Origin: Ornithinimicrobium sp. | GTDB taxonomy: Bacteria > Actinomycetota > Actinomycetes > Actinomycetales > Dermatophilaceae | Assembly (NCBI RefSeq): GCF_030537745.1 | Contig: NZ_JAUNVI010000021.1 | Span: forward strand, 1 to 41,736 | Length of the DNA stretch: 41,736 nt | Direction of reading: 5' to 3' | Shown: piece by piece, positions 1-41,736 of the stretch | How the letters are laid out: the number at the start of each line of letters is the position of its first letter | Position numbering within the stretch: the first letter of the stretch is position 1 | Position numbers and translations under genes: made by a program | Notes under the pieces: generated by a model | Databases searched by the model: none | Seen by the model: only the letters and a program-made list of their open reading frames with translations | What the model was told of the DNA's origin: nothing

Positions 1-176
1 TCCACCTGGAGCAGGTCAAGATCATCGAGAAGCTGCTCTGGGACAACCTGTACGGGCTCCCGGTGTTCGCCCACCCAGGCATCGTCGGCTACGACCTGAC
101 CCTCAGCAATGTCCGCCAGACGGCGGTTCAGACCGGTGTTTCGTGGAACGCCGAGCAGTGGGTTCGCGCGCAGTGA
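1..176 (+). CDS. Oligopeptide ABC transporter substrate-binding protein, C-terminal fragment
   Basis: Only the last 57 codons are present, open from the window edge and ending with TGA at 174-176. The peptide contains LYGLPVFAHPGIVGYD followed by a tail rich in Trp (SWNAEQWV). This resembles the C-terminus of SBP_bac_5 (DppA/OppA-like) binding proteins of actinobacteria, where a hydrophobic pocket strand is followed by a WN..W tail. The family captures peptides outside the membrane for ABC import. The stop overlaps the GTG start of the following DUF885 gene (GTGA), so the two are probably co-translated. That places peptide uptake and peptide cleavage in one operon. The family call rests on a short piece and is moderately sure; the coding frame is clear. 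Confidence 0.6.
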   Translation, partial: HLEQVKIIEKLLWDNLYGLPVFAHPGIVGYDLTLSNVRQTAVQTGVSWNAEQWVRAQ

Positions 177-1819
177 CGCCGGACCTGGGCCAACCCGGAC
201 GGGTTGCAGACTCCTACGTGAGCGGGCTGGCCCACCTCAACCCGGGAGCCGCCCAGGCAGTCGGTCATTCGACCGACCAGCTCTGGGCGGCCCTCGGGCC
301 CGAGGGTATTGAGCAGCAGGACAGGCTCTCCCGCACAGCGTTGGCTGCCCTCGACTCTGCAGTGCCCGCGAGCGGCGAGTCGACCGAAGCTGCGGTGCTG
401 CGAAGCGCCCTGTCCGAGCGGTTACGCAGCGACCGGGCCCTGCACGACAGCGGCTTCATCCCAGGGCTCGTCGCCCCTTTGGCATCCCCCGCCCACGAGG
501 TGCTGATGGGTCTGGAGTCCGTGGCGGGGGATGCCGACGCGCTCGTCCAGGGACTCGCCGAGGTGCCCTCCGCGCTGCGTGACTACGCCGCTCGGCTCGA
601 GGCTGCCGCCGCCGACGGGTATGTCGTGCCCGCACGGCAGTCCCGCACGCTGGCGTCCCAGCTGCGCCGCTGGGCCGATCCCGCCGCTGACGACCGTCTG
701 GGCAAGGTGGTCGACGCTGACACGGCCGCGCGCGCACAGTCACAGCTCCAGGCGGCCCGGACAGCATGCCTCGACCTGGCCGGGTGGCTCGATTCAGTCC
801 ACGCCGCGCGTGGGTCAGAGACGGACGCGGTTGGTCCAGAGCTGTATGGCACTACCTCCACCGCCTTCCTCGGGACTCGCGTCGACCTCGACGACGCCTA
901 CTCCTTCGGTTGGGAACGGCTCGCAGAGCTGACCGCCCAAGCTGAGGATCTGGCCCGCAAGCTTGGTTGCTCGAGCCTGGACGAGGCGGCAGCCATGCTC
1001 GACGCAGACGTCTCGGGACAGGTCGAGGTCGGCCCTGACCTCCTGCAGTGGGTAGACGGCCGGATGACCGCAGCCCACGCGCTGCTGGACGCCACCGTCT
1101 TCGATATCCCAGCCAACTCGCGCGTCGCCGCGGTGCTTGCCGCCCCCGGCTCCGGCTCGATCTACTACTCCCCGCCCGACCCGGACGGGAGCCGCCCCGG
1201 CCGGGTGGTGTGGTCCACCCCGACGGGGATGTCCCAACTGCCAGTGTGGCGCGAGGTCAGCACCGTCCACCACGAAGGGCTCCCGGGCCACCACCTGCAG
1301 TATGCGGTCACGATGGCCACCGACGCCCTCCACCCCTGGCAACGCCACCTCTGCCATGTGCACGGCTACGCCGAAGGATGGGCGCACTACACCGAGGGCC
1401 GCGCCCAGGACTGGGGTCTACTCCAGCACCCCGGCGAACAGCTCGGGGTCCTGTTGGCGCAGCGCTGGCGTGCCGCCCGCATCGTCATCGACCTCGGACT
1501 CCACGTCGGCTACCCCATACCCACCCACAACGGCTTCACCGAAGCCACCACCTGGTCACCGGAGGTCGGTGTCGAAGTGCTGACGCAGGCCGCTGGTTGC
1601 GACGCTGAGACGGCCGGCTTCGAAGTGGTCCGCTACCTCGGATGGCCAGGTCAGGCCCTCGCCTTCGGGCTGGGCGCCCGTCTCTGGGAGCAGGCTCGCG
1701 CCTCCGCCCTTGCCACCGGCCGCTTCGACGAACGGACCTTCCACATGCAAGCGCTCGCCCTCGGCCCGATGGGGATGGGCCCATTGCAAGACGCCCTGGA
1801 CGGACTCACTCATGCATGA
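173..1819 (+). CDS. DUF885 family protein (metallopeptidase-like), copy 1
   Basis: A 548-residue protein of the DUF885 family. The zinc-peptidase-like motif HEGLPGH is at about residues 367-373, followed about 30 residues later by YAEGWAHYTE, the second conserved block of the family. DUF885 proteins resemble gluzincin metallopeptidases, but few have known substrates. No signal peptide is visible, so it is probably cytoplasmic. I chose GTG at 173 because it overlaps the preceding stop as GTGA; a further upstream GTG at 143 would run deeper into that gene. The last codons overlap the next DUF885 gene by 8 bases. Placement between a peptide-binding protein, a paralogue and an amidohydrolase suggests intracellular cleavage of imported peptides. 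That role is inferred. Confidence 0.85.
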   Translation: MTPDLGQPGRVADSYVSGLAHLNPGAAQAVGHSTDQLWAALGPEGIEQQDRLSRTALAALDSAVPASGESTEAAVLRSALSERLRSDRALHDSGFIPGLVAPLASPAHEVLMGLESVAGDADALVQGLAEVPSALRDYAARLEAAAADGYVVPARQSRTLASQLRRWADPAADDRLGKVVDADTAARAQSQLQAARTACLDLAGWLDSVHAARGSETDAVGPELYGTTSTAFLGTRVDLDDAYSFGWERLAELTAQAEDLARKLGCSSLDEAAAMLDADVSGQVEVGPDLLQWVDGRMTAAHALLDATVFDIPANSRVAAVLAAPGSGSIYYSPPDPDGSRPGRVVWSTPTGMSQLPVWREVSTVHHEGLPGHHLQYAVTMATDALHPWQRHLCHVHGYAEGWAHYTEGRAQDWGLLQHPGEQLGVLLAQRWRAARIVIDLGLHVGYPIPTHNGFTEATTWSPEVGVEVLTQAAGCDAETAGFEVVRYLGWPGQALAFGLGARLWEQARASALATGRFDERTFHMQALALGPMGMGPLQDALDGLTHA

Positions 1820-3428
1820 ATTCGCAGCCGAGCTGGTGGCCCTCGACCCGGTCGCGGCCCGAGCGGTCGGGGTGCTGGACCCGGTGACGGGCAGCCCATC
1901 GCTTCAGCTGCCGGCGACCGACGCCGAGCACTTTGCCGCCCTCGAGGCCGCCCTGTTGGCCCGGTGCGCCCGAGTCGAAAGCAGCCCGGGCTCCCTGACC
2001 TGGCTGGAGGAGCGCTGCATTCAGGCCGAGGTCGCGGTGCGGCTGCATGAGCTGCGCGTCGCACGCCCGTGGGAACGGGCTCCCTACTGGTACGCCGAGG
2101 TGCTCGGCGATGCCCTCACCTCCGTCAACCAGGACCGGCTGCACGAGGAAGACCATGCTCAGCTCTACCTCGACCTGCTGGAGCAGTCCGTGGGTTTTCT
2201 GGCTCAAGGCCAGCGCAACCTGGTGGCAGCGCACGTCCCCAGCCGGTGGGCGGAAATCGCTGAGTCGGCGCTGCGAGGGCTTCGCGGCCTGGTCGCTGGC
2301 GATCTCAGCCTCCTCTCCGAACGTCTTCCGGCATTCCTTGTCGCGGAGGCGGACCGCCGACGTGAGGTGCTCCTGATCGCGATCGACGACTTCACCACGC
2401 ATTGTCAAGGACTCATCACGGACGGTGTCGGCGAGTGGGTTGTCGGCGAGGAAACGTTCTCGGGGCTGCTGCGCGACTATCACTGCCTGGACCTGACCGC
2501 AGAGCAGGTCTGGGAGCACGGCTGGGCCAGCGTGGACGCGGCGCAGGTGGACTTGGTCAAGCTCGCCGCCGTCCTCGACCCCGACCGCAGTTGGCAAGAG
2601 CAGATCGAGTCGCTCAAGGCCGAGCGCACCCCCGCCGACCAGTTCCTGGCGGCCTACCGCGCGGAAGTAGACACGAGCCTTCAGCTCACCCTCGGGCACG
2701 ATCTGCTGACTGTTCCTGACGACCAGAGCTGCGTGGTGCTGCCGCTGCCGGAGTTTCGGCGTGCCGGCCTGCCCCTGGGTGAGATGCGCACGGTGCCTCC
2801 TTATGCGACCGAGCTGGAGAGCCAGTTCCTGATCACGTCGGCCGATCCGGACGCACCCCCAGAGCAGGTCGCAGGGCACGAGCGGGACAACTGCCCTGCG
2901 TTCATCCGTTCCATCGTGGGTCATGAAACCTACCCAGGTCATCACCTCCAGTCGGTGCACCATGTGCTCGGCACCCCCGAGGAATCCTTCCTGCGCTTCT
3001 TCCGCACCCCCCTCTTCGTCGAAGGATGGGGACTGTATGTCGAGGACATCCTCGAGGAGAGGGTTTTCGGCGCGAGCAACCAGGCCCTCTTCGCCCGCCG
3101 CAATCGCCTTTGGCGCTCGCTGCGCCTGGTGATCGACACGGGGATGCACACGGGGCGGTTGACCTACGAGCAGGCCGTGGACCTGCTGATGGACAGGACC
3201 GGCATGGACCCGCACATGGCCCGTGGCGAGGTGGATCGCTATACGCGGCACGACAACCCCACCTACCCCTCAACCTACGTCCTGGGCCGCGACATCTTCC
3301 AACGACTCCATGCTCTTCTTGCAGGTCGCGTCCCCGGCGGCGAGGGCCGCCTGCACGACCTTCTCCTGTCGCACGGTTCGCCGCCGGTCGCACTGCTCGA
3401 AGCAGTCTTGCTCGAGGAACTCTCATGA
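1812..3428 (+). CDS. DUF885 family protein (metallopeptidase-like), copy 2
   Basis: A 538-residue second DUF885 protein directly after the first, starting at ATG 1812 inside the end of copy 1. It carries HETYPGH from about residue 371 and the downstream block FVEGWGLYVED, equivalent to YAEGWAHYTE in copy 1. Outside these blocks the two copies look clearly diverged, so this is an old duplication and may give different substrate preferences or a heteromer. No signal peptide is seen. The stop overlaps the ATG of the amidohydrolase (ATGA at 3425-3428), which indicates translational coupling. The exact peptide substrate cannot be read from the sequence. Confidence 0.85.
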   Translation: MHEFAAELVALDPVAARAVGVLDPVTGSPSLQLPATDAEHFAALEAALLARCARVESSPGSLTWLEERCIQAEVAVRLHELRVARPWERAPYWYAEVLGDALTSVNQDRLHEEDHAQLYLDLLEQSVGFLAQGQRNLVAAHVPSRWAEIAESALRGLRGLVAGDLSLLSERLPAFLVAEADRRREVLLIAIDDFTTHCQGLITDGVGEWVVGEETFSGLLRDYHCLDLTAEQVWEHGWASVDAAQVDLVKLAAVLDPDRSWQEQIESLKAERTPADQFLAAYRAEVDTSLQLTLGHDLLTVPDDQSCVVLPLPEFRRAGLPLGEMRTVPPYATELESQFLITSADPDAPPEQVAGHERDNCPAFIRSIVGHETYPGHHLQSVHHVLGTPEESFLRFFRTPLFVEGWGLYVEDILEERVFGASNQALFARRNRLWRSLRLVIDTGMHTGRLTYEQAVDLLMDRTGMDPHMARGEVDRYTRHDNPTYPSTYVLGRDIFQRLHALLAGRVPGGEGRLHDLLLSHGSPPVALLEAVLLEELS

Positions 3429-4666
3429 CCCCCCTGGCGGACCCGGTCTTGCTGAGCGGGGTGACGGTCGTCGACCCGGCAGCAGGAGACCACGAGAACG
3501 CCGCTGTCCTCATCGGTGTCGACGGGCGGGTCCACGCGACCGGTCCGCGCGAAGAGGTGCTGCGCGCTGCCGGGGCCAACACCGCGCGCGAGGTGAGGAC
3601 CAGCGGCTATGTCGTGCCTGGACTGATCAACATGCATGTGCACCTGGGCCTGGCACTGCCGGGGGCGATGTCGGAGGCCGTCGACGGTGACAACGACGCG
3701 CAGACCGTGCTGCTGATGGCCGATGCGGCGGCTCGCACCCTCTCCGCCGGGGTGACGACCACCCGGCTGATCGGTGAGAGTCGCTACCTCGACATCACCC
3801 TGCGTGCCGCGATCAGACGGGGCGCGGTGCCCGGGCCGCGCATCTACACCGCCTGTCACGCGCTGGCCTGCACCGGCGGCCACGGCTGGGAGTCCGACGC
3901 CCTTCAGGCCGATGGTGCCGACGGTTTCGCCCGCGCTACCCGCCAGCAGTTGCGCGCCGGGGCGGACCTGATCAAGGTCTGCGTCTCCGGTGGGATCGCG
4001 GGCGAGCATGAAAGCATCGACACTCCGCAGTTGACCCTGGACGAGGTTCGCGCCGTCATCGAGACCGCCCACGCCTGGGGCAAGCAGGTCACCGCGCATG
4101 CCGCCTCTTCCGCGACAGTCCTGCCCGCTCTGCGACTTGGCCTGGACGGTGTCGAGCACGGCTACAGCCTCGACACCGAGACCGTGGACCTGATGGCGCA
4201 GCAGGGCACCTGGTACGTCCCGACGATCACGGTCAGCAGATGCCGAGAGTTCTTCGAGCTGCACCAGGTGCCCGACTGGATGATGCAGCGTGCGTTGGAC
4301 GCCGGGCCGGAGCACTGGGCCAGCCTGCAACGGGCCATCGCGGCGGGCGTGCGGATCGTCATGGGGTCCGACATGCCCCCCTACGCACCGTTCGACGGGA
4401 CGACAGCGACGGTGCGTGAGATGGAGTTCATGGAAGAGGCCGGCATGAGCGCCACTGACGTGCTCGCCGCTGGCACCAGCAGGGCCGCCGAATGGTTAGG
4501 CGCGCCCGACCTGGGCACCCTAAGTCCAGGATCGTGGGGCGACCTGCTCCTTCTCACCGACGACCCGCGTGACGGCATCTCCGCGCTCCGGTCGCTGCGT
4601 GCCGTCGTGCAAGGAGGCCGGGCGGTCCGCGACGACCGCCACGAACTCATCGCTTGGACGATGTGA
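3425..4666 (+). CDS. Amidohydrolase family protein (imidazolonepropionase/prolidase-like)
   Basis: A 413-residue metal-dependent hydrolase of the amidohydrolase superfamily. Visible ligand motifs are HVH at about residues 71-73, a candidate carboxylated Lys in DLIKVCVSGG at about 184, the HA and EHGY histidines further on, and GSDMPP with the catalytic Asp at about 316. This layout matches the subgroup containing imidazolonepropionase-like enzymes and Xaa-Pro or Xaa-Arg dipeptidases. It is a cytosolic enzyme by appearance, with no signal peptide. The start is ATG 3425, overlapping the DUF885 stop. The neighbours suggest that it finishes peptide breakdown, perhaps of proline-containing dipeptides, but the family also holds lactamases and other hydrolases. 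The gene converges on the XRE-cupin regulator. Confidence 0.85.
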   Translation: MTPLADPVLLSGVTVVDPAAGDHENAAVLIGVDGRVHATGPREEVLRAAGANTAREVRTSGYVVPGLINMHVHLGLALPGAMSEAVDGDNDAQTVLLMADAAARTLSAGVTTTRLIGESRYLDITLRAAIRRGAVPGPRIYTACHALACTGGHGWESDALQADGADGFARATRQQLRAGADLIKVCVSGGIAGEHESIDTPQLTLDEVRAVIETAHAWGKQVTAHAASSATVLPALRLGLDGVEHGYSLDTETVDLMAQQGTWYVPTITVSRCREFFELHQVPDWMMQRALDAGPEHWASLQRAIAAGVRIVMGSDMPPYAPFDGTTATVREMEFMEEAGMSATDVLAAGTSRAAEWLGAPDLGTLSPGSWGDLLLLTDDPRDGISALRSLRAVVQGGRAVRDDRHELIAWTM

Positions 4667-4672
4667 GTGCGA

Positions 4673-4694
4673 CCGCAAGTGCAAGGGTTTGCGG
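4673..4694. terminator. Weak hairpin between convergent genes
   Basis: Six bases CCGCAA at 4673-4678 pair with TTGCGG at 4689-4694 across a ten-base loop, in the 46-base gap between the convergent amidohydrolase and regulator genes. There is no T-tract on either strand, so termination is only a possibility. Confidence 0.25.
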
Positions 4695-4712
4695 ACAACG
4701 GCGGATCTGCCC

Positions 4713-5249
4713 CTAGGGCATAGGCGGCGTCACCGCAACGAGAAACTCAGCTTCCTTCGTTGCCTCGTTCACGTAGTGGTGGGGCATCCGCGCGTCAAAG
4801 GTAATGCTCTCGCCACTGTTCAGCGGGTGCCGCGCTTCGTTCACCACGACCACGAGGGTCCCCCGCGTCACATAAGCACACTCGGTCGAGGCATGGGCCC
4901 ACGGTTCGGCGGCAGTCTGTTCCCCTGGCAGCAGACGGCCGAGGAGGACCTCCAGATCCGTCCTGCCGGGGGTCAGCCGCTCATACGTGATGGCGCCGGG
5001 AACGACGGAGAGCGTTGGCCGTTCGTTAGGCCTGCTGATGTGCACCTGGGGCGCCTCGGGCTCTGCGAAGAGCGTCGCGAGATCCGCTCCGTAGACTGCG
5101 GCAAGTTTGCGGATCGTGGCGAGGCTGGGGTCGGTCTTGCCCCGCTCGACCTGACTCAGCAGCCCCGGCGAGACATCGGCGGCCTCTGCTAGCTGGCGCA
5201 GAGAGAAGCCCCGCTCCTGACGCAGTTGTCGCAGTTTCTCTGGCAGCAC
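4713..5249 (-). CDS. XRE-family transcriptional regulator with cupin domain
   Basis: A 178-residue regulator. Residues about 3-58 form an XRE helix-turn-helix (LRQLRQERGFSLRQLAEA, then DVSPGLLSQVERG). Residues about 105-175 form a cupin-2 domain containing EPWAHASTECAYVTRG and a C-terminal PHHYVNE strand. Such proteins normally sense a small ligand through the cupin barrel and control a neighbouring catabolic operon. I chose the GTG at 5247-5249 because AGGAG lies five bases upstream; an in-frame ATG 48 bases further out lacks support. It lies last in the minus-strand module of 5313-9241 and probably regulates it. Two GGTAAAC repeats upstream are a candidate binding site. Confidence 0.88.
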   Translation of the reverse strand: MLPEKLRQLRQERGFSLRQLAEAADVSPGLLSQVERGKTDPSLATIRKLAAVYGADLATLFAEPEAPQVHISRPNERPTLSVVPGAITYERLTPGRTDLEVLLGRLLPGEQTAAEPWAHASTECAYVTRGTLVVVVNEARHPLNSGESITFDARMPHHYVNEATKEAEFLVAVTPPMP

Positions 5250-5301
5250 ACAAACTCCTGTCCGTCGGGCGACGCCGGCAGGAAGCCCCCAGCGCACGGC
5301 C

Positions 5302-5334
5302 GTTTACCTACGCTAGCCGTGCGTGCAGTTTACC
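5302..5334 (-). promoter_or_regulatory. Direct repeats GGTAAAC upstream of XRE-cupin gene
   Basis: Read on the minus strand, GGTAAAC occurs at 5328-5334 and again at 5302-5308, 26 bases apart. Each copy is followed by a CACG- or GTGCG-containing stretch. They lie 53 to 85 bases before the regulator start; the outer copy is inside the last codons of the flavoprotein gene. Autoregulation is an inference. Confidence 0.3.
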
Positions 5335-6845
5335 GGCTCTCCGTTGTCGTACCGGACCTGGGACGTGACGGAGTCCTGAGTCCCATCGACACTCACGTCG
5401 AGGTCGCCTGGGAGCTCGAGGTCGGACCCCCCGTGCGCCGGTGAAAGCGCTGAGACAGGAATGGGTTTGACTGGTGCCCGCGCAGTGAACGTGCCGACGT
5501 CCGCAAGGTCGATCCCCCGCTGTTCGGCGGTCAGCGCGGCAACCGTGAGAGCGCAATGCCGCCCCTGGCACAGCCCCATGCCGGCTCGGCATTCCAACTT
5601 GACCGCATTGACGTCGCTCAGGAAGGGATTGTCGTCCAGAACGCTGCCGATCTGGCCGGCAGTGACGAGCTCACACCGGCACACGACGGTGCTTTCGGTG
5701 CTCAATCTCGCCAAGCTTTCGCGGCGAGGCTCGAACAGCGTCTGGACCACCTTGGAGAATCGGCGCGCCGTCCGCAGGTCCCGCTGGGCTCGCAAAAGAT
5801 CTGGGGGGGTGCCGACCTTCTTCAGATCTGCCCAGATGGCAAGACCAGCAAGGCGCCCCTCGGCATACGCCTGCTCGGCACCAGCGACGCCGCCGGGCTC
5901 ACCTGCGACGTAGATGAGTTCCTGACTGGATCTCATTTTTTCGTCGTGCGCGACGACCCAGCCTCCGGCCGGACTATCCCAACGCACTGCGCACCCTGCT
6001 TGCCTGGCCAGCTCCGTAGAGGGGACGAAGCCGTAGCCCAGCACGAGGCCGTCGCACTCCACCGAGCGGGTCGGTCCGCGCAGATTCCAGTCGGAGTCGA
6101 TGGACGCGATCTGCACCGACGTGAGGTGCTGCTCACCCTCGGCTTGGGTGACCAGGGCACGGGTGAGGATGGGCACCCGCGCCGCCTTGAGTCGCAGCAG
6201 TATTTTGGCTGTCCCGCCGAGCAGGCCGAGGTGGCCAGGGACCGCCGCAAGACTGCGCGCGCCCTCCATGGGGCTGGGCAGACCGCGCGCTAACACCAGG
6301 GCTGCCAGGTCCGCACCGGCGTCGAGCAGTTGGCCAGCAGCCACGAGCAAAAGGGGATGTGCACCAGCGAGGACGAGCCTTTTGGCCGGCAGCAAGCGCT
6401 GACTCTTGACCAACGTCTGCGCAGCGCCAGCCATCATCACCCCTGGCAGGGTCCACCCAGGGAAGGGGACCGGCAGGTCGTAGGCGCCGGTGGCGATGAG
6501 GACGCGCCTGGCCTGCACATACTCACCACCTTGTGGGCCCGAGAGTCCGACGCTGACCGTGTGCGAGGCTTCGTCCTCCATGAGCAGGCCCCACGCCGTC
6601 GTCTCCCAGCGCCAGTCGATCTGCTTCGATCGCCCACTTTCGGCAAGCAGGTCCTTCGCCCAGGGATAATCCTTGGGTGCGTCGTGTCCAGTCCCTCCCC
6701 ACTCCACGGGGAGTTGCCTGAAGATCTGCCCACCTGCTTGTCGCTGCTCGTCGACAACGAGGACGTGCAGACCACGCTTCGCGGCCGTCAGCGCAGCCGC
6801 GAGTCCGGCTGGCCCTGCGCCGACGACAAGCACGTCGTAGATCAT
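5313..6845 (-). CDS. Flavoprotein large subunit of HcnB/OoxA/D-hydroxyproline dehydrogenase type (module 1)
   Basis: A 510-residue FAD-dependent oxidoreductase. It starts with the FAD-binding motif GAGPAG at residues 9-14 and contains the family segment ATGAYDLPVPFPGWTLPGV. A C-terminal 2Fe-2S domain is marked by Cys at about 389, 391, 426 and 431 (VCRCE and LCQGRHC). This is the architecture of the large subunit of hydrogen cyanide synthase, opine oxidase and D-hydroxyproline dehydrogenase complexes. The second nucleotide site reads GAHPLLL rather than GxGP, so NAD binding is doubtful, as in these amine dehydrogenases. About 40 extra residues follow the usual end. It starts at ATG 6843-6845, overlapping the previous stop by one base, with GGAG eight bases before. 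Substrate unknown; an imino or amino acid is likely. Confidence 0.85.
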   Translation of the reverse strand: MIYDVLVVGAGPAGLAAALTAAKRGLHVLVVDEQRQAGGQIFRQLPVEWGGTGHDAPKDYPWAKDLLAESGRSKQIDWRWETTAWGLLMEDEASHTVSVGLSGPQGGEYVQARRVLIATGAYDLPVPFPGWTLPGVMMAGAAQTLVKSQRLLPAKRLVLAGAHPLLLVAAGQLLDAGADLAALVLARGLPSPMEGARSLAAVPGHLGLLGGTAKILLRLKAARVPILTRALVTQAEGEQHLTSVQIASIDSDWNLRGPTRSVECDGLVLGYGFVPSTELARQAGCAVRWDSPAGGWVVAHDEKMRSSQELIYVAGEPGGVAGAEQAYAEGRLAGLAIWADLKKVGTPPDLLRAQRDLRTARRFSKVVQTLFEPRRESLARLSTESTVVCRCELVTAGQIGSVLDDNPFLSDVNAVKLECRAGMGLCQGRHCALTVAALTAEQRGIDLADVGTFTARAPVKPIPVSALSPAHGGSDLELPGDLDVSVDGTQDSVTSQVRYDNGEPVNCTHG

Positions 6846-7129
6846 CAGAACAACTCCGTGTGACTGACGCTCATGCCCTGTCGCGCTGGGGTCAGGCAGG
6901 CGCGCGTCCACGGGGTCCCGTCCACGGTCACGACGCAGTCAAAGCAACTGCCCATATTGCACAGCGGGAGACGAGGGTCTCCGTCCCGAGTCAGCACGAA
7001 GGCTCCCACCTGGGCCGCCAGCAGGGCGGTCGCAAGCGTCTCCCCCTCGAACGCACCGATGACGTGCCCGTCGAATGTGAACTCGATGGGGCGCTGCCGT
7101 TGCGCTGGCAGTCGCGATGAAGAGGGCAT
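6845..7129 (-). CDS. Small 2Fe-2S-binding subunit, HcnA-like (module 1)
   Basis: A 94-residue ferredoxin-like protein with CNMGSCFDC (Cys 57, 62, 65) and a later RACLTP Cys at 78, the four ligands of an HcnA-type 2Fe-2S cluster. In related complexes this small subunit passes electrons between the two flavoproteins. The start used is ATG at 7127-7129, four bases after the DAO-type gene. An upstream in-frame start would overlap that gene by about 55 bases and is not needed for the domain. The TGA stop shares one base with the next ATG, so subunits two and three are coupled. The paralogue at 31249-31515 has the same spacing of cysteines. Confidence 0.87.
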   Translation of the reverse strand: MPSSSRLPAQRQRPIEFTFDGHVIGAFEGETLATALLAAQVGAFVLTRDGDPRLPLCNMGSCFDCVVTVDGTPWTRACLTPARQGMSVSHTELF

Positions 7130-7133
7130 GGCG

Positions 7134-8312
7134 TCAACTCTCGAATCGTCGTGGGTCGTAGGGCGTGATGTCGAGGTCTGGTGTGACACCCATGATCAGC
7201 AGGGCGAGCAACCGGGCGAAGGTGGGGCCGAGCGTAAACGCCGATCCGCCGGTGGCGACGAAGATCCCACTTCGTCCGGGCACCGCACCGAGGAGTGGGA
7301 GTTGGTCAGGAGTCAGCGTCGTGGCACCGGTCCACATCCGCAGCACCGCTGCGGAGCGCAGTTCCGGCAGGACTCGCTGCGCCACCAGCACGCTGCGCTG
7401 CACCGAAGAAGCGACCAACGAGGGGGCCACATCGAGCCTCGGTGAGCCGGCGACGGTGCTGCGGAACGTCGCTGGCCATCCCCCTCCGATCAAGAAGTTC
7501 CCCTCCCCTGTCTGCTTCAGCGAGAGCCTGGCACCCACATGCTGGATCAACTGCGGGAGGGCGCGGCGGGCGCGAACAGTAGCCACCATGGTCAACGCGA
7601 CGGGATAGACGGGCAGCGACACTCCCAGCATGGCGAGGAGTTGGTCAGTCCAGATGCCGCCGGCGAGGACCACCGAGTCGGCTTCTATATACACAGTCTC
7701 GGAGGTGTCGCGGTGATAGCCCACCCGCCAACGGTTGCCCTGCCTCGCGATCGAGGTGACGGTCGTTCTCGTGCGGATGCTGGCGCCGCGTCGTGCGGCG
7801 GCTCGCGCCAGCGCTGGCGCCACCAGACGACTGTTTGCCTTGCCTTCGATCGGGCAGAAGGCCGCAGCAACGACGTGGGGTGCCAGATAGGGGAACCGCC
7901 GGTGGAGTTCGGACCCGGTGACAAGCTCGACGTCAAGCCCCCATGACCGCTCGAGCTCGATTTTTTCTTCCAACCTCAGCGCTTGCTCCGAATTCTCCGC
8001 GAGCATCAACCCCCCGGCCGCAGAGACGTGCAGGTCTTCCCCTATCGATCCACTCAGCGTCGCCCACTGTTGCGCGGCATCGAGGTGCAAGGGCATTGCT
8101 TCGGCTGCGCGCTGCGCCTCTTTCAGGCCATTCGCGATCATTCGATATTCCAGCTGGAAGTGCAGGCTTCCGGCGTTCTGGCCAGAAGCGTGTCGGTTGA
8201 CCTGATCCTTTTCTAAGACGACAGTGTCAGCGCCACTGGAGACCACGCTCCACGCGATGGCAGTGCCGAGAAGCCCACCACCGATCACGAGGACATCGGT
8301 GCGCTCTACCAT
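7134..8312 (-). CDS. DAO-family FAD oxidoreductase, HcnC/OoxB-like catalytic subunit (module 1)
   Basis: A 392-residue flavoprotein of the DAO (D-amino acid oxidase/glycine oxidase) fold. The dinucleotide motif GGGLLG is at residues 11-16, followed by VVLEKD. The segment ASGQNAGSLHFQLE is typical of DAO subunits that work with HcnA/HcnB-like partners. In such heterotrimers this subunit oxidises the C-N bond of an amino or imino acid. It begins at ATG 8310-8312, overlapping the end of the DapA-type gene by seven bases. It differs from the module 2 homologue (31512-32693), which has SRGEGNILVSDK at the equivalent place, so the two are likely to accept different substrates. Confidence 0.85.
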   Translation of the reverse strand: MVERTDVLVIGGGLLGTAIAWSVVSSGADTVVLEKDQVNRHASGQNAGSLHFQLEYRMIANGLKEAQRAAEAMPLHLDAAQQWATLSGSIGEDLHVSAAGGLMLAENSEQALRLEEKIELERSWGLDVELVTGSELHRRFPYLAPHVVAAAFCPIEGKANSRLVAPALARAAARRGASIRTRTTVTSIARQGNRWRVGYHRDTSETVYIEADSVVLAGGIWTDQLLAMLGVSLPVYPVALTMVATVRARRALPQLIQHVGARLSLKQTGEGNFLIGGGWPATFRSTVAGSPRLDVAPSLVASSVQRSVLVAQRVLPELRSAAVLRMWTGATTLTPDQLPLLGAVPGRSGIFVATGGSAFTLGPTFARLLALLIMGVTPDLDITPYDPRRFES

Positions 8313-9241
8313 CGCGCGGGCTCAGCCTTGATCTGTAGTCGTTGGAGGGTGTCGTGAACCAGGCTGACTTCGCTGGGTGTCAGATCCAGCAGGGGTCGTC
8401 GAACGACGCCGGCAGGGACGCCTCGATAACGCAGGGCGGTCTTCATGATCGCGGCTGTGTTGCCGAACTTTGTCCCGTAGTCGGGCGTGAACCAACTCTC
8501 CATCAGCACCCGGTCGCGGTCCCCCAACCGCAGGGCTTGCTCCCTGTCGCCAGCAGTGATGGCCCGCCAAAAGTCGGAATGGTCACTTCCCAGAACCCCG
8601 CCGGACCCCATCAGACCACTCCCCCGTCCGGCCAGCGCCAGATCTACGCCCAGCGCACTAGTGGGTAGTCCAAATACCCGCAGGCGGTCGCTGACCCCAT
8701 AGAGGGAGGAAAGAAAACCAGCCGTATTCTGCGTCGAATTTTTTAGAGCAACGATGTTCTCTACGTCTGCTAGCTCATCGAGTGTTGAGCTATCGATATC
8801 GACGCTGCAGCCGCGCGGCCAGTTGTAGATGCACAGCGGTATATTCGACCCGTCCGAGACATCAGTGTAGAACTGCACGATTTCGCGTGCCGACGGGACG
8901 ATGTATGGCGGCGGCGCCAGCAAGATGCCGTCGAGCCCCGCCTTTTCTGCTTCGCGGGCATAAATGATTGCTTCACGCGCGGTGAAGGCATTGCAACCAC
9001 CCAGGACCGGGATGCGTCCGCGCACGTGACGTGCGCCTTCATGAAACAGTCTGATGCGCTCTTCTGGCAGCAGGCTCGACCATTCTCCGGTGGTGCCCGC
9101 CAGGATGATTCCATCCATCCTCTGGTCAATCAGCCACTCCAGTTGGGCCGCAAAATCGGCCCACGCAATGGCGCCGTCCTGCCCGAACGGCGTAGTGATG
9201 GCGGGGATGTAGCCGTACCAGGTGACGTCAGTGCGGTCCAT
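8306..9241 (-). CDS. DapA/N-acetylneuraminate lyase family protein (module 1)
   Basis: A 311-residue class I aldolase-fold protein. It has the substrate-carboxylate loop GTTGE at residues 49-53, the catalytic Tyr at 139 in LCIYNWPRG and the Schiff-base Lys at 167 in VALKNST. The family includes dihydrodipicolinate synthase, keto-acid aldolases and pyrroline-4-hydroxy-2-carboxylate deaminase. Here the usual YNNP or YNxPxR sequence is YNWPRGC, so substrate handling may be unusual. The start is ATG 9239-9241 with GAGGAG four bases before; the reading frame is open further upstream but without family sequence. It is first in the minus-strand module, so it should act on the product of the dehydrogenase encoded after it. 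Deaminase, dehydratase and aldolase remain possible. Confidence 0.85.
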   Translation of the reverse strand: MDRTDVTWYGYIPAITTPFGQDGAIAWADFAAQLEWLIDQRMDGIILAGTTGEWSSLLPEERIRLFHEGARHVRGRIPVLGGCNAFTAREAIIYAREAEKAGLDGILLAPPPYIVPSAREIVQFYTDVSDGSNIPLCIYNWPRGCSVDIDSSTLDELADVENIVALKNSTQNTAGFLSSLYGVSDRLRVFGLPTSALGVDLALAGRGSGLMGSGGVLGSDHSDFWRAITAGDREQALRLGDRDRVLMESWFTPDYGTKFGNTAAIMKTALRYRGVPAGVVRRPLLDLTPSEVSLVHDTLQRLQIKAEPARW

Positions 9242-9339
9242 GCAACTCCTCGTTCGGCAGCGTGGTCGGCCCTGACGTTGCGTGCCATCATCCGTGAGAT
9301 GCGCCCAACCAGCCACACGTGGGTTCACAGCAAACGTGC

Positions 9340-9356
9340 GTGTAGTCAGACTATAC
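9340..9356. promoter_or_regulatory. FadR/GntR-type palindromic operator candidate
   Basis: The 11-base perfect palindrome TAGTCAGACTA at 9343-9353 fits the FadR-subfamily GntR pattern T-N-GT-N3-AC-N-A. Outside it, one mismatched pair is followed by two more complementary pairs. It lies in the 199-base region between two divergent transcription units, about 100 bases from each start. The FCD-type GntR at 27893 is the only GntR protein in the window, but the true binder may be elsewhere. Confidence 0.5.
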
Positions 9357-9440
9357 ATCTTCTGTCATACTGGCGGCGTCCGTGCAGCACAGGAACCGAC
9401 ATTGCCTGTCCATTCTGGGCAGGCAGAACTGGAGAATGAC

Positions 9441-9848
9441 GTGACTGACCCGTCTGGCACCCGAGAGCTTCACAACCCACCAGCACTTCATCCTGCGCCT
9501 GGGTTCAGCCACGTCGCGATCGGCACCGGCAGCCGGACCGCCTACATCGCAGGACAGATTGCGTTGGCGCCGGATTTCTCGATCATCGGTGAAAATGACT
9601 TGCGCGCACAGACCGTCGCCGCCACCAGAAACCTGGAGATCGCTCTGCAAGCGATCGGCGCCACCTGGGAGCACGTCGTCCGCCGGACGATCTACACGAC
9701 GCAGCCAGAACAGTATGCCGCCATCACCTCCGGGATCGAGGAAGTGCAAGGGTCGCAGGAGCACCCCGCTCAGACCATCATCGGCATCACCGGGCTGGCG
9801 ATCCCCGGGCTGATGATCGAGATCGAGGCCACCGTGGTTCTTCCGTGA
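9441..9848 (+). CDS. Rid-family (YjgF/YER057c/UK114) protein without the catalytic Arg
   Basis: A 135-residue Rid protein with the family core GSRTAYIAGQIAL, TVAATRNLEIALQAIGA and MIEIEATVVLP. RidA deaminates reactive imines and enamines using an Arg in the segment FPARSCVEV. The matching segment here is HPAQTIIGI, so that Arg is Gln. It therefore belongs with Rid subfamilies lacking the residue, and classical 2-aminoacrylate deaminase activity is unlikely. The GTG start at 9441 has GGAG six bases before; a nearby ATG in another frame stops at once. The stop overlaps the next GTG as GTGA. Its position opposite an imine-forming dehydrogenase module suggests it handles an imine-like intermediate, which is inferred. 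Confidence 0.87.
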   Translation: MTDPSGTRELHNPPALHPAPGFSHVAIGTGSRTAYIAGQIALAPDFSIIGENDLRAQTVAATRNLEIALQAIGATWEHVVRRTIYTTQPEQYAAITSGIEEVQGSQEHPAQTIIGITGLAIPGLMIEIEATVVLP

Positions 9849-10345
9849 GCGGAATCCCAGGGCTTCAAGGCATTGATCACGTCGCGTTGACCGTGCCCGA
9901 TCTCGATGAGGCAACCCGGTTCTACTGCGACGTCATTGGCGGCACACTGCTTTACGAGCTTGGCCCTTTCGATGCGCGACAGATGCCCCCGTCGGATGAC
10001 GGCCTCGACTGGACCGAGGCTCACCTCGACGTGGCAGATGCCCTCTTGTCCTTCCGAGTAGTGCAGTTGGGCAGTGTCGTGCTCGAACTCTTCTCCTACC
10101 AGCGTCCCGCAGAGTTGAGCGCTGCAGGACTTGGCGACGCTGCGCCGGGGCATGGACACATCGGCTTCGCAGTCGACGACATTGCGGCTGCCACCGCCTA
10201 TCTGCTCGACCAGGGCGTCCGCGTCCTCAGTGGTCCGATCGACGTCCCCCCGGAGGCCCCCAGCGGAGCGATGCTCAACCGCTACTTCGCTGATCCGTGG
10301 GGCAACCAGTTGGAACTGACGCAACGCCCAGGTCACGCCCACTGA
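9845..10345 (+). CDS. VOC/glyoxalase-fold protein
   Basis: A 166-residue vicinal-oxygen-chelate protein with two beta-alpha-beta-beta-beta modules. The first begins IDHVALTVPDLDEATRFY and the second GHIGFAVDDIAAATAYL. Candidate metal ligands are the His of IDHV, the Glu of VVLELF, the His of GHGHIGF and the Glu of NQLELTQ, the four-ligand set seen in methylmalonyl-CoA epimerase and related lyases. The start GTG overlaps the Rid stop, so the two are one operon. VOC proteins include epimerases, dioxygenases, glyoxalases and resistance proteins; the metal site argues for an enzyme. Reaction unknown. Confidence 0.87.
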   Translation: MSGIPGLQGIDHVALTVPDLDEATRFYCDVIGGTLLYELGPFDARQMPPSDDGLDWTEAHLDVADALLSFRVVQLGSVVLELFSYQRPAELSAAGLGDAAPGHGHIGFAVDDIAAATAYLLDQGVRVLSGPIDVPPEAPSGAMLNRYFADPWGNQLELTQRPGHAH

Positions 10346-10383
10346 GCTGTTCTCACGGGTTCCACCAGTGGCTCTCCTAGCCG

Positions 10384-12423
10384 TTAGGACGCCACCCGGG
10401 CGATCTCCTCACGCCACGACCGCTGGTGCACCTGTTGGCCGTCGCAGTGCGCCACCTGCTGGGCCTGAAGGTAGATGGTGCTCTCGTCGCACGTCAGCAC
10501 ATAGGTGCTTACCACCCGCACCCGGAAGTGCCCTTCCCTGCTCGCTTCGTACTCCCAGCTGATCGCAGCCCGGTAACGGTCGGCCAACTCCGGGTGCGCG
10601 ACGTACTCTTCCCTGCATCGTTGGTCCACCCGTAGCCCGTGGTCGACGTAGGTGATGTCGCCTAGATCGTCTTCGACGACCACGGTGGTCTCGCCGCTGG
10701 CGACGTCGGTGGACACGGTCCGCCGCGGCTTCGCTGCTCGGTGGATGCGCAGTCGTGCTCCGGGCGCGGAGACCGCAGGTGGTGGCAGCACCTCCAGGTC
10801 GTCCCCGCTGAAGATGGGCAGGGTCAGGAGGGACCTGCCCGGCAGCACGGTGAGGTCCGAGCGCACGGGCGGCGGCATCAGCAGCGGGAAGTTGGCGGAG
10901 GAGACCGAGACGCGCAGCTGGTGGCCGGCAGGTATGCGGTAACCGACCATGTCCAGTGCCACCGTGACCTCCATCGCCTCCCCCGCGCGCACCGGAGTCA
11001 CTAGGTCCGGCGTTTCGCGCAGCCGCAGGTTGAGCACGCCGTAGGTGATCAGGGCCACCCCGCCATCTGGTCGCACGTCGTTGAGCCGCACCGTCACCTG
11101 TCCTGCGTCCGTGCTGCTGGCCAAGCGCAGACTGACCTGCGGACGCCCCAAGAGGTCCATCGGCTGGGTCAACGGGTCACTGTCCCAGGTCGCGGCATAC
11201 GCATCGTCGGCGCGTTGGTCGGTCGGCAGGTCGGGGCCGGTCCAGATGGCGCAGTACTCTCCCTGCCCCGTCCCTGCGGTCAAGGGGGTCCGCACCGCCA
11301 CCTCCGTGGACAGGTCCTCCAGATCAGCGGACAGAGAGCCTCCGTCGGTGAGCGAGAGCACGCGGGAAGTGACACACGGATCGGGCCAGCCTGCCGTGCG
11401 CACCCAGCGCCCTGGACGGAAGGCGTGCATCGGCGCAGGGGGGACAGAGTCCTGGACGTAGAAGCGTCCGGAGGGCACCGCGTCCGGCAGGTTCTGTGCC
11501 GGGTCGGCGGTGGGAGACCGATCGTGGAGCCAGCGATCCCACCACCTCAGCGCCTCCTGCAGGAAGCCGACGGTCGGCTGCGGCACCGCGAAGTGCGGAT
11601 ACTTGTGGATCCACGGACCGATCATCACTTGGCACGGAGAGCTCAGGTGTTCCAGCAGGCGGGGCACGGTGTTCTTGTAGGCATCACCCCAACCGCCCAC
11701 CGCGAAGACCGGGATGGTGATCGCGCCGTAGTCCTCGCAGACCGAACCGTGCCGCCAGTAATCGTCCCGAAGTTGGTGCTGCATCCAGTTCTTTGCCAGC
11801 AGCGGCATCTGATCCAGCCGCTCCAGCCATCGATCCTTCCACTCGGGCACCAGCGCTGGGTCCGGGACGGCTGCGCTAAAACTCAGCATTGTCGCGGCCC
11901 AGCCCAGGTTTTCATTCATCAGCACGCCACCCTTGTAGTGGACGTCGTCTGCGTAGCGGTCGTCGGTCGAGCAGAGGGTGATGATCGCCTTCAGCGGAGC
12001 CGGCCGCAGCCCAGCGACCTGCAGAGAGTTGAAGCCGCCCCAGGAAATGCCCATCATCCCGAGCGAACCGTCGCACCAGGGCTGCGCTGCGATCCAGTCG
12101 ATCACTTCTAGAGCATCGGCCTGCTCCTGGGGCAGGTACTCATCGGCCATCAGCCCAGTGGACTCGCCGTTGCCACGGAGGTCGACGCGCACTCCGGCAT
12201 ACCCGTGGGCAGCGAAGTAGGGGTAGGTGAGCTCGTCACGTGCCAGGGTGCCGTCGCGTTTGCGATAGGGAAGGTACTCCAGGATCGCCGGGACCGGCGT
12301 CTCCAGCGCGTCCTTCGGCAACCAGACGCGGGCCGCCAAGACCGTGCCGTCGCGCAGGGGGATCTCGACGTGCTCGATCTCCACTCCTGCGTCGGGCAGG
12401 TCGGGTTCCTTCGCTGCGGACAT
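10384..12423 (-). CDS. CocE/NonD family hydrolase (X-Pro dipeptidyl-peptidase-like)
   Basis: A 679-residue serine hydrolase. The N-terminal alpha/beta-hydrolase domain contains EYLPYRKRDG, DLRGNGES and the nucleophile motif GISWGG with Ser at 127; PWIHKYPHF probably carries the catalytic His. The C-terminal jelly-roll of X-Pro dipeptidyl-peptidase type (peptidase S15 clan) includes GYRIPAGHQLRVSVSSANFP. The family covers cocaine esterase, glutaryl-7-ACA acylases and X-prolyl dipeptidases. There is no signal peptide. The start is ATG 12421-12423 with AGGAGG six bases before. It converges on the VOC gene. An X-Pro peptidase role would suit the surrounding proline-type peptide genes, but esterase activity is equally possible on sequence alone. 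Confidence 0.85.
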   Translation of the reverse strand: MSAAKEPDLPDAGVEIEHVEIPLRDGTVLAARVWLPKDALETPVPAILEYLPYRKRDGTLARDELTYPYFAAHGYAGVRVDLRGNGESTGLMADEYLPQEQADALEVIDWIAAQPWCDGSLGMMGISWGGFNSLQVAGLRPAPLKAIITLCSTDDRYADDVHYKGGVLMNENLGWAATMLSFSAAVPDPALVPEWKDRWLERLDQMPLLAKNWMQHQLRDDYWRHGSVCEDYGAITIPVFAVGGWGDAYKNTVPRLLEHLSSPCQVMIGPWIHKYPHFAVPQPTVGFLQEALRWWDRWLHDRSPTADPAQNLPDAVPSGRFYVQDSVPPAPMHAFRPGRWVRTAGWPDPCVTSRVLSLTDGGSLSADLEDLSTEVAVRTPLTAGTGQGEYCAIWTGPDLPTDQRADDAYAATWDSDPLTQPMDLLGRPQVSLRLASSTDAGQVTVRLNDVRPDGGVALITYGVLNLRLRETPDLVTPVRAGEAMEVTVALDMVGYRIPAGHQLRVSVSSANFPLLMPPPVRSDLTVLPGRSLLTLPIFSGDDLEVLPPPAVSAPGARLRIHRAAKPRRTVSTDVASGETTVVVEDDLGDITYVDHGLRVDQRCREEYVAHPELADRYRAAISWEYEASREGHFRVRVVSTYVLTCDESTIYLQAQQVAHCDGQQVHQRSWREEIARVAS

Positions 12424-12506
12424 CGTGTTCCTCCTTGGCGGTCATGGCGTGCGGTGCGCTGAGTATGGGGTTACGCTCCGACGGATTGCAACGGCAGGAG
12501 CCACCC

Positions 12507-13349
12507 ATGAGCGGGAATGACCATGCGCAGCCGGGCACGACCAGTGACCCTGACGACGACCCGCAGGTGGCGCAGGTCGAAGACGAGGTCGAGGACGCCT
12601 TCCACGCCACGGTAGAGGAAGGGGCCGAACGACTGCACCGGAGTTGGCGTGCGCTGATCACCACCGGCATGTTCGGTGGCCTGGAAGTCGGTCTCGGGGT
12701 GCTGGCCTTTCTGGCGGTGCTGCACCAGACCGGCGACCACCTGTTGGCCGGCCTCGCCTTCGGCATCGGCCTGGTTGCGCTTTACCTGGCCCACAGTGAC
12801 CTGTTCACCGAGGGCTTCCTCCTGCCGATCATGGCGGTCTTCGCTGGCCGCGGGAGCGTGACGAAGCTGCTGCGATTGTGGGGGGTGACGATGGTGACCA
12901 ACCTGATCGGCGGCTGGATCTTCATGTGGTTGGTCACCCGGGCCTTCCCGGAGTATGACGAGGTGCTCACGCAGACCGCCCGGCACTTCGTCGACGCCCC
13001 GCTGGACCTGCGCTCGGTGTGCCTGGCGTTGCTCGGCGGGATCGTGATCACGGTGCTGACGCGGATGCAGCACGGCACGGACTCTGACGGAGTCAAGGTC
13101 TTTGCGGCGCTCGCGGCCGGCTTCCTGCTCGCTGGGCTCAGCCTGTTCCACTCGATCCTCGACTCGATCATCATCTTCGGTGCCATCCTGGGGCCGGGCT
13201 CCGTCACGTATGCGCAGTGGCTCGCCTGGTTCTGGTACGTCGCGGTGCTCAACGCGGTCGGCGGGCTGGTCTTCGTCACCGCCCTTCGGCTGGTGCGGGC
13301 CAGCGAACTCTCCGAAGCTCCAGGCCCGAGCCATGAGAGGGTCGGGTGA
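12507..13349 (+). CDS. Formate/nitrite transporter (FNT) family protein
   Basis: A 280-residue membrane protein. An acidic soluble N-terminus of about 45 residues is followed by six predicted hydrophobic segments, starting with TTGMFGGLEVGLGVLAFLAVL and including HSDLFTEGFLLPIMAV, the equivalent of the FNT loop ELFTG. FNT proteins are pentameric channels for formate, nitrite, hydrosulfide or small monocarboxylates. The acidic tail resembles the YfdC-like branch, whose substrate is not established. The start is ATG 12507 with GGCAGGAG six bases before. With narGHJI about 6 kb away, nitrite export or uptake is an attractive but unproven role. Confidence 0.8.
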   Translation: MSGNDHAQPGTTSDPDDDPQVAQVEDEVEDAFHATVEEGAERLHRSWRALITTGMFGGLEVGLGVLAFLAVLHQTGDHLLAGLAFGIGLVALYLAHSDLFTEGFLLPIMAVFAGRGSVTKLLRLWGVTMVTNLIGGWIFMWLVTRAFPEYDEVLTQTARHFVDAPLDLRSVCLALLGGIVITVLTRMQHGTDSDGVKVFAALAAGFLLAGLSLFHSILDSIIIFGAILGPGSVTYAQWLAWFWYVAVLNAVGGLVFVTALRLVRASELSEAPGPSHERVG

Positions 13350-13431
13350 GTTCCCACCCGGTCCCGACCCCGTAGGCCTGCGCCCTCATGCTGGGTCTGC
13401 CCGCGGTGGACGCTGACGCGAAGGAGGGCTG

Positions 13432-13989
13432 ATGACCATCTCGGAGTATGTCGATGCGCTTGGTGAAGCCACGGGCCACGGGTGGGGATTTCTCGCTGCC
13501 TATGGGTTGACCTGGGCGCTCTGTGGGGTGTTGTGGTGGCGCTCCAGCCCGCGGGTCGCTGCCTATGCGACTCTGTTCCAGGGAATGGTGGCCCTGCCGC
13601 TGGCCCTGGGTCTGACCGCGCTGACACCAGGCCCACCACGCCCCGTGCTGGACGGCATGGAGAGCCTGACCATCCTGCTGTCCAGCGGGCAGTTGCTGGC
13701 GCTGCCGGTCGTCATCTATCTGGTGGCCAGCAAGCGCTACACCACCGTCCCCCTGGCCATGGTGATCGTGCTCGTGGTCCACTTCGCGCCCTACTCATGG
13801 CTCTACGGCACCCCGCTCTACCTCGTGATGGGAGCCGCTGTGTCGGTCGGCGCCGTCATCGCGACGGCCCGCTCGACCGGTGAGCCGGACCAGGGCAGCG
13901 AGCGGGCCGGCTCCACAGGCGCTGGGCGGGTCGCTCTGACGACCGGGGCTGTCCTGCTGGTGAGCGCCGCCATTGCTTGGCTGCTCTAG
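13432..13989 (+). CDS. Small integral membrane protein of unknown function
   Basis: A 185-residue protein with about five hydrophobic segments and no charged catalytic pattern. It starts at ATG 13432 with a strong AAGGAGG just upstream, 82 bases after the FNT gene, so both may share a transcript. The segment HFAPYSWLYGTPLYLV in the second half recalls the DUF7010 group of small membrane proteins, a weak match made by eye. A linker rich in Ser, Gly and Glu precedes the last membrane helix, which ends at the C-terminus. I cannot assign a function. Confidence 0.7.
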   Translation: MTISEYVDALGEATGHGWGFLAAYGLTWALCGVLWWRSSPRVAAYATLFQGMVALPLALGLTALTPGPPRPVLDGMESLTILLSSGQLLALPVVIYLVASKRYTTVPLAMVIVLVVHFAPYSWLYGTPLYLVMGAAVSVGAVIATARSTGEPDQGSERAGSTGAGRVALTTGAVLLVSAAIAWLL

Positions 13990-14060
13990 CCACCAGTCCC
14001 GTTCAGGGGCCAACCGCGGACCCTCACCTCTCCTTCCCACGCGGGGAACTGCGGTGCCTG

Positions 14061-16064
14061 TCAGCGACTGAGGACGAGAGCGGTGAGGTAGGAGATCGAC
14101 GTCCCGTTATCGACTGTCCCCGCGTCGAAGACGTCCACCAGTGCGGCCGCACCCTCGGGATCGGTCACCGCGGAGGCCATCAGGACGTAGTCGGACAGGG
14201 GCGCCTCAGGGGATGGCTCGCCGGCCATCGCCACGAGCTCCTGCACCGCCTCCGCGCGGCGAGCCAGGTAGTCGAGCTGGGTGGGGTTCATCGGGATCAG
14301 CTGGATGCCCGTGACGGCCGACGGTTCGGCCGAGAAAAACGTGGCGAAGTCCCTCTTGCCCTGCCAGTTCAGACTCACGATGGGCCGGCCAAACGCTGGG
14401 TCCAGTTCGGGGTCCAGCCAGTACGTCAAGGTGCTCTCCGTCTCGTTGCTGAGCAACCAGCTGGCGTGGCTCACCATCTCCTCATCGCCTCGGGCTCGCG
14501 CCCACAGCAGCAGTCCGGCATAGCCGTTGACCGCCTCAGAGGATGACTCCTGGTTGTTGCCGTCGGCAAAGGGCGCCGTGCCGCTGGCGAAGGAGTGCCC
14601 GCGCCAGGCATCGAAGGCACGGTGCTGGGGGAACTGCGCGGAGGCGGTCGGCGCGCCGTAGTCGAGGGCCACGAGGTCCGCGACGGGAGCCCATCGGGCC
14701 GCCAGTTCCTGGTCGTCCTCCGCCAGGACACCGGCGGCATAGAGAAGATGGCCGTAGTGGAAGTGGTGGTCGTTGAACTCGTCGGAGCCGTAGGCAGGGG
14801 CCTCGCCGACCATGCCTCCCAGATGGGCGTCGTAGCGGAAGCAGCGCTCTGCCCCTTGGGCGCAACCCATGGGGTCGAACCAGAGGTCCAGCTGCTCGAC
14901 CATCCCCTCTTGAACGGTGGCTGCCAGGTCGGTCCGCTCCAGCTGGCGGGCGAGCAAATAGAGGTTGGCGGCGCGCTGCAGCTCCTTGCCGCCGTGGTAG
15001 CTGTCGGGCGAGGCGAACGCGAGGGACTCGACATCCTCCTCGAGCAGTACCTCGACCGTGTCCCGCTCCTTACCGGTGAGGCCGGACAGGTCGAGCTCCG
15101 TGACGGGCTCTTGGACCGGTGCCGTCATCATGACTTCAGTGCCGGTGACGAGGGGAGCGTCACCAAGAACGGTGGCGTAGGAAGCCTCGAGCCCCTCGGC
15201 GCCGGACCATTCTTTGGCCGGCGCCACCGCCATCACCGTAGGAACCCCGCCCTCGGTGAGGTAGCGCAGCGTAGTGCTGACCTCGTCGCCGTCGCCGTCG
15301 ACGTCGGCCACCAGCTCGCTGCCGACCAAGGGCACCGCTCCGGCGCGCAGCACCTCGAGCGCCTCGGGGCCCGCGTCCTCGGGCTCGGCGTAGACGACCA
15401 GCGTCTGTCCGGCGCCCAGGCTCAGTTGATCTCCCTCCACCTCGCCGTCGCCCACCAGCCGGTAGTTGGTGCCGCCCACCTCGATCACCAGGTCCCCTCC
15501 CTCCGCGCGCACGCCGGCCGGCAGACCGACTTGCTGGTCGGTCGTCGCCCGGTAGGAGGCGTAGGGCCAGCCTTCCGCTAAGACCAGGTCGCCAACCGGC
15601 TCCCCCTGGCTGCTGTAGCCGAAGGTGGCAGACACGGCGCCGCGGGACGTCAGGGTGTATCCGTCCGCCTCCAGCTCCAGTGGCAGGTCGTCCGGATGCG
15701 CGCCCATGACCACCTTCTCGGTCGTGGTGACCCGCGGCAGGCCGAGCGTCACGGTGTCGGCCGCCAACCTGGCGCTCAGCACTCCGGTGAAAACGGGACG
15801 GTCCTCCGGGGCAAAGACGGCCGGGGCGATCCAGGTGTTGGTCGGCGGGTTGATCCCCTCCGCGGTGGCAATGGTGCCGGTGAAGGGACCCGTCCACGAG
15901 GGGATCTGCCCGAGATCGACCTCCGGGGCGGGCTCCGAGGTCGTGGCCGGGGCGACCCCGGACGCCGACGGCTGAGCCTCGGACGAGCTGGCGGTGCCAT
16001 CACACGCGGTGACGAGGGTGAGAGTGAGCAAAACTGCGGTCAGGGTGGTAGCGCGGCGGATCAT
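14061..16064 (-). CDS. GH81 endo-beta-1,3-glucanase, lipoprotein
   Basis: A 667-residue secreted enzyme. It has a type II signal peptide (MIRRATT, a hydrophobic run, then the lipobox VTAC), a Ser/Ala/Pro-rich linker and a glycoside hydrolase family 81 body. The N-terminal beta-sandwich begins near PTNTWIAP. The alpha/alpha-barrel catalytic part carries NDHHFHYGHLLYAAG and GNNQESSSEAVNGY, which hold the conserved Asp and Glu residues of the family. GH81 enzymes cut internal beta-1,3-glucosidic bonds. The start is ATG 16062-16064 with AGGAGG five bases before. It is the third gene after a GT2 synthase and membrane-fusion partner, so it probably trims or releases the polymer they make at the cell surface. 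Nutritional use of external glucan is the alternative. Confidence 0.88.
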   Translation of the reverse strand: MIRRATTLTAVLLTLTLVTACDGTASSSEAQPSASGVAPATTSEPAPEVDLGQIPSWTGPFTGTIATAEGINPPTNTWIAPAVFAPEDRPVFTGVLSARLAADTVTLGLPRVTTTEKVVMGAHPDDLPLELEADGYTLTSRGAVSATFGYSSQGEPVGDLVLAEGWPYASYRATTDQQVGLPAGVRAEGGDLVIEVGGTNYRLVGDGEVEGDQLSLGAGQTLVVYAEPEDAGPEALEVLRAGAVPLVGSELVADVDGDGDEVSTTLRYLTEGGVPTVMAVAPAKEWSGAEGLEASYATVLGDAPLVTGTEVMMTAPVQEPVTELDLSGLTGKERDTVEVLLEEDVESLAFASPDSYHGGKELQRAANLYLLARQLERTDLAATVQEGMVEQLDLWFDPMGCAQGAERCFRYDAHLGGMVGEAPAYGSDEFNDHHFHYGHLLYAAGVLAEDDQELAARWAPVADLVALDYGAPTASAQFPQHRAFDAWRGHSFASGTAPFADGNNQESSSEAVNGYAGLLLWARARGDEEMVSHASWLLSNETESTLTYWLDPELDPAFGRPIVSLNWQGKRDFATFFSAEPSAVTGIQLIPMNPTQLDYLARRAEAVQELVAMAGEPSPEAPLSDYVLMASAVTDPEGAAALVDVFDAGTVDNGTSISYLTALVLSR

Positions 16065-16158
16065 GTCGACCTCCTGGGTCGGGTGAATCATGGTTTGCGA
16101 GGGGTTCACGGACGGCCCCACGGGGGGCTTGCCCGGTGCGGAGAGGGCTCGGACGCGG

Positions 16159-16884
16159 CTAGTAGCCGCGCGGGCTGAAGAACTCTCCAATTTTGGCGGC
16201 CGTCCATGCCCCCAGCCCGTCGTCGCCGCGGCGCTCGGGCTCAGCGGCGACCGGGGACCCGTTGAAGAAGTTGCCGGCCGAGGTGAGCTCACCACCGCGG
16301 GCGCGGACCACGGCGATAGGGGCGGTCTCGCCTTCCTCGAAGGCCACCTCGTACACCTGGGTGTCGACCTTCTCGCCGCTGGGCAGGGTCAGGCGCATGA
16401 CGGCCCCAGGCGCCATCCGCCCGAACTGCTCGGTGTCCATGACCAGCGAGGCTCGCACGCGCAGGCTGTCGCCGATCGCGATGCTGGTGATCTCTGTGTT
16501 GGCGGGTACGAACGAGCCGACACCGTAGGGCATCTCGCCCACCACGCCGTTGGCAGTGGCCTCGAAGACGAGCACGTCGTCGCCGACCATACGGTAGCCG
16601 ACGCCGGCATCGTTGAAGCGTGAGGTCTCGCGGGCCTGCTGCAGGGTCGGCGACTGCAGGCGAAAAAGCTCCTGCCCGGATGTCACCTTGTCGCCCGGCT
16701 TGACGGACACCTTGGAGATGGAGCCGGAGAAGGAGGTGCCGACCACAGACTCGTCGGTCTCGATGACGGCGGTCTGCGGACGCAGGGTGTGGGCTCGGTC
16801 GTAGGCGTGCAGCAGGCCGAAGACGGCAGCGGCCGCGACGACGACCAGGCCGACGATGAGGGTGAGGACGGAACGGGTACGCAT
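16159..16884 (-). CDS. HlyD-like membrane-fusion partner of a beta-glucan synthase (BgsB-like)
   Basis: A 241-residue protein with one N-terminal membrane helix (LTLIVGLVVVAAAAVFGLL). The extracytoplasmic part has a biotinyl/lipoyl-like half-motif, ISKVSVKPGDKVTSGQELFRL, and then a barrel-like region (NGVVGEMPYGVGSFV, IGDSLRVRASL). It is shorter than ABC-exporter HlyD proteins and lacks a long coiled coil. A GT2 synthase followed by a short membrane-fusion-like protein is the arrangement of the Sinorhizobium bgsA/bgsB mixed-linkage glucan locus. The gene starts ten bases after the synthase, with AGGAG eight bases before ATG. It probably guides the nascent chain out of the membrane. Sequence similarity to BgsB was not tested. 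Confidence 0.72.
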   Translation of the reverse strand: MRTRSVLTLIVGLVVVAAAAVFGLLHAYDRAHTLRPQTAVIETDESVVGTSFSGSISKVSVKPGDKVTSGQELFRLQSPTLQQARETSRFNDAGVGYRMVGDDVLVFEATANGVVGEMPYGVGSFVPANTEITSIAIGDSLRVRASLVMDTEQFGRMAPGAVMRLTLPSGEKVDTQVYEVAFEEGETAPIAVVRARGGELTSAGNFFNGSPVAAEPERRGDDGLGAWTAAKIGEFFSPRGY

Positions 16885-16894
16885 GGCGGATCTC

Positions 16895-18700
16895 CTACTG
16901 AAGGTTCAGGGTGCGACGGCCGGCGGACGCACGGCGGTGCGCGCTGCGCTCACCGAGCCGGGGGGAGTCAGGTATGGGGTCGATGGGGGTGACGGGCCGG
17001 GTCGCTGTGGGGGCGGACGATGCCGCGCTCGGCTCGCTGCCGTCGCGGGGCTTGCGCCGCAGACGGCGAGCCTCGCCCACGGCGATCCCCATGAACACCG
17101 TGAGGACGACCATGTTGAACAGGTTCCAGGCCAGCGCGATCGACAGGACGCCGGTCCAATCGGCCACCCAGATCCCCACGATGCTGGTCAGGATGAGGAA
17201 GAACCACATCAGCGCCTGAGGAACGACGTAGTTGAAGGGCGAGTTGGCGCGGCCTTCGCTACCGGTGACGTGCCAGGCCAGGTCCCTGCCCAGCAGGCCG
17301 TTCCACAGGGCCCGTAGGTAGAGCGGGAAGGAGACGGTGGACAACAGCAAGGTCTCCCATCGGAAGGACCCGATCGTGTAGATCGCCACCACGATCTGCA
17401 TGACGTAGAAGCCGGAGTAGAACAACGCCCATTGCCACAGCGGAATCGAGGGGTTGATAGGCGTGAGCCCGAGGAAGATCTGCAGGGCGGGCAGGATCAG
17501 CAGCAGGAAGGTCACCAGGCCGCTGAGATAGAAGGTCGAGGTCCCGAAGTACTGCAGCCGCTGGTCGACGGAGAGCCTCTTGTCCAGCAACGGGTTGTTG
17601 CGGAAGAGCACCTCGAAGGCACCCGTGGCCCACCGGACCTGCTGCTTGGTGTAGGCCTCGATCGTCTCCGGGGTGTCGCCGATGGCCAGGATGGTGGGGA
17701 TGTAGACCGACTCGTAGCCCTTCTGGTGCAGGCGGATCGAGGTCCAGATGTCTTCAGACTTCGACTCGGCGTAGATGCCGCCGACGTCGAGGACCGCGCT
17801 GCGGCGAAAGACCACGTTGGTGCCCACGCAGAAGGCTGAGTTGAAGCGGTTCTTGCCCGGTTGGATCAGGGAGTAGAAGACGGTCTGCATGAAACCCGAG
17901 CCACGGGAGATGAAGTTCTTGATGTTGCCGTAGACCTGCGGGGTCTGCACGAAAGCCACCGCGTCGCGGGCGAAGAACGGCACGGTCTCCACGAGCAGGT
18001 CCGGGCTCGGGACGAAGTCAGCATCGAGGATGACGAAGAACTCACCTTCGGTGCGGGTCAGGGCGTGGTTGATGTTTCCCGCCTTGGCGCCCGTGTTGTC
18101 CGGGCGAGTGAGGTAGTGCGCCCCCTCTTCGCGTGCCATCTTTTCGACCTCGGGCGAACGGCCATCGTCCAGCACCCACACCTTTGTCTCGCCCCGCACC
18201 TGCCGGGCCGCGGCGACCGTGCGACGGATCGTCGCCACCGGTTCGCCATACGTGGTCACGAAAATGTCCACGTTCACCGGTCGGCCGTCCAACTGCAGCT
18301 GCTCGCTCGGGACCAGGGGCATGTCGAGGTCGAACACCGTGGGCATGAAAAGGTCCCGCCGGGCAGCGTGATAGGCGAAGTCGCGGGGGTCGTGCGCGCT
18401 GGAGAGCTGGGTCCACAGCGAGACCAGGACCTGGAACATCATGATCCCCTCGCAGAGGATGACGATGGACCACGGTAGGAGGTCGCCGACGTTGCCAGGC
18501 CGCGCTAGGAACGAGGCGTAGAGCAGGACGCCGAGGGTCGCGAGCAGCACGAGCATGGTGAGTGAGGGCGACTGCAGGTCGCGGTGGACCACGCCCAGCC
18601 CGGAGACCTGCTCGCGCCAGACGCGCTCTCGCTCGGTCTCCGGCTCGGGGTGGTTCAGCCGTTCAGCAAGCCAGTCCTGGTCATGCCCTGGTGCGGGCAT
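16895..18700 (-). CDS. GT2 processive beta-glycan synthase (cellulose/curdlan/mixed-linkage glucan synthase type)
   Basis: A 601-residue membrane glycosyltransferase. Two N-terminal membrane helices precede a cytosolic GT-A domain with DDG at 178-180, DAD at 226-228, TPQ at about 253, FCVGT at about 290, SED at 315-317 (the TED-type base) and QQVRW at 353-357. Several membrane helices follow to about residue 550. These are the hallmarks of processive synthases using UDP-glucose. The C-terminal tail is short, Ser/Pro/Arg-rich and has no PilZ domain, unlike BcsA. The linkage type cannot be read directly; the GH81 beta-1,3-glucanase in the same operon points to a polymer containing beta-1,3 bonds. 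Start ATG 18698-18700 has only a weak ribosome site. Confidence 0.85.
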   Translation of the reverse strand: MPAPGHDQDWLAERLNHPEPETERERVWREQVSGLGVVHRDLQSPSLTMLVLLATLGVLLYASFLARPGNVGDLLPWSIVILCEGIMMFQVLVSLWTQLSSAHDPRDFAYHAARRDLFMPTVFDLDMPLVPSEQLQLDGRPVNVDIFVTTYGEPVATIRRTVAAARQVRGETKVWVLDDGRSPEVEKMAREEGAHYLTRPDNTGAKAGNINHALTRTEGEFFVILDADFVPSPDLLVETVPFFARDAVAFVQTPQVYGNIKNFISRGSGFMQTVFYSLIQPGKNRFNSAFCVGTNVVFRRSAVLDVGGIYAESKSEDIWTSIRLHQKGYESVYIPTILAIGDTPETIEAYTKQQVRWATGAFEVLFRNNPLLDKRLSVDQRLQYFGTSTFYLSGLVTFLLLILPALQIFLGLTPINPSIPLWQWALFYSGFYVMQIVVAIYTIGSFRWETLLLSTVSFPLYLRALWNGLLGRDLAWHVTGSEGRANSPFNYVVPQALMWFFLILTSIVGIWVADWTGVLSIALAWNLFNMVVLTVFMGIAVGEARRLRRKPRDGSEPSAASSAPTATRPVTPIDPIPDSPRLGERSAHRRASAGRRTLNLQ

Positions 18701-18901
18701 CCGTCTTTCGGCACAACAATCCTCGGGGTCGGTGCGTCGACCACGGAGGCAACCGGCGACGGTGCCCGCAAGTTATTGCTGTAAGTGGCCCCCCTGGCCC
18801 TTCAGCCGACCACCCTACGCTGGGCTGAGCGGTTTCGCGAACCAGCCACCCTAGGTCCACCCACCGGCCCCCGATCACGGTGCCGTCGTGCAGCGTCCCT
18901 C

Positions 18902-18917
18902 TGTGACCTCCGTCACG
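18902..18917. promoter_or_regulatory. CRP/GlxR-like binding site
   Basis: TGTGA at 18902-18906, six bases, then TCACG at 18913-18917 fits the actinobacterial CRP/GlxR pattern TGTGA-N6-TCACA with one deviation. The core GTGAC-CTCC-GTCAC is a perfect palindrome. It lies 60 bases before the protease ATG and about 200 from the GT2 start. Confidence 0.5.
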
Positions 18918-18976
18918 GGTATCGTGGAGCGCGGTGCAGGCTGACCGTCTGCCTCTTTACCGAAGGAAACGCAACG

Positions 18977-19849
18977 ATGCGTAAGACCACGATCCTCGCG
19001 GGCATGACAGGACTGGTGATGGTCGCCGCCACGGCTGGCCCAGCGTCCGCTATCAAGTATGGAGAGCCGGACAACGGAGAGCACCCCTCTGTCGGACTCA
19101 TGCTTGCCTACGTCAAGGACGATGCCGGCGAGCTCGTCGCGGGCTGGCGCTGCACGGGCACCCAAATGGACGCGGACACCTTCCTCACGGCCGGCCACTG
19201 CACCGACGGCGCCGACGCCGTCGCGATCTGGTACGGCGACGACCTGCGAGACGTGCAGTCGGCACGCGAGTTCTTGAGCTACGACCAAGCCATCGACCAG
19301 GAGAGTCCCTTCGCTGCCGATGCCTGGAGCACGACGGTGTTGACGCACCCCGACTTTGAGTACGAATCCTTCTACCTGAACGACGTGGGCATCGTCGACA
19401 AGATCACGCTCGCGGACGGCATCACCTTCACGCAGTTTGGGGCGCTGCCCGAGGAGAGCTACTGGGACGTGCAACTGGACACCCGCAAAAAGGACCGCGA
19501 CTCCTACACCACGGTCGGCTACGGCCTGCAGTGGGCGATGCCGCCAAGCAACGGGCAGGGCCGGATGGATCAGTCCGAGTGGACCAAGCTCAAGGCTGGC
19601 GGTGAGCTCATCGGCAACCGACAGTTCAACGCGGGCAAGGCAAACGACGCCTACGTCGTCCTGACGAACAACGCCAACACCGGCGGCACCTGCTCCGGTG
19701 ACTCCGGTGGCCCCACCTTCATCGAGGACACCACCACCGTCGTGGCCGTGACCTCCTTCGGCGTCAACTCGACGTGCGCCGGCACGAGTGGGGTCTACCG
19801 CATCGACACTGCCGATGACTTGGCTTGGCTCGGCGGCTACATCGGCTGA
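18977..19849 (+). CDS. Secreted trypsin-like serine protease (S1 family)
   Basis: A 290-residue exported protein. Residues 1 to about 25 form a signal peptide ending GPASA. The chymotrypsin-fold triad is visible as His 74 in LTAGHC, Asp 136 in NDVGIVD and Ser 243 in GDSGGP. Cysteines flank His and Ser as in trypsin-like enzymes. The usual IVGG activation sequence is not present after the signal; the mature start would be IKYGEPDNGEHPSVG, as in many actinobacterial S1 proteases. ATG 18977 was chosen for the signal peptide and GAAGGA nine bases before; the upstream open frame has no signal. It converges on narI with only 28 bases between. Extracellular protein digestion would feed the peptide genes in this window. 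Confidence 0.88.
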   Translation: MRKTTILAGMTGLVMVAATAGPASAIKYGEPDNGEHPSVGLMLAYVKDDAGELVAGWRCTGTQMDADTFLTAGHCTDGADAVAIWYGDDLRDVQSAREFLSYDQAIDQESPFAADAWSTTVLTHPDFEYESFYLNDVGIVDKITLADGITFTQFGALPEESYWDVQLDTRKKDRDSYTTVGYGLQWAMPPSNGQGRMDQSEWTKLKAGGELIGNRQFNAGKANDAYVVLTNNANTGGTCSGDSGGPTFIEDTTTVVAVTSFGVNSTCAGTSGVYRIDTADDLAWLGGYIG

Positions 19850-19877
19850 TCATCCCGTCCCGCTCCTGCCGCGGGTG

Positions 19878-20618
19878 TTAGCGGCGGCGGGGAATAGTGT
19901 CGACCTTGTCCCAGCCGCGCCGGTGCGCCCTGGACGCGTCGTGCGCGTCACGAGTCCGGTAGAGGATGTACGGGCGGAACATGTAGCCAAGCGGCGCGGT
20001 GAAGACATGCACGAGGCGGGTGAACGGCCACAACGCGAACAGCGCGAAAGCGATGAGCGCGTGGAATTGGAAGCTCAGGGGTGCGGCAACCATCAGCTCG
20101 GGCTGGGGATTGAAGTAGAAGATGCTGCGGAACCAGATCGAGACGCCCTCTCGATAGTTGTAGTCCCCCACCACCTGGGAGCCCGTGTTGACCAACCCGG
20201 CAAGGATCACCACGCCGAGGACGAGATACATCAGTTTGTCCATTGGGGTCGTCGCGCCGAAGACGGCTTTGGTGAACCGGCGTCGGTAGACGAGACCGAT
20301 GAAACCGACGATCGTGAGCACGCCGGCGATCGCTCCGATGGAGATCGCCATGAAGTGGTACATCCCCTCCGAGATCCCTACTGCATCGGTCCAGGACTTC
20401 GGCACGCCCAGGCCCATAACGTGGCCCAAGAAGACGGCCAGGATCCCGAAGTGGAACATCGGGTTGGCCCACCGCAGGATGCCCCGCTCATACATTTGGC
20501 TCGATCGCGACGTCCAACCGAACTTGTCATACCGATATCGCGCGATATGCCCAAGGACGAAAATGGTCAAGCAGATGTAAGGAAAGATCAACCACAAGAA
20601 CAGGTCAAGAACACTCAT
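19878..20618 (-). CDS. narI: Respiratory nitrate reductase gamma subunit (cytochrome b)
   Basis: A 246-residue membrane subunit with five hydrophobic helices. The heme ligands of E. coli NarI (His 56, 66, 187, 205) have clear counterparts at His 56 and 66 (MFHFGILAVFLGH) and at 186 and 204 (FQFHALIA, RLVHVF), so both b hemes should bind. It oxidises menaquinol and passes electrons to NarH. The start is ATG 20616-20618, sharing one base with the narJ stop (TGATG) and preceded by GGAGG at six bases; a GTG one codon earlier is the alternative. It is the last gene of the operon and converges on the protease gene. Confidence 0.95.
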   Translation of the reverse strand: MSVLDLFLWLIFPYICLTIFVLGHIARYRYDKFGWTSRSSQMYERGILRWANPMFHFGILAVFLGHVMGLGVPKSWTDAVGISEGMYHFMAISIGAIAGVLTIVGFIGLVYRRRFTKAVFGATTPMDKLMYLVLGVVILAGLVNTGSQVVGDYNYREGVSIWFRSIFYFNPQPELMVAAPLSFQFHALIAFALFALWPFTRLVHVFTAPLGYMFRPYILYRTRDAHDASRAHRRGWDKVDTIPRRR

Positions 20619-21274
20619 CACGCACCTCCGGCGGTGGGCGGCATCTCTGGTACTCCATAGGGGCTCAGGCCGACTTGCTCCTCGGCGGGTCCTTCGGCGA
20701 TCAGCCGTTGGACGGCTTCGCGATCCTTACCCTTGAGGGGCGGCAGGGTGGCGCAGACCGCTTTCAGCGCACCGCTCCACGGTGAGTCGATATCGATCAA
20801 GTGCAGGCGCAGCAACTCCAGACCAGCACGGTTGTCCAACAGGATTTTCAGCCCAGCCTGCTGGTCATAGGTGGCCGCGAACTCGAGCACGACGCACAGA
20901 TGGTCGGGCAGTTGGTCCTCGGTGAGCACCAGACCTGCCCGGGTATACACCTGCTTGATCCGCAGCAGCGCCAGACCGCGCTTGCGCGTCTCCCCGTTGG
21001 AGAAGTAGGTGAGAAACAGGCAACCCCGTCGACGGTTGTCGAAGGTGTCGACATAGTCGCTCTCTGAGACCCGCAGCGGTTGTCTTTGCAGGTGGTCGAT
21101 GGTGGCGCGCAGTCCGGAACCGAGTTCGGGCGGCAGGGTGTCGGGGACCTGCGTGAGCAGCTCCATCTGGCCCAGAAGTTGCTCGTCCGGATACTCCAAC
21201 AGGATCGAGGCCGACTGCCACGTCCGGGTAAGCACATCTTCGGAGTACTTCAGGGTCGGGACCCGCGGTGCCAC
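20618..21274 (-). CDS. narJ: Nitrate reductase assembly chaperone NarJ
   Basis: A 218-residue helical chaperone of the NarJ/DmsD/TorD type, required for molybdenum cofactor insertion and assembly of NarGH but not part of the mature enzyme. Family features are ASILLEYPDE near the start, YVDTFDNRRRGCLFLTYFSNGETRKRG in the middle and DQLPDHLCVVLEF. The reading frame starts at GTG 21272-21274, two bases after the narH stop, with GGAG five bases before and no better start. The C-terminus ends in a short Pro/Gly stretch (YGVPEMPPTAGGA) and overlaps narI by one base. Confidence 0.93.
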   Translation of the reverse strand: MAPRVPTLKYSEDVLTRTWQSASILLEYPDEQLLGQMELLTQVPDTLPPELGSGLRATIDHLQRQPLRVSESDYVDTFDNRRRGCLFLTYFSNGETRKRGLALLRIKQVYTRAGLVLTEDQLPDHLCVVLEFAATYDQQAGLKILLDNRAGLELLRLHLIDIDSPWSGALKAVCATLPPLKGKDREAVQRLIAEGPAEEQVGLSPYGVPEMPPTAGGA

Positions 21275-21276
21275 GG

Positions 21277-22920
21277 CTACTCCGTGCCCGCACGCGGGGT
21301 GGTCTGGCCGCTCGAGTCCGGGAACAGTCCGTCGGGGACGCCTTGACCGTCCCAGTTCAACAGGTTGATGCGCACCCCCTCCGGGCGCGGTGGGACCGAC
21401 GGGCCACCACCCCTGGCGGGGCTATTACCGAACGAGGCATCCATCCCACCCATCCCGCCCATCCCAGGCCCGCCATCGACGTTGAGGGAGCACTCGGTGG
21501 CGACGTTCTCCAGCTTGTGGGCATCCTCGTAGTGCGCTGGCGGAATGACATAGCGCTCGTCATACTTGGCGATGGCCAGCAGACGGTACATATCCTTCAT
21601 CTGCTGGCCGGTCATCCCCACCGACTCGGCGATCGACTCGTTCGCTTCCCAGCCCATGTTGATGTCACGCATGTAAGAGCGCATCGCGGCGAGTTTGCGT
21701 AGCACCCCGTCGACCGGGGCGGTGTCTCCAGCGGTAAACAACTCGGCGAGGTATTCGATCGGGATCCGGAGACGATCGATGGCAGCGAACAGGTTGTCCC
21801 GGCTCTCCCCGTCCTCTCCCGTCTCGCTCACGGCGTCGACAACCGGAGACAGCGGCGGGATGTACCAGACCATCGGCATCGTTCGGTACTCAGGGTGCAG
21901 CGGCAGCGCGACCTTGTAGTCATTGATCAACGCCCGGATGGGTGATCGGCGAGCGGCGTCCAGCCAGTCCTCGGGGATGCCGGCCGCTCGAGCCTCTCGG
22001 ATGACCTCAGGGTCGTGAGGGTCGAGGAAGACGTCCCGCTGGGCCTCATAAAGACCGTGCTCGTCCGGCGTCGATGCGGCTTCCAGGACGCGGTCGGCGT
22101 CGTACAACATGAGACCGAGGTAGCGCAGACGCCCCACGCACGTCTCGGAGCAGATGGTTGGCTGCCCAAGCTCGATCCGCGGGAAGCAGAAGGTGCACTT
22201 CTCGACCTTGCCGGTCTTGTGGTTGAAGTACATCTTCTTGTAAGGACACCCCGTGACGCACTGCCGCCAGCCACGGCACCGGTCCTGGTCGACCAGGACG
22301 ATGCCATCCTCTTCGCGCTTGTAGATCGCACCTGTCGGGCAGGAGGCGACGCAGGACGGGTTGAGGCAGTGCTCACAGATCCGCGGCAGGTAAAACATAA
22401 AGGTCTGTTCGTACTCGAACTTGATCTTCTCGCTGATTTTTGTCAGCACCGGGTCGTTGTGCCCCTGCTCGACGGAGCCAGCCAGGTCGTCATCCCAGTT
22501 GGAAGACCACGTGATCTTGGTGTCCTCACCAGTAAGCAGCGACTTCGGCCGCGCTACTGGCATGTGGTCCTGAGCAGGAGCCGTCGTGAGGTTCTCGTAG
22601 TCGTAGGTCCAGGGCTCGTAGTAGTCCTTGATACCGGGCAGGTAGGGGGCCGCGAAGATGGTCGCGAGGTTCTTCAGGCGTCCGCCCGCCTTGAGCTTGA
22701 GGCGGCCACGCTTGTTCAGGACCCATCCGCCCTTCCATCTCTCCTGGTCCTCATAGGTGCGCGGATACCCCTGTCCGGGCCGGGTCTCCACATTGTTGAA
22801 CCAGACATGCTCGGCGCCGGAGCGGTTCGTCCATACCTGTTTGCAGGTGACCGAACACGTGTGGCAGCCGATGCACTTGTCGAGGTTCATCACCATCGCC
22901 ATCTGAGCCATGACCCGCAT
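21277..22920 (-). CDS. narH: Respiratory nitrate reductase beta subunit (iron-sulfur)
   Basis: A 547-residue electron-transfer subunit. The four cysteine groups are visible: CIGCHTCSVTC near residue 16, CEHCLNPSCVASCP, CRGWRQCVTGCP (with the Trp typical of the 3Fe-4S site) and CTFCFPRI followed by CSETC. It transfers electrons from the NarI hemes to NarG on the cytoplasmic face. It starts at ATG 22918-22920, sharing one base with the narG stop, with AGGAGG ten bases before; ATG four codons later is possible. A Met/Gly-rich stretch (MGGMGGMDASFG) and Pro-rich tail extend the C-terminus compared with E. coli NarH. Confidence 0.95.
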   Translation of the reverse strand: MRVMAQMAMVMNLDKCIGCHTCSVTCKQVWTNRSGAEHVWFNNVETRPGQGYPRTYEDQERWKGGWVLNKRGRLKLKAGGRLKNLATIFAAPYLPGIKDYYEPWTYDYENLTTAPAQDHMPVARPKSLLTGEDTKITWSSNWDDDLAGSVEQGHNDPVLTKISEKIKFEYEQTFMFYLPRICEHCLNPSCVASCPTGAIYKREEDGIVLVDQDRCRGWRQCVTGCPYKKMYFNHKTGKVEKCTFCFPRIELGQPTICSETCVGRLRYLGLMLYDADRVLEAASTPDEHGLYEAQRDVFLDPHDPEVIREARAAGIPEDWLDAARRSPIRALINDYKVALPLHPEYRTMPMVWYIPPLSPVVDAVSETGEDGESRDNLFAAIDRLRIPIEYLAELFTAGDTAPVDGVLRKLAAMRSYMRDINMGWEANESIAESVGMTGQQMKDMYRLLAIAKYDERYVIPPAHYEDAHKLENVATECSLNVDGGPGMGGMGGMDASFGNSPARGGGPSVPPRPEGVRINLLNWDGQGVPDGLFPDSSGQTTPRAGTE

Positions 22921-25900
22921 TAGTAGGTCACCTCCTGGTTACGGCGACGAATCACAGTGACCTCATCGCGTTGGTTCCCGGTCGGACCCATGTAGTTGAA
23001 CGCATACGATTGTTGCGCGTAACCCCCGACCATGTGGGTGGGCTTGATCATCAGTCGGGTCAACGAGTTATGGTTTCCGCCCCGTCGGCCCGTCGTCTCG
23101 GACAGCGGCATGTCGATGAGCCGATCCTGGGAGTGGTACATGTAAACGGTGCCTTCGGGCATCCGGTGGGAGATGATCGCTCGAGCGGTCACCACCCCGT
23201 TGCGGTTGACCGCCTCGATCCACTCGTTGTCTCGGACCCCGATTTTCTCTGCGTCCTGTGGGCTCATCCAGATCCCGGGACCTCCACGGAACAGTGAAAG
23301 CATGAGCAGGTTGTCTTGGTACTCAGAATGGATCGACCACTTGTGGTGCGGGGTCAGATAGCGCACCGAGATGCCCTGCGCAGGGGTGTCGCCGATGGCT
23401 GGCTCGTCGAACAGCGCCGTCATGTCAAGCGGCGGCCGGAAGGTCGGGAGACCCTCGCCGAGCTCGGTCATCCAGTCGTGATCGAGATAGAAGTGCATAC
23501 GGCCCGTGAGGGTATGCCACGGCTTGAGCCGCTCGACGTTGACTGTGAACGGGGAGTAGCGTCGTCCCCCGGTCTCCGATCCGGACCACTCGGGTGAGGT
23601 GATCACCGGCGCCGGCCCGCGCTGCGTGTCGGCAAAAGTGACCCGGTGGCCTTCGTTTTCCTCCGACAGATCGTGCAACAGGCGCCCAGTGCGCTTCTCC
23701 AGGGTCTTAAATCCCTGCGTGGCCAGGCGTCCGTTGGTCGTGCCGGAGAAGGCCAGGATCATCTCGCAGGCCTGGATGTCGTGCAGGATGTCCGGCCGTC
23801 CGTCGGCGACGCCTCCTCGCACGTGACCGTTTTTCTCGCGCAGATCTGCGATCTCTTGGCGTAGGTCGTAGGTGATCCCCTTGGTCGTCGCACCGAGGGT
23901 GTCCAGCAGCGGTCCGACAGCGCGCATCATGTCGCCCACCGCGGTGTAGTCGCGTTCGACCTCGATGATCTTCGGCATGGTCACGCCAGGGACGGGCTCG
24001 CACTCACCGTATTTCCAGTCCAGCACCTTGCCGTGTGGCAGAGCCATCGCGTCGGGTGTGTCGTGGGTCAGCGGCGCAGCGACGACATCCGTCTGCTTGC
24101 CCAGGTGCCGGACCGCCAGCCGGCTGAAGACGCGGGAGATCTCTTGCCAGGCGTCCCAGTCGGTCCGAGACTGCCATGGCGGGGAGATCGCCGGGTTGAA
24201 GGAGTTGACGAACGGGTGCATGTCGGTCGTCGACAGGTCATATTTTTCATACCAGGTAGCGGCGGGAAGCACGACATCGGACAACAGAGTGGAGCTGGTC
24301 ATACGGAAGTCGAGGGTGGTGAGCAGGTCCAGCTTGCCGGTCGGCGCTTCGTCGTGCCAGGTGACTTCCTTCGGCCGATGCCTTTCGGGAGTCTCCTGCG
24401 CGCTGATGGCGTGCGACGCCCCGAGGAGATGGTTCAGGAAGTACTCGTTGCCCTTGGCCGACGAACCGAACAGGTTGGACCGCCACAGGGACAGCACGCG
24501 GGGGAAGTTCTCCGGTGCGTCCGGGTCCTCGGCAGCAAAGTTGAGCCGGCCCGCTTTCAGCTCGTCGACCACGTAGTCTTTCGTGCTCTTTCCGGCCTCG
24601 CGCGCCTGGGTGCTGATGATGAGCGGATTGCGGTCGAACGTGGGGTAGGAAGGCATCCAGCCCAGTCGCGCGGACTGGGCAATGACGTCAGCGGTCGTCT
24701 TCCCGGCCAGCTGACCCTTGCCGGTCTGTGCCGACAGCGTGTCGGCCCCGAACTGGTCATAGCGGAACTGGTCGGTGTGCAAGTACCAGTAGGCGGTCTG
24801 GATCATGTTGCGCGGTGGGCGCATCCAGTCCAGTGCGTTCGCCAACTGGGTGTAGCCGGTCAGCGGCCGGACCTTCTCTTGTCCCACGTAGTGCGCCCAC
24901 CCGCCTCCGTTGACGCCTTGGCAACCGGTGATGGTGGTCAGCGCAAGGAAGGTGCGGTAGATGGTGTCGGAATGGAACCAGTGGTTGGTCCCGGCACCCA
25001 TGATGATCATCGACCGGCCCGTTGAGTCCACGGCGTTCTGCGCAAACTCGCGGCCGATGCGCTCTGCTCGCTCCGCGCTGACTCCGGTGATCGTCGCTTG
25101 CCAGGCCGGGGTGTACGGGCTGGTGGCATCGTCATAACCGGTGGGCCACTCGCCCGGCAGGCCAGGGCGCCCCACGCCATACTGCGCCAGCAATAGATCG
25201 AAGACGGTGGTGACCAGGCGTCCTGCCACGCGGCGGGCTGGCACCCCACGCCGGATGGCGCCCACGTTGCCCTGCCCGGCGTCGAACCGGGGCATGTCGA
25301 CCGGGACGGTGAGCTCGGCGCCGTCGAGGAGCGACAACACCGGATCGATGTCACCCAGGTCCAAGTTCCACTTCCCCTCCCCCGTCTCCCCGAAGCGGTG
25401 TCCGAGGGTGCCGGGAGGGGCTACCAATTCGTCGGTGGTCGCGTCGATGAGAACGGGTTTGAACGCCGCGTTCTCGACTTCGGGCTCGATCTCGTCGGAC
25501 AGGTCCGCGGCGGTAAGGAACTTGCCGGCCGTGTGGGTGGTCTGGCCGTCGGCAGCCTGTGCGACGTCGAGCGTGACGAGGAACGGCAAGTCGCTGAACT
25601 TCTTGACGTACTGCGTGAAGTACGGCGTCTGGCGGTCGACGTAAAACTCCTTGAGGATGACGTGTCCCATCGCCATCGCCAACGCGCCATCGGTGCCCGG
25701 CTCCGCCGGGAGCCACTCGTCCGCGAACTTCGTGCTGTCGGCGTAGTCCGGTGAGACCACGATGACCTTCTGCCCCCGGTAACGGGCCTCGGTCATGAAG
25801 TGCGCGTCGGGGGTCCTGGTCACCGGAACGTTGCTACCCCAGAGGATCAGGTAACCCGCGTCCCACCAGTCGCCGGACTCTGGGACATCGGTCTGGTCAC

Positions 25901-26624
25901 CGAATACCTGTGGCGAGGCCACCGGCATGTCGGCATACCAGTCGTAGAAACTCAGCATCGACCCACCGATGAGGTTGACGAAGCGAGCGCCCGAGGCGTG
26001 GGAGACCATCGACATCGCCGGAATGGGCGAGAAGCCAGCGACCCGGTCAGGGCCCCATTTGCGGATCGTGTGCACGTGAGCGGCCGCGACGATCTCGATG
26101 GCCTCGTCCCACGACGCACGAACCAGCCCGCCTTTGCCGCGGGCGCTCTTGTAACGAGCCGCCCGCACCGGGTCCTCGGTGACGTCGGCCCACGCGAGGA
26201 CGGGATCGCTCAACCGCGCCTTGGCCTCGCGGTACATCTCCAGCAGCACACCGCGGATGTAGGGGTATCTGGTGCGGGTCGGTGAGTACGTGTACCAGGA
26301 GAAGGAAGCCCCCCGGGGACAGCCCCTTGGCTCGTACTCCGGCTTGTCCGGGCCCGTCGTCGGATAGTCCACGGCCTGGGTCTCCCAGGTGATGATCCCG
26401 TCCTTGACATAGACGTTCCACGAGCAGGAGCCTGTGCAGTTCACGCCGTGCGTGGACCGCACGACCTTCTCGTGACTCCAACGATCGCGCCAGAACGCGT
26501 CGCCAGACCGGCCGCCGACTTTAAGCAGTGTTCGACCGTCCGGGGAAACCTCCTGCTTCGGGGTCAAGAACCGGCGCATGCCGATCAGCGTGTCCGTCAA
26601 TTTGCTGTTCATCGTCACGCTCAT
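22920..26624 (-). CDS. narG: Respiratory nitrate reductase alpha subunit (molybdoenzyme)
   Basis: A 1234-residue catalytic subunit reducing nitrate to nitrite with bis-MGD molybdenum. The FS0 iron-sulfur ligands are His 59, Cys 63, Cys 67 and Cys 102 (HGVNCTGSCSW and CPRG). The molybdenum-ligating Asp is at 228 in SFYDWYADMP. Conserved blocks such as GDQTDVPESGDWWDAG and the C-terminal GPTGNQRDEVTVIRRR match mycobacterial NarG as I recall it. No twin-arginine signal is present, as expected for cytoplasm-facing Nar. The start is uncertain: ATG 26622-26624 is used; ATG four codons later is equally possible and neither has a strong ribosome site. The operon is narGHJI with no narK or cofactor genes in the window. 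Confidence 0.95.
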   Translation of the reverse strand: MSVTMNSKLTDTLIGMRRFLTPKQEVSPDGRTLLKVGGRSGDAFWRDRWSHEKVVRSTHGVNCTGSCSWNVYVKDGIITWETQAVDYPTTGPDKPEYEPRGCPRGASFSWYTYSPTRTRYPYIRGVLLEMYREAKARLSDPVLAWADVTEDPVRAARYKSARGKGGLVRASWDEAIEIVAAAHVHTIRKWGPDRVAGFSPIPAMSMVSHASGARFVNLIGGSMLSFYDWYADMPVASPQVFGDQTDVPESGDWWDAGYLILWGSNVPVTRTPDAHFMTEARYRGQKVIVVSPDYADSTKFADEWLPAEPGTDGALAMAMGHVILKEFYVDRQTPYFTQYVKKFSDLPFLVTLDVAQAADGQTTHTAGKFLTAADLSDEIEPEVENAAFKPVLIDATTDELVAPPGTLGHRFGETGEGKWNLDLGDIDPVLSLLDGAELTVPVDMPRFDAGQGNVGAIRRGVPARRVAGRLVTTVFDLLLAQYGVGRPGLPGEWPTGYDDATSPYTPAWQATITGVSAERAERIGREFAQNAVDSTGRSMIIMGAGTNHWFHSDTIYRTFLALTTITGCQGVNGGGWAHYVGQEKVRPLTGYTQLANALDWMRPPRNMIQTAYWYLHTDQFRYDQFGADTLSAQTGKGQLAGKTTADVIAQSARLGWMPSYPTFDRNPLIISTQAREAGKSTKDYVVDELKAGRLNFAAEDPDAPENFPRVLSLWRSNLFGSSAKGNEYFLNHLLGASHAISAQETPERHRPKEVTWHDEAPTGKLDLLTTLDFRMTSSTLLSDVVLPAATWYEKYDLSTTDMHPFVNSFNPAISPPWQSRTDWDAWQEISRVFSRLAVRHLGKQTDVVAAPLTHDTPDAMALPHGKVLDWKYGECEPVPGVTMPKIIEVERDYTAVGDMMRAVGPLLDTLGATTKGITYDLRQEIADLREKNGHVRGGVADGRPDILHDIQACEMILAFSGTTNGRLATQGFKTLEKRTGRLLHDLSEENEGHRVTFADTQRGPAPVITSPEWSGSETGGRRYSPFTVNVERLKPWHTLTGRMHFYLDHDWMTELGEGLPTFRPPLDMTALFDEPAIGDTPAQGISVRYLTPHHKWSIHSEYQDNLLMLSLFRGGPGIWMSPQDAEKIGVRDNEWIEAVNRNGVVTARAIISHRMPEGTVYMYHSQDRLIDMPLSETTGRRGGNHNSLTRLMIKPTHMVGGYAQQSYAFNYMGPTGNQRDEVTVIRRRNQEVTY

Positions 26625-26860
26625 ACAGACCGGCTTCCCGTCAGCCTTGCCGACTGGCTCGCGAACTCTGCCCGGGTCCTGGCGCCGGCCCATCGCCTGT
26701 GTGCGAACTGGTGACGGGACCCGATGATGCAACGGACGCTACCAGTGCCGGGCAGGCGCCGCTACCCTCCTGCGGGCAGTCAAGGAAGCGGCCTGACCGG
26801 CACCGTCGTCGGCACCCTCCTGCGCGAGTGGTCGCCCCAGCACTATCCCAGCAGCGTCGC

Positions 26861-26875
26861 AGGAGCCAGGCTCCT
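26861..26875. terminator. Short palindrome in the narG upstream region
   Basis: AGGAGCCAGGCTCCT is a self-complementary 15-mer starting 12 bases after the stop of the META-domain lipoprotein. It could be a weak terminator for that gene or an operator for narG. No T-tract follows. The rest of 26625-26886 shows no FNR-type TTGAT-N4-ATCAA site that I could find. Confidence 0.25.
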
Positions 26876-26886
26876 CAGGCCATGAT

Positions 26887-27741
26887 CTACGAGGTCGCCA
26901 CCGCGAGAAGGTCGATCCCCTCATGGTCGCCTTCGAGGCTTAGCCGATTCGCCTCGACCGTGAAGTGGAGGGTTTGCTGGTCTATCGCGGCCACGATGAG
27001 TTGTTCGATCTCCCTGGCTGGCTGGGGGCACGACATCTTCGTGAGTGCGAGCGCACCGATCTCAAGGGTGTCGCCGGACACCTCGTAGGTGGCGCTACCG
27101 GTATTACACCCCGTCTGCACCTGGAGCCTGCCGTTCCCGTCGAAGAGCAGCGTTGCCTGCTCCATCCCGGTCGAGTGCGCGACCGTGTCGCTGGTGCGGT
27201 GCGAATCCAGCTGCCAGGTCGTTCCCTGGAGGGGACGGTCCGGGTCAGCCACCTCGCGGTCGGTCAGGACCAACTCGGTGTCACCTGAGGTCAAACGGAG
27301 CTCATCTGCCTGCACCGCGAGCTCTGGACCAGCGGTCAAGAAGATCGCGAGCCACTCGTCCTGGGCCATCAACTCCGGGTCACAACCCATCTGGGTGCCC
27401 GCCAGGTCGGAGACGCGTAGGGCGTCCTGCTCCACGGTATAGGCGCCGAACATGGAGTTGCAGCCGGCGTTGGCGTTGAGTGAGCCATCCCTGAAACTCA
27501 ACCGCACCTGCGTGCCGTCGACCAGTTGGTGGCCGGTGACGGAGGTCGACAAGAAGGTCCGCCCGTCGACCGCATCCGAAGCGTGGGGTGAGGAGTCGGC
27601 TTTGTCGTCGGCAGAGGCAGTGCTTGACCCGGCGGGTTCGGTCGAGCCGCCAGGATCGACTTGACCACCGCACGCGGTCAGGACTACGGCGGCGGCACAC
27701 ATGATGAAGGGGGCGAGGCGCAGGGTTCGGAGGAATTCCAT
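26887..27741 (-). CDS. Lipoprotein with two META (HslJ-like) domains
   Basis: A 284-residue exported lipoprotein. The signal peptide ends in the lipobox LTAC at about residue 24, followed by a Ser/Thr/Asp-rich linker. Two META repeats follow. The first has NANAGCNSMFGAYTVEQDALRV then TQMGCDPELMAQDEWL; the second has QTGCNTGSATYEVSGDTLEI then TKMSCPQPAREIEQLI. The Cys pairs (GCN and MxC) are a family trait and probably form disulfides. META/HslJ proteins are linked to heat and antibiotic stress, but no biochemical role is settled. Start ATG 27739-27741 is chosen because the signal peptide begins there; the open frame upstream has no signal. It is separated from narG by 262 bases and is probably an independent unit. 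Confidence 0.85.
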   Translation of the reverse strand: MEFLRTLRLAPFIMCAAAVVLTACGGQVDPGGSTEPAGSSTASADDKADSSPHASDAVDGRTFLSTSVTGHQLVDGTQVRLSFRDGSLNANAGCNSMFGAYTVEQDALRVSDLAGTQMGCDPELMAQDEWLAIFLTAGPELAVQADELRLTSGDTELVLTDREVADPDRPLQGTTWQLDSHRTSDTVAHSTGMEQATLLFDGNGRLQVQTGCNTGSATYEVSGDTLEIGALALTKMSCPQPAREIEQLIVAAIDQQTLHFTVEANRLSLEGDHEGIDLLAVATS

Positions 27742-27892
27742 ACCCGTATGACGTCCCGTCACGGCAACTGGTTGCATGCGGCCAGTCGGGCCTTTGGCAG
27801 CGATGCTCGAGTTCGGGTGCGTCGCGTCGGGTCCGTGAGGAGTTGGGGTAGAACCCGGAGACTTTGCCGACCTGGGTCCAGCCGCTCCAGAC

Positions 27893-28585
27893 CTACAGTG
27901 TGGACCCTCCAGCCCAAGCAGCGCGGACGTGACCGATGTGCTGTCCCACCAGCGCGGCCATCCGATCCGCATCCTGTTCGAGAGCCACATTGACCATCTC
28001 CTCGTGCTCGGCGCAGAGCGTGAGCATCAGTCCCGTGCCGAGCATGTCCTGCAGCCCGTAGAGCCGCGAACGGCTGCGCAGGCGCTGCACTTCCTCCACC
28101 ACGTACCGGTTGCCGTGCAGCGCCAAGAAGCGCACATGAAACTCGGTGTCGGCCTGGATGTAGGTCACGAGATCGCCCCGCCTGGCCGCGTCCGTAATGT
28201 CCTGCGCCAGGGGTCGCAGCGCTTCGACGGCCTCGGCCACCTGCCCCTCGCAGGCCACGGCCACCATCCCCATGACCGGCGGCTCAATGAGCATCCGCAG
28301 CTCGGCCATCGCGTCTAGCTCGTGCTCGTCCAGTTCAGTGACCCGGAAGCCCTTGTTGCGGACGATCTCGACGAGACCCTCCCCCACCAGGTCGAGCATG
28401 GCCTCCCGCACCGGCGTCGCTGAGACCCCAAACCCCACGGCCAGGGACGGCGCGGAGTAGACGGTCCCAGGCCGCATCTTGCCGCTGATCAAGAGCGCTC
28501 GCAGGGCCGCGGCAACCTGTTCACGCAGGCTCGTCCGGCCTCCGTAGCTCGGCAGCTCCAAGGCGCTCAGCTCATCCCTGGTCAC
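27893..28585 (-). CDS. GntR-family transcriptional regulator, FCD subfamily
   Basis: A 230-residue regulator. The winged helix-turn-helix is at about residues 18-80 (LREQVAAALRALLISGKMRPG, then FGVSATPVREAMLDLVGEGLVEI), and the FCD ligand-binding domain follows (ELRMLIEP, DTEFHVRFLALHGNRYVVE, EHEEMVNVALEQDADRMAALV). Asp and His residues in these blocks commonly bind a metal that holds a carboxylate ligand. I chose GTG 28583-28585: GGAGG lies five bases before, and the GTG overlaps the stop of the upstream remnant reading frame as GTGA. An ATG 12 bases upstream lacks ribosome-site spacing. It is last in the hydroxyproline operon and is its likely repressor, with hydroxyproline or a pathway acid as effector. 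Confidence 0.88.
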   Translation of the reverse strand: MTRDELSALELPSYGGRTSLREQVAAALRALLISGKMRPGTVYSAPSLAVGFGVSATPVREAMLDLVGEGLVEIVRNKGFRVTELDEHELDAMAELRMLIEPPVMGMVAVACEGQVAEAVEALRPLAQDITDAARRGDLVTYIQADTEFHVRFLALHGNRYVVEEVQRLRSRSRLYGLQDMLGTGLMLTLCAEHEEMVNVALEQDADRMAALVGQHIGHVRAAWAGGSTL

Positions 28586-28734
28586 ACCATCCTCCATCCT
28601 CGTCGCAGCACAAAGTCCTGGGACATCGGGTGCCCACTGCCCGCCGCGAGGGTCCGTGGGTCGACCGTGAACTCGCTGGTGACCACAAGATACGCCGTGC
28701 TCGCTACCACCGGGACCATCGTCGGGCTCGTCAC
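28582..28734 (-). pseudogene. C-terminal remnant of a proline-racemase-family gene (50 codons)
   Basis: A 50-codon frame whose product resembles only the C-terminus of proline racemase/hydroxyproline epimerase. It contains VPVV, then AY five residues on from VPVV's start of match, then FTVDPR and a terminal FVLR. Compared with residues 312-332 of the enzyme at 40078-41106, 13 of 21 positions agree without a gap. It lacks both catalytic Cys regions, so it cannot be an active enzyme alone. Its GTG start overlaps the stop of the intact epimerase (GTGA at 28731-28734), and its stop overlaps the GTG of the GntR gene. Most likely a tandem duplicate lost all but its end, leaving the coupling to the regulator. 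A translated small protein is the alternative. Confidence 0.55.
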
Positions 28735-29732
28735 AGCAAGAAGCCGGCCGGGAACGGGTCGGTCGGATCCAACATGTACTGCGCCGTACCGGTGATCCAC
28801 GCGCGCCCGGTCACCTGCGGGAGCACGCCGGGCCGGTCACCCACCATGGTCTCGCCGGCCAGCCGTCCGAGGAAGCGCGAGCCGATGAAGGATTCGTTGA
28901 CGAACTCCGCACCGAGATCGAGCTGCCCGCGCGCGTGCAACTGCGCCATGCGCGCGCTCGTCCCGGTGCCACAAGGAGAGCGGTCGAACCAGCCGGGATA
29001 GATCGCCATGGCGTGCCGCGAGTGCTGGGCCGTCGACCCGGGCGCCTCGAGGTAGACGTGGTGGCACACGTTGATGTCCGGGTTCTCCGGGTGCGTCACG
29101 GGATTCTGCTCGTTGATGGCGGCCATAATCGACAACCCCGCATCCAGCATCCGCGCCTTTTCTGAGCGCTCGAATGCGATCCCGAGGTCATCCAGCCGCA
29201 CGAACGCATAGAAGTTGCCGCCGTAGGCGATGTCGTAACGGACTTGCCCTAGACCCCGCACGTCGACCACCTGGTCAAGTGCGTGGCTGTAGGAGGCGAC
29301 GTTGTCCAGCGTGACGGAGACCGCGCGGCCGTCCTCGACCTTGACCCGGGTCGTCACCAGTCCGGCGGGGGTGTCGAGACGGATGACCGTCTCCGGTTCG
29401 GTGACCTGCACCATGCCGGTCTCGACGAGTACGGTCGCGACGCCCATGGTGCCGTGGCCGCACATCGGCAGGCAACCGGAGACCTCGATGTAGAGCACTC
29501 CGTAGTCGGCGTCGGGCCGCGTGGGCGGCTGCAGGATTGCGCCGCTCATCGAGGCGTGCCCGCGGGGCTCGGTCATCAGAAGCGTGCGAAGGTCGTCCCG
29601 CTCGGCCACGAAGCGCTGGCGCCGCTCGAACATCGTGGCGCCAGGAAGCACCCCGACGCCTCCGGTGATCACCCGAGTGGGCATGCCCTCGGTGTGGGAG
29701 TCGACGGCGTGGTAGACGACGGAGGATCGCAT
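28731..29732 (-). CDS. Proline racemase family: probable 4-hydroxyproline 2-epimerase
   Basis: A 333-residue cofactor-free epimerase. Both catalytic cysteines are present: Cys 91 in MCGHGTMG and Cys 254 in DRSPCGTGTSA. Two cysteines indicate a racemase/epimerase; in trans-3-hydroxyproline dehydratases of this family one is replaced by Thr. The neighbours encode every later step of D-hydroxyproline breakdown, so the likely reaction is trans-4-hydroxy-L-proline to cis-4-hydroxy-D-proline. The start is ATG 29730-29732 with AAAGGA seven bases before. The protein ends with the normal family tail (WITGTAQYMLDPTDPFPAGFLL), so the remnant that follows is extra. Proline racemase activity is a less likely alternative. 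Confidence 0.87.
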   Translation of the reverse strand: MRSSVVYHAVDSHTEGMPTRVITGGVGVLPGATMFERRQRFVAERDDLRTLLMTEPRGHASMSGAILQPPTRPDADYGVLYIEVSGCLPMCGHGTMGVATVLVETGMVQVTEPETVIRLDTPAGLVTTRVKVEDGRAVSVTLDNVASYSHALDQVVDVRGLGQVRYDIAYGGNFYAFVRLDDLGIAFERSEKARMLDAGLSIMAAINEQNPVTHPENPDINVCHHVYLEAPGSTAQHSRHAMAIYPGWFDRSPCGTGTSARMAQLHARGQLDLGAEFVNESFIGSRFLGRLAGETMVGDRPGVLPQVTGRAWITGTAQYMLDPTDPFPAGFLL

Positions 29733-29777
29733 GATTCGGTCCTTTGCTGCGGGGTTTCGGTGGTGGTTGCTCGGGTC

Positions 29778-31259
29778 TCAGGTGTGGCGTGCCAAGCTCG
29801 GCCCGGCGGCGTGGGGGGCTGCGTGGGCGCCGCGGGGCAGCGGCGCGACGACCAGCCGCTCCGGCACCTCGTTGTCGTCGCCGCCCGCCAGGGCGCCGAC
29901 CGCAGGGGCGCACATCCGCCCCTGGCACCACCCCATCCCTGCCCGGGTCAGCTGCTTGACCTGGCGCACGCCGGTTGCGCCGTCCCGCACGGCCTGACGC
30001 ACCTGGCCGGCAGAAACCTCTTCACATCGGCAGACGAGGACTGAGTCGTCCAGCCAGCTGGTCCAGCCCTCCGGGACCGGGTGGGCGTGCGCCATCGCCG
30101 CAGCGAAGCGCCGGTGTCGCGCGATGCGACGACGCATCCGGTCGAGCGCTCGCCCGTCGGTGACCGCAGGACGACCAAGGCCACGCAGGACGCCCTCGGC
30201 CGCCAGCTGCCCCTCGCGCAGCGCCAACTCGGCTCCACCGATGCCGCAGACCTCTCCGGCAGCCGACAGGCCCGGCACAGAGGTCCGCTGCCACGCGTCG
30301 ACAGCCACCACCTGGTTGCCGTCCCAAGACCTGATCAGCTCGGCGCCCAGCGTGACCGCCAGGTCCAGCTGCGGCACGAAGCCCCAGCCGGTGCCGACGG
30401 CGTCCGCCTCGACCAGGCGCTGAGTCCCGGGCACGACCACACCGCGGGCGTCCAGCCGAGACAACGTCACCGCCTCCACCCTGTCGGTGCCGTGGGCAGC
30501 GGTGACCGCGTGGCGTAGGTAAACCGGCACGCGGCGCCGGGCCAGGGCGGCGGCGTAGCCAAGACCCTCGGCGAGCTTGCCCGGCAGGGCCAGCGCCGCC
30601 GCGGCCCCGGATGCCCAACGGCGCGGGTCATTGGCCTCGCACACCACCACGCTGGCGCCGCGGACGGCCAGTCCGGTCGCCACCGGCAGCAGGAAGGGGC
30701 CGGTGCCCCCGACCACCACGCGGTTACCAGCCAGGACCCCGCTGCCCTTGAGCAGCGCTTGGATCCCTCCTGCGGTGTAGACCCCCGGCAGGTCCCACCC
30801 CGGAAACGGCAGGGGCCGGTCGTAAGCGCCGGTCGCCAGCAGCATCCGGGAAGCGGTGACGCGCAGCGTCCGCTCCCGGCCGGGGCCGGCTGCCCGGTCC
30901 ACGAGGTGCAGGCTCAACTCCTCGGGGACGTCCGGTCCGGCGGTCGGTCCTCCCAGCCGGCTCACCGTCCAAGCCTGGTGGAGCGGGAGCAGCCTGCAGC
31001 GTCCCTGCTGGACGCCGTCCTGGACTGTCTTGGTCAGTCGCTCGTAGGTCGTCAGGTCGTGGTGGAGGTCCTCGCCACGATCTACGGCCGACCCACGTGG
31101 GGGGTGCCTCCAGTATTGTCCGCCGAGCTCCTGGCCCGAGTCGACGAGCGCGACGGTCAGACCGCCCAGCAGCGCGACCGCGGTCGCGGCCAGCCCGGCC
31201 GGGCCCGCGCCTACCACCGCCAGGTCGTAGGCCGTTCCAGGCGTGGTGTCAGAGGTCAT
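29778..31259 (-). CDS. Flavoprotein large subunit of D-hydroxyproline dehydrogenase type (module 2)
   Basis: A 493-residue FAD protein, paralogous to 5313-6845. FAD motif GAGPAG is at residues 17-22, with ATGAYDRPLPFPGWDLPGVYTAGGIQ and a second nucleotide-binding motif GGTGPFLLP. The C-terminal 2Fe-2S domain has Cys at about 410, 412, 445 and 450 (VCRCEE, WCQGRMC). In hydroxyproline gene clusters this subunit joins a small 2Fe-2S protein and a DAO-type subunit to oxidise cis-4-hydroxy-D-proline to pyrroline-4-hydroxy-2-carboxylate. The start ATG 31257-31259 overlaps the preceding gene by 11 bases and has AGGAGGG eight bases before. An ATG nine codons upstream lies deeper in that gene. Assignment to this substrate comes from context. 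Confidence 0.86.
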   Translation of the reverse strand: MTSDTTPGTAYDLAVVGAGPAGLAATAVALLGGLTVALVDSGQELGGQYWRHPPRGSAVDRGEDLHHDLTTYERLTKTVQDGVQQGRCRLLPLHQAWTVSRLGGPTAGPDVPEELSLHLVDRAAGPGRERTLRVTASRMLLATGAYDRPLPFPGWDLPGVYTAGGIQALLKGSGVLAGNRVVVGGTGPFLLPVATGLAVRGASVVVCEANDPRRWASGAAAALALPGKLAEGLGYAAALARRRVPVYLRHAVTAAHGTDRVEAVTLSRLDARGVVVPGTQRLVEADAVGTGWGFVPQLDLAVTLGAELIRSWDGNQVVAVDAWQRTSVPGLSAAGEVCGIGGAELALREGQLAAEGVLRGLGRPAVTDGRALDRMRRRIARHRRFAAAMAHAHPVPEGWTSWLDDSVLVCRCEEVSAGQVRQAVRDGATGVRQVKQLTRAGMGWCQGRMCAPAVGALAGGDDNEVPERLVVAPLPRGAHAAPHAAGPSLARHT

Positions 31260-31515
31260 GACCGGTGCCCTCCTGGGTGCGGACACCCAGCCGCTCGATG
31301 GCCAACACCTGGCAGGCCCGCTGGTTCGGCACGCCGTTCACGGTGACCAGGCAGTCGTAGCAGACTCCGATCCCGCAGAAGATCCCCCTTGGCCGGCCCT
31401 CGCGACGGGTGCTTCGCCACGCGGCCCGGCCGTGCGCCACGAGGGCGGCGCCGACGGTCTGGCCGGGCACGAAGGGGACGGGGCGTCCGTCGAGGTCGAA
31501 GCTGCTGCCGCTCAT
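31249..31515 (-). CDS. Small 2Fe-2S-binding subunit of D-hydroxyproline dehydrogenase type (module 2)
   Basis: An 88-residue ferredoxin-like protein with CGIGVCYDC (Cys 47, 52, 55) and Cys 68 in QRACQV, the four HcnA-type ligands. It corresponds to 6845-7129 in module 1 with identical cysteine spacing. In the complex it should relay electrons from the DAO-type subunit to the large flavoprotein. ATG 31513-31515 overlaps the DAO-type stop as ATGA and has GGAGG seven bases before. The stop lies inside the next gene, an 11-base overlap. The C-terminus is Arg/Gly/Thr-rich and short. Confidence 0.88.
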   Translation of the reverse strand: MSGSSFDLDGRPVPFVPGQTVGAALVAHGRAAWRSTRREGRPRGIFCGIGVCYDCLVTVNGVPNQRACQVLAIERLGVRTQEGTGHDL

Positions 31516-32693
31516 GGCGGGTCCTCCAGGTCGGCGCCGGCGGCGGTCAGCAGCCGGTCGGGTAAGAAGGGCGCGGGGTTGATACCCAGCGTCGCAAGCG
31601 GGTCAGCACCGGTCAGGTGCGCAGCGACGAGCTCGCCGGTGGCCGGCGCCAGGCCGATCCCGGCGCCCTCGTGGCCGCAGGCGTGCAGGACCCCCGGCAC
31701 CCGAGGGTCTGGTCCGATGACGGGCAGATGGTCGGGGCAGTACGGACGGAACCCGCGGTAGACGCGCATCAACTGGACCTGCCGCAGCACCGGGAACAGC
31801 CGCACCGCCTGCGCCGCCAGCGCGGCCACGGTCCCCGCGTCCATGGACCGGTCGAAGCCGACACGCTCGCGGCTAGCCCCGATGAGGATCGTTCCGCCGC
31901 GGGTGTACTCCACCACGCACGAGGTCTCCAGTCCCTCGGTGGAGGCCGAGACGTTGGCGACGTAGTCGGCAGAGTAGACCTTGTGGTGCACCAGCGGTGG
32001 TGTCGGCTCGGTGACCAGCACAAAGCCCTTCCTGGGCAGGACCGGGATCGGGGCGCCCAGCGCCGCTCCCACCTGCCCGCCCCAAGTGCCAGAGGCGTTG
32101 ACGACGGCGTCGCACGGTATGGAGCGTCCATCGGCGCAGAGCACCGCGTGCAGCACCCCGTCGGGGGACCTGCGGGCTCCGACCACCTCGGTGCCGGGGT
32201 GGTATGCGGCGCCCAGACGCCGCGCCTCCGCCAGGATGGCGACGGCGGCCAGCACCGGCTGCACCTGGGCGTCTTGCGGGTAGTGGAAACCGCCGGGGGC
32301 GTTCGGCGCCAGGTGGGGTTCCAGCGTCAGCAGGTCCGCAATCCCTACTTCCTCGGCTACCACGCCGGCGAGTGTCTGCGCATCCGCGAACGCGCGCAGC
32401 GGCACCATCGCCGGCGCGGTCGTGGCGACGACCACTCCGCCCTTGGCGTCGTACTCCAGCGCATCCGCTCCGAGCTCCGCAGCCCATCGGCGCCACGTGC
32501 TGCCGCTGGCCAGCGCCAGGTCCAACTCGGGTCCTGGTGCCTTGTCGGACACTAGGATGTTGCCCTCCCCGCGACTCGTCGTGCCGGCGCCGACCTGACC
32601 GAGGTCGAGCACCACCACCTCGCACCCGGCGCGCGCGGCAGCTAAGGCGCAACTCGCGCCGACGATGCCAGCGCCGACGATGACGACGCGCAT
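31512..32693 (-). CDS. DAO-family FAD oxidoreductase, catalytic subunit of D-hydroxyproline dehydrogenase type (module 2)
   Basis: A 393-residue DAO-fold flavoprotein. GAGIVG at residues 7-12 binds FAD, followed by TTSRGEGNILVSDK, a segment I associate with hydroxyproline-type dehydrogenase subunits. RGFRPYCPDHLPVIGP and GHEGAGIGLAPATGELVA are the C-terminal FAD-contacting blocks. It is the probable site of cis-4-hydroxy-D-proline oxidation. ATG 32691-32693 has GGAG five bases before; it starts 17 bases after the aldehyde dehydrogenase stop. The module 1 homologue has a different segment (GQNAGSLHFQ) at the substrate side, which argues for separate substrates rather than redundant copies. Confidence 0.87.
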   Translation of the reverse strand: MRVVIVGAGIVGASCALAAARAGCEVVVLDLGQVGAGTTSRGEGNILVSDKAPGPELDLALASGSTWRRWAAELGADALEYDAKGGVVVATTAPAMVPLRAFADAQTLAGVVAEEVGIADLLTLEPHLAPNAPGGFHYPQDAQVQPVLAAVAILAEARRLGAAYHPGTEVVGARRSPDGVLHAVLCADGRSIPCDAVVNASGTWGGQVGAALGAPIPVLPRKGFVLVTEPTPPLVHHKVYSADYVANVSASTEGLETSCVVEYTRGGTILIGASRERVGFDRSMDAGTVAALAAQAVRLFPVLRQVQLMRVYRGFRPYCPDHLPVIGPDPRVPGVLHACGHEGAGIGLAPATGELVAAHLTGADPLATLGINPAPFLPDRLLTAAGADLEDPP

Positions 32694-32710
32694 ACTTGCT
32701 CCACCGGTTG

Positions 32711-34198
32711 TCAGGGGGTCGTGACCCAGACGGTCATCAACTCACGATAGCCGTCTAGCGCCTCGGGTCCGTTGTCCCGACCCCAGAAGCCCGACTGGCG
32801 CAGACCTCCGAACGGTGTGGCCACGGTGCCCTCGCTGTAGCCGTTAAGAGCAAGGGTGCCGACGCGCACCTGGTCGGACCACCACTTCGCCATGGCTAGG
32901 TCCTCGCACCAGACCGTCGAGGCCAAGCCGTAGGGCTCTCCGTTGACGAGCTCGACGGCCTCCTCCCGGGTGTCGACTCGCAGCACCTGAGCCACCGGGC
33001 CGAATACTTCCCCGGTGCCCAAGGTGGCGCTGTTCGGCACGTTCTGGAGCAGGGTGGGCGCGACCCAGAAGCCGTCCCCCTCAGGCACGTCGACCTGGCG
33101 CGCGAGCACGCTGGCTCCCGCTGCGATCGCCTCGTCCACCCAGGCGAGGATCCGGTCCCGGGCCGCGCCATTGATGACCGGGCCCATCGCGGCTTCGCCG
33201 CTCATCGGGTCGGCTACGCGGAAGCGGAGAGCCTGCTCGGCGAGCGCTCCCGCGAACTTCTCGTAGGCCTCCGGCTCGCCCACGAACACCACGCGCGACG
33301 TGGCTGTGCAGTTCTGTCCAGCGTTGCCGAAGGCGGCGCCGACGATGTCCTCAGCGATGCCACCAGGGTTCCTGGTGTGCTCTGCGTCAACGATGTAGGC
33401 CGCACGCCCACCGAGCTCCAGTGAGATCCGCTTGAGGTTGGAGTCCGCGGCGTAGCGAAGGAACTCCCTGCCCACCTGCCCGGAGCCGGTGAAGGTGACC
33501 ATGTCGATGTCGTCGTGCCGGCCGAGGGCAGCGCCGGTGTGCTCCCCGTCGCCGACGAGGACGTTGAGGATGCCATCGGGCACTCCCGCCTCCCGCGCCA
33601 GCTCGGCGAAGAACAGGGCGCTGAGCACCGAGTCCTCGGAGGGCTTCAGCACCAGAGCATTGCCTGCCGCGAGTGCCGGGGCGACCTTCCAGCCGAGCAT
33701 CGCGATCGGGAAGTTCCAGGGAAGCACGACGCCGACGACACCGATCGGCACTCCGCGCACCCAGCCCCAGCCACCTGCGGTCTGCACCTGGCGGCCGTCG
33801 TGGTGGTCGGCGAGGTCGGCGAAGTAGCGCAGGTTGGCGACGACGTCGGCCACGTCCTCGTCGATGCTGAGCCGGTGCACCTTCCCGGCCTCGATCGCAT
33901 CGAGGTAGGCGATCACGTCGCCGTGCTCGTGCACGAGGGTGGCGAGGCGGCGCAGCGTCTCCGCGCGCCCACCGTCGTCGTCGGCCCAGCCCGGAGCCGC
34001 GAAAGCGGCCCGCGCCGCGGCGACGGCCTCGTCGACCTGGGCCGCGGAGGCGGTCGCGAGCGAGCCAATGGGGGCGCCGGTCGACGGGTTGATCAGGTCG
34101 ATCGACTCGGCCTGGCCGGCCTGCGGCTTGTTGTTGATGTAGGCGCTCAGCTGGTCCTGGAGGACCTGCTGGACGAACTCAGAACCACGCTGGGACAT
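32711..34198 (-). CDS. Aldehyde dehydrogenase, probable 2-oxoglutarate semialdehyde dehydrogenase
   Basis: A 495-residue NAD(P)-dependent aldehyde dehydrogenase. Catalytic Glu 261 (LELGGR) and Cys 297 (NAGQNCTATSR), the cofactor loop FTGSGQVG at about 236 and the oxyanion PWNFP at about 160 are all present. The Lys usual in ELGGK is Arg here. In hydroxyproline breakdown the deaminase product, 2-oxoglutarate semialdehyde, is oxidised by such an enzyme to 2-oxoglutarate, which enters the TCA cycle. The gene starts at ATG 34196-34198, three bases after the DapA-type gene. The family is broad, so the substrate is inferred from the operon. Confidence 0.86.
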   Translation of the reverse strand: MSQRGSEFVQQVLQDQLSAYINNKPQAGQAESIDLINPSTGAPIGSLATASAAQVDEAVAAARAAFAAPGWADDDGGRAETLRRLATLVHEHGDVIAYLDAIEAGKVHRLSIDEDVADVVANLRYFADLADHHDGRQVQTAGGWGWVRGVPIGVVGVVLPWNFPIAMLGWKVAPALAAGNALVLKPSEDSVLSALFFAELAREAGVPDGILNVLVGDGEHTGAALGRHDDIDMVTFTGSGQVGREFLRYAADSNLKRISLELGGRAAYIVDAEHTRNPGGIAEDIVGAAFGNAGQNCTATSRVVFVGEPEAYEKFAGALAEQALRFRVADPMSGEAAMGPVINGAARDRILAWVDEAIAAGASVLARQVDVPEGDGFWVAPTLLQNVPNSATLGTGEVFGPVAQVLRVDTREEAVELVNGEPYGLASTVWCEDLAMAKWWSDQVRVGTLALNGYSEGTVATPFGGLRQSGFWGRDNGPEALDGYRELMTVWVTTP

Positions 34199-34201
34199 GT
34201 C

Positions 34202-35092
34202 TCAGACCGCCTGCTCTATCGCGGTGATGGCCGCCACGACCTCGTCCACGGCCTCCCGGGATGCGGTCGGCAACGGCGGGCGCACCGGCCCCTGCTCCAG
34301 ACCCAGGGATCCGAGGCCCTGTTTGATGAGAGAGATGAAGGCGGGGCTGCCCTCGATCAGGCCCAGCGGAACCGAGAGCGACCGCCACAGCGCGGCTGCA
34401 CCGTTCCAGTCGCCGGCCCTGGCCAGCGCCCAGAGGCGGGCGCACGGCTCGGGGGCGAGGTATGCCGAAGCAGCCACCCACCCACTGGCACCCTGCAGCA
34501 TTCCCTCGAGGGCGATCCCGTCGGCCCCGACGAAGACCTCCACGCCGTCGCCTAGCGCCTGCCTGAGCTCGGCGACGCGAGTGGCGGCGCCGGACGTCTC
34601 CTTGACGCTCCAGAAGGTGTCTCGTGCAGCCAGTAGCGCCAGGTGCTCGGGCAGGAGATCGACTCCGGTGGAGTGCGGGTTGTTGTAGATCATGACCGGC
34701 AGTTCGCTGCGCTGCAGGACCAGGTCCAGCGCCTCGACGGCAACCTCAGGCGCGACGCCGCCGTAGAACGGCGGGGTGATCATGGCCGCAGCGGCTCCTG
34801 CCCGTGCGGCTTGACGCACCAGCGCCGCGGCGTCCTCGGGCCGGTAGGCCATGCAGCCCACGACGACTGGGACTCGGCCAGCGACGACCTCGATCGTGGC
34901 CTGGATCTGTGCGTCGCGCTCCTCCGTGGAGATCGCCAGCGCCTCGCCGGTCGCTCCCTGGGTGAGGATGCCGTCGACCCCGGCACTCAACGCACGTTCC
35001 AGGCCCTTCGCGAGAATATCCAGCCGCTGCTGTCCATCCGCTCCGAACGGGGTGGTGGACACTGCGAAAACACCCTGCATGCTCTGTGGCAT
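34202..35092 (-). CDS. DapA family: probable pyrroline-4-hydroxy-2-carboxylate deaminase
   Basis: A 296-residue class I lyase of the DHDPS/NAL family. GATGE at 46-50 is the substrate loop, Tyr 136 is in MIYNNPHSTG and Schiff-base Lys 164 in SVKETSG. In known hydroxyproline clusters a DapA-family enzyme converts pyrroline-4-hydroxy-2-carboxylate to 2-oxoglutarate semialdehyde with release of ammonia, and the next gene here is the matching dehydrogenase. It is the first gene of the minus-strand operon, starting at ATG 35090-35092 with GAGAGG seven bases before. True dihydrodipicolinate synthase is unlikely in this context. The AT-rich segment just upstream probably holds the operon promoter. 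Confidence 0.87.
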   Translation of the reverse strand: MPQSMQGVFAVSTTPFGADGQQRLDILAKGLERALSAGVDGILTQGATGEALAISTEERDAQIQATIEVVAGRVPVVVGCMAYRPEDAAALVRQAARAGAAAAMITPPFYGGVAPEVAVEALDLVLQRSELPVMIYNNPHSTGVDLLPEHLALLAARDTFWSVKETSGAATRVAELRQALGDGVEVFVGADGIALEGMLQGASGWVAASAYLAPEPCARLWALARAGDWNGAAALWRSLSVPLGLIEGSPAFISLIKQGLGSLGLEQGPVRPPLPTASREAVDEVVAAITAIEQAV

Positions 35093-35116
35093 GGTTCAGC
35101 CTCTCTGTTGCTTCAA

Positions 35117-35136
35117 TGCTCAGTGCTATATTACAT
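35117..35136 (-). promoter_or_regulatory. Promoter/operator element of the hydroxyproline operon
   Basis: On the minus strand the element reads ATGTAATATAGCACTGAGCA, ending 24 bases before the DapA-type start region. It is the most AT-rich stretch nearby and includes a possible -10 (TAATAT). The part ATAGCACTGRGCA recurs, same orientation relative to its gene, upstream of the second epimerase-like gene at 39982-39994. It sits in an interrupted inverted repeat AGTG...CACT. Confidence 0.4.
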
Positions 35137-35204
35137 GACACTCAGCAGGTAGGAGTAGGGCGACGCCGCCACGAGCGCATCCGCATGACTGGCCTGACTC
35201 CCGG

Positions 35205-35912
35205 TCACACTCCGAGGTAGGCCTCGATCACCTTGGGGTCCTGCGCCAGCTCAGAGGACGGTCCCTCCAGCGTGACTCTGCCGGACTCCAGCACGTAGGC
35301 CCGGTGCGCGATCTTCAGCGCGGCCCGGGCGTTCTGCTCCACGAGCAGGACCGTGGTCCCCTCGGCGTTGATGGCCTGGATGACCTCCATGACCTGCTTG
35401 ACGATGAGAGGCGCGAGCCCCATGGACGGCTCGTCGAGAAGCAGCAGCCTGGGTCCGCCGACGAGCGCACGACCGACGGCGAGCATCTGCTGCTCTCCGC
35501 CGGAAAGGGTGCCGCCCTGCTGGACGCGGCGCTCGGCTAGCCGCGGCATGAGCTCGTACGCGTGGTCGGCGCGCTCGCGAACGAGGTTTTGGTCCTTGAC
35601 CAGGTAGCCGCCGAGCAGGAGGTTCTCGTGGACGCTCATGGTCGAGAAGATCCGCCGTCCTTCGGGAACGTGGATGAGACCCGCTCCCACCATGTCCCAC
35701 GGACGCATCGTGGTCAGGTCGTGCTCGCCCCAGGTGACGACGCCCGAGCGCGCCCGAACCAGCCCGGAGATGAGCGAGAGCGTCGACGTCTTGCCGGCGC
35801 CATTGTTGCCGAGCAGGGAGACGACCTCCCCGTCCTCCACGACTATGGACAGCTCCCGTAGTGCGTGGACGCGGTGGTAGAACAGGTCGACCTTGTCGAG
35901 CGTGAGCTTCAT
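35205..35912 (-). CDS. livF: LIV-type ABC transporter ATP-binding protein (LivF family)
   Basis: A 235-residue ABC ATPase. Walker A GNNGAGKTS is at residues 35-43, the signature LSGGEQQ at about 137 and Walker B LLLLDEPSMGL after it. HVPEGRRIFSTMSVHENLLLG is typical of LivF. It powers uptake together with LivG. ATG 35910-35912 overlaps the livG stop as ATGA, and GGAGGAGG lies immediately before. The symbol is given by homology only; in this setting the substrate may be hydroxyproline, proline or another amino acid rather than leucine. It ends 113 bases before the hydroxyproline operon starts, so some read-through is possible. Confidence 0.9.
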   Translation of the reverse strand: MKLTLDKVDLFYHRVHALRELSIVVEDGEVVSLLGNNGAGKTSTLSLISGLVRARSGVVTWGEHDLTTMRPWDMVGAGLIHVPEGRRIFSTMSVHENLLLGGYLVKDQNLVRERADHAYELMPRLAERRVQQGGTLSGGEQQMLAVGRALVGGPRLLLLDEPSMGLAPLIVKQVMEVIQAINAEGTTVLLVEQNARAALKIAHRAYVLESGRVTLEGPSSELAQDPKVIEAYLGV

Positions 35913-36673
35913 ACCTCCTCCTCCCCCAGGTAGGCCGCGATGACGACCGGGTCGTTCTTGACTTGCTCCGGGGTGCCGTCGGCGATCTCCTTGCCGTAGT
36001 TGAGCACCACGATCCTCTCCGAGACCTGCATGACCAGACCCATGTCGTGCTCGATGAGCACGACCCCGACGCCTGCGTCACGCACCTTGCGGACCAGCAT
36101 CATCAGCTCGTTCTTCTCGGAGTGGTTCAGCCCCGCGCCCGGCTCGTCCAGCAGCAGCAGCTTGGGCTGGGTCGCGAGCGCCCGGGCGATTTCCACCCGA
36201 CGCTGCTCGCCGTAGGGCAGTTGGGTGACCAACAGCTCGTCGTCGGAGCGGAAGCCGGCAAAGTCGAGCCACCCGCGGGCGTCCCGCGTGCAGTTAGCCT
36301 CGCTCCGGTGATAGCGCGGGGTGTGCAGCATGATGTCGAAGATGTTTTGGTCCAGCCGGGAATGCATGCCGGTCTTGACGTTCTCCAGGACCGTCATGTC
36401 CTTGAAGAGCCGGACGTTCTGGAACGTTCGGGCCATGCCTCGCCTGGTGATGTAGGACGGCTTCTTGCGGATGATCGACTCGCCGTCGAAGAGGATCTTG
36501 CCTTCGTTGGGGCGGTAGAACCCAGAGATGCAGTTGAACGCCGAGGTCTTGCCGGCGCCGTTCGGGCCGATCACGGAGACAATTTCGCCCTGGGACACCG
36601 AGAACGACAGACCGTCCACGGCCTTGATCCCGCCGAACCTGATCGCCAGGTCCTCCACCTGCAGCAGCGTCAT
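35909..36673 (-). CDS. livG: LIV-type ABC transporter ATP-binding protein (LivG family)
   Basis: A 254-residue ABC ATPase with Walker A GPNGAGKTS at 36-44, the LivG form of the signature (LPYGEQRRVEIARAL) and Walker B LLLLDEPGAGL. ARTFQNVRLFKDMTVLENV is a LivG hallmark. ATG 36671-36673 overlaps the livM stop as ATGA with GGAGAGG before it. The open frame extends far upstream through livM in another frame, but that extension has no family sequence. It pairs with LivF to drive the LivH/LivM permease. Confidence 0.9.
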   Translation of the reverse strand: MTLLQVEDLAIRFGGIKAVDGLSFSVSQGEIVSVIGPNGAGKTSAFNCISGFYRPNEGKILFDGESIIRKKPSYITRRGMARTFQNVRLFKDMTVLENVKTGMHSRLDQNIFDIMLHTPRYHRSEANCTRDARGWLDFAGFRSDDELLVTQLPYGEQRRVEIARALATQPKLLLLDEPGAGLNHSEKNELMMLVRKVRDAGVGVVLIEHDMGLVMQVSERIVVLNYGKEIADGTPEQVKNDPVVIAAYLGEEEV

Positions 36674-37773
36674 CCTCTCTCCACCGCCTCGAGATTCTCG
36701 TTGTCCGTGGCTTCCGGCGCGGCCGAACGCTTCTTCAGGAAGGGCAGCACGGCGTTCTCCGGCCAGATGCCCTTGGGGCGGAAGATCATCGTCACCACCA
36801 GCAGCAGGCCGAACAGCAGGAAGCGCCAGTCGGAGAACTCCCGCAGGAACTCCGGGGCCAGGGAGACGAAAAGGGCGCCGATGATGACGCCCGGCGTGGA
36901 CGCCATACCCCCGAGCACGACCGCCATGAGGACCAAGGCGGAGTAGAGGAAGAGGAAGCTGTTGGGCGAGATCGCGCTGAGGTGGGCCCCCATCAGCGTG
37001 CCGGCGAAGCCACCCCAGATCGCCCCGATGATGTAGGCCATCAACTTGGTGCGGTAGCCGTTGATGCCCATCGCCTCGGACACGTCCTCGTCGTCCCGGA
37101 TCGACTTCCACGCCCGCCCCATCTTGCCCTTGCCCAGGCGCGCCGCGGCGATGACCGCGCCGCCAATGCCGACGATAAGGACGAAGTAGTAGAGCAGGAT
37201 CTTGGAGTTGAAGTACAGCCCGAAGAGGTTGAGACCGTCGGCGAAGGACCACCCGAAGAAGGACCAGGTCGGTATGCCGTGAATGCCGGTGGGCCCGCCC
37301 GTCACCGACAGGTTGTTGGCGGTAATCCTGACGATCTCGCCGAAGCCGAGGGTGACGATGGCCAGGTAGTCGCTGCGCAGCCGCAGCGTCGGGCCTCCGA
37401 TGATGACGCCGGCGAGGATGCAGGCGACGATGACGAAGGGGATCGTCTCCAGCATCGAGAAGCCGAACGTCGTGGTCAGGATGCCGGAGGTGTAGGCCCC
37501 TACCGCCATGAAGGCGATGTAGCCGAGGTCCAGCAAACCCGCATAGCCGACGACGACGTTGAGCCCCATCGCGAGCACGATGTAGATGAAGGCGCTGGTG
37601 AGGATCGAGATGAGATAGGGCGTCGCCGTGACGAAGGGCAGGGCCAGTGCGGTGACGAAGCAGACTGCGCCGAGGGCCCGCATGAAGACCTGCGGTGCGA
37701 GCAGTCCGGTGGGCTGCGGCGGTCGCTCGACGAATGGGGCGGGTGCGCTGAGTCTGGCGCTGTCGGTGGCCAT
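36670..37773 (-). CDS. livM: LIV-type ABC transporter permease (LivM family)
   Basis: A 367-residue permease with an N-terminal Pro-rich cytosolic stretch and about nine hydrophobic helices. It carries the LivM landmarks YAGLLDLGYIAFMAVGAYT, LRLRSDYLAIVTLGFGEIVRI and GRAWKSIRDDEDVSEAMGIN, the last being the coupling loop that contacts the ATPase. It begins three bases after the livH stop; ATG 37771-37773 is used, but the adjacent GTG 37774-37776 is equally well placed relative to GAGAGGG. The C-terminal tail is charged and overlaps livG by four bases. Confidence 0.9.
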   Translation of the reverse strand: MATDSARLSAPAPFVERPPQPTGLLAPQVFMRALGAVCFVTALALPFVTATPYLISILTSAFIYIVLAMGLNVVVGYAGLLDLGYIAFMAVGAYTSGILTTTFGFSMLETIPFVIVACILAGVIIGGPTLRLRSDYLAIVTLGFGEIVRITANNLSVTGGPTGIHGIPTWSFFGWSFADGLNLFGLYFNSKILLYYFVLIVGIGGAVIAAARLGKGKMGRAWKSIRDDEDVSEAMGINGYRTKLMAYIIGAIWGGFAGTLMGAHLSAISPNSFLFLYSALVLMAVVLGGMASTPGVIIGALFVSLAPEFLREFSDWRFLLFGLLLVVTMIFRPKGIWPENAVLPFLKKRSAAPEATDNENLEAVERG

Positions 37774-37776
37774 CAC

Positions 37777-38670
37777 TTAGACCCTCTCGATGACGCGCTC
37801 ACCCAGGATGCCCGTCGGGCGGAAGGTGAGGAAGAGGATGAGGAAGGCGAAGGCGAAGACGTCGCGCCACTCGCCGCCGAAGAGGTGGGTGCCGAATGAC
37901 TCGAGCAACCCCAGCACCAGGCCGCCGAGCATGGCGCCATAAATGTTGCCGATCCCCCCGATGACCGCCGCGGTGAAGGCCTTCAACCCGATGACGAAGC
38001 CCATCAGGAAGTCGATCGAGCCGTAGTAGGCCGCCGCCATGACCCCCGCCGCCCCCGCGAGCGCCGAGCCGATGAAGAAGGTGCGAGAGATGACCTTGTT
38101 GACGTTGACCCCCATGAGGAGAGACGCCTTCTGGTCCAGGGCGATCGCGCGCATGGCCCGGCCTTCACGGGTCTTCATGATGTAGCGCTGCAAGACGAAC
38201 ATCAGCAGTGCGGCGACGAGCATCAGCACGACCTGCGGCACCGTGATGCGGGCGCCGAGGATCATGAGGGGTTCGCCGGAGAGTCGGATCGGGAAGACCT
38301 CGGGGTTGGGTCCGAAGATTTGCCGAATGGCGTACTCCAGCGTGAACGAGACACCCACCGCGGTGATGAGCACCGAGAGGCGCGGGCTGCCGCGCAACGG
38401 CCGGTAGGCGACGCGCTCGATGAAGACACCCATGAAGCCGGTGAGCAGCATCGTGATGAGCATGACCAGGAGCAGCACCGGGATCGAGCCAATCCCGAGC
38501 AGGCTGGTCGTGCCGCCGAGGATGACGAAAGAGAAGAAGGCCCCGAGCATGTAGACGTCGCCGTGGGCGAAGTTCAGCAGCTTGATGATGCCGTAGACCA
38601 TGCTGTAGCCGATCGCGATGAGCGCGTAGAACGACCCGACAAACAAGCCGTTCCAGAGAAGTTGACTCAT
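37777..38670 (-). CDS. livH: LIV-type ABC transporter permease (LivH family)
   Basis: A 297-residue permease with about eight hydrophobic helices. Landmarks are LIAIGYSMVYGIIKLLNFAHGDVYMLGAF near the N-terminus and TREGRAMRAIALDQKASLLMGVNVNKVI, the coupling loop, followed by GFVIGLKAFTAAVIGGIGNIYGAMLGG. It forms the membrane channel with LivM. ATG 38668-38670 has AGGAG four bases before. A GC-rich hairpin separates it from the binding-protein gene. Confidence 0.92.
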   Translation of the reverse strand: MSQLLWNGLFVGSFYALIAIGYSMVYGIIKLLNFAHGDVYMLGAFFSFVILGGTTSLLGIGSIPVLLLVMLITMLLTGFMGVFIERVAYRPLRGSPRLSVLITAVGVSFTLEYAIRQIFGPNPEVFPIRLSGEPLMILGARITVPQVVLMLVAALLMFVLQRYIMKTREGRAMRAIALDQKASLLMGVNVNKVISRTFFIGSALAGAAGVMAAAYYGSIDFLMGFVIGLKAFTAAVIGGIGNIYGAMLGGLVLGLLESFGTHLFGGEWRDVFAFAFLILFLTFRPTGILGERVIERV

Positions 38671-38696
38671 GAGTCTCCTAAGGCGGAGCGGGCACT

Positions 38697-38730
38697 CTCT
38701 GGGGCGCGGCGACGGCGCCGCGCCCCAGGG
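38697..38730 (-). terminator. Strong intercistronic hairpin between livK and livH
   Basis: GGGGCGCGGCG at 38701-38711 pairs perfectly with CGCCGCGCCCC at 38716-38726 around the loop ACGG, and the stem extends outward by several more pairs. There is no T-tract, so it is more likely a partial attenuator or an mRNA-stabilising structure that keeps binding-protein expression above that of the permease genes. Confidence 0.65.
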
Positions 38731-38740
38731 TTAGGTGCGC

Positions 38741-39916
38741 TTAGTCCTGCAGGTCATCGTGGAGGACGAAGGAGCCCTCCGGACCGACCGTGACGATGAC
38801 GAAGCCGCCGCCGGACAGCGTGCGGTCGTCGGTGAACTTCAGCGGGCCGGAGGACAGTTCGAGCCCGTCGATGGCGGCGATCGCCGTGTTGACGGCGTCG
38901 CCTTCGGTGCTGCCTGCCTCCTTCATGCCCTCGGCGACGACGCGGACGGCGTCGTAACTCTGGATGGAGTAGGGGCCAGGCTCCTTGCCGCCGGAGATCT
39001 TCTTGTAACCGGCGATCCAGTCGTCGGCGCCCTCGAGCATGTCCGGGGTCTTGGTGAAGGTGCCGAAGACGTCGTCGGTAAACCCGTCACCGGCGATCTC
39101 CGCGAACTGCGCGTCGACGGTGCCGTCACCCACCAGGATGGTGCCCTCAAAGCCAGCCTCACGCAGCTGACGAGTGAGCAGGCCACCGGCCTGGTAGTAA
39201 CCGGTCCAGTAAACGAACTCCGGGTCGGCGTCAATGACCGCCTTCACGTTGGCCGAGAAATCCTTGTCGGCGGGGTTCACGGCTCCGTCGTGGACAACCT
39301 TGAAGCTGCCCGCCTCCTCTGCGTCGCCGACGAAGGTGTCGGCGAGGTCCTTGGAGTAGTCGGTCTGGTCGTTGACCGCCGCCACCTTGGTGACCCCCAA
39401 CTCGGTGGCGAACTTGATGGCCGCCTCGGCCTGCTGGGTCCCGGTGCCGTTGATCATGAAGGCGCCCTGGCCCACGATCGCGTTGGAGTTGGCCGCGGGG
39501 ATGACCATGGGGATGCCGGCGTCCTTGAAGACCGGGATGGTCGGAAGGGTCGCTCCGGAGCAGTAGCCGCCGACGGAGGCGTCGATGCCGGCGGTGACCA
39601 GCTTCTGCGCCGCGGCGACGGACGCGGTCGCGTCGCAGGCGTCGTCCTCGACGACGAGCTCGAGCTGACGGCCGTCAATACCACCGTCGTCATTGATCTC
39701 TTGGATGGCGAGCTCGGCGCCGTTTTGCATGTAGTCGCCGAAGGCTGCCTCGGAGCCGGAGAAGGGTGCCAGCATCCCGAGCTTGATCGGGCCACCCTCG
39801 GTCTCGGTGCCGGAGCCCCCGATGCCGCCGCCGCAGCCGGCGAGCAACAGCGTCGCAACCGCAGCTAGAGATATCGCGGCCGGGGCCCTGCGCCACGGGT
39901 TGGTCGATGAGGTCAT
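38741..39916 (-). CDS. livK: LIV-type substrate-binding lipoprotein (LivK family)
   Basis: A 391-residue periplasmic-binding fold protein (Peripla_BP_6). The signal peptide ends in the lipobox LLAGC, followed by a Gly-rich linker and IKLGMLAPFSGSEAAFGDYMQNGAELAIQEINDDGGI, the standard start of the domain. Later ECDDACDATASVAAAQKLV-type helix and GGYCSGATLPTIPVF carry Ser/Thr residues that usually contact the amino-acid head group. The C-terminus is ELSSGPLKFTDDRTLSGGGFVIVTV. ATG 39914-39916 has AGAGGAAA before it. The gene is first in the importer operon and divergent from the epimerase-like gene at 40078. Substrate cannot be fixed by eye; proximity to hydroxyproline genes makes an imino acid likely. 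Confidence 0.9.
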   Translation of the reverse strand: MTSSTNPWRRAPAAISLAAVATLLLAGCGGGIGGSGTETEGGPIKLGMLAPFSGSEAAFGDYMQNGAELAIQEINDDGGIDGRQLELVVEDDACDATASVAAAQKLVTAGIDASVGGYCSGATLPTIPVFKDAGIPMVIPAANSNAIVGQGAFMINGTGTQQAEAAIKFATELGVTKVAAVNDQTDYSKDLADTFVGDAEEAGSFKVVHDGAVNPADKDFSANVKAVIDADPEFVYWTGYYQAGGLLTRQLREAGFEGTILVGDGTVDAQFAEIAGDGFTDDVFGTFTKTPDMLEGADDWIAGYKKISGGKEPGPYSIQSYDAVRVVAEGMKEAGSTEGDAVNTAIAAIDGLELSSGPLKFTDDRTLSGGGFVIVTVGPEGSFVLHDDLQD

Positions 39917-39976
39917 GGGTTTCCTCTCAGTGAATCACCAGTGATCGGGCTGATCATGTCAGGAGGCTAGTCGCCA

Positions 39977-39994
39977 ATGCAATAGCACTGGGCA
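39977..39994 (+). promoter_or_regulatory. Promoter/operator element shared with the hydroxyproline operon
   Basis: ATGCAATAGCACTGGGCA lies in the 161-base divergent region between livK and the epimerase-like gene. Its ATAGCACTGGGCA differs by one base from the element upstream of the DapA-type gene (minus strand, 35117-35129), in the same orientation relative to the downstream gene. Both sites are flanked by AGT and ACT at the same 21-base span. Confidence 0.4.
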
Positions 39995-40077
39995 GCGGGT
40001 CTGCTGCATGCACCGGGGGACGTAGCGTGTCGTAGGGAGACGGGCGGGCGGTACTGACAGAAAGGGAGCGCACCTCG

Positions 40078-41106
40078 ATGACAACTCATACGGAGTCCTA
40101 CACCGTGGAGGACTACCACACCGGCGGGGAGCCATTCCGCATCGTTGCTGATCACGACCTGGACTTGCGTGGGTCCACGGTCGCCGAGCGGCGGGTCCAC
40201 GCGATGAGCAGCGAGACGGTGGGGCGGGTGCGCCAACTTCTGTGCTTCGAGCCCCGTGGACACGCTGATATGTACGGCGGCTTCATCACTCCCCCGAACG
40301 ACGACGGCGCCCATTTCGGGGTGCTGTTTTGGCACAAGGACGGCTTCTCTACCGCGTGCGGCCACGGCACCATTGCCCTCGGTGTGTGGGCCGTGGACTC
40401 GGGCCGTGTCAGCGCGCCGGACACGGGACAGACCGACGTCGTCATCGACGTCCCCTCCGGCCGTGTCACCGCCCGCGTGCGGACCGAGCAGGGTCGAGTG
40501 GTCAGCGTCGACTTCGTGAACGTCCCGAGCTATCTGCTGGCCACCTCGGTGCCGGTGAACACCAGCCGCGGTCCACTTGTCGTCGACGTCTCCTACGGCG
40601 GCGCCATCTACGCCCAGCTCGACGTCTCCACGGTCGGCCTCTCGATCGTGCCCGATCAGTTCGGCGAGCTCATCGCACTGGGCCGCGAGATCAAGTGGGC
40701 GCTCAATGAGGCCGACGTCGCGAAGCACCCGGTCGATGACCGGCTCAGCGGGATCTACGGCACGATCATTTTCGAGGAGCTGCCAGGTGCCGGTCGCGAC
40801 GGGGAGCTGGCGCAGCGCAACGCGACGATCTTCGCCGACGGCGAGCTGGACCGGTCGCCCTGCGGGTCGGGCACCTGCGCCCGGCTGGCCACCCTGTCGG
40901 CGGCGGGCCGGCTGGGCGATGACGACACCCTTGTCCACGGTTCGATCGTCGGGTCGACCTTCACCGCTCGCGTCATGGGCCGGGAGCAGGTCGCCGGCCG
41001 GGACGCGGTCGTGCCGGTCGTGACAGGTATGGCGTACCGCACGGGTGAGAGCAGGTTCACCGTCGACCCCCGGGACCCATTGGTGCCGGGCTTCACGCTG
41101 CGTTAG
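40078..41106 (+). CDS. Proline racemase family protein, second copy
   Basis: A 342-residue protein of the proline racemase/hydroxyproline epimerase family. Both catalytic cysteines are kept: Cys 94 in STACGHGTIALG and Cys 262 in DRSPCGSGTCARLA. It is clearly diverged from the copy at 28731-29732, for example in the N-terminal block (VEDYHTGGEPFRIV against VDSHTEGMPTRVI). The GEPFR type of N-terminus is common in uncharacterised and dehydratase-like members, so the substrate may differ (trans-3-hydroxyproline, proline or another). ATG 40078 has AAAGGGAG nine bases before. It is divergent from livK and shares a promoter element with the hydroxyproline operon, which suggests common control. Its C-terminus is the best match to the remnant at 28582-28734. 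Confidence 0.86.
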   Translation: MTTHTESYTVEDYHTGGEPFRIVADHDLDLRGSTVAERRVHAMSSETVGRVRQLLCFEPRGHADMYGGFITPPNDDGAHFGVLFWHKDGFSTACGHGTIALGVWAVDSGRVSAPDTGQTDVVIDVPSGRVTARVRTEQGRVVSVDFVNVPSYLLATSVPVNTSRGPLVVDVSYGGAIYAQLDVSTVGLSIVPDQFGELIALGREIKWALNEADVAKHPVDDRLSGIYGTIIFEELPGAGRDGELAQRNATIFADGELDRSPCGSGTCARLATLSAAGRLGDDDTLVHGSIVGSTFTARVMGREQVAGRDAVVPVVTGMAYRTGESRFTVDPRDPLVPGFTLR

Positions 41107-41275
41107 GTGGCTCGTGAGGGGCGAGGCCGAGGACTCCGGCCGCGCAGTGCCTCGTTCTGGCCGAACGCCCCAGTTGGTCGATCGGGTGCGTCATACATCC
41201 GGTCGCGACCAAGCACATCGGCTCGGTTCATCAACTCACCCACACTGGGCGGGTAGATGGTGGCTGATTTCCGCC

Positions 41276-41581
41276 TCACGAGTTGTCCCGGATGGTGTCG
41301 ATCAAGCGCACGACCACCGACGAGATTCCCGGCTGGAAGTCGCAGACGGGCTCCGGCCTGCTCAGCGCTTCGGCCTGCCGGGCCAGAGCTAGCGGGTCAG
41401 TCCGGCAGGCCACTGGCCGGTCCGGGAGCGCGTCGAGGTAGTGCGCCGGCACCAGGTCGAACACCTGAGCGCACAGATGGTTCAGGCTAAATGCCAACTC
41501 GACGGAGTCCAGGTCGCGGCTCTCATCGGCCCATCCTGACGCCTCGGTGCTGGCCTTCCAGAGCTCCTTCGTGGTGGGCAA
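41276..41581 (-). CDS. Hypothetical protein, TTG start or truncated
   Basis: A 101-residue frame with GC-rich third positions throughout, as expected of a real gene here. I recognise no family. It is mostly helical by appearance (STEASGWADESRDLDSVELAFSLNHLCAQVFDLVPAHYLDAL), with three Cys residues and no membrane segment. The only available start is TTG 41579-41581, without a ribosome site. The frame stays open upstream to a stop at 41633-41635 and reads plausibly (GVAGLGLSTL), so the gene may have been truncated or frameshifted at its 5' end. The 169 bases between it and the convergent epimerase-like gene hold only a weak GGCCG/CGGCC hairpin at 41125-41141. Confidence 0.4.
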   Translation of the reverse strand: MPTTKELWKASTEASGWADESRDLDSVELAFSLNHLCAQVFDLVPAHYLDALPDRPVACRTDPLALARQAEALSRPEPVCDFQPGISSVVVRLIDTIRDNS

Positions 41582-41703
41582 TGTCGATAGACCGAGCCCA
41601 GCGACTCCCTGCTCAGCACTGGCTCCCCGAGGCTACTTCTGGGGATACGGCCGCTGGCGGCACCGGTAACCAAGGCACGAGACGCTTGGGCGCGCGCCCT
41701 GGG

Positions 41704-41736
41704 TCATTCGACGAGAATCGTCCCCATCATGCCGAG
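41704..41736 (-). CDS. Possible last codons of a gene entering from the right edge
   Basis: On the minus strand the window starts in an open frame reading LGMMGTILVE and stops with TGA at 41704-41706. A perfect 12-base palindrome, GGGCGCGCGCCC at 41688-41699, follows directly and could act as a hairpin. Ten residues are too few to name a family, and the frame may be chance. Confidence 0.25.
   Translation of the reverse strand, partial: LGMMGTILVE

Follow-up and report, generated by a model that had tools for sequence, protein, structure and literature searches.

A recurrent lyase–flavin dehydrogenase module in Ornithinimicrobium, distinct in sequence from the neighboring hydroxyproline operon

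Introduction

The closest described systems to the gene cluster considered here are the D-hydroxyproline dehydrogenase LhpB/C/D, a three-subunit flavin/2Fe-2S enzyme accompanied by the DapA-type lyase Pyr4H2C deaminase, and the opine dehydrogenases (Nox/Oox/Odh), whose genes follow a beta-gamma-alpha order. PMC4575208, in which an opine dehydrogenase was produced in Pseudomonas putida KT2440, assigns an FMN role to the Arg-X-Trp motif, and PMC4113996 and PMC5144071 present 4-hydroxy-pyrroline carboxylate as a substrate of DHDPS-superfamily enzymes.

The window, a stretch of 41,736 nucleotides from Ornithinimicrobium sp. (contig NZ_JAUNVI010000021.1), contains two modules that a sequence-only reading had found to be syntenic: a hydroxyproline (Hyp) operon (module 2) and a second set, module 1, which might use a new substrate by an undescribed route. 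In the open-licence literature, we found neither a paper on the module 1 cluster nor a substrate assigned to it. Its genes carry generic annotation, such as “dihydrodipicolinate synthase family protein” and “FAD-dependent oxidoreductase” on a Bradyrhizobium elkanii plasmid. By sequence, module 1 is a distinct family, and not a duplicate of module 2.

Results

Gene organization of the two modules

The core of module 1 consists of five intact ORFs in the ORF list, all on the minus strand (9241-4713), with likely start sites chosen by codon score. The first gene encodes DapA1 (8306-9241), a DHDPS-superfamily Schiff-base lyase with the pattern GTTGEW...YNWPRG...K167. It is followed by DAO1 (7134-8312), the catalytic, FAD-containing beta subunit of a dehydrogenase (PF01266, 1.4e-60; RMW motif; Thr331), by the 2Fe-2S (Fer2_4) gamma subunit (6845-7129, ORF open from 7189; PF13510, 1.5e-26), and by the large alpha subunit (5313-6845), an FAD protein with BFD-type 2Fe-2S and SO_alpha_A3 domains (PF07992, PF04324, PF17806) and a soxA-family stretch. 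The last gene encodes an XRE-cupin regulator of PuuR-like architecture (4713-5249, ORF open from 5297; PF01381 and the Cupin_2 family PF07883), which scores 73.1 bits against NF007408, under the cut-off of 211.

The block reaches past this core on both sides, with plus-strand genes. On one side (173-4666) lie the genes for DUF885 protein a (173-1819, ORF open from 143; PF05960, 1.1e-103), DUF885 protein b (1812-3428; PF05960, 1.2e-54), and a COG1228-type amidohydrolase (3425-4666), a relative of Xaa-Pro dipeptidase and Arg carboxypeptidase with 3mtw and 2qs8 among its solved relatives. The nearest solved relative of DUF885 protein a is 3iuk, itself uncharacterised. On the other side (9441-10345), the gene for a protein of the Rid imine/enamine deaminase family (9441-9848; PF01042, 1.6e-20) is overlapped by that for a VOC-superfamily protein (9845-10345; PF00903, 3.7e-19). 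The CocE/NonD hydrolase gene at 10384-12423 was rejected as a member, with 0/80 related loci having it.

The DapA1 and Rid genes diverge from a putative promoter region (9242-9440), which is intergenic by the ORF list and codon score. No shared operator was found upstream of DapA1: the perfect dyad shared most widely was present in 5 of 23 regions, representing two groups of near kin, while shuffles reached 3. The dyad TAGTCTGACTA upstream of the window DapA1 had no better matches in the other 25 regions than in their shuffles.

Module 2 (35092-27893), also on the minus strand, has its core in the same order, and it lies about 19 kb from module 1 with its epimerase gene included. It encodes the lyase DapA2 (34202-35080, ORF to 35092; motif YNNPHST), an aldehyde dehydrogenase (32711-34198, by family), DAO2 (31512-32693), which shares 66% identity with the Hyp-operon subunit of S. 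fungicidicus, a small 2Fe-2S protein (31249-31515), identified from its Cys pattern and its place in the operon, and a large FAD protein (29778-31259, by family). An epimerase-like protein, HypE (28731-29732), follows 3′ of the latter, with an NF010578 score of 358.4 bits, just under the cut-off of 376, and a GntR regulator (27893-28597, by family) comes last. The sequence-only reading is confirmed in the shared order of the lyase, DAO, 2Fe-2S, FAD protein, and regulator genes, in the aldehyde dehydrogenase and epimerase that only module 2 has, and in the XRE-cupin regulator of module 1 versus the GntR regulator of module 2.

The lyase

DapA1 has the DHDPS fold with the Schiff-base Lys and Tyr. 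Lys167, Tyr139, and Tyr113 are invariant among 83 module-1 lyases and Thr50 is present in 82 of them, all aligned onto DHDPS catalytic positions. Where DapA2 reads YNNPHST, DapA1 reads YNWPRGC, as had been noticed earlier, and YNW is invariant (83/83). YNNP is found in DapA2 and in the lyase of the S. fungicidicus Hyp operon, both biochemically uncharacterised. Trp54 belongs to one of the search patterns used to find the lyases, which in part predetermines its invariance; Trp141 does not. All 83 lyases have Gly144 where DHDPS has Arg138, a residue with a role in DHDPS; PDB titles name mutants of Arg138. DapA1 is 28% identical to DapA2, and aldolases are among the families that it resembles. 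Some relatives of the YNW lyases are GcvP-linked.

The dehydrogenase

Pfam domains and motif alignment indicate a dehydrogenase of alpha, beta, and gamma subunits with FAD, an FMN-site motif, and two 2Fe-2S motifs. After removal of rows of 370 residues or fewer, Arg-X-Trp is present in 76/76 DAO1 sequences (RMW in the window). The residue at position 331 in these rows is Thr in 69, Val in six, Ala in one, and never Arg, whereas all three hydroxyproline dehydrogenase (HypDH) rows and both opine dehydrogenase rows compared have Arg there. In relatives, this conserved Arg has a carboxylate-binding role. In a tree of 32 rows, a branch with 100/99 support splits DAO1 from the three HypDH rows and from the opine dehydrogenases, the latter represented only by NoxB and 329 residues of OoxB.

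The third-best solved relative of DAO1 is 1y56_B (phmmer, 4.1e-23), in which the compared position is likewise not occupied by Arg. We take this chain, labelled sarcosine oxidase, to be the beta subunit of the archaeal L-proline dehydrogenase PDH1.

These results bear on one alternative, that module 1 is a divergent second set for the ordinary hydroxyproline route, with DAO1 acting on cis-4-hydroxy-D-proline (or directly on trans-4-hydroxy-L-proline) and DapA1 as the Pyr4H2C deaminase. The gene order common to both modules, about 19 kb apart, and the described action of DHDPS-superfamily enzymes on 4-hydroxy-pyrroline carboxylate (PMC4113996 and PMC5144071) agree with this idea, as does one locus (L018) in which an outer YNW lyase, a HypE-like protein, and a DadA-like DAO are encoded by a single operon. 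However, the link of a YNW lyase to HypE comes from this one locus, HypE is linked in 1/80 module-1 loci, and no HypE homologue was detected at E≤1e-40 in 29 of the 53 module-1 genomes tested. Moreover, DAO1 (25–27% identical to DAO2) falls in a clade apart from LhpB and DAO2, which group together with the S. fungicidicus subunit, its Arg is replaced by Thr, Val, or Ala in all 76 rows, and YNW replaces YNN in the lyase. We therefore regard this explanation as unlikely. Tight grouping with the characterised hydroxyproline enzymes and identical active-site residues, named earlier as the outcome that would refute a new substrate, was looked for and not found in a set that contains no biochemically characterised Pyr4H2C deaminase.

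Recurrence and neighboring genes

Module 1 recurs in at least three phyla (Actinomycetota, Pseudomonadota, and Bacillota). We collected 80 loci with lyase peptides alone, as the best 80 of 190 relatives, and in 74 of the 78 having all three genes, DapA1, DAO1, and the FAD protein are colinear on one strand within 3.5 kb. This arrangement is not a chance one. Excluding tblastn places that cover less than 40% of the query (except for the 2Fe-2S queries), homologues of Rid are nearby in 42 of the 80 loci, of VOC in 41, of the amidohydrolase in 37, and of DUF885 protein a in 21, while the module-2 control genes appear in 0–1. The earlier suggestion to survey the XRE-cupin/Rid/VOC set is thereby answered: it recurs. 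The 31 loci nearest to the window lyase (at least 54% identity) have these neighbors more rarely than the outer 49 (amidohydrolase, 10/31 versus 27/49; Rid, 8/31 versus 34/49; VOC, 10/31 versus 31/49).

The gene tables, covering 83 loci and lacking L062 and L066, show no called amidohydrolase, DUF885, or Rid in 20 loci, two of which (L067 and L069) have M24/M20 peptidases. Since the gene caller was trained on the high-GC window and is unsuited to low-GC loci, the three Bacillota loci were read from ORF lists. Each of them has genes for a divergent M24 protein and for a Sapep-type M20 dipeptidase; Xaa-Pro-type M24 peptidases are also present in two, with the Bacillota M24 proteins scoring under their cut-offs. 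The neighborhood points to a peptidase-released residue as the likely substrate, a reading absent from the earlier one. The proline specificity of the amidohydrolase is not established, because its family also includes Arg/Lys carboxypeptidases and ochratoxinase, and the window protein scores 233.9 bits against NF051886 (Xaa-Pro dipeptidase), below the curated cut-off of 500.

Amidohydrolases without a signal peptide are accompanied by a Dpp-type ABC importer (9/11), and exported ones by SSS/SNF symporters (19/20). This association tracks the Gram-negative/Actinomycetota split, so that the loci are not independent evidence, and the signal-peptide rule is a crude one that calls the window amidohydrolase exported, which we take as a false positive.

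Rid adjoins VOC in 42/42 loci having both in the gene tables, and an aldehyde dehydrogenase is linked in just 1/80 loci. Together with the resemblance of DapA1 to aldolases, these observations would suit an acyclic gamma-hydroxy amino acid from peptides, which would yield a 4-hydroxy-2-oxo acid for DapA1 to cleave into pyruvate and an aldehyde, the latter being converted by VOC. Nothing identifies such a substrate, however, and the Xaa-Pro-type peptidases suggest an imino acid; we consider this route decidedly unlikely. The rarity of the aldehyde dehydrogenase was also our reason for setting aside alpha-ketoglutarate semialdehyde as the product, a weak argument, as the S. fungicidicus Hyp operon also has none within 15 kb in an incomplete gene table.

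HyuAB genes lie beside module-1 relatives in L037, L019-L021, and L135; in all of these but L135 they adjoin the amidohydrolase. D-hydantoinase or dihydropyrimidinase sets occur in L022, L023, L134, L112, and L116. No HyuA was found in the window's own genome, in a search run without a positive control. On Ti plasmids, HyuAB is found next to noxBCA, and a RidA gene adjoins ooxBA. These neighbors, the common alpha-beta-gamma architecture, and Arg-X-Trp would fit an opine or N-substituted amino-acid dehydrogenase, with Rid hydrolysing the imine and the lyase taking the released 2-oxo acid. Nevertheless, DAO1 is only 24–25% identical to OoxB and NoxB, branches apart from them at 100/99 support, and lacks their Arg; the Ti regions compared, whose gene tables are incomplete, have no annotated DapA-type gene, and the peptidases would be left unexplained. 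The opine substrate entertained in the sequence-only reading is thus weakened, and we judge it improbable. What stands of the proposed new route is that module 1 is not closely related to the HypDHs and the two Hyp-operon lyases compared, that its active-site segments differ, as noted earlier, and that it has no linked epimerase.

Discussion

We propose, with about an even chance of being right, that module 1 forms a catabolic unit of its own, which degrades an amino or imino acid set free from a peptide or amide, perhaps a ring-substituted proline. This compound would be oxidised with no epimerisation beforehand, and a Schiff-base lyase would then cleave or deaminate the product. The L018 operon described above agrees with this proposal as well. 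General knowledge also suggested meso-DAP, Maillard products, nicotianamine, ectoine, creatinine, and kynurenine as substrates; these were dropped, with no linked gene seen that demands them.

Peptide cleavage: From their families and linkage, the DUF885 proteins and the Xaa-Pro-type amidohydrolase would cut a peptide or dipeptide.

Oxidation: The alpha-beta-gamma dehydrogenase would oxidise the freed residue with no epimerase needed. Judging from homologues, the electrons may pass from the FAD in DAO1, probably via FMN at Arg-X-Trp, to the two 2Fe-2S centres and on to the respiratory chain.

Lyase reaction: Rid would handle the imine or cyclic ketimine. The 2-oxo acid or ketimine that results may then be bound as a Schiff base by Lys167 of DapA1, which would expel a group or cleave at C4. 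Water and ammonia would be lost if the reaction resembles that of Pyr4H2C deaminase; the other possibility is a retro-aldol reaction, as in DHDPS in reverse. The VOC protein may act on a product, and the cupin domain of the regulator presumably senses the substrate.

A broader and more tentative idea, which we think rather unlikely to hold as a whole, is that module 1 belongs to an undescribed superclade, of whose branches seen here it is the most widely spread. In this superclade, a flavin dehydrogenase (alpha-beta-gamma or fused), whose beta subunit has the pattern [ST]-x-KQ...GG[GA]W and whose genes lie near one for a DHDPS-type lyase, would act on amide-delivered residues. The amides might be dipeptides (where amidohydrolase/DUF885 or M24/M20 genes are present), cyclic dipeptides or lactams (the HyuAB loci L019-L021 and L037), or cyclic ureides (the hydantoinase/dihydropyrimidinase loci). 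Module 1 itself would degrade Xaa-(modified proline) dipeptides and their diketopiperazines, with the modified proline oxidised directly in its peptide configuration, by-passing the epimerase of the hydroxyproline route.

The recurrence of the set across phyla, in which its transporters, peptidases, and regulators are interchangeable, predicts one substrate class eaten by many bacteria (soil, plant-associated, aquatic, and sphingomonad). Knowing this substrate would explain what the YNW lyases do, and perhaps also what their relatives linked to HyuAB, hydantoinase, or GcvP do.

How does module 1 compare with the known systems? Its amidohydrolase is a relative of the COG1228 Xaa-Pro dipeptidases and Arg carboxypeptidases, below the curated cut-off. 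Its lyase departs from DHDPS (DapA) by the exchange of Arg138 for Gly144, and scores 136.4 bits against TIGR00674, below the cut-off of 206.15. The archaeal PDH1 beta subunit likewise has no Arg, but it is only weakly similar to DAO1, and we know of no lyase that accompanies PDH1. The opine dehydrogenases resemble module 1 in their subunit order, Arg-X-Trp, and Rid or HyuAB neighbors, and differ from it in sequence, clade, and the Arg lost in DAO1. Finally, the LhpB/C/D system and its deaminase combine the same kinds of enzymes, LhpB shares Arg-X-Trp with DAO1, and the Hyp operon in the window has the same gene order; in contrast, module 1 has 25–27% identity to that system, a separate clade, no linked epimerase, a DAO1 without Arg331, and a lyase bearing YNW in place of YNN, as well as no linked aldehyde dehydrogenase, which the S. 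fungicidicus Hyp operon does not show within 15 kb either.

Organization and conservation of module 1

Module 1 lies on the minus strand and comprises DapA1 (8306-9241), DAO1 (7134-8312), a Fer2_4 protein (6845-7129), a large FAD protein (5313-6845) that carries a BFD [2Fe-2S] domain, and a regulator of the XRE-cupin type (4713-5249, its frame open from 5297). The module is flanked on one side by an amidohydrolase of the Xaa-Pro type (3425-4666) and two DUF885 proteins (173-3428), and on the other by the divergent genes for Rid and VOC (9441-10345). Module 2, the hydroxyproline operon (35092-27893), encodes DapA2, an ALDH, DAO2, a Fer2 protein, an FAD protein, a hydroxyproline-epimerase-like protein, and a GntR regulator. 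The identity between the modules is 28% for the DapA-type lyases and 25-27% for the DAO-type subunits. Elsewhere in the window, a four-gene run (19878-26624, minus strand) resembles, by eye, a narGHJI-type respiratory nitrate reductase operon.

Two lyase peptides were used to scan 84,980 species, with one genome each, and yielded 190 relatives; the best 80 are the loci L028-L107, and the frequencies given for them should not be read as estimates for bacteria in general. In 74 of 78 loci, the DapA1, DAO1, and FAD genes keep their order on a single strand within 3.5 kb; the core is rearranged in L073, L077, L081, and L086. The full trio was not found in the stretches of L084 and L100 (7.6 and 12.3 kb). 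By tblastn, these best 80 of the 190 loci contain Rid (42), VOC (41), the amidohydrolase (37), XRE-cupin (28), DUF885a (21), and DUF885b (6). The control queries, taken from module 2 and from elsewhere in the window, matched once each for HypE, GntR, ALDH, and the second 2Fe-2S protein, and in none of the 80 for DAO2, DapA2, FADbig2, the second proline racemase, CocE, or LivM/H/K; LivF matched in 18, as expected for an ABC ATPase.

The accessory genes are rarer near the 31 closest lyases than among the outer 49 (Rid, 8/31 versus 34/49; VOC, 10/31 versus 31/49; amidohydrolase, 10/31 versus 27/49), whereas XRE-cupin shows the opposite trend (24/31 versus 4/49). In gene calls for 83 loci, including the window, Rid adjoins VOC in all 42 loci with both, and the regulator is XRE-cupin in 27, LysR in 41, and neither in 15, the two never occurring together. 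Partner distances correlate with those of DapA1 (Spearman: DAO, 0.79; FAD, 0.83; VOC, 0.71; amidohydrolase, 0.67; Rid, 0.46; 0/199 permutations each), host common descent not being separated out of these values. The putative roles of Rid and VOC in module 1 are those suggested by their families.

SnoaL/NTF2-like small proteins also recur near module 1 (26/83 loci, for example L065 and L043). A gentisate-1,2-dioxygenase-like/FAA-hydrolase gene pair adjoins it in seven alphaproteobacterial loci (L083, identified by family scan, and L088, L090, L096, L099, L101, and L107, assigned by clustering), six of which also have a nitrilase-like gene.

Distribution of module 1

Of 297 genomes examined from the order, 11 have a DapA1 match (E ≤ 1e-40), as do 3 of the 396 in the phylum sample; these counts include the window's own genome, and no other matching genome belongs to its family. 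For DapA2, a search without a positive control found no match at E ≤ 1e-50 among 20 family relatives. The best 80 of the 190 loci belong to Pseudomonadota (56), Actinomycetota (20), Bacillota (3), and other (1). In the lyase tree, the rows nearest the window's lyase come from two phyla, which suggests, though does not prove, transfer. The GC3 of the module-1 core, Rid, and VOC genes (0.70-0.77, versus 0.81-0.92 for the other window genes in the correct frame) is consistent with such a transfer.

Peptidases, transporters, and the candidate substrate

What does module 1 act on? Among the loci with both an amidohydrolase and a transporter, Dpp-type peptide ABC importers pair with an amidohydrolase that has no signal peptide (9/11), and symporters of the SSS or SNF families with one that is exported (19/20; Fisher 2.5e-5, under a crude signal rule and confounded with lineage). 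This pairing fits either peptide import followed by internal cutting, or external cutting followed by free-residue import. The amidohydrolase-SSS distance correlation is weak (0.28, 10/199 permutations). In the three Bacillota loci, neither the amidohydrolase nor DUF885 was detected, and all three clusters contain a Sapep-type M20 dipeptidase that scores above the TIGR01887 cut-off, along with a divergent M24 protein. Xaa-Pro-type M24 peptidases, scoring below the cut-offs, are also present in the Bacillota loci L067 and L069, and other M24 relatives in L061 and L094. L073 and L081 have an S9 peptidase resembling DPP-IV. Unrelated peptidase families thus adjoin one core, which argues for a peptide-released substrate, and since several of these families include proline-specific members, a proline-like residue is suggested, though not shown. 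However, 20 of the 83 loci, including L067 and L069, lack any called amidohydrolase, DUF885, or Rid gene, and seven of these 20 combine the core with an NhaC-family transporter and no Dpp genes. Peptides would be one natural residue source for module 1. For the broader reading of a peptide-released amino acid, with the mechanism as worded, we put the chances at about even; within it, a ring-substituted proline is the likeliest single class, at lower odds.

Relation to the epimerase

The sequence-only reading had proposed a substrate already in the right configuration. HypE homologues (E ≤ 1e-40) were found in 24 of 53 module-1 genomes (those of 48 named loci among the 80, and five further genomes) and not in the other 29, and module 1 therefore seems independent of a HypE-type epimerase. 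The query was one superfamily member, yet it recovered members at 35-40% identity, making a wholesale miss unlikely.

The window encodes a second proline-racemase-superfamily protein (40078-41106, plus strand; 37% identity to HypE) with both Cys motifs (ACGHGT and SPCGSGT), divergent from the adjoining Liv-type transporter genes. A single operon in the comparison locus L018 (8487-11682) combines a YNW-type lyase with an epimerase resembling HypE (58% to the window's HypE) and a DadA-like DAO, the sole such case seen.

Comparison with related clusters and known dehydrogenases

The DAO tree contains 32 rows, 14 of them from module 1, without HcnC and PDH1; our trees are without biochemically characterised lyases. 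These 14 rows group together (support 90/88, under the tool's star threshold), nested in a 26-row clade, which a 100/99 branch parts from LhpB, DAO2, S. fungicidicus HypDH, NoxB, OoxB, and the L018 DadA-like protein. The rest of this clade are subunits encoded near DapA-type lyases and, to our knowledge, uncharacterised. They include HyuAB-linked (L019-L021), D-hydantoinase/AH_C-linked (L022, L023), and GcvPAB-linked (L109-L111) members, and dihydropyrimidinase/DUF3830-linked fused proteins (L112, L116). Loci L132 and L135, which have YNW lyases, tie into these themes, and so does L134, in which no alpha or gamma gene was seen. HyuA of L037 shares 50-54% identity with its counterparts in L019-L021 and 43% with the one in L135.

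Three Rhodobacterales plasmids and one genome from the same order as the window have much of an unexplained cluster in common (L109, 4140-29409; L110, 1149-20288; L111, 5574-27908; L132, 428-19782, some members assigned by eye). It encodes DapA-type lyases, DAO/FAD/2Fe-2S proteins, SDRs, a 3-HADH-like protein, an aminotransferase, an SSADH-type ALDH (absent from the part of L111 that was read), GcvPA/GcvPB, and an NAD-kinase-like protein. On the Azospirillum and Agrobacterium vitis plasmids (L112, 745-9949; L116, 3627-11783), a DapA-type lyase accompanies a fused flavoprotein of ~970 aa whose C-terminal part is of the DAO type, an amino-acid ABC transporter, dihydropyrimidinase, and DUF3830. 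On the nopaline Ti plasmid (L117, 28273-35699), the noxBCA genes adjoin HyuA/HyuB, and on the octopine Ti plasmid (L118, 46900-50000), ooxA adjoins a RidA gene.

In the published hydroxyproline route (PMC4113996, PMC5144071), HypE is followed by a D-hydroxyproline dehydrogenase or oxidase, the Pyr4H2C deaminase, and a semialdehyde dehydrogenase. The opine enzymes have the same three-subunit architecture (PMC4575208).
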